The notes below the pieces were generated by a model, which worked only from the letters and a program-made list of their open reading frames with translations, was not told where the DNA came from and did not search any database. The position numbers and the translations under genes were made by a program. 21,357 bases of DNA from a virus. The stretch covers positions 1 through 21,357 of IMG/VR virus record IMGVR_UViG_3300021085_001839, one strand, 5' to 3'. Positions within the stretch are counted from its first letter, which is position 1; every line of letters begins with the position of its first letter. Of this stretch, positions 1-21,357 are shown one piece after another.

Positions 1-1
1 T

Positions 2-1297
2 AAAGGTGCAGAAATTAAAATCACTGGAGAAACTATTTTCTTTGGTGGAGGCGGAGGTGGCTCAGGCTACTCAAACATCGGTGGCGATGGCGGCCTAGGT
101 GGAGGCGGTGGCGGAGCCGTTGGAACTACTTTTGGCGGCGTAGGATATAACAACGGCGCTAATGGACCGGGCGGCGGCACAAGTACTTGGGCTAACGTAC
201 CAGGCGGCAATGCTGGCGCAAACAGTGGTGGCGGAGGTGGTGGCGGAGCTCACTATAACTCCAACAACTACGGTGGTAACGGCGGATCAGGTATTGTTAT
301 TTTAAAATACAATACAACTAACCCAACAGAAGAAACAGCACAAGGTGCATTAAGAATAAACAGTAGCACTGGCGAACCTGAATTTTACAGTTCTGATGCT
401 ACATGGCAAAGTTTAGCAATACCATTTAAAGAAAGAACACATATTACAACTAATTATATGTTAGGTGGATATAAAAGTTCAAGTGCATGGAACAATGTTA
501 ATAGATGTGCTATATCAACAGACACAACAGTTAATTTAGGCGATAATTCATTAGAACGTTCATTTAACTATCAGTCAGGTGCATGTAGTAAAAACGTAGC
601 ATGGGTATTTGGTGCAGGTAACGGACACGCTGTAACATCAAATTATGTTATAGGATTTAACATGCGTACTGATCAACAGTACACTGGTACATTTGATAGA
701 AACCTAAGCGGTGGCAAATTGCAAGACGGTACTGTGTGGAAAGAACATTATATGGCATGGACGTCTGGAAGTTCAGAACTTGATAGATATAACATGCTTA
801 CTGAAACACAATCAACTGTAGGTATTGGTGCTCCTGGCGGATCTACTTCGCAAGCATGGGGTATGAGTTGGGAAAATGAAGGAATGTTTACTAGAAATAA
901 CGATGGTACATTGTTTGATTTTACTACTGAAACATATGGTACATGGAGTGGAACTTATCCAAGTAATCATCACCAACAAAAATCAATGAATAGTAAACTT
1001 AACTATTGCTGGGCAGGTAACGAAGGTGGGTATGCAAGTGGAGCAAACTTCCGTAGAACTAACTGGACTACTAGGTCAACAGCAAACACTTACGCTAAAC
1101 CAGTAAACGGTGGTGAAGAAAACTTTACAATGGGTCAAGACCATGCTTATCAGCTAGGCTGTTTTAATGGTGCTCAAAATAATTTAAGTTTCCGTTGGAA
1201 CTATTACACAGAGTCAGGCTTCCAAGGCGGAACATCTATGGAGCCAAAAGGAAAAGCAGGATCAAGTTCAGGATTAGGAGCATGGAGAGATAACTAA
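2..1297 (+). CDS. Glycine-rich fibre-like virion protein, C-terminal part (5' end outside window)
   Basis: The reading frame is open from base 2 to the TAA at 1295-1297, giving 431 visible residues, so the ATG at 458 is internal and not the start. Visible residues 1-100 are glycine-rich (long runs of Gly with Ser, Asn, Ala) and end in GGSGIVILKY, the typical close of glycine-rich domains in marine phage fibre proteins. A short linker follows (GALRINSSTGEPEFY...WQSLA), a motif common in marine fibre proteins. A Trp/Tyr/Asn/Gly-rich domain of about 290 residues ends the protein. This last domain is clearly homologous to most of the next gene, sharing GG(Y)..., TDTT and a GGEEN...GQD block. The role is probably host recognition or virion-surface structure. 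That is inferred from composition and neighbours, not from a recognised receptor-binding family. Confidence 0.75.
   Translation, partial: KGAEIKITGETIFFGGGGGGSGYSNIGGDGGLGGGGGGAVGTTFGGVGYNNGANGPGGGTSTWANVPGGNAGANSGGGGGGGAHYNSNNYGGNGGSGIVILKYNTTNPTEETAQGALRINSSTGEPEFYSSDATWQSLAIPFKERTHITTNYMLGGYKSSSAWNNVNRCAISTDTTVNLGDNSLERSFNYQSGACSKNVAWVFGAGNGHAVTSNYVIGFNMRTDQQYTGTFDRNLSGGKLQDGTVWKEHYMAWTSGSSELDRYNMLTETQSTVGIGAPGGSTSQAWGMSWENEGMFTRNNDGTLFDFTTETYGTWSGTYPSNHHQQKSMNSKLNYCWAGNEGGYASGANFRRTNWTTRSTANTYAKPVNGGEENFTMGQDHAYQLGCFNGAQNNLSFRWNYYTESGFQGGTSMEPKGKAGSSSGLGAWRDN
46..285 (+). repeat. Low-complexity glycine-codon tract
   Basis: This stretch is a run of GGN codons (mostly GGC, GGT and GGA) encoding the glycine-rich domain of the first gene. 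It is markedly richer in G than the AT-rich surroundings. It is a coding repeat, not a separate element, and a likely place for recombination between fibre genes. Confidence 0.7.
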
Positions 1298-2328
1298 TGG
1301 CTACATTTAAAAATACAAATATTAACGATACTGGACATTTAACACTACCAGGAAGTGGTGACGGCGATGCTCCTCAAAGCGGAGATATACGTTACAATGG
1401 TAACTTTGGCAGAGTAGAAGTATATCATGACAAAGACGGTGCGCAATGGACCAACATGGCTATACCTTTCCTTACTAGGCAAATTTTAACAGTAGGTTAT
1501 ATACACGGTGGATATGCAGCTAGTGTTGTTTGGGACGAAACAAACAAGTCAATGTTTGCTACAGATACTACACTTGACTTACCAGGCAAACAAGAAAAAG
1601 GCCACAACTACAAAGACAGTATGCACAACAGAGATTTGTGTTGGACTGTAGGCGGTGCGGCTAACGCTCACTGTGCAAGCTCAAATGGTATTACATGCTA
1701 CAATCACAGAACAGAGAATAATTTAACAAGTGGATATACTAGAACACACACTTGGAGCACCAACAACATTGGTATTATCCAGCAAGGATTAGAAACAGCA
1801 TGGATAACAGGTGGCGGTAGTAGTCAAATTAGACGTTTTAATATGATTACGCAAACACTTGGCGCACAACAAGGTAATTCAAGCACATCAGGCGGTATAT
1901 GGGGCATACAACACGAAAATTACGGTATTTGGTGTACTAATAACCAAGGCTTTAAATGGGCATCTGAACAACCTTATACACGTTCAGCGACATCACCACA
2001 AGGCGACAAACACCAACACTGTATGATGTTTAAGCATGCTAACATGGTAGGCGGACGTGAAGGCAACCCAAGTTCAAACTGGAGAGAAACAAACTTTTAT
2101 AGTGATACAACGCAAGACGTTATTGGTTCAAAAGGTTACTATGGCGGCGAAGAAAATATGCTCGCAGGTCAGGATTGGGGCTATGCTGTAGGTTGGTATC
2201 AAGGGTCACACGTTGTAAGTAGTGCAAAGTTTGTATATGCAACAAGATCAAGTGCCACTGGCGGCGCAAGTCTTAATGCTAAAGGAGTTAATGGTCAAAG
2301 TTCAGCAACGATGAGCTGGAGAGATTAA
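1297..2328 (+). CDS. Fibre-like protein, paralogue of the upstream gene's C-terminal domain
   Basis: This 343-residue protein begins at an ATG that shares its A with the upstream stop (TAATG), so translation is probably coupled. Residues 1-55 form a short head (MATFKNTNINDTGHLTLPG, then SGDIRYNGNFGRVEVY...QWTNMAIPF), like the linker in the preceding gene. The remaining residues align by eye with the preceding gene's C-terminal domain. Matches include HGGYAASVVW against GGYKSSSAW, TDTTLDLPG against TDTTVNLGD, GGEENMLAGQDWGYAVG against GGEENFTMGQDHAYQLG, and terminal SWRD against AWRDN. The pair looks like a tandem duplication that has diverged. The repeated short strands and many Trp and Gly residues would suit a beta-rich fold, perhaps a propeller, but no family is recognised. 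A virion-surface role is inferred. Confidence 0.75.
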   Translation: MATFKNTNINDTGHLTLPGSGDGDAPQSGDIRYNGNFGRVEVYHDKDGAQWTNMAIPFLTRQILTVGYIHGGYAASVVWDETNKSMFATDTTLDLPGKQEKGHNYKDSMHNRDLCWTVGGAANAHCASSNGITCYNHRTENNLTSGYTRTHTWSTNNIGIIQQGLETAWITGGGSSQIRRFNMITQTLGAQQGNSSTSGGIWGIQHENYGIWCTNNQGFKWASEQPYTRSATSPQGDKHQHCMMFKHANMVGGREGNPSSNWRETNFYSDTTQDVIGSKGYYGGEENMLAGQDWGYAVGWYQGSHVVSSAKFVYATRSSATGGASLNAKGVNGQSSATMSWRD

Positions 2329-2331
2329 CTT

Positions 2332-2339
2332 GGTAAATA
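2332..2339 (+). promoter_or_regulatory. Probable late promoter (GGTAAATA)
   Basis: GGTAAATA matches the T4-type late promoter octamer (TATAAATA) at TAAATA and fits the GATAAATA form found elsewhere in this window. By T4 spacing the transcript would start near 2345, about 25 nt before the ATG at 2370. AAGGAG at 2358-2363 provides the Shine-Dalgarno sequence. Confidence 0.5.
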
Positions 2340-2369
2340 TATACGTATATAACAACCAAGGAGTTTAAT

Positions 2370-3236
2370 ATGACAACAGACGTGCAAAATATTGACCGTA
2401 GAAAACAATATATGTCTGACCACAGATATCATAGTAAAATTAATACTGATGTATCTATGTTAGGAGATGTTGAAAAAGACGCAATCAGCTACGCAATCAA
2501 TAAGGAATGGACTAATCCAAAGTTCAAGTTGAGATGGTTTGTAGGTCAAGCTCAAATTACACCTTATAGTAAATTAAGACAGTATTTGCTTGAAATCAAA
2601 TCTAAAGAAGAATCAATTGAAAATATTGAATATGAAATTGCAAAATATGACGTAGAAGTTAGACGTTTTAAACGCATGGCAGAAGAAGCACACGACGAAT
2701 TAGACAGGGAACTAGCGTCAGTAGAATCATGGAATGCTGAACGTAATCACATTATGAGTAAACGTAGACTACAAGATTGGTATTTAGAAAGACAACACTT
2801 GCTTGATCTATTGCAAGAGTTTATTGAAAGCGATGAAGCACAATTACCAGATGGTAGCGGCCGCACATATATGGACATTCTAAATACAGACGAAGAAGAT
2901 ATTTATGAAGCACAATATTGGACCAACAGACTTGCAAAACAAGCTGCAACTGATATGATCTTTTATGGTCGCATTGGTACAGGTAATATGGATGCTATTT
3001 TAAGTGTTGGTTCAGAACAGCAGGCTGAAATACTGGCATTAACAATGAATTATAGTACACAATTACAGAGCTATAATTTACAGTTACAATCAGCAGCCGA
3101 AGAAAATTTAAAGCTACACGGTGGCGTAGATAATAAAGATCTTTTAGCACCTACTGATAAATACAGTAAGATAGAAAATCCAACATCAACAACCGGAGGC
3201 TCTGAGGAGACAATAAATGACATATATAATGTTTGA
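2370..3236 (+). CDS. Predicted coiled-coil phage protein, unknown function
   Basis: This is a 288-residue acidic, charged protein with no family that I recognise with certainty. The middle (about residues 70-160) is a long charged helix with heptad-like spacing (KSKEESIENIEYEIAKYDVEV, then a second segment to DLLQEFIES), so a coiled coil is likely. Residues 185-215 hold a tidier segment (YWTNRLAKQAATDMIFYGRIGTGNMDAIL). The C-terminus is polar and probably disordered. The start has AAGGAG at a 6-nt spacing and lies behind a probable late promoter, which suggests late expression and a structural or assembly role. There is no signal peptide or membrane segment. It overlaps the next gene by 20 nt. 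Confidence 0.75.
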   Translation: MTTDVQNIDRRKQYMSDHRYHSKINTDVSMLGDVEKDAISYAINKEWTNPKFKLRWFVGQAQITPYSKLRQYLLEIKSKEESIENIEYEIAKYDVEVRRFKRMAEEAHDELDRELASVESWNAERNHIMSKRRLQDWYLERQHLLDLLQEFIESDEAQLPDGSGRTYMDILNTDEEDIYEAQYWTNRLAKQAATDMIFYGRIGTGNMDAILSVGSEQQAEILALTMNYSTQLQSYNLQLQSAAEENLKLHGGVDNKDLLAPTDKYSKIENPTSTTGGSEETINDIYNV

Positions 3237-3750
3237 AACAGTAGCAAGCAATGATCCTAGACTTGTACCAGAAATAGAAATGATAGGCAATGACTGGCAT
3301 TTTACTTTTGCTAAAGTTACAGGCACTCCTCAAATTGATTGGTTAAACCCTACAACAATTACAAAGGAAATGTTTGATGCAAGAAACTTTACTAACTCAC
3401 TTGATGGTGAAGTTGGTATTATGAGATCAGTAACTGACCCTGCAGACATTATACAGCCAACAAGTTTTGGTGATAACGATTATGAAAAAGTTGCATACAG
3501 ACTTAATTCAATTGATGAATCAAACACTGTAGCATTGTTAAAAGCTCAAATGTTAAATTGGGCAGAAAATAACTTTGATGATGAATCGGGTCGTATTCAA
3601 ATTAGAGCGCAAGTTCCAGGGCTAAGAACATTAAAAGAAACACAAATGTATATGGCTACGTACTTTGAATGGGAGTGTGCGTACACACATCAACTAGATA
3701 AAGAACCTCAGTTTGAAACTAAGAAGTTTTCTCAAACATTATACGATTAA
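3217..3750 (+). CDS. Conserved-looking phage protein, unknown function
   Basis: This is a 177-residue acidic soluble protein that I do not recognise. Its ATG at 3217 lies inside the end of the preceding gene (20 nt overlap) and has GAGGAG 7 nt upstream. A second in-frame ATG at 3229 is possible but has no comparable ribosome site. Visible features are an aromatic N-terminal segment (IGNDWHFTFAKVTG), an acidic centre and a helical segment (NTVALLKAQMLNWAENNFDDE). There is no membrane segment or catalytic motif. Co-transcription with the coiled-coil gene from a late promoter points to a structural or assembly function, which is inference only. Confidence 0.7.
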   Translation: MTYIMFETVASNDPRLVPEIEMIGNDWHFTFAKVTGTPQIDWLNPTTITKEMFDARNFTNSLDGEVGIMRSVTDPADIIQPTSFGDNDYEKVAYRLNSIDESNTVALLKAQMLNWAENNFDDESGRIQIRAQVPGLRTLKETQMYMATYFEWECAYTHQLDKEPQFETKKFSQTLYD

Positions 3751-3754
3751 TCAC

Positions 3755-3783
3755 TTTACTTTTTAATTAAAAGGTGCTATAAT
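3755..3783 (+). promoter_or_regulatory. Possible sigma-70-type promoter for the halogenase cassette
   Basis: TTTACT (3755-3760) lies exactly 17 nt before TATAAT (3778-3783), giving 4/6 and 6/6 matches to consensus. If used, it would start the 3824-9731 cassette with host-type (early or middle) timing. It overlaps the 5' arm of the terminator hairpin, and AT-rich sequence yields chance TATAAT boxes, so confidence is moderate. Confidence 0.4.
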
Positions 3784-3809
3784 AAGTATAAAGTATAGTG
3801 CCTTTTTTT
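3769..3809 (+). terminator. Probable intrinsic terminator
   Basis: A 13-bp hairpin with two G-U pairs forms between 3769-3781 (AAAAGGTGCTATA) and 3794-3806, with a 12-nt loop. A run of T follows from 3803 to 3809. It lies 18 nt after the stop of the preceding gene and would close the 2370-3750 unit before the halogenase cassette. Confidence 0.6.
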
Positions 3810-3823
3810 ACGGAAAGAAATAG

Positions 3824-5539
3824 ATGAGAAAAATTTTTAGTATACCTCTAAATCCTAAGTTATCAAATGAACAGTATGTTGAGTTTGTTAATTTTATTGG
3901 AGAATACAAAGATCACATTAAAGATGTGTATTTTACATGCAGGATTGCTCCATTTGCACAAGATGCTATGGGCGATATTTTTGTACAAGATGATGATTAT
4001 CAACTTGCTATAGAACAAGCACTGTTTGTACAAAAACAAACAGGTGTTCCAGTAAGTGCTACATTTAATAATATTCAGGTTCCGCCTAGTCAAAAAAATC
4101 TAGATATTTTTATAAAAAACTTTAAACCTGTATATGATGCAGGAGTACGTGTTGCTACTATACCGCATACACATTGGATGGCTACAGGACAAATACAAAA
4201 AGCATTTCCGGAATTATATATAAAAAATACTATACTACGAGACGTAAGAATAGCGTCAGAAATTGTAAGTTTAGCAAAGTATGGGTTTGATTATATAAAC
4301 CTTGATAGAGATCTTATGCGTGATAGAGATACGCTATTACGTCTTAAAGAAGCAAAGGTGTGGATTAAAGAAAACTACGGCAAGGACATACACTACAGTC
4401 TTTTAGCAAATGAAGGTTGTAAAGGTAGTTGTCCAATGATGGTCGAACATTTTGAATACAATAATACTAGAGCAGGACAAGAAGCACAATATTTTAATAA
4501 TCCTATTAGTAGAGTAAGTTGTCCTAAATGGGACGTTGACGATCCTAGTATACATTTAAAGACAGCTAATATAACTCCGTGGAGAGAAGATTGGGAAGAA
4601 TACCTTAATGAATTAGGTATTGATGTATTTAAAATGCACGGTCGCGAAGCGGTTAGTAGACTATACGAAACTATGGATATTGTAAAACGCTGGGCAAATG
4701 GCGAAGCGTTACTGTATGATAACTTTGAACAATATTTAGAAAGCACAAACTTAAAAGATAAGCCTATTGATGCATGGCGTAAAAAAATTAAAAACTGTAA
4801 GTTTGATTGTTGGGAATGTCATTTTTGTGATGATATTTACAAGATTAAATCTAAAATTGAACATACTGATAAAGTTAAACATGTAGCAGAGAGCATACTA
4901 ATAAGTGGCGTACCAACAGTAAACACTCGTATACCTGGGCTTACAAGTCCGCGAGTTCAAACAGTATTAAATCATATTGCAAGTGGTTCTACACATTACA
5001 TGGAAGTAGGCGTAGCACAAGGAGCAACGTTCTGTGGTGCAATTAAAGACAACAATTTAAATGCTGTAGCAATTGACAACTGGCAGGAAAACATACAACC
5101 TGCTGATCCAAATGCACCTAAGTTACCGCATAATGAAAAACAAAACTTTTTAAATAATTTAGAATCTTATAAGCAGGATAATACTGTTGATGTAATTGAT
5201 AATGATTTATTTGAAGCTGATGTATCACAGTACAACCGTAAAATAGACATGTTCTTTTATGACGGGCCTCATGATGCAACAAGTACAGAACAAGCTGTAC
5301 TACATTATAAAGATGTATTTGCACAAGAAGCTGTATTAATATTTGATGATGCAAATTGGCAAGGAGTTGTCGAAGGCGCACGTAACGGAATAAACAAAGC
5401 AGGATTTGAAGTTGCATATGAAAAAATGTTGTTATGTGATGTAGAAGATTTAGAAAGTTGGTGGAATGGATTGTACATAGTTGTACTTTCTAAACCTAAA
5501 GAAGAATTAATATCAATTGAGGAAATAACAGAATGGTAA
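3824..5539 (+). CDS. Cysteine-rich (U32-like?) barrel fused to a class I SAM methyltransferase
   Basis: This 571-residue protein has two parts. Residues 1-345 look like an alpha/beta barrel with cysteines in metal-site arrangements: Cys39, Cys199-x3-Cys203 (NEGCKGSCP), Cys233 (RVSCPKWD), then a tight CKFDCWECHFC cluster (Cys325, 329, 332, 335). The order and context recall the Fe-S U32 proteins (UbiU/UbiV group), but this is a weak, from-memory resemblance. Residues 375-555 are a methyltransferase domain of the Methyltransf_24 kind. It shows the SAM motif MEVGVAQG (Glu394, Gly396, Gly400), AIDNW (Asp418), MFFYDGPHD (Asp480, His483) and VLIFDDANW (508-509). The gene has GGAAAG upstream and overlaps the halogenase gene by 7 nt. 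The substrate is unknown. Genes for modified metabolites or peptides often carry such enzymes beside halogenases and oxygenases. Confidence 0.7.
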   Translation: MRKIFSIPLNPKLSNEQYVEFVNFIGEYKDHIKDVYFTCRIAPFAQDAMGDIFVQDDDYQLAIEQALFVQKQTGVPVSATFNNIQVPPSQKNLDIFIKNFKPVYDAGVRVATIPHTHWMATGQIQKAFPELYIKNTILRDVRIASEIVSLAKYGFDYINLDRDLMRDRDTLLRLKEAKVWIKENYGKDIHYSLLANEGCKGSCPMMVEHFEYNNTRAGQEAQYFNNPISRVSCPKWDVDDPSIHLKTANITPWREDWEEYLNELGIDVFKMHGREAVSRLYETMDIVKRWANGEALLYDNFEQYLESTNLKDKPIDAWRKKIKNCKFDCWECHFCDDIYKIKSKIEHTDKVKHVAESILISGVPTVNTRIPGLTSPRVQTVLNHIASGSTHYMEVGVAQGATFCGAIKDNNLNAVAIDNWQENIQPADPNAPKLPHNEKQNFLNNLESYKQDNTVDVIDNDLFEADVSQYNRKIDMFFYDGPHDATSTEQAVLHYKDVFAQEAVLIFDDANWQGVVEGARNGINKAGFEVAYEKMLLCDVEDLESWWNGLYIVVLSKPKEELISIEEITEW

Positions 5540-7041
5540 AAAAGATAGTAATATTTGGCGGTGGAACTAGTGGCTGGCTAACAGCAGCATACCTAACTAA
5601 TAACTTAATTGATCCTGTTGAAATACAACTAATTGAAGATGCATCAAAAGGACCAATTGGAGTTGGAGAAGGAACACAGCCTCTTACAGCCTCTTTTTTA
5701 TATAAATGTGGAATAGAAGCAAAAGACTGGATGAAACCTAGTAATGCTTCATTTAAGTATGGAGTAGAATTAACAGGCTGGAACGATGAGCCGTATTTTG
5801 TAGATAATGATGTTGTTGATAATGTTTTACCTGCACCGCATTTACCAGTAAGCAAATACTTTGTAGACAAGCCTTACAGCGAATTCGCAAAATGGCATCC
5901 AGCATATAGACTAGCAAAAAACAATACAGCAACTAAAATTGACGATGCAACTGATATTAATTTTAACGTAGGTCTTGATAGTTATGGTGCTGTACATTTT
6001 AGTGCTTATGATATTATTGCTACTGTTAAAGACTTAATACTACATAAAATTAATTATGTTAATACTAAAATTACACAGATAGGTAGTGATGTAAATGGTA
6101 TTACAAAACTAATTGACGAAAACAATAACGAGTACACTGGTGATTTGTATATTGATTGTAGTGGATTTCAATCCTTGCTATTAGGAAAAACATTAAAAGA
6201 GCCTTTTATAAGTTATGACAAATGGTTAATAAATGATAGTGCTGTTGCAATGCCAACACAATATACTAATCCTGAAGAAGAATGTTTTCCGTATACAAAA
6301 GCAACTACAATGAAAGCAGGGTGGCGCTGGACTATTCCTACATACCATCGTGTTGGCAATGGATATGTATATAGTAGTAAACATATAACTCCAGAGCAAG
6401 CAGAAGCAGAATTGCGTGAAGCTATTGGAGAATATGATGCTCCTGCTAATCATTTAAAAATGCGTATAGGATCACATCAAAATATTTCTGTAAAAAATGT
6501 TATTGCTGTTGGACTAAGTGCCGGGTTTGTTGAACCGTTAGAAGCAACAGGCATCACATTTACTACAGCATTAGTTACATCTTTTGCAGACTTAATGAAT
6601 CGCACACGTAATGAATGGACTGAGCAACCACAATCAATGCTTAATCGAGGCTTCTATGAAATGAATATAGAAATCTTAACATTTATATTTGCACATTATT
6701 ACTTTAGTAATAGAAATGATACTCCGTATTGGCAAGAGATAAGATCACAAAGTTTAAATGACTTACCTGATGATGCACAAATGATGATGAGCCAATATTA
6801 TCCTAACATACCAGACTTTGTATTTTTTAGTCCTGGTAGTATGTTTAGTAGTATACAATGGTGGTCAATGTTGCATGCTGGCGGAGCATATCCAGATGCA
6901 AAATCTACTCTTACTGATAAGCAAAAACAATATGTAGAACACTTTATGAAAGTACAAGATCTACGTGTTGAAAGTTCAAAAGAATTATTTGGCAATCATT
7001 ATAAATTTTTAGATAAATGGTACAGTGAATGGAAAGAGTAA
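5533..7041 (+). CDS. Flavin-dependent (tryptophan-halogenase-family) halogenase
   Basis: This 502-residue protein is close to the usual family length and has the expected motifs in order. They are the FAD-binding GGGTSGW (residues 9-15), GVGEGT (43-48), the lysine in FKYG (Lys75, matching catalytic Lys79 of PrnA/RebH), the diagnostic WxWxIP (WRWTIP, 264-269) followed by YVYSS, and SAGFVEPLEATGI. The Glu of PLE (Glu337) matches the PrnA active-site glutamate. Known members use FADH2, oxygen and halide to make hypohalous acid that the lysine directs to an electron-rich substrate. A cyanophage member, VirX1, is known to favour iodination of varied substrates. No flavin reductase is encoded in the window, so host reductant would be needed. 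The ATG overlaps the upstream gene by 7 nt. The substrate cannot be predicted. Confidence 0.92.
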   Translation: MVKKIVIFGGGTSGWLTAAYLTNNLIDPVEIQLIEDASKGPIGVGEGTQPLTASFLYKCGIEAKDWMKPSNASFKYGVELTGWNDEPYFVDNDVVDNVLPAPHLPVSKYFVDKPYSEFAKWHPAYRLAKNNTATKIDDATDINFNVGLDSYGAVHFSAYDIIATVKDLILHKINYVNTKITQIGSDVNGITKLIDENNNEYTGDLYIDCSGFQSLLLGKTLKEPFISYDKWLINDSAVAMPTQYTNPEEECFPYTKATTMKAGWRWTIPTYHRVGNGYVYSSKHITPEQAEAELREAIGEYDAPANHLKMRIGSHQNISVKNVIAVGLSAGFVEPLEATGITFTTALVTSFADLMNRTRNEWTEQPQSMLNRGFYEMNIEILTFIFAHYYFSNRNDTPYWQEIRSQSLNDLPDDAQMMMSQYYPNIPDFVFFSPGSMFSSIQWWSMLHAGGAYPDAKSTLTDKQKQYVEHFMKVQDLRVESSKELFGNHYKFLDKWYSEWKE

Positions 7042-7604
7042 ACCTTTTTCGCTCTGACTTCTTTGTAGGCAGAGTAGGCAATGAAAATCAAATAGCTGAT
7101 CTTAGCAAACAAATGTTAGTATCACAAGAGTCTAATGCTGGTGCAATTGCTAATAGCAACGACGGATGTTGGCGAAGTACAGTTAAGTATGACAACATAG
7201 ATTGGCTTTTAGATGGAGTTAAGGTATTAACAGAGAATGCAATAGACTACTATTCATCTTTAGATTCAACGTTTAAGAACCATATAACTAAGAATCATAT
7301 TAGTATTGACTACTGGTCAAACATTAATAAACCTGCAAGTAGAAACGTGTTGCATAGTCATGTAGCAGATACTTTTGCAGCTGTTTATTATGTACAAGGT
7401 TCTAAGACAGGTCCTTTAAAATTTATAAATCCTGCAAATGTACTAAATGATTGCAATTCAGTAAGTCCGTTTGTACGTGAAGTATTAGTCCATCCACATG
7501 ATGGAGAATTAATATTATGGCCTGCATGGGTTCCTCATGAAGTCGAAGTAAATAAATCAAACAGAGATAGAATGAATATAGCATTTACAATACAGGTATC
7601 TTGA
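7029..7604 (+). CDS. 2-oxoglutarate/Fe(II)-dependent oxygenase
   Basis: This 191-residue protein fits the 2OG-FeII_Oxy_5-like family. Residues 106-122 read NVLHSHVADTFAAVYYV, matching the family pattern N..H.H......VYYV. His109 and/or His111 would provide the first iron ligands. PLKFINP follows, then GELILWPAWVPHEV with the distal ligand His170, and NRDRMNIAF where Arg181 would bind the 2-oxoglutarate carboxylate. Such enzymes hydroxylate or otherwise oxidise small molecules, amino acids or protein side chains. Phage members are common in marine T4-like genomes and their targets are mostly unknown. The gene starts 13 nt inside the halogenase gene, so the two are probably translated together and may act on one pathway. 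That link is inference. Confidence 0.85.
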   Translation: MERVNLFRSDFFVGRVGNENQIADLSKQMLVSQESNAGAIANSNDGCWRSTVKYDNIDWLLDGVKVLTENAIDYYSSLDSTFKNHITKNHISIDYWSNINKPASRNVLHSHVADTFAAVYYVQGSKTGPLKFINPANVLNDCNSVSPFVREVLVHPHDGELILWPAWVPHEVEVNKSNRDRMNIAFTIQVS

Positions 7605-8341
7605 TGTTTAAAAAGCAAGAAAAAATAGAATTTTTTAGTAAGATTGACGGGGTAGCAGACGCTTACCCTATTATTCCTGCTAATAAATTTAGGCCAAAAT
7701 GGATGTCTCGTTGTAAACAAAATTACATTGATAATAAAGATAGAAACTTGCCAAGTCATTTATATCAATGCCCGGGCATATTTGATCTATACAATTATGG
7801 ATTTATATTACCTTTATGGCACGATGTAATAATTAAGACACAAGGCGGACAGCCAGGATTTCAATATGTTAATCCAAGTGAAACATTATCTAAATTACTT
7901 GAAGGTGATCCTGTTACTAGTCAACCACCGGATATATCTAGATGGTTACCAAAAAGACCTCATAGCATCGAAGCTATAGTAAAATTTAATACTCCGTGGC
8001 ATGTAGTTACTCCTAAGAATGTTAAATTGTTAATTACACCAATTGCATATCCGGATACTTTTGAATTCGAATCTTCTATAGGCGTACTTGATCCTGCAAT
8101 TAATACAGAATTAAATATACAAGGATTTTGGAATGTTCCAAATGGTGAACGGAAGTTATCGGCAGGAACTCCAATAGCACATATTATACCGTTGACAGAG
8201 CAAAAGTATGATCATGTAATAAGAGAAATGACTCAAGAAGATTGGAAGTTTTTTAAAAAACGTTTGTTCTGGGGAACACATTCTTTTAAACATAAAAAGT
8301 CTTTAATGAAAGACATGTATAAAAAGCATTTTAGGAGATAA
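7604..8341 (+). CDS. Unknown protein of the halogenase cassette, paralogue of the 8750 gene
   Basis: This is a 245-residue protein from the ATG at 7604, which forms a TGATG overlap with the oxygenase stop. A TTG three bases upstream is a less likely start. It aligns by eye over its length with the protein at 8750-9514. Shared segments are the K(I/V)EF start, P(I/V)(I/V)PA.K, CPG......G(F/W)IL..W.D..(I/V)KT, TPW.V..PK...LL..P..YPD, and L(N)(I/V)Q..W followed by AGTP(I/L)A. The C-terminal half should be beta-rich. Its layout loosely resembles DUF6065-type proteins, but I cannot confirm membership. No catalytic motif or membrane segment is visible. The C-terminus is strongly basic (KHKKSLMKDMYKKHFRR). 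The position inside the cassette suggests a role with the halogenase and oxygenase, perhaps as a substrate-binding partner, which is speculative. Confidence 0.75.
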   Translation: MFKKQEKIEFFSKIDGVADAYPIIPANKFRPKWMSRCKQNYIDNKDRNLPSHLYQCPGIFDLYNYGFILPLWHDVIIKTQGGQPGFQYVNPSETLSKLLEGDPVTSQPPDISRWLPKRPHSIEAIVKFNTPWHVVTPKNVKLLITPIAYPDTFEFESSIGVLDPAINTELNIQGFWNVPNGERKLSAGTPIAHIIPLTEQKYDHVIREMTQEDWKFFKKRLFWGTHSFKHKKSLMKDMYKKHFRR

Positions 8342-8343
8342 TA

Positions 8344-8757
8344 ATGCCGTTAACAGAAACTAATACAAATGAATTTGTAACTTACACTCAAAAACTAAGA
8401 GAAGCTAAAGACCAATATACAGAACGTAAAGTACAAAAAGATAGAATAAAACATGTAGGTTGGTTTAATGCTGTATTATCACAAAAAGATATAGTGCTAA
8501 CATATAAAGAAGATGGCGAGTCTATACAAGTTATTGCATCAAAGAATGGCAATGGTGTTAGCCCGTTACCTCAGCCACCTATTACAATAGAAAATGTATT
8601 AGGCGAAGATCGAGAAGAAGTACATCATATTGTGTTTTATACATCACCGCAAGGAGATACTAAAGTTGTACATATAGACGATGTTGAATGTTGGGTAGTC
8701 ACTAACACAATGATGAATCAAATAGACAAAATTTATAAAAGGTCAATAAATGTTTAG
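8344..8757 (+). CDS. Small unknown protein within the halogenase cassette
   Basis: This 137-residue protein is not recognised. The ATG at 8344 follows the previous stop by 2 nt and has AGGAG at 8332-8336. Residues 1-35 are charged and helical (YTQKLREAKDQYTERKVQKDR). The remainder looks like alternating beta strands (DIVLTYKEDGESIQVIASKNG, then EVHHIVFYTSPQGDTKVVHIDD). There are no membrane segments and no obvious active site. It lies between the two paralogous genes and overlaps the second by 8 nt, so it is part of the same translated unit. Confidence 0.65.
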   Translation: MPLTETNTNEFVTYTQKLREAKDQYTERKVQKDRIKHVGWFNAVLSQKDIVLTYKEDGESIQVIASKNGNGVSPLPQPPITIENVLGEDREEVHHIVFYTSPQGDTKVVHIDDVECWVVTNTMMNQIDKIYKRSINV

Positions 8758-9514
8758 TTGGTTTAAGAAAAAACCTAAAGTAGAATTTGTCTGTTTATTT
8801 CCAGAAATAAAAGAAGTAATGCCTGTTGTTCCAGCAAGTAAAATAAAGTTTAAATGGGTAAAGACAGCAATAGACGACTGGAAGAAAACACAAGAAGAAA
8901 TGAAAGACACTCCTGTTAAGTTAACACATTTTGCTAGATGTCCTGGCATGCACAAAATTATGCGTGAAGGTTGGATATTACGTAGCTGGTGTGACTTTAC
9001 AGTTAAAACTGACGGTGACGGAAAGACATTTCAATGGGGGTCTCCGGTTTCTCAAAAAAATATGGATGCAGATCATATTTGGAAATGGGACTATTTGTCG
9101 CATCATGCAGAATCTATATTTGGTCAAACAGATAAAAGAAATACACTAGATACTGTTCTTAAAGTGCAAACACCTTGGATTGTATATGTTCCAAAAGGAT
9201 ATTACTTATTATGCATGCCTTGTCCTTACCCAGACAATCATAGCTTTACAGCAGCAACTGGATTTATAGATGGCGACGAAGGACCAAATTTTTTAAATGT
9301 ACAGTTATACTGGCATGAATTAGATGGAATAACAAAAATTCCTGCAGGTACTCCTCTAGCACAATATATGCTTGTTAAAAAAGATAGTATTAAAGGCGAT
9401 GTAAGAAGCGTAACTGACAAAGATATAAAAAATCTACGTTTACGATCAACTATATTAGACAATCGTTTTATTGTAGATTATAAACCGTTAAAGGAAGTAA
9501 AGTGGCATGAGTAG
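8750..9514 (+). CDS. Unknown protein of the halogenase cassette, paralogue of the 7604 gene
   Basis: This 254-residue protein is a divergent duplicate of the 7604-8341 product; the shared blocks are listed there. Compared with its partner it has more cysteines (CPGM, WCDF, CMPCPYPD) and lacks the long basic tail. The well-kept features are VKTDGDG, QTPWIVYVPKGYYLL, PCPYPD and KIPAGTPLAQ. An intact copy of each paralogue in one operon suggests different partners or a heteromeric complex, but the sequence does not show which. The start overlaps the previous gene by 8 nt, and the end overlaps the next by 8 nt. No enzymatic function can be assigned. Confidence 0.75.
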   Translation: MFSWFKKKPKVEFVCLFPEIKEVMPVVPASKIKFKWVKTAIDDWKKTQEEMKDTPVKLTHFARCPGMHKIMREGWILRSWCDFTVKTDGDGKTFQWGSPVSQKNMDADHIWKWDYLSHHAESIFGQTDKRNTLDTVLKVQTPWIVYVPKGYYLLCMPCPYPDNHSFTAATGFIDGDEGPNFLNVQLYWHELDGITKIPAGTPLAQYMLVKKDSIKGDVRSVTDKDIKNLRLRSTILDNRFIVDYKPLKEVKWHE

Positions 9515-9731
9515 TTTTCATAAAGTTGAAATTTGTACTATGATGGATCGAGACAACAAGATAGGAAATGATGCACACGCTAATTGGCTGCGCTGGTCAG
9601 TACAACACAGACGTATGGCAAATTTTAGAATACAACTTAGTCACTGTAAGACATATGTAACTATGAGTGACGGCGAAGCTTTTAACTATTTCAAAAGACA
9701 TTGGACATATTACAACCGAATCTTATATTAA
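9507..9731 (+). CDS. Small protein ending the halogenase cassette, unknown
   Basis: This is a 74-residue basic, aromatic-rich protein (NWLRWSVQHRRMANFRIQLSH, then FNYFKRHWTYYNRILY). The ATG lies 8 nt inside the preceding gene, so it would be made by coupled translation. Arg and His content would suit a nucleic-acid or protein contact, but no domain is recognised. It is the last gene before a late promoter that opens the structural block. Confidence 0.55.
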   Translation: MSSFHKVEICTMMDRDNKIGNDAHANWLRWSVQHRRMANFRIQLSHCKTYVTMSDGEAFNYFKRHWTYYNRILY

Positions 9732-9737
9732 CATACA

Positions 9738-9745
9738 GATAAATA
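9738..9745 (+). promoter_or_regulatory. Late promoter (GATAAATA)
   Basis: GATAAATA followed by C differs from the T4 late octamer only in its first base and is identical to the octamer upstream of gp13. With T4 spacing the start would be near 9751, giving a 17-nt leader before the ATG at 9768, with an AGGA ribosome site in between. It opens the 9768-15690 structural block. Confidence 0.7.
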
Positions 9746-9767
9746 CTACTGTAGATAGGAACTTAAT

Positions 9768-11255
9768 ATGGCATCAAATACATCACCAGTAGTAGATAGA
9801 ATACGAATCATACCAAGACCTGACGATTTCTTAGATCGTAATGTAGGGTCAAGTGGTGAAGTCTTCTTTGATAAGCAAGCAAATACCTTAAGAGTATACA
9901 GTGGTAAACAAGCTGGCGGTACTACACTTCTTACAGCAGGCAACTTATCTCAACAACTAGCTCAAGTAGGCGTTGCATTATTAGAAAGAACGGTTACAGT
10001 AGGTGTTGATACAGATACAGGACAAGCAACTGGTGTTTTTTACATAGACGGTGTTGAAAAACCACAGTTAGATCTAGTTCGAGGTTATACATATCTATTT
10101 GATCAATCCGGAGAAACAAACAATTCGTATGCCGGACTATGGCATCCGTTAATGTTTGCAACTACTCCTAATGGTGATTTAATAGAAGGCGGCGCACACT
10201 ACAATCCAGGTATAGTTTATTTACTGGACGACGATCCTGTATCAATGAGATACTATACAGATAATTTCCAACGTGCAACAACAAAAAAAGTTTTATTTAC
10301 TGTTCAAAGTAGCGCACCAGATACATTGTATTATTGGTGCCACTTCCATACTAATCAAGGTAATCAAATTAATGTTTCTGATCCAGGTACAGGCACAGCA
10401 ACAGCAGGCGGCGCAAATGTAGAAGTATCAGATACAGCACCGACAGAACCAACACAGGGTACTATTTGGTTTGATAGCACTAATGGTAAAATATTTGTAT
10501 ATGTAACAGATGAAGATAGTAGTCAATGGATACAACCTACAGTGCCACTACCGTCAGTTAATACATTTAAAAATATTAGTGTTACCGGTGGATCAACATT
10601 AGTAGCAAGTGGTAACGCAGATACAGTAAATTTTGCACCAGGCGCAAATGTAACATTAGATGTTGACGGCGCAACAAATACAATTACAATAAACAGTTCA
10701 GGTGGCGGCGGATCATCATATGACCAAAACTTAAATACTACAAATGATGTTACGTTTGATGATATTACAGCAACAGGAATATTAACAGCGTCTAGTGTAA
10801 ATGCAGCAGCAATACAAAATACAGGGATAGGTAATCCTACTTTTACAAGTGCAAGTACTATTGACTTTATTGCACCAGATGGTATACGATTAGAAAATGT
10901 ATTAAAAACTAACGAAGTTTTAACTAATATAGCAGGAGCAACAGGAACAGTTACATTTAATTATAGTGCTGGGCCTATATTTAATGTTACAACACCAGCA
11001 GCAAACTGGACAGCAGATATAACAAATGTTCCAACCACAGATAACAGAGCAACAAACACAGCAATTATTATTACACAAGGAACAACACCATATGTACCTA
11101 ATGTAATACAAATAGCAGGAGTAACGCAAACTATAAAATGGATAGATAACGTTGCACCATCCGGTAATGCAAACAAGACTGATGTAATAACTTTATCCAT
11201 GCTACGTGTAGGAGGTTCTTGGAACGTTTTAGGTAGTTACGTAAATTATGGATAA
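9768..11255 (+). CDS. Fibre-like virion protein with cupredoxin-like domain
   Basis: This 495-residue protein has a short N-terminal segment with a repeated fibre-linker motif (SSGEVFFDKQANTLRVYSG). Residues 75-203 form a beta domain resembling a cupredoxin: YTYLFDQSG, LWHPLMF (His126), and LYYWCHFH (Cys191, His194). A methionine is not present at the expected fourth copper-ligand position. Residues 218-260 repeat the phage-fibre linker (APTEPTQGTIWFDSTNGKIFVYV..., then QWIQP). The rest is rich in Thr, Asn, Ala and Val with short repeated strands, typical of trimeric fibre shafts, and includes a GGGGSS linker near 315. Late promoter and neighbours support a virion role. I infer tail or fibre location; a copper-binding role is doubtful here. 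Confidence 0.75.
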   Translation: MASNTSPVVDRIRIIPRPDDFLDRNVGSSGEVFFDKQANTLRVYSGKQAGGTTLLTAGNLSQQLAQVGVALLERTVTVGVDTDTGQATGVFYIDGVEKPQLDLVRGYTYLFDQSGETNNSYAGLWHPLMFATTPNGDLIEGGAHYNPGIVYLLDDDPVSMRYYTDNFQRATTKKVLFTVQSSAPDTLYYWCHFHTNQGNQINVSDPGTGTATAGGANVEVSDTAPTEPTQGTIWFDSTNGKIFVYVTDEDSSQWIQPTVPLPSVNTFKNISVTGGSTLVASGNADTVNFAPGANVTLDVDGATNTITINSSGGGGSSYDQNLNTTNDVTFDDITATGILTASSVNAAAIQNTGIGNPTFTSASTIDFIAPDGIRLENVLKTNEVLTNIAGATGTVTFNYSAGPIFNVTTPAANWTADITNVPTTDNRATNTAIIITQGTTPYVPNVIQIAGVTQTIKWIDNVAPSGNANKTDVITLSMLRVGGSWNVLGSYVNYG

Positions 11256-11260
11256 TAGTT

Positions 11261-12538
11261 ATGCCAAGATATAGTTCAGCAAGTTCCCTACAATATTTTC
11301 AGCCTATACTTAAACCTTTTAAATTATTAAAATATTTAGAAAATCCAAATGAAGAAGGCATTGCACAATCAGATGCATTTGGCACTACTGTTGCAATAGG
11401 TCCTAATCATATTGCTGTAGGAGCACCTGGCGAACAAGGCACATCAGGAGTACCATCACAAGGTATTGTTTACATTTACACTTCTACAGGTACATATCTA
11501 AGAACAATAGTAAATCCAAATCCAGTAGCACCTATAAATGCAGGTGATGGAGATTTGTTTGGCACAAGTGTTGCTGTTAATACAGGATACGTTATTGTAG
11601 GAGCACCGGGCGAAAATGATGCTACTGATAATAACGGTAAAGCATACGTATTTGATATAACTGACGGAAGTTTAGTATATACGTTTAATGATCCAAATCC
11701 TAATACAACAGAAATTAATGCAAATGGAGATGCATTTGGTAGTACTGTTGCACTTACTGAAGACTATGCAAGTGTTTGTGCATATAGAGAAAACGCTGTA
11801 GGGCTAGGCGACGATACAGGTTGGACATACATCTTTGATTTATCAAACGGAAACTTAGATCACTCTATTGAAAATCCAAACTTAGATGGTGAAGATGAAT
11901 ATCCAGGTGACCAAATTGGTGAAAAGATTAATACACTTGCTATTACTGATACATGGACAATGATAGGCAACTGGAGAGAAAATGAACCAGGTGCATTAGG
12001 ACAAGGCGATAGTGGTGCATTCTTCCTATTTAATAACTCTACAGGTGCTGCTGATCAATCAATTTATAATCCAAAAGATGATGCACTTGACGGAGATGAT
12101 AGATTTGCTTATGCTGTAGACTTAAATGAAAATTATGCTGTAGTAGGTTGTCCCGGTGAGGACAGTGAAGCTACAAACAGTGGTAGAGTATATGTATATA
12201 ATCCAACAAACGGAAGTTTAGTATCTACAATACAAAATCCTAATACATACGGTACCGCAAATAATGATAGATTTGGTGAATCTATTGCACTAACAGATAA
12301 TTATCTTGCTGTAGGAGCGTTGGAAGAAGATGACGATAATGGTACAGCAAGTGGCGTTATACATATTTTTAGTACAACGGACTGGAGTTACCAAAATACT
12401 ATAACTAATCCAAATAAATATACTACTAGCACTAGTGATAGATTTGGCTATACTATAAGAGCAACTAATGATTATCTAGTAACAGGTGTTCCTGCTGAAA
12501 ATCAAGGTAGTGGTGCTGTTTATATTTTTAAGGCGTAA
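11261..12538 (+). CDS. Seven-repeat FG-GAP (integrin-alpha-like) beta-propeller protein
   Basis: This 425-residue protein contains seven copies of a 45-65 residue repeat. Each copy centres on D.FG..(V/I)A......VGAPGE and is followed by a strand like G.(V/A)Y(V/I)(F/Y). Copies one, two, five, six and seven are well conserved; three (SVCAYRE) and four (MIGNWRE) are diverged. Seven FG-GAP copies make a closed propeller of the integrin alpha type. The loops between copies are rich in Asp and Asn (DGDGD, ANGD, DDDNG), as in calcium-binding FG-GAP cages. No signal peptide is present. It lies 5 nt after the fibre gene and 3 nt before the protease gene. It is probably a virion-surface adhesin or glycan-binding protein, inferred from fold and position. 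Confidence 0.85.
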   Translation: MPRYSSASSLQYFQPILKPFKLLKYLENPNEEGIAQSDAFGTTVAIGPNHIAVGAPGEQGTSGVPSQGIVYIYTSTGTYLRTIVNPNPVAPINAGDGDLFGTSVAVNTGYVIVGAPGENDATDNNGKAYVFDITDGSLVYTFNDPNPNTTEINANGDAFGSTVALTEDYASVCAYRENAVGLGDDTGWTYIFDLSNGNLDHSIENPNLDGEDEYPGDQIGEKINTLAITDTWTMIGNWRENEPGALGQGDSGAFFLFNNSTGAADQSIYNPKDDALDGDDRFAYAVDLNENYAVVGCPGEDSEATNSGRVYVYNPTNGSLVSTIQNPNTYGTANNDRFGESIALTDNYLAVGALEEDDDNGTASGVIHIFSTTDWSYQNTITNPNKYTTSTSDRFGYTIRATNDYLVTGVPAENQGSGAVYIFKA

Positions 12539-12541
12539 TAC

Positions 12542-14110
12542 ATGGAAAAAGAATACATTGTAGTAGTACATAGAGGAATTGATATAGAAGCATTTGATGC
12601 AGAATTAGCTGCAAGTTCTGGTGCAGGCCCAATACCAAATAGAAGTGTAGATATAGCAAATCCAAGAGCTGGTTCAAAGCGTATGACACATTGGATGCTT
12701 ACTGACGAAGAAGCGTCAACATTACAAAATGACGAAAGAGTATTATCAGTAGAAATACCACCAGAACAACGAGACGATATTGAACTAATAAAAAATGCAT
12801 CACAAACTGGCGTATTTTATAGAACAATTTCAGGAGCTGCACTAACAACACCAAGTTATGTGAATTGGGGGCTAAGACGCTGTATAGAAACAACTAATGT
12901 ATATGGTAGTAATAATACTGTTGCAGGCGACTACAACTATGCGTTAGACGGAACAGGTGTAGACGTAGTAATACAAGACAGCGGCATTGATCCTAATCAT
13001 CCTGAGTGGGAAGATAAAGATGGTGTCAGTAGATTACAACAAATTGACTGGTATACAGAAAGTGGTCTTCCTGGAACACAAAGCACAAACTATTATAGAG
13101 ATGCTGATGGTCACGGAACACATTGCGCAGGTATAGCTGCAGGCAAAACATACGGTTGGGCAAAGGGCGCACACATTTATTCTCAAAAGTTAGGAGGCCT
13201 AGAAACATTGTCAGGAAGTGACGGTACTGGTACTTCAATTAGTGATGCGTTTGATGCTATACGATTATGGCACAATGCTAAGACTAATAGCCGTCCTACA
13301 GTAGTTAACATGAGTTGGGGCTACGGATCAAACCAAACTAGTGATCCAATAAGTGGTACTTATAGAGGTACAGCATGGACATACGGAGTTGAATATACTG
13401 ATAGAGGCGGACTATGGGCCGCAACTGGAGTTAGTAGATTGTTTTTTGGTAATAATAGAGTACCAGTAAGAGTACCGTCAGTAGATGCAGAAATAGAAGA
13501 TATGATTGACGCTGGTATACATGTATGCATTGCCGCAGGAAATAATAGATATAAAGCAGACTTACCAACAGGCCTTGACTTTGATAATGAAGTAGTGTTT
13601 AGTGGTGGAACATACCAATATCATCGAGGTAGTTCTCCATTTAGTAATGAAGCATTTATGGTAGGTAATATAGACGCTGAAGTAAATTCAGGTGTTGATA
13701 GAATAGCAGGAAGTTCTACAAGAGGTCCTGGAATAAACATATATGCACCAGGTGATAATATAATGAGTACGTCTAGTGTACTTGCAGACGCTGTGTATTC
13801 GTTGCTAGACTATCCTGGTAACAGTACATATAAAATTATGAGTATTGGCGGCACATCAATGGCATCGCCACAAGTAGCAGGAGTATGTGCTTTACATTTA
13901 CAAGTGCAGCCTGACTTAACACCAGGACAGTTACAGGACAAAGTTTTTAGTGACACTAAAAATGTAATAAGTACTACAGGTTCTGATACTGATTATGATG
14001 ATTACATTAATAGTTTATTAGGTGGACCAAACAGAATGTTATACAGTAGACATGGATCATTAAACACATGGGCTATTACAGGAACGATAAATATTAGTGG
14101 AGGCTCTTAA
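12542..14110 (+). CDS. Subtilisin-like serine protease (S8 family)
   Basis: This 522-residue protease has the full triad in order: Asp146 (VIQDSGID), His191 (DGHGTHCAG) and Ser439 (GGTSMASPQVAG). The oxyanion Asn334 lies in AAGN, and NMSWG (256-260) is the substrate-binding strand. Residues 1-80 (KEYIVVVHRGID..., VLSVEIPP) resemble an I9-type propeptide, the chaperone and inhibitor removed on activation. There is no signal peptide, so it acts in the phage-making cell or from the particle, not by secretion. The placement between a propeller and a fibre gene suggests a virion protease that processes fibres or degrades host surface proteins. Subtilases occur in other marine T4-like phages. It overlaps the next gene by 1 nt (TAATG). 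Activity is likely; the target is unknown. Confidence 0.92.
   Translation: MEKEYIVVVHRGIDIEAFDAELAASSGAGPIPNRSVDIANPRAGSKRMTHWMLTDEEASTLQNDERVLSVEIPPEQRDDIELIKNASQTGVFYRTISGAALTTPSYVNWGLRRCIETTNVYGSNNTVAGDYNYALDGTGVDVVIQDSGIDPNHPEWEDKDGVSRLQQIDWYTESGLPGTQSTNYYRDADGHGTHCAGIAAGKTYGWAKGAHIYSQKLGGLETLSGSDGTGTSISDAFDAIRLWHNAKTNSRPTVVNMSWGYGSNQTSDPISGTYRGTAWTYGVEYTDRGGLWAATGVSRLFFGNNRVPVRVPSVDAEIEDMIDAGIHVCIAAGNNRYKADLPTGLDFDNEVVFSGGTYQYHRGSSPFSNEAFMVGNIDAEVNSGVDRIAGSSTRGPGINIYAPGDNIMSTSSVLADAVYSLLDYPGNSTYKIMSIGGTSMASPQVAGVCALHLQVQPDLTPGQLQDKVFSDTKNVISTTGSDTDYDDYINSLLGGPNRMLYSRHGSLNTWAITGTINISGGS
14086..14093 (+). promoter_or_regulatory. Internal late promoter (GATAAATA) inside the protease gene
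   Basis: GATAAATA followed by T lies in the last codons of the protease gene. T4 spacing puts the start at about 14099, an 11-nt leader beginning with GGAGG (14099-14103), just before the ATG at 14110. The tight fit to the next gene argues it is used, though coding constraint could also produce it. Confidence 0.55.
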
Positions 14111-15690
14111 TGGCATTAAATTTTCCAGCAACACCAAATGTAGACGAAACATTTACTGACGGCACAACTACGTGGGTTTGGGACGGCACTTCTTGGAACG
14201 TAGTTTCAGGTGGTGGTATTTCTGCAGAACAACCAGATGCATTTAAAACATTTACAGCAGACTCGGGTACTACTACAGCAGACGACGAAAATGACTCATT
14301 TGCTATTAGCGGCGGCACCAATATCGAAACAACAATAAGTGGCGATGAAGTAACAATAGACTTTAACGGCTCTGTTGGTGATCCTGATCAAAATATCTTT
14401 TCTCAAATTGATGCAGATGCAGGATCATTATCGGCCTCTGCACCGACTAGTACAATAACTATTGCAGGCGGTACTGACGTAACAACAAACATAGTAGGTA
14501 ACACACTTACAATTAATGGTTCAACGCCTACACTAAGCATAACCGATTTAACAGACGTAGATACTACAAATACAACACCTGTTGCAGGTAATGTGTTAAA
14601 ATGGGATGGTGCAAAATGGTCACCAGGACTTGATGCAACAACAGGTGGCGGCGGCACTGATGCTGACACATTAGACGGTCAAGATAGTACATATTTTTTA
14701 AATTATAATAACTTACAAAATACACCAACTATACCAGCAGATGTAAGCGACTTAACTGACACTACATCTTTATTATTCAGCGGAGTATTTGCAGACTTAA
14801 CTACTAAACCAACTACTATAGCAGGTTACGGTATTACTGACGCATTTGACGGATCATTTTTAAACTTATCAAATGTACCTACTACAATATCAGGTTACGG
14901 CATTACTGATGCTGTTGTGGACTTTGCAGACTTAGGCACAACTCCAACTACTATATCAGGATACGGAATAACAGATGCACTTAGTACAAGTTCTAATTTA
15001 TCAGCATTAGCAGACGTAGATACTACAGCACCAGCTACAGGTCAAGCACTTGTATGGGACGGTGACTCGTGGGGACCAGACACAGTAAGTGGTGGAGGCG
15101 GCGATCCAGATCAGAATGTGTTTACAACAATATTTGGTGATGCTGGATCATTAACAGCGGCCACTACAACATCAACTTTTACAGTACAAGGTGGTACAAA
15201 TATTAATACTACAGTAGCAGGTAATAATGTACGTGTTGATTTTTCAGGAGCATTAGGTGTTGACAAGTATGACGATTTAGAAGAAGTTGTACGTACTGGT
15301 AGAACAATTGACAAAAGTTATACATCAGCTTTTGCAATGATTAGAATGAATAATGCAGGTAACTCTGCTTATACTGTTGATAGTCACGGATATAGTGGAA
15401 ATAATCCTACGTTGTATGCAATTGGCGGAATGACTATTGCATTTGATTTAGATCAAATAGGCGGCCATCCATTTGAAATACAAGACGGTACAGGCACAGC
15501 ATATAATACTGGCCTAATACATGTAGATATTATTGGTAATGTTTCAACTGGTACAAACGCACAGGGTAAAGATGGCGGAACATTGTATTGGGAAGTGCCA
15601 GAGACTATCTCAGGTGGTTACAGATATCAGTGTACATTGCATCCTGCAATGGTAGGTGCTATAACTATTAAACGTATATCACTACTGTAA
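14110..15690 (+). CDS. Repetitive fibre protein with C-terminal amicyanin-like cupredoxin domain
   Basis: This 526-residue protein starts with the fibre-type head MALNFPATPNVDETFTDG followed by WVWDG..W. It is built from duplicated modules. One is GDPDQN(I/V)F...DAGSL...TST.T..GGT at about 90 and 331. Another is DVDTT...G..L.WDG..W.P at about 149 and 302. A third is a triple PTTI.GYGITDA repeat at 234-290. ADTLDGQDSTYFLNYNNL (185-202) is typical of T4-like tail-fibre shafts. Residues 420-526 form a separate beta domain with GGHPFEI (His453) and YQCTLHPAMVG (Cys508, His511, Met514). This is the His-Cys-His-Met set of type-1 copper proteins, with C-x2-H-x2-M spacing as in amicyanin. It is likely a late virion fibre, and copper binding is testable. 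It converges on and overlaps the next, minus-strand gene by 9 nt. Confidence 0.8.
   Translation: MALNFPATPNVDETFTDGTTTWVWDGTSWNVVSGGGISAEQPDAFKTFTADSGTTTADDENDSFAISGGTNIETTISGDEVTIDFNGSVGDPDQNIFSQIDADAGSLSASAPTSTITIAGGTDVTTNIVGNTLTINGSTPTLSITDLTDVDTTNTTPVAGNVLKWDGAKWSPGLDATTGGGGTDADTLDGQDSTYFLNYNNLQNTPTIPADVSDLTDTTSLLFSGVFADLTTKPTTIAGYGITDAFDGSFLNLSNVPTTISGYGITDAVVDFADLGTTPTTISGYGITDALSTSSNLSALADVDTTAPATGQALVWDGDSWGPDTVSGGGGDPDQNVFTTIFGDAGSLTAATTTSTFTVQGGTNINTTVAGNNVRVDFSGALGVDKYDDLEEVVRTGRTIDKSYTSAFAMIRMNNAGNSAYTVDSHGYSGNNPTLYAIGGMTIAFDLDQIGGHPFEIQDGTGTAYNTGLIHVDIIGNVSTGTNAQGKDGGTLYWEVPETISGGYRYQCTLHPAMVGAITIKRISLL
14788..14979 (+). repeat. Three in-frame GYGITDA repeats
   Basis: Three imperfect copies of 19 codons lie at 14788-14844, 14857-14913 and 14923-14979, spaced by 69 and 66 nt. 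They encode (F)(A/L)(D/N)L..(K/V/T)PTTI(A/S)GYGITDA. The period is compatible with repeated strands in a trimeric fibre shaft. The DNA copies differ mainly at synonymous positions, so the repeats are old or under protein-level selection. Confidence 0.8.
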
Positions 15691-15945
15691 TTGTTTTAAA
15701 ATTGCTTCAATCTTATCTTTAGTAGTAAGTAGATTATGTTTAATATCAATTAACTGTCTTGGTTTGATATAACCCCCACTTCCACTTTGATGACCTACAT
15801 CAATTTCTTCACTAAGTGATTTAAATGTATTAATATATCCCGTTAATTTGTTTTTTAGTTTGCCTTCGTCTAAACTATCACAAGCTGTATTATACCTAGT
15901 GATATCTTTAATCCATTTTTTAGACTTTGTTAATTGTGGAAACAT
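15682..15945 (-). CDS. Small helical protein, unknown
   Basis: This 87-residue basic protein has mostly helical segments (KKWIKDITRYNTACDSLDEGK, then LIDIKHNLLTTKDKIEAILKQLQ) around a short Gly/Ser stretch (GHQSGSGGY). No family is recognised. The ATG has AGGAT upstream that overlaps the cupin-like gene's stop, 3 nt away, so it is the last gene of the minus-strand gp14-gp15 unit. Its 3' end overlaps the plus-strand fibre gene by 9 nt, leaving no space for a separate terminator. Confidence 0.65.
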   Translation of the reverse strand: MFPQLTKSKKWIKDITRYNTACDSLDEGKLKNKLTGYINTFKSLSEEIDVGHQSGSGGYIKPRQLIDIKHNLLTTKDKIEAILKQLQ

Positions 15946-15948
15946 TTT

Positions 15949-16305
15949 CTATCCTATGTTATTTGAAGGTAATACTATAAAAGTATCTTTTTCAAAATCA
16001 CCATTACTGGATTCTGTTATAGAACTATCAGCTACTACTGCTTCTAAACAACACGGCATTAACGGCATTACATGATGTGTTTGACCTTCACCTAACACAG
16101 TTTCAAATAGTTTTCCTGTGTCTGTATCTATCCATCTTAACTTAAAATTGCCTGTATTTACAAACCAAGTTTTTTCTTTTTTAACATTAAAGAAGAAATT
16201 TGTTCTACTACCAGCACCAGTAAATGCTAATATTTTTGTGCAATAATCATTGGTTCTAGCAATTGTTAATTCGTGTCCCCAATCTTGTTTCTGTACGTCA
16301 CTCAT
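15949..16305 (-). CDS. Cupin-fold protein lacking the usual metal ligands
   Basis: This 118-residue protein follows the pattern of the small cupins common in marine phages: WGHE......YC.KIL.F..., then K.TWFV..G.F.LRWIDT.TG and a late I.ESSNGD...D. In functional relatives, as I recall them, the first motif reads H.H...-ETW and the second has a histidine after P. Here these positions read FFFNVKKEKTW and PLMPCC, so the two histidines and glutamate of motif one and the histidine of motif two are all absent. It is therefore a cupin shape without a normal metal site. The role may be structural or binding rather than catalytic. It overlaps the Nudix gene by 8 nt and shares its direction and probable transcript. 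Confidence 0.65.
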   Translation of the reverse strand: MSDVQKQDWGHELTIARTNDYCTKILAFTGAGSRTNFFFNVKKEKTWFVNTGNFKLRWIDTDTGKLFETVLGEGQTHHVMPLMPCCLEAVVADSSITESSNGDFEKDTFIVLPSNNIG

Positions 16306-16738
16306 TTTCGTCTATTACCTTTAGTACTTCAATTATTGTTTTTAACTTATTTTGTATTGTTTTATTTTGTAGTGTATTTCTTAAACCGTGATGTAATGGC
16401 TTTGGCCATTGTCCTGTAGTAACCCATGCATAGCCATCATGTTCATTATTAAGTTGCGGTATAAATTCATTTTCGACTACAATTAGATATGTATGAAAGG
16501 AAAAGTAATTGTCATTGCTAACAAAACTTTCTAGAGGAAGTATTTTAGTATAATCTACATTACCTATTTCTTCTTGAACTTCGCGTTTAAGTCCTTCCCA
16601 AGGAGTTTCGGCACTTTCATTTTTTCCACCAACAAGGCCCCAAGAAACATTAGACTTGTTTCCTGTTCTGTGTAAAAATAAAAATCTTTCTGTATTTAAG
16701 GAGTAGAATAATGCTCCACTACAAACAATCTCTTTCAT
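16298..16738 (-). CDS. Nudix hydrolase
   Basis: This 146-residue protein carries a complete Nudix box, GX5EX7REUXEEXG, at residues 38-59. The elements are G38, E44, R52-E53 and E56-E57, then G59. The glutamates coordinate the divalent metals that assist cleavage of nucleoside diphosphate-linked substrates. The substrate could be an oxidised or damaged dNTP, a nucleotide sugar or a dinucleotide; the sequence does not decide. A VSWGLVGG segment just before the box is usual for the family. The gene lies 8 nt after gp15, transcribed with it, and overlaps the cupin-like gene by 8 nt. A nucleotide-pool or host-signalling role is inferred. Confidence 0.9.
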   Translation of the reverse strand: MKEIVCSGALFYSLNTERFLFLHRTGNKSNVSWGLVGGKNESAETPWEGLKREVQEEIGNVDYTKILPLESFVSNDNYFSFHTYLIVVENEFIPQLNNEHDGYAWVTTGQWPKPLHHGLRNTLQNKTIQNKLKTIIEVLKVIDENE

Positions 16739-16746
16739 ACTAATAA

Positions 16747-18282
16747 TTATGCACTAAGTAGTATGGTCCAGGTCGCTCCTGAGTATTCTCCTTCGTAACT
16801 TTTAATCCAATATTCGCCATTCCATTTATATTGGATACCGGTATTTAAGTTACTAGTATATGTAGCTGGTGATCCTGTGCTTCCGTCATCAGCACCGCTG
16901 GCATCAAATACAATGTGCCAAGTTGATCCGTCCCATTCAACAATATCACTTTCGCCTGCAATAAAGTCTGTTCCGTTTGTATTTTTCCAAGCATCAGGTC
17001 CGTCAACATTACTTTCGTCACCAATATCTGATAATATTAATAAACGTAGTCCCGCTTGTTTTACTTCATTAGGATTAAATCTTAACGGGTCAATAATATA
17101 ATCTATTGTAGTAAGACTATTTGAGCTTCTTGCAGGGCCTGCAATAATAGTATCGTCTGGTAATGTATCACTATCAAAGTTAATAACTATTTTAGTATCA
17201 TCTAATGGATTAATAGTAAATGTACCAGCAATATAATTGTCACTTTCGTTTGATTTTAATAATATTTTACTAACATCAGGTACATATGTGCCTGGATATG
17301 CTTCAACAAGTTCATTCCAACTTACTTCGCCAACTTTATTACGATATATTAATTGTGCTACATCGTCCTGTACACTAAGCCCATAGTTTTGATACGTGCT
17401 ACTAATACTTCCTTTATCAAATAATCTTTTAGTACTAAAGTCCATCTGACCTGTACCTTGATTTGGAAATACACCGTCATCTACAGTCATTGAACTTCCG
17501 TCATCTTGGCCACCGCCGCTTGGCATTAGTCCTTGATTAACTCTAGTTACAAATGTAGGTTCTGTGCCGTCAATTTGACCTGCTATTGTAGCACCTAAAT
17601 TAATATCGCCGGTTGTTTCATTAAATATATTAGATATAATACTTGTTGTAACACCTAAGCGTTTTACTTTAGCAGGAGGTGTTAAGTATATAGGTGTGCT
17701 AAATTGTAAACTAGCAACATCAATTTCGCTATCTACACCAACTGGAATTGATCTAGAACTAAAATTAATACCTTCCATATTAACAACAGTTAAACTTGTC
17801 CAGTCTAGATAGTTATCAGTAGTTTGTATTTCAAAACTTGGATTAAACAATACTAATATTTGTTCTAATATTTGTAGTTTTTGTTCTGTATTTGATGCCC
17901 AAATATCTGCGGTTACTTTTAATGTATATGGCGCAGGCATATGTCTTTCAACAGTGTAGTTTTTACCTTGTGTATTAAGATACTCGCCCGTAGCACTATC
18001 GTATGTGCGTTCACGTACATGTCTTTTGCTTATTAAACTAGAATCAGCTGTTCTATCTCTGTCCATTTCTAAGCCAGTTACATATACAGCCATTCGCGGC
18101 GCTGTTGGTATTTTATTTTCAGAATTATCTCTTAGTATATTAGCAACTTGACGAGTTAAATCACCATACATAACAGGTACTTGTTTATCATTTCCGTGTG
18201 CATCTTGCACATTAAAATTACTCAACATTCTTATAAGTTGTGTAATATATCTTCTAATTTGTGCATCATAAAAAAATTGCAT
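16747..18282 (-). CDS. gp15: Tail sheath stabilizer and completion protein gp15
   Basis: This 511-residue protein matches marine T4-like gp15 proteins. Its N-terminal 230 residues carry recognisable segments: the start MQFFYDAQIRRYI, VPVMYGDLTRQVANILRDNSENKIP, APRMAVYVTGLEMD, NTQGKNYTVERHMPAPYTL, EQKLQILEQIL(V)LFNPS, IQTTDNYLDWTSL and SSRSIPVGVDSEIDVA. In T4, gp15 caps the tail tube and sheath and connects the tail to the head. The protein is much longer than T4 gp15 (272 residues). The C-terminal 280 residues form an added beta-rich region ending in IQYKWNGEYWIKSYEGEY, which I recall from marine homologues. The ATG overlaps the gp14 stop by 1 nt (TAATG), so translation is coupled. Identity is strong by motif memory. 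Confidence 0.88.
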   Translation of the reverse strand: MQFFYDAQIRRYITQLIRMLSNFNVQDAHGNDKQVPVMYGDLTRQVANILRDNSENKIPTAPRMAVYVTGLEMDRDRTADSSLISKRHVRERTYDSATGEYLNTQGKNYTVERHMPAPYTLKVTADIWASNTEQKLQILEQILVLFNPSFEIQTTDNYLDWTSLTVVNMEGINFSSRSIPVGVDSEIDVASLQFSTPIYLTPPAKVKRLGVTTSIISNIFNETTGDINLGATIAGQIDGTEPTFVTRVNQGLMPSGGGQDDGSSMTVDDGVFPNQGTGQMDFSTKRLFDKGSISSTYQNYGLSVQDDVAQLIYRNKVGEVSWNELVEAYPGTYVPDVSKILLKSNESDNYIAGTFTINPLDDTKIVINFDSDTLPDDTIIAGPARSSNSLTTIDYIIDPLRFNPNEVKQAGLRLLILSDIGDESNVDGPDAWKNTNGTDFIAGESDIVEWDGSTWHIVFDASGADDGSTGSPATYTSNLNTGIQYKWNGEYWIKSYEGEYSGATWTILLSA

Positions 18283-19505
18283 TATACATCATCCGCTTTA
18301 GGTCTAAGTGCTTTACTAAGAGCTTGTCTTTCAGTAACTTCTTCACCACCAATTTCATTAGTAGTTGTGTTATTAACAAATGTACCAAGTTGTGTAAGTC
18401 TATCGTTAGTATTAGTCATTGTCATTCTAACATTATCTTGCATTTTGACCCATCTTTCGCCGTCATACCTAAATAATCTATTTGGCAAAAAGTCTGTACG
18501 TAAAAAATAATCATTTGCTGAATTAATAGCAGGGAAACTTGTGCCACTACCAAATGCTGCTCCATTAGGTGGTTGACCGTCTTCAACTAAGTATCCGGCA
18601 TAGCCTGTTCTTTCTGGCGCACTAGCATTTGGATCTGCCACAGTGTTTACAATAGACTTTCCTGTATCATCAGTATCAAGTGTATAGTAATGACCAGTAT
18701 CATACCCTGACTTAGGTGCATCTGCTTCAGCTTCTGCAAGCACGGCATTATTAATATTCATCTCTGCTTCGTATGTGCTTAGTAAATCTCTTAAGGTATT
18801 CTCAGTATACTCAGACCAATTAAAAACGTCTGTAGGTGTGTTTCCTTGCGTCTGTGCTGTGGCTTGATACAACTTGCCTTTGTACTTTACTACTTGGCCA
18901 ATTTCGTATGTATTTGATATAACATAATCTCCCATAAAGATATCTTCATCTTCTGGTGTTTCTAATATGTCTGCAAATTCTTGACTATCAACAATTTGTT
19001 TTAATTTAATTCTGTATAAGTGCGGATACCACGTTGGACTAAATCCTTCAGCAGCTCTGTTTACATCTTCTACAACATAATATCTTTTTAAACTAGTAGC
19101 AAAGTCGTTCTCAGCATACTCGTCTTTTAAATGGGGAAGTTCAATTACATCACCACTCATTATCTTTCTACCAAGTGACTTAACACTGGATGTAATATGT
19201 ATAGTCATAAACAATGTATCATTAGTTAAGAACAGTCCAAATTGACTTAAATCAAAATCAATGTCTTGTACATTGTATATGCCTCTAATTGTATAGATGT
19301 CTGAATCGTATTTTCTGTCTCTATTTTCTAAAAACAGAATATCTTGAATCTGAGTGTTATCTTTAACAACGTCACCATCGTCAGTGCCTACATATTTGTG
19401 AATATTCACATCAGTACCGCCGATAGTAAACATTTCATAGATCCTTTGATCCATAAATTTGTAATCGTTGCCTCTTTCTGGTTTATATAATGATAGTCTT
19501 GGCAT
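18282..19505 (-). CDS. gp14: Neck protein gp14
   Basis: This 407-residue protein begins at MPRLSLYKPERGNDYKF. It matches the marine T4-like neck protein family: IYEMFTIGGTDVNIHKYVG, QDILFLENRDRKYDSDIYTIRGIYNVQDIDFDLSQFGLFLTND, and a following SGDVIELPHLKD and SPTWYPHLYRIK. In T4, gp14 and gp13 form the neck that closes the filled head and receives the tail. The start at 19505 is chosen because the conserved N-terminus begins there. A longer open frame continues upstream to 19649, but it would run antisense through gp13. An ATG at 19511 is the only nearby alternative. No Shine-Dalgarno is present, and a minus-strand late promoter (19511-19518) predicts a transcript starting at this ATG. It is longer than T4 gp14 (256 residues). 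Confidence 0.88.
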   Translation of the reverse strand: MPRLSLYKPERGNDYKFMDQRIYEMFTIGGTDVNIHKYVGTDDGDVVKDNTQIQDILFLENRDRKYDSDIYTIRGIYNVQDIDFDLSQFGLFLTNDTLFMTIHITSSVKSLGRKIMSGDVIELPHLKDEYAENDFATSLKRYYVVEDVNRAAEGFSPTWYPHLYRIKLKQIVDSQEFADILETPEDEDIFMGDYVISNTYEIGQVVKYKGKLYQATAQTQGNTPTDVFNWSEYTENTLRDLLSTYEAEMNINNAVLAEAEADAPKSGYDTGHYYTLDTDDTGKSIVNTVADPNASAPERTGYAGYLVEDGQPPNGAAFGSGTSFPAINSANDYFLRTDFLPNRLFRYDGERWVKMQDNVRMTMTNTNDRLTQLGTFVNNTTTNEIGGEEVTERQALSKALRPKADDV

Positions 19506-19510
19506 ATACA

Positions 19511-19518
19511 TATTTATC
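19511..19518 (-). promoter_or_regulatory. Late promoter for gp14-gp15 (GATAAATA on minus strand)
   Basis: Read on the minus strand this is GATAAATA. T4 spacing puts the transcript start at about 19505, the A of the gp14 start codon. It pairs back to back with the plus-strand promoter at 19524-19531. Confidence 0.65.
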
Positions 19519-19523
19519 GATAC

Positions 19524-19531
19524 GATAAATA
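19524..19531 (+). promoter_or_regulatory. Late promoter for gp13 (GATAAATA)
   Basis: GATAAATA followed by C matches the octamer at 9738. T4 spacing puts the start at about 19537, where the leader begins with GGAG (19537-19540), 10 nt before the gp13 ATG at 19551. The ribosome site would lie at the very 5' end of the mRNA. Confidence 0.7.
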
Positions 19532-19550
19532 CTATTGGAGAACAAGATAT

Positions 19551-20315
19551 ATGACAACAGCTAATAGTACAAAAAAACAAGAAATATTCGACTATGTTAA
19601 CGCATTTTTGGGCGGAGGCATGGTAGATGTTGAACTTGATCCAATACATTACGAATCTGCACTAACAAAATCTTTAACAAAGTATAGACAGCGTACAGAT
19701 CATGCTGTAGAAGAGTCATATTTGTTTTTGACATTAATAGAAGATCAAAACGAATATGTACTACCAAACGAAGTTATTGAAGTACGTAAATTATTTAGAC
19801 GTTCAATTGGTTCACGTAGCGGTAATGGTGGAGGCGGATCTATGTTTGAGCCGTTTAACTTAGCATTTACAAATACGTATCTATTAAGTGGGTCAACTCA
19901 AATGGGCGGACTTGCTACATATGACATGTTTGCTGGATATCAAGAACTAGTAGGTAGAATGTTTGGTAGCTTTATTGAATTCAAATGGAACTCTCCAACT
20001 AAGAAACTTACAATCTTACAACGTCCACGTGCTGATGAAGAAGTATTAATTTATGCATATAACTACAGACCTGATGATCAATTACTTGACGATTATCTTG
20101 CAAAACAATGGATCAAAGATTATACACTAGCTGCATGTAAATATATGCTAGGCGAAGCACGTAGTAAATTTGCTACAGTAGCAGGACCACAAGGCGGCAC
20201 ATCTTTAAACGGTGATGCACTAAAAGCTGAAGCACAGCAAGAAATGGATAAGTTAGAACAAGACTTATCATTACAAGTAGCAGGCGGTGTTGGCTACAGT
20301 TTCCTAATAGGTTAA
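19551..20315 (+). CDS. gp13: Neck (head completion) protein gp13
   Basis: This 254-residue protein matches marine T4-like gp13. Recognisable blocks are a VELDPIHYESAL...KYRQR start, EESYLFLTLIEDQNEYVLP, EVRKLFRR, TYDMFAGYQELVGRMFG, KKLTILQRP, LLDDYLAKQWIKDYTLAACKYMLGEAR, and KFATVAGPQGGTSLNGDALKAEAQ followed by M. T4 gp13 is a neck subunit placed between the head portal and gp14, where it helps seal the packaged head. The T4 protein is a little longer (309 residues). In typical T4-like genomes gp13, gp14 and gp15 are collinear; here gp14 and gp15 are on the opposite strand. The ATG has GGAG 10 nt upstream behind a late promoter. Confidence 0.88.
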   Translation: MTTANSTKKQEIFDYVNAFLGGGMVDVELDPIHYESALTKSLTKYRQRTDHAVEESYLFLTLIEDQNEYVLPNEVIEVRKLFRRSIGSRSGNGGGGSMFEPFNLAFTNTYLLSGSTQMGGLATYDMFAGYQELVGRMFGSFIEFKWNSPTKKLTILQRPRADEEVLIYAYNYRPDDQLLDDYLAKQWIKDYTLAACKYMLGEARSKFATVAGPQGGTSLNGDALKAEAQQEMDKLEQDLSLQVAGGVGYSFLIG

Positions 20316-20346
20316 AATCCCCCCAAGTTAACGCTAACGATTTTAG
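20314..20346 (+). terminator. Possible weak terminator after gp13
   Basis: AAAATC (20314-20319) can pair with GATTTT (20339-20344), and GTTA (20327-20330) with TAAC (20335-20338) around an ACGC loop. A C-rich bulge interrupts the 5' side. There is no long T run, so termination efficiency is uncertain. Confidence 0.28.
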
Positions 20347-20351
20347 TTCCT

Positions 20352-20359
20352 TGTAAATA
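20352..20359 (+). promoter_or_regulatory. Probable late promoter (TGTAAATA)
   Basis: TGTAAATA followed by C keeps the TAAATA core of the late octamer. T4 spacing gives a start near 20365, 18 nt before the ATG at 20383, leaving room for the strong Shine-Dalgarno at 20369-20376. Confidence 0.5.
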
Positions 20360-20368
20360 CAATATAAC

Positions 20369-20376
20369 AAGGAGGT
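20369..20376 (+). promoter_or_regulatory. Near-perfect Shine-Dalgarno AAGGAGGT
   Basis: AAGGAGGT is complementary to the 16S rRNA 3' end over eight bases and stands 6 nt before the ATG at 20383. It is the strongest ribosome site in the window; most neighbours have four to six matching bases. Confidence 0.8.
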
Positions 20377-20382
20377 CCCATC

Positions 20383-20634
20383 ATGTGCAGTCCATTTGTA
20401 CGTAAAGAAGCCAACCGACTTAACTGGTTAATCAAAGGTAAACTTATTGATAGATCTTGGAGCGATGAATCAGTTGAAAACATTTACGATTCATATTTTA
20501 AAAGACTTTGGGGTAATAACGAAAGAGCAGAATACGGTTCTACAGGCTTTGAAGCAGCATATAAAGAACGAGAAGCAGAAATCTTTAATGAAGAAGTTCA
20601 AAAGGTTGCTGTTTTAGGCGGCCATTACGATTAA
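20383..20634 (+). CDS. Small late protein, unknown
   Basis: This 83-residue protein is not recognised. It starts MCSPFVRKEANRLNW and is mostly charged helix (GFEAAYKEREAEIFNEEVQKVAVLGG). There are no membrane segments and no catalytic motif. A probable late promoter and an eight-base Shine-Dalgarno suggest a highly made late product, such as a minor virion or assembly protein. That inference rests on the signals, not the sequence. It stands alone between gp13 and an early-promoter gene. Confidence 0.7.
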   Translation: MCSPFVRKEANRLNWLIKGKLIDRSWSDESVENIYDSYFKRLWGNNERAEYGSTGFEAAYKEREAEIFNEEVQKVAVLGGHYD

Positions 20635-20637
20635 AGG

Positions 20638-20666
20638 TTGACACGCACAATCATATAGTATATACT
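20638..20666 (+). promoter_or_regulatory. Sigma-70-type early promoter
   Basis: TTGACA (20638-20643) and TATACT (20661-20666) are separated by exactly 17 nt. The -35 box is perfect and the -10 box matches 5/6. This is typical of T4-like early promoters, read by unmodified host polymerase. The start would be near 20672-20673, with AAGGAG at 20682-20687 before the GTG at 20694. Confidence 0.85.
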
Positions 20667-20693
20667 AAGTGTATATTCAATAAGGAGTAATGT

Positions 20694-21254
20694 GTGTTAC
20701 CTAAACTATTAATTGTCGGTCATGGGCGTCATGGCAAGGACACTGTATGTGAGCTATTGGAAGCATACGGCTATACATTTCAATCATCAAGTAAATTTTG
20801 TTCAGAGCTTTTTATCTTTAATGATCTAAAAGATCAATACGGTTATGCTGATGAAGAAGAGTGCTACGCAGATAGGCACAACCATCGTACTGAATGGTAT
20901 AATATGATACATAACTATTGTAAAGATGATCTAGCACGTTTAGGACGTAACTTATTTGACGAACACGATATCTATTGTGGTTTGCGTAACAAGCGTGAAT
21001 TTTTTGCAATGCAAAACGAAGAAATATTTGATTATGCTATTTGGGTAGATAGAAGCGATCATTTACCTAGTGAGGATCCTAGTTCGATGAGTATTGAGCA
21101 ATGGATGTGTGATTACACTATTGACAACAATGGTGATTTACAAAGACTCAAAAAGAATGTTGATATCTTAGCTAAAACAATATTTAAAAATCAGGGACTA
21201 GATCTCCCTGCTTCCAGCGGCTACCTTCTTTCTGAAGTGTTCGTTGACAGTTAG
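20694..21254 (+). CDS. P-loop kinase, (deoxy)nucleoside-monophosphate-kinase-like
   Basis: This 186-residue protein has a Walker A loop near its start (GHGRHGKDT, residues 9-17; Lys15, Thr17), in the GKDT form seen in deoxynucleoside monophosphate kinases such as T4 gene 1. A late DYTIDNNGDLQRLK segment corresponds to the D..I.N.G.L..L region of such kinases. Arginine-rich positions between them (ARLGRNLF, GLRNKREF, WVDRSDHLP) may provide phosphate contacts. The likely reaction is phosphate transfer from ATP to a nucleotide to supply DNA synthesis; the exact substrate is not shown. The start is GTG: the ATG at 20690 runs into a stop after four codons, and AAGGAG lies 6 nt before the GTG. It has an early promoter. 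Its last 71 nt overlap an HNH gene on the other strand. Confidence 0.75.
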   Translation: MLPKLLIVGHGRHGKDTVCELLEAYGYTFQSSSKFCSELFIFNDLKDQYGYADEEECYADRHNHRTEWYNMIHNYCKDDLARLGRNLFDEHDIYCGLRNKREFFAMQNEEIFDYAIWVDRSDHLPSEDPSSMSIEQWMCDYTIDNNGDLQRLKKNVDILAKTIFKNQGLDLPASSGYLLSEVFVDS

Positions 21255-21357
21255 CACAAATAGTTTTTAAATTTGTTGGTAAACAATTATCTAAGCGGCC
21301 GTCTATATGATACACATTGAATTGTTCTTGGTGCTTTGACCTAAACCCGCACTTTTC
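21184..21357 (-). CDS. HNH endonuclease, C-terminal fragment (continues beyond window)
   Basis: The minus strand is open from base 21357 to a TAA at 21184-21186, giving 57 residues with no start in the window. It shows KCGF, then FNVYHIDGRLDNC (His17, Asp19, Asn24 in visible numbering), and LKTICANCQR with CxxC cysteines. The protein ends in a WKQGDLVPDF tail. This is the HNH nuclease and zinc-ribbon pattern of small endonucleases common in T4-like phages, including a similar C-terminal tail I recall from cyanophages. Its role could be homing, DNA processing or packaging-associated cutting. It is not a closed ORF, only a partial gene. It overlaps the 3' end of the kinase gene by 71 nt. Confidence 0.75.
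   Translation of the reverse strand, partial: EKCGFRSKHQEQFNVYHIDGRLDNCLPTNLKTICANCQRTLQKEGSRWKQGDLVPDF

Follow-up and report, generated by a model that had tools for sequence, protein, structure and literature searches.

Phage-encoded flavin-dependent halogenases are already known, as are phage gene clusters in which a halogenase is accompanied by 2OG oxygenases and a methylase. VirX1 of cyanophage Syn10 (PDB 6QGM) has an active site described in a review as large and readily accessible (PMC8407142); its gene lies near 2OG oxygenase genes and directly upstream of, and overlapping, a phrog_7084 gene. The clusters of the jumbo cyanophage S-SSM6a type contain a halogenase, 2OG oxygenases, a methylase and carbamoyltransferases, according to Iyer et al. 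(PMC7824862). Outside phages, the free-tryptophan halogenases PrnA, RebH, PyrH and Thal carry the GxGxxG and WxWxIP motifs and the catalytic Lys and Glu.

Here we analyzed a halogenase locus in a 21,357-nt stretch of virus DNA (the window; IMG/VR record IMGVR_UViG_3300021085_001839). A sequence-only reading had described seven overlapping genes at 3824-9731, and all seven plus-strand ORFs, with their gene families, overlaps and halogenase motifs, were found again. The genes and the upstream fibre block are as follows:

1297-3750, plus strand: fibre block t1-x1-x2, a sericin-like fibre gene and two partners, syntenic with cyanophage T4-GC 351-353, which precedes gene A
3824-5539, plus strand: gene A, 571 aa, fusion of an N-terminal domain and a SAM methyltransferase, phrog_1458
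5533-7041, plus strand: gene B, flavin-dependent halogenase of the tryptophan type, 502 aa, catalytic motifs intact
7029-7604, plus strand: gene C, 191 aa 2OG-Fe(II) oxygenase (PF13759)
7604-8341, plus strand: gene D, phrog_7084 protein with a predicted dUTPase-like fold; start at ATG 7604 favoured over TTG 7601
8344-8757, plus strand: gene E, 137 aa, no family match
8750-9514, plus strand: gene F, phrog_7084 paralogue with a dUTPase/dCTP-deaminase fold in its AlphaFold model
9507-9731, plus strand: gene G, 74 aa, aromatic-rich C-terminus, no family match, confined to the nearest clade

Gene A and the halogenase gene overlap by 7 nt and the halogenase and 2OG genes by 13 nt; the 2OG/D overlap is 1 nt if D begins at ATG 7604 (4 nt with TTG 7601), D and E are separated by a 2-nt gap, and the E/F and F/G overlaps are 8 nt each.

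Gene B matches Trp_halogenase (PF04820) at E=1.4e-90 (304.8 bits, cut-off 21). Its GGGTSG, K75, W264-R-W266-T-I-P and E334/E337 align with VirX1 and other members, so that the claim of intact catalytic motifs holds. It is a member of the same family as VirX1 and is only ~30-34% identical to it. The motifs of the free-tryptophan halogenases are shared as well, but with most of these enzymes the alignment stops near residue 410-430 of 502, and unlike them the window halogenase has no indole or pyrrole pathway alongside. A Flavin_Reduct (PF01613) gene was absent from 13 relatives' contigs (fragments of 57-246 kb); this is not disqualifying for a halogenase, as the host could supply the reductase. 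In a pattern-limited scan of 85k genomes only three distant bacterial relatives (23-27%) were found and no bacterial donor was seen. Gene C matches 2OG-FeII_Oxy_5 (PF13759) at E=2.8e-14 (53.7 bits, cut-off 27), and the columns of H109, H111, H170 and R181 (alignment numbering) are invariant in 104 of 104 homologues. Family profile searches gave zero matches for genes E and G.

Gene A has a Methyltransf_24 match at residues 394-509 and an N-terminal beta/alpha (TIM-barrel-like) domain carrying seven invariant Cys; its cyanophage homologue is T4-GC 354. In Syn19 and P-HM2 the block T4-GC 351-354 has the same order as in the window (gene A following a sericin-like fibre gene and its two partners), whereas neither genome has a halogenase or phrog_7084. 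In these examined cyanophages gene A adjoins the fibre genes in the absence of any halogenase, and it is a member of an older fibre block common to cyanophages that lack the halogenase. The motifs FKMHGR and NEGC-G-CP in gene A hint at a U32-type Fe-S domain, which we note as a lead only. Pfam searches of 30 gene A members, with matches accepted up to E=1, gave no Peptidase U32 or UbiU-UbiV-type profile, and comparison of the N-terminus with UbiU, TrhP and RlhA by hhalign gave probabilities below 10% and E 0.004-0.04 (negatives 0.05 and 0.6), so the profile similarity to such a domain is not significant.

We then compared the gene neighborhood among 44 non-redundant relatives whose halogenases are 48-100% identical to that of the window. 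Within 1.5 kb of the halogenase, gene A is found in 42/44, the 2OG gene in 40/44 and phrog_7084 in 39/44, while gene E is that close in 22/44 (within 3 kb in 26/43). Gene G lies within 5 kb in 8/37 and was not detected in the others; small cyanophage genes at the same place share 10-19% identity with it, and homology is not evident. As a candidate peptide substrate, gene G was discarded because it is not present near most halogenases. The conserved unit is four genes (A, halogenase, 2OG and phrog_7084), and "seven genes" overstates it: co-occurrence of the core is borne out, but the full set is restricted to the nearest clade. The fibre gene t1 lies within 5 kb of the halogenase in 34/37 relatives. 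One phrog_7084 copy is present in 33/48 clusters and two in 9/48. Divergence of the halogenase correlates with that of gene A and of phrog_7084 (r=0.88 each; none of 500 permutations as high), and also with that of x1 (r=0.84); the whole region is therefore co-inherited. The enzymes and D/F have dN/dS of about 0.05-0.12 (dS close to saturation), which places their codons under purifying selection. Random variation of the neighbors, the outcome that would have spoken against a cassette, is not what the relatives show, and the conserved neighbors and correlated divergence support the proposal that halogenase, oxygenase and methyltransferase work together. The four-gene core did not come together by chance. 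In one group of relatives, seen as contig fragments, the halogenase is separate from A, 2OG and phrog_7084.

A second arrangement was found in Syn10, S-CREM1, P-TIM40 and S-RIM44, in which one or more halogenases (~30% identical to that of the window) are followed by phrog_7084 and a row of 2OG oxygenases (up to eight in S-CREM1), close to fibre genes; in S-RIM44 the halogenase-phrog_7084-2OG arrangement also precedes neck genes. Unlike the window, Syn10 has a second halogenase, and gene A is nowhere in its genome. A cyanophage origin of the window itself was set aside: no psbA-type gene is present in 13 relatives' contigs, and the nearest matches of the window's neck protein (45%) come from jumbo phages, PA5oct and Phosso among them.

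The two proteins taken for paralogues in the sequence-only reading are true ones, as D and F both match phrog_7084 (1e-38 and 2e-45). In a Foldseek search of the AlphaFold model of F (pLDDT 85) against the PDB, every top match was a dUTPase or dCTP deaminase (probability ~1.0), with a best E of only 2e-4 and TM by target of 0.4-0.6. D and F are thus predicted to have the dUTPase/dCTP-deaminase fold, that of D being taken from its paralogue. Sequence profiles are weaker: the dUTPase family profile stays below cut-off, with E of only 0.06-0.08, in two relatives, and a 16-member profile (A1) reaches dUTPases among PDB sequences at E about 1 only. The full catalytic motif set of dUTPase or dCTP deaminase is not found, most hydrolase motifs being gone. 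G171 and D174 of F fall at the Asp position of dUTPase motif 3, the catalytic Tyr expected in that motif is not conserved in the D/F alignments, and the invariant Gln185 occupies the Dcd Glu position. The family appears distantly related to DUF6065 (PF19541): neither D nor F matches that profile and the HSTV-2 relative alone passes its cut-off (35.7 vs 26.6 bits). No halogenase was found near phrog_7084/DUF6065 relatives in haloviruses and bacteria, including the bacterial loci of Rhizobium, Sinorhizobium and Azospirillum. The predicted fold and the loss of most hydrolase motifs would allow the paralogues to be substrate-binding partners, as the sequence-only reading had suggested.

Three elements bear on how the cassette may be transcribed:

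3755-3783, plus strand: predicted sigma70-type promoter for the cassette, TTTACT-17-TGCTATAAT, extended -10
3769-3809, plus strand: hairpin with a 13-bp stem (arms at 3769-3781 and 3794-3806) and a terminal T-run at 3803-3809
9739-9745, plus strand: late-promoter-like ATAAATA (T4-type), 23-29 nt ahead of fibre gene f1 (9768)

A promoter score of at least 11 was found upstream of A in 21/43 relatives, compared to 1.3% of random stretches. The -10 element overlaps the 5' arm of the hairpin, which probably serves the upstream fibre unit as intrinsic terminator; its folding z is -3.5 (computed on the identical sequence in relative L001), 91% of hairpin cells are paired across relatives, and 15 cells are altered on both sides across 14 relatives, a number reached in 0/500 shuffles. 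The T4-type late motif is upstream of A in 0/43 relatives, and upstream of f1 in 26/37 and of f3 in 22/28 (background 1.1%). The exact TATAAATA is not present in the window and the ATAAATA count across the whole window is under chance expectation; what is informative is only that the late motif recurs ahead of structural genes in the relatives. The ATAAATA at 9739-9745 is predicted to mark the end of the cassette's transcriptional territory. Given its own sigma70-type promoter and the late motifs at the flanking structural genes, the cassette would be a separate transcription unit in this lineage, not simply part of a late structural operon. The earlier placement within a structural region needs correcting in this respect. 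In Syn10, unlike this cassette, a late motif (ATAAATA) precedes the gene upstream of the halogenases.

Our preferred reading, to which we give a probability of roughly 0.4, is that aquatic T4-like phages co-inherit these genes as an oxidative tailoring module, with its own sigma70-type promoter and a fibre or surface macromolecule as the probable target. The cassette probably halogenates, hydroxylates and methylates some target. With FADH2 supplied by the host, the halogenase would make hypohalous acid, which would attack an electron-rich aromatic group by way of K75; the same target would be hydroxylated by the 2OG enzyme and methylated by gene A. D and F would not act as ordinary dUTPases; they might bind the substrate and present it, or provide a docking site for the halogenase. 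A macromolecule (a tail-fibre protein, or a glycan met by it) would be the most likely target, ahead of a natural product built from scratch, because the module stays beside the fibre block and without scaffold genes: as the sequence-only reading had remarked, none is visible, and no AMP-binding domain occurs in 13 relatives' contigs (57-246 kb fragments). Insertions concentrate in hot spots close to the fibre genes of cyanophages, so position by itself is weak evidence for such a target. Counting against a fibre or surface target, a sigma70 promoter suits host-directed enzymes at least equally well. The relative group with a detached halogenase, and the phrog_7084/DUF6065 relatives of haloviruses and bacteria that have none close by, speak against the preferred reading as well. 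Halogenase phages do not have a more Trp-rich neighboring fibre than phages lacking the enzyme (1.8-3.1% Trp in three controls), and a Trp-rich fibre was dropped as a substrate marker. The more specific version, in which the module halogenates, hydroxylates and methylates aromatic residues in the receptor-binding fibre that the phage itself makes, the dUTPase-fold proteins serving as substrate receptors and this being the natural job of VirX1-type enzymes, seems unlikely.

With the same promoter, the host RNA polymerase probably transcribes the cassette ahead of, or independently of, the late genes, which favors tailoring of a host metabolite: a host aromatic (e.g., an indole, pigment precursor or signal) would be halogenated and hydroxylated early in infection. 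Free indoles and other small aromatic compounds are substrates of members of the family (PMC8407142), and guesses of this kind have been published for cyanophage halogenases (PMC10452541, PMC9964418). We consider this possible but doubtful, as the 13 contigs hold neither scaffold nor reductase genes, the attachment to the fibre block is constant, and a DUF6065-like partner and up to eight 2OG enzymes (S-CREM1) would be odd for decorating one metabolite. Surface-glycan decoration or superinfection exclusion, in which the module would complete a sugar- or amino-acid-derived decoration on the capsule or surface of the host, resembles the proposal made in PMC7824862 for the S-SSM6a-type clusters, which like the window join halogenase, 2OG oxygenases and methylase in one cluster. 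The halogenase of S-SSM7 adjoins a carbamoyltransferase and sugar enzymes, and that of relative L012 is near apparent nucleotidyltransferase, cupin and HAD-like genes (identities read from their sequences). The S-SSM6a-type clusters, however, rest on carbamoyltransferases and sugar enzymes (PMC7824862, whose description of them makes no mention of the DUF6065-like partner seen in the window), whereas no carbamoyltransferase, sugar nucleotidyltransferase or glycosyltransferase was found among the scanned window proteins and the window's Nudix hydrolase sits on the opposite strand, which leaves surface decoration improbable. Functionally separate accessory genes might also have gathered by the fibre genes and been inherited vertically: tested cyanophages carry the A block alone (3 genomes) or halogenase plus phrog_7084 alone (4 genomes), and HTVC008M has a halogenase with neither. 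Mere co-location is the least probable account in our judgement, since two lineages at ~30% identity both combine halogenase, phrog_7084 and 2OG, the genes overlap translationally, and the core is conserved in 39-42 of 44 relatives.

New in this work are the conserved cassette, a partner with the dUTPase fold that is present beside VirX1 too, and the promoter arrangement. The fixed four-gene core, promoter and position narrow the possible targets and the time of expression. The phrog_7084 family, found beside halogenases in both phage lineages and immediately following VirX1, provides a handle on the substrate of phage halogenases; VirX1 is a biocatalyst, and its natural substrate is among those that such a partner could reveal. 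If the fibre is modified, phages would have a new means to alter host recognition, and if the fibre reading is true, this would be a virus chemically editing its own adhesin.

The window is a 21,357-base part of an uncultivated tailed phage genome, in which the cassette is surrounded by fibre, baseplate-connector, sheath-stabiliser and neck genes. The sequence-only reading had described seven genes coupled by overlaps at 3824-9731, two of them paralogous; the ORFs, all on the plus strand, were found as described, and the two paralogues (D and F) were both assigned to phrog_7084. Genes E and G gave no match in domain and family searches. The assigned genes and the sites upstream are:

Gene A, plus strand: N-terminal domain joined to a Methyltransf_24 methyltransferase
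Gene B, plus strand: flavin halogenase
Gene C, plus strand: 2OG-Fe(II) oxygenase
Genes D and F, plus strand: phrog_7084 paralogues
3755-3783, plus strand: predicted sigma70-type promoter TTTACT-17-TATAAT; a 13-bp hairpin that has a T-run overlaps it

The halogenase motifs are intact as stated, with all four catalytic features in place (GGGTSG, K75, WRWTIP and E334/E337), and the closest solved structures are tryptophan halogenases and VirX1 of cyanophage Syn10. Genes A, B, C, D and F are under purifying selection (dN/dS 0.05-0.12, approximate values since dS is near saturation). The gene A model has a confidently predicted methyltransferase domain and an N-terminal domain of alternating beta/alpha structure, whose Cys-rich loops are predicted poorly; seven cysteines, C199, C203, C233, C325, C329, C332 and C335, are invariant. 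Motifs hint at a tentative kinship of this N-terminus with the U32 hydroxylation proteins (UbiU, TrhP, RlhA), for which the similarity is not significant. The closest relatives of the neck protein (45%) come from jumbo phages, PA5oct and Phosso among them, so the phage is not obviously a cyanophage; no psbA-type genes occur in the contigs of 13 relatives. Elsewhere, an FG-GAP-like repeat protein (repeats by reading of the sequence) and, next after it, a subtilase (PF00082, 1e-32), interrupted by an insertion in some relatives, lie amid fibre genes at 11261-14110, and cysteine-dioxygenase-like (phrog_7851) and Nudix genes at 15949-16738 (minus strand) recur at the same place, on the opposite strand, in relatives.

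IMG/VR was scanned first without and then with alignment; the 81 viral loci recovered form 48 clusters when grouped at 90% halogenase identity, and 44 of these clusters have 1.5 kb of sequence on either side. Within this distance the halogenase is accompanied by A in 42/44, the 2OG oxygenase in 40/44, phrog_7084 in 39/44 and E in 22/44, counts of halogenases having partners and not the reverse, the loci having been retrieved via the halogenase. The proposed co-occurrence thus holds for a four-gene core (each partner in 39-42/44), while all seven genes stay together in the nearest clade only. Fibre gene t1 lies within 5 kb of the halogenase in 34/37. Halogenase divergence correlates with that of A and of phrog_7084 (r=0.88 each; 0/500 permutations), which reflects regional co-inheritance and does not prove interaction, since the flanking fibre-block gene x1 reaches 0.84. 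A 59%-identical halogenase adjoins a DNA polymerase in L010-L014 and L052-L056, with none of its cassette partners in the contig sequence searched. Two genes 3' of this pair, L012 carries a ferredoxin-NADP-reductase-like gene (14290-14997, by reading of the sequence), possibly a phage-encoded flavin reductant. On the opposite strand several relatives encode a further, divergent halogenase of about 21-30% identity, in some cases with motif residues lost:

L017:14508-15986, adjoining a Nudix gene
L072:13913-15400
L075:13375-14964
L035, L039 and L041 (minus strand)

Phage halogenases are already known (PMC3037559, PMC10452541), and Trp-halogenase-like genes also occur in phage records MT835646 and MT837902 (human-faecal) and in four Campylobacter phage records.

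Cyanophages Syn10, S-CREM1, P-TIM40 and S-RIM44 have one or two halogenases, next a phrog_7084 gene and after that a row of 2OG oxygenases, near fibre genes; some of these genes, labelled hypothetical protein in the records, were identified here by profiles. In Syn10 the halogenase gene sharing an overlap with phrog_7084 is precisely the one for the characterised enzyme VirX1 (6QGM). Whole-genome searches found no gene A in these four phages, and neither halogenase nor phrog_7084 in the gene-A phages Syn19, P-HM2 and S-CAM4. In the latter three, A comes after a sericin-like fibre gene and a homologue of x1, and in P-HM2 x2 is weakly matched as well; this block corresponds to t1-x1-x2-A of the window. 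As the two blocks are apart in the isolates tested, the window lineage unites two modules. The context differs in HTVC008M (2OG-halogenase-terminase) and in S-SSM7, where the halogenase lies amid carbamoyltransferase and sugar genes, an arrangement that Iyer et al. (PMC7824862) describe for phages of this kind. Phage halogenase-oxygenase clusters are likewise known from that paper. The conserved core, the phrog_7084 link to VirX1 and the promoter are apparently new; no description was found in the literature searched, which was mostly without subscription papers or the original VirX1 paper.

The cassette and the fibre genes carry distinct upstream signals. ATAAATA, the T4-type late motif, stands just 5' of the fibre genes f1 (26/37 relatives) and f3 (22/28) and of x1 (14/42), against 1.1% of random stretches, and is absent upstream of A (0/43), halogenase (0/44), 2OG oxygenase (0/43) and phrog_7084 (0/40). 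A sigma70-type promoter with extended -10 scores at least 11 upstream of A in 21/43 relatives (background 1.3%), in 1/42 before x1, and in none before f1, f3, t1 or x2. The overlapping hairpin is naturally read as a terminator ending the upstream fibre unit, with the cassette promoter embedded in it. The hairpin shows covariation across 14 relatives, both sides of the pairing having changed in 15 cells, with 0/500 shuffles equally high, a control biased towards the hairpin because the relatives were chosen by eye for carrying it and the structure was taken from one of them. The promoter is missing in about half of the relatives, chiefly more distant ones, and Syn10 and S-CREM1 have a late motif before the gene 5' of the halogenase(s); cassette timing is therefore predicted for the window lineage only. 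Two divergent ATAAATA motifs also lie at 19511-19531 between oppositely oriented neck-region genes, the minus-strand one probably starting lower than its listed ATG at 19649.

When the AlphaFold model of F (pLDDT 85) is compared with the PDB, the top of the list consists of dUTPases and dCTP deaminases (best E 2e-4; mostly 0.4-0.6 for TM by target). Dependable agreement from sequence profiles is lower, being weak, and dUTPase-like proteins of adenovirus are among the viral structure matches. Invariant residues are W36, H60, C64, D82, K138, W143, G171, D174 and Q185, with D174 at the place of the dUTPase motif 3 Asp. From the alignment, we take the usual motif 3 Tyr to be not conserved and Gln185 to occupy the place of the dCTP deaminase Glu, which makes a nucleotide hydrolase unlikely. 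A DUF6065 match was attained only by the relative in haloarchaeal virus HSTV-2 (8893-9762), which adjoins thymidylate synthase, has no halogenase nearby and perhaps points to a nucleotide-related ancestor.

No AMP-binding genes were seen in the contigs of 13 relatives, all fragments, in agreement with the claim that no scaffold-forming gene is present; nor were flavin-reductase genes seen in the same fragments. The early-type promoter would suit a host small molecule as target, a tentative reading that ranks a close second; the constant position of the cassette beside the fibre block speaks against it and favours a macromolecule, and fibre Trp content does not discriminate between the two. The sequences show the enzyme identities, the linkage of the genes, a promoter-like element and selection; by inference, the cassette would be a tailoring module in which D and F may serve as binding or docking partners, and its target is held most likely, at a probability of about 0.4, to be a fibre or surface macromolecule.
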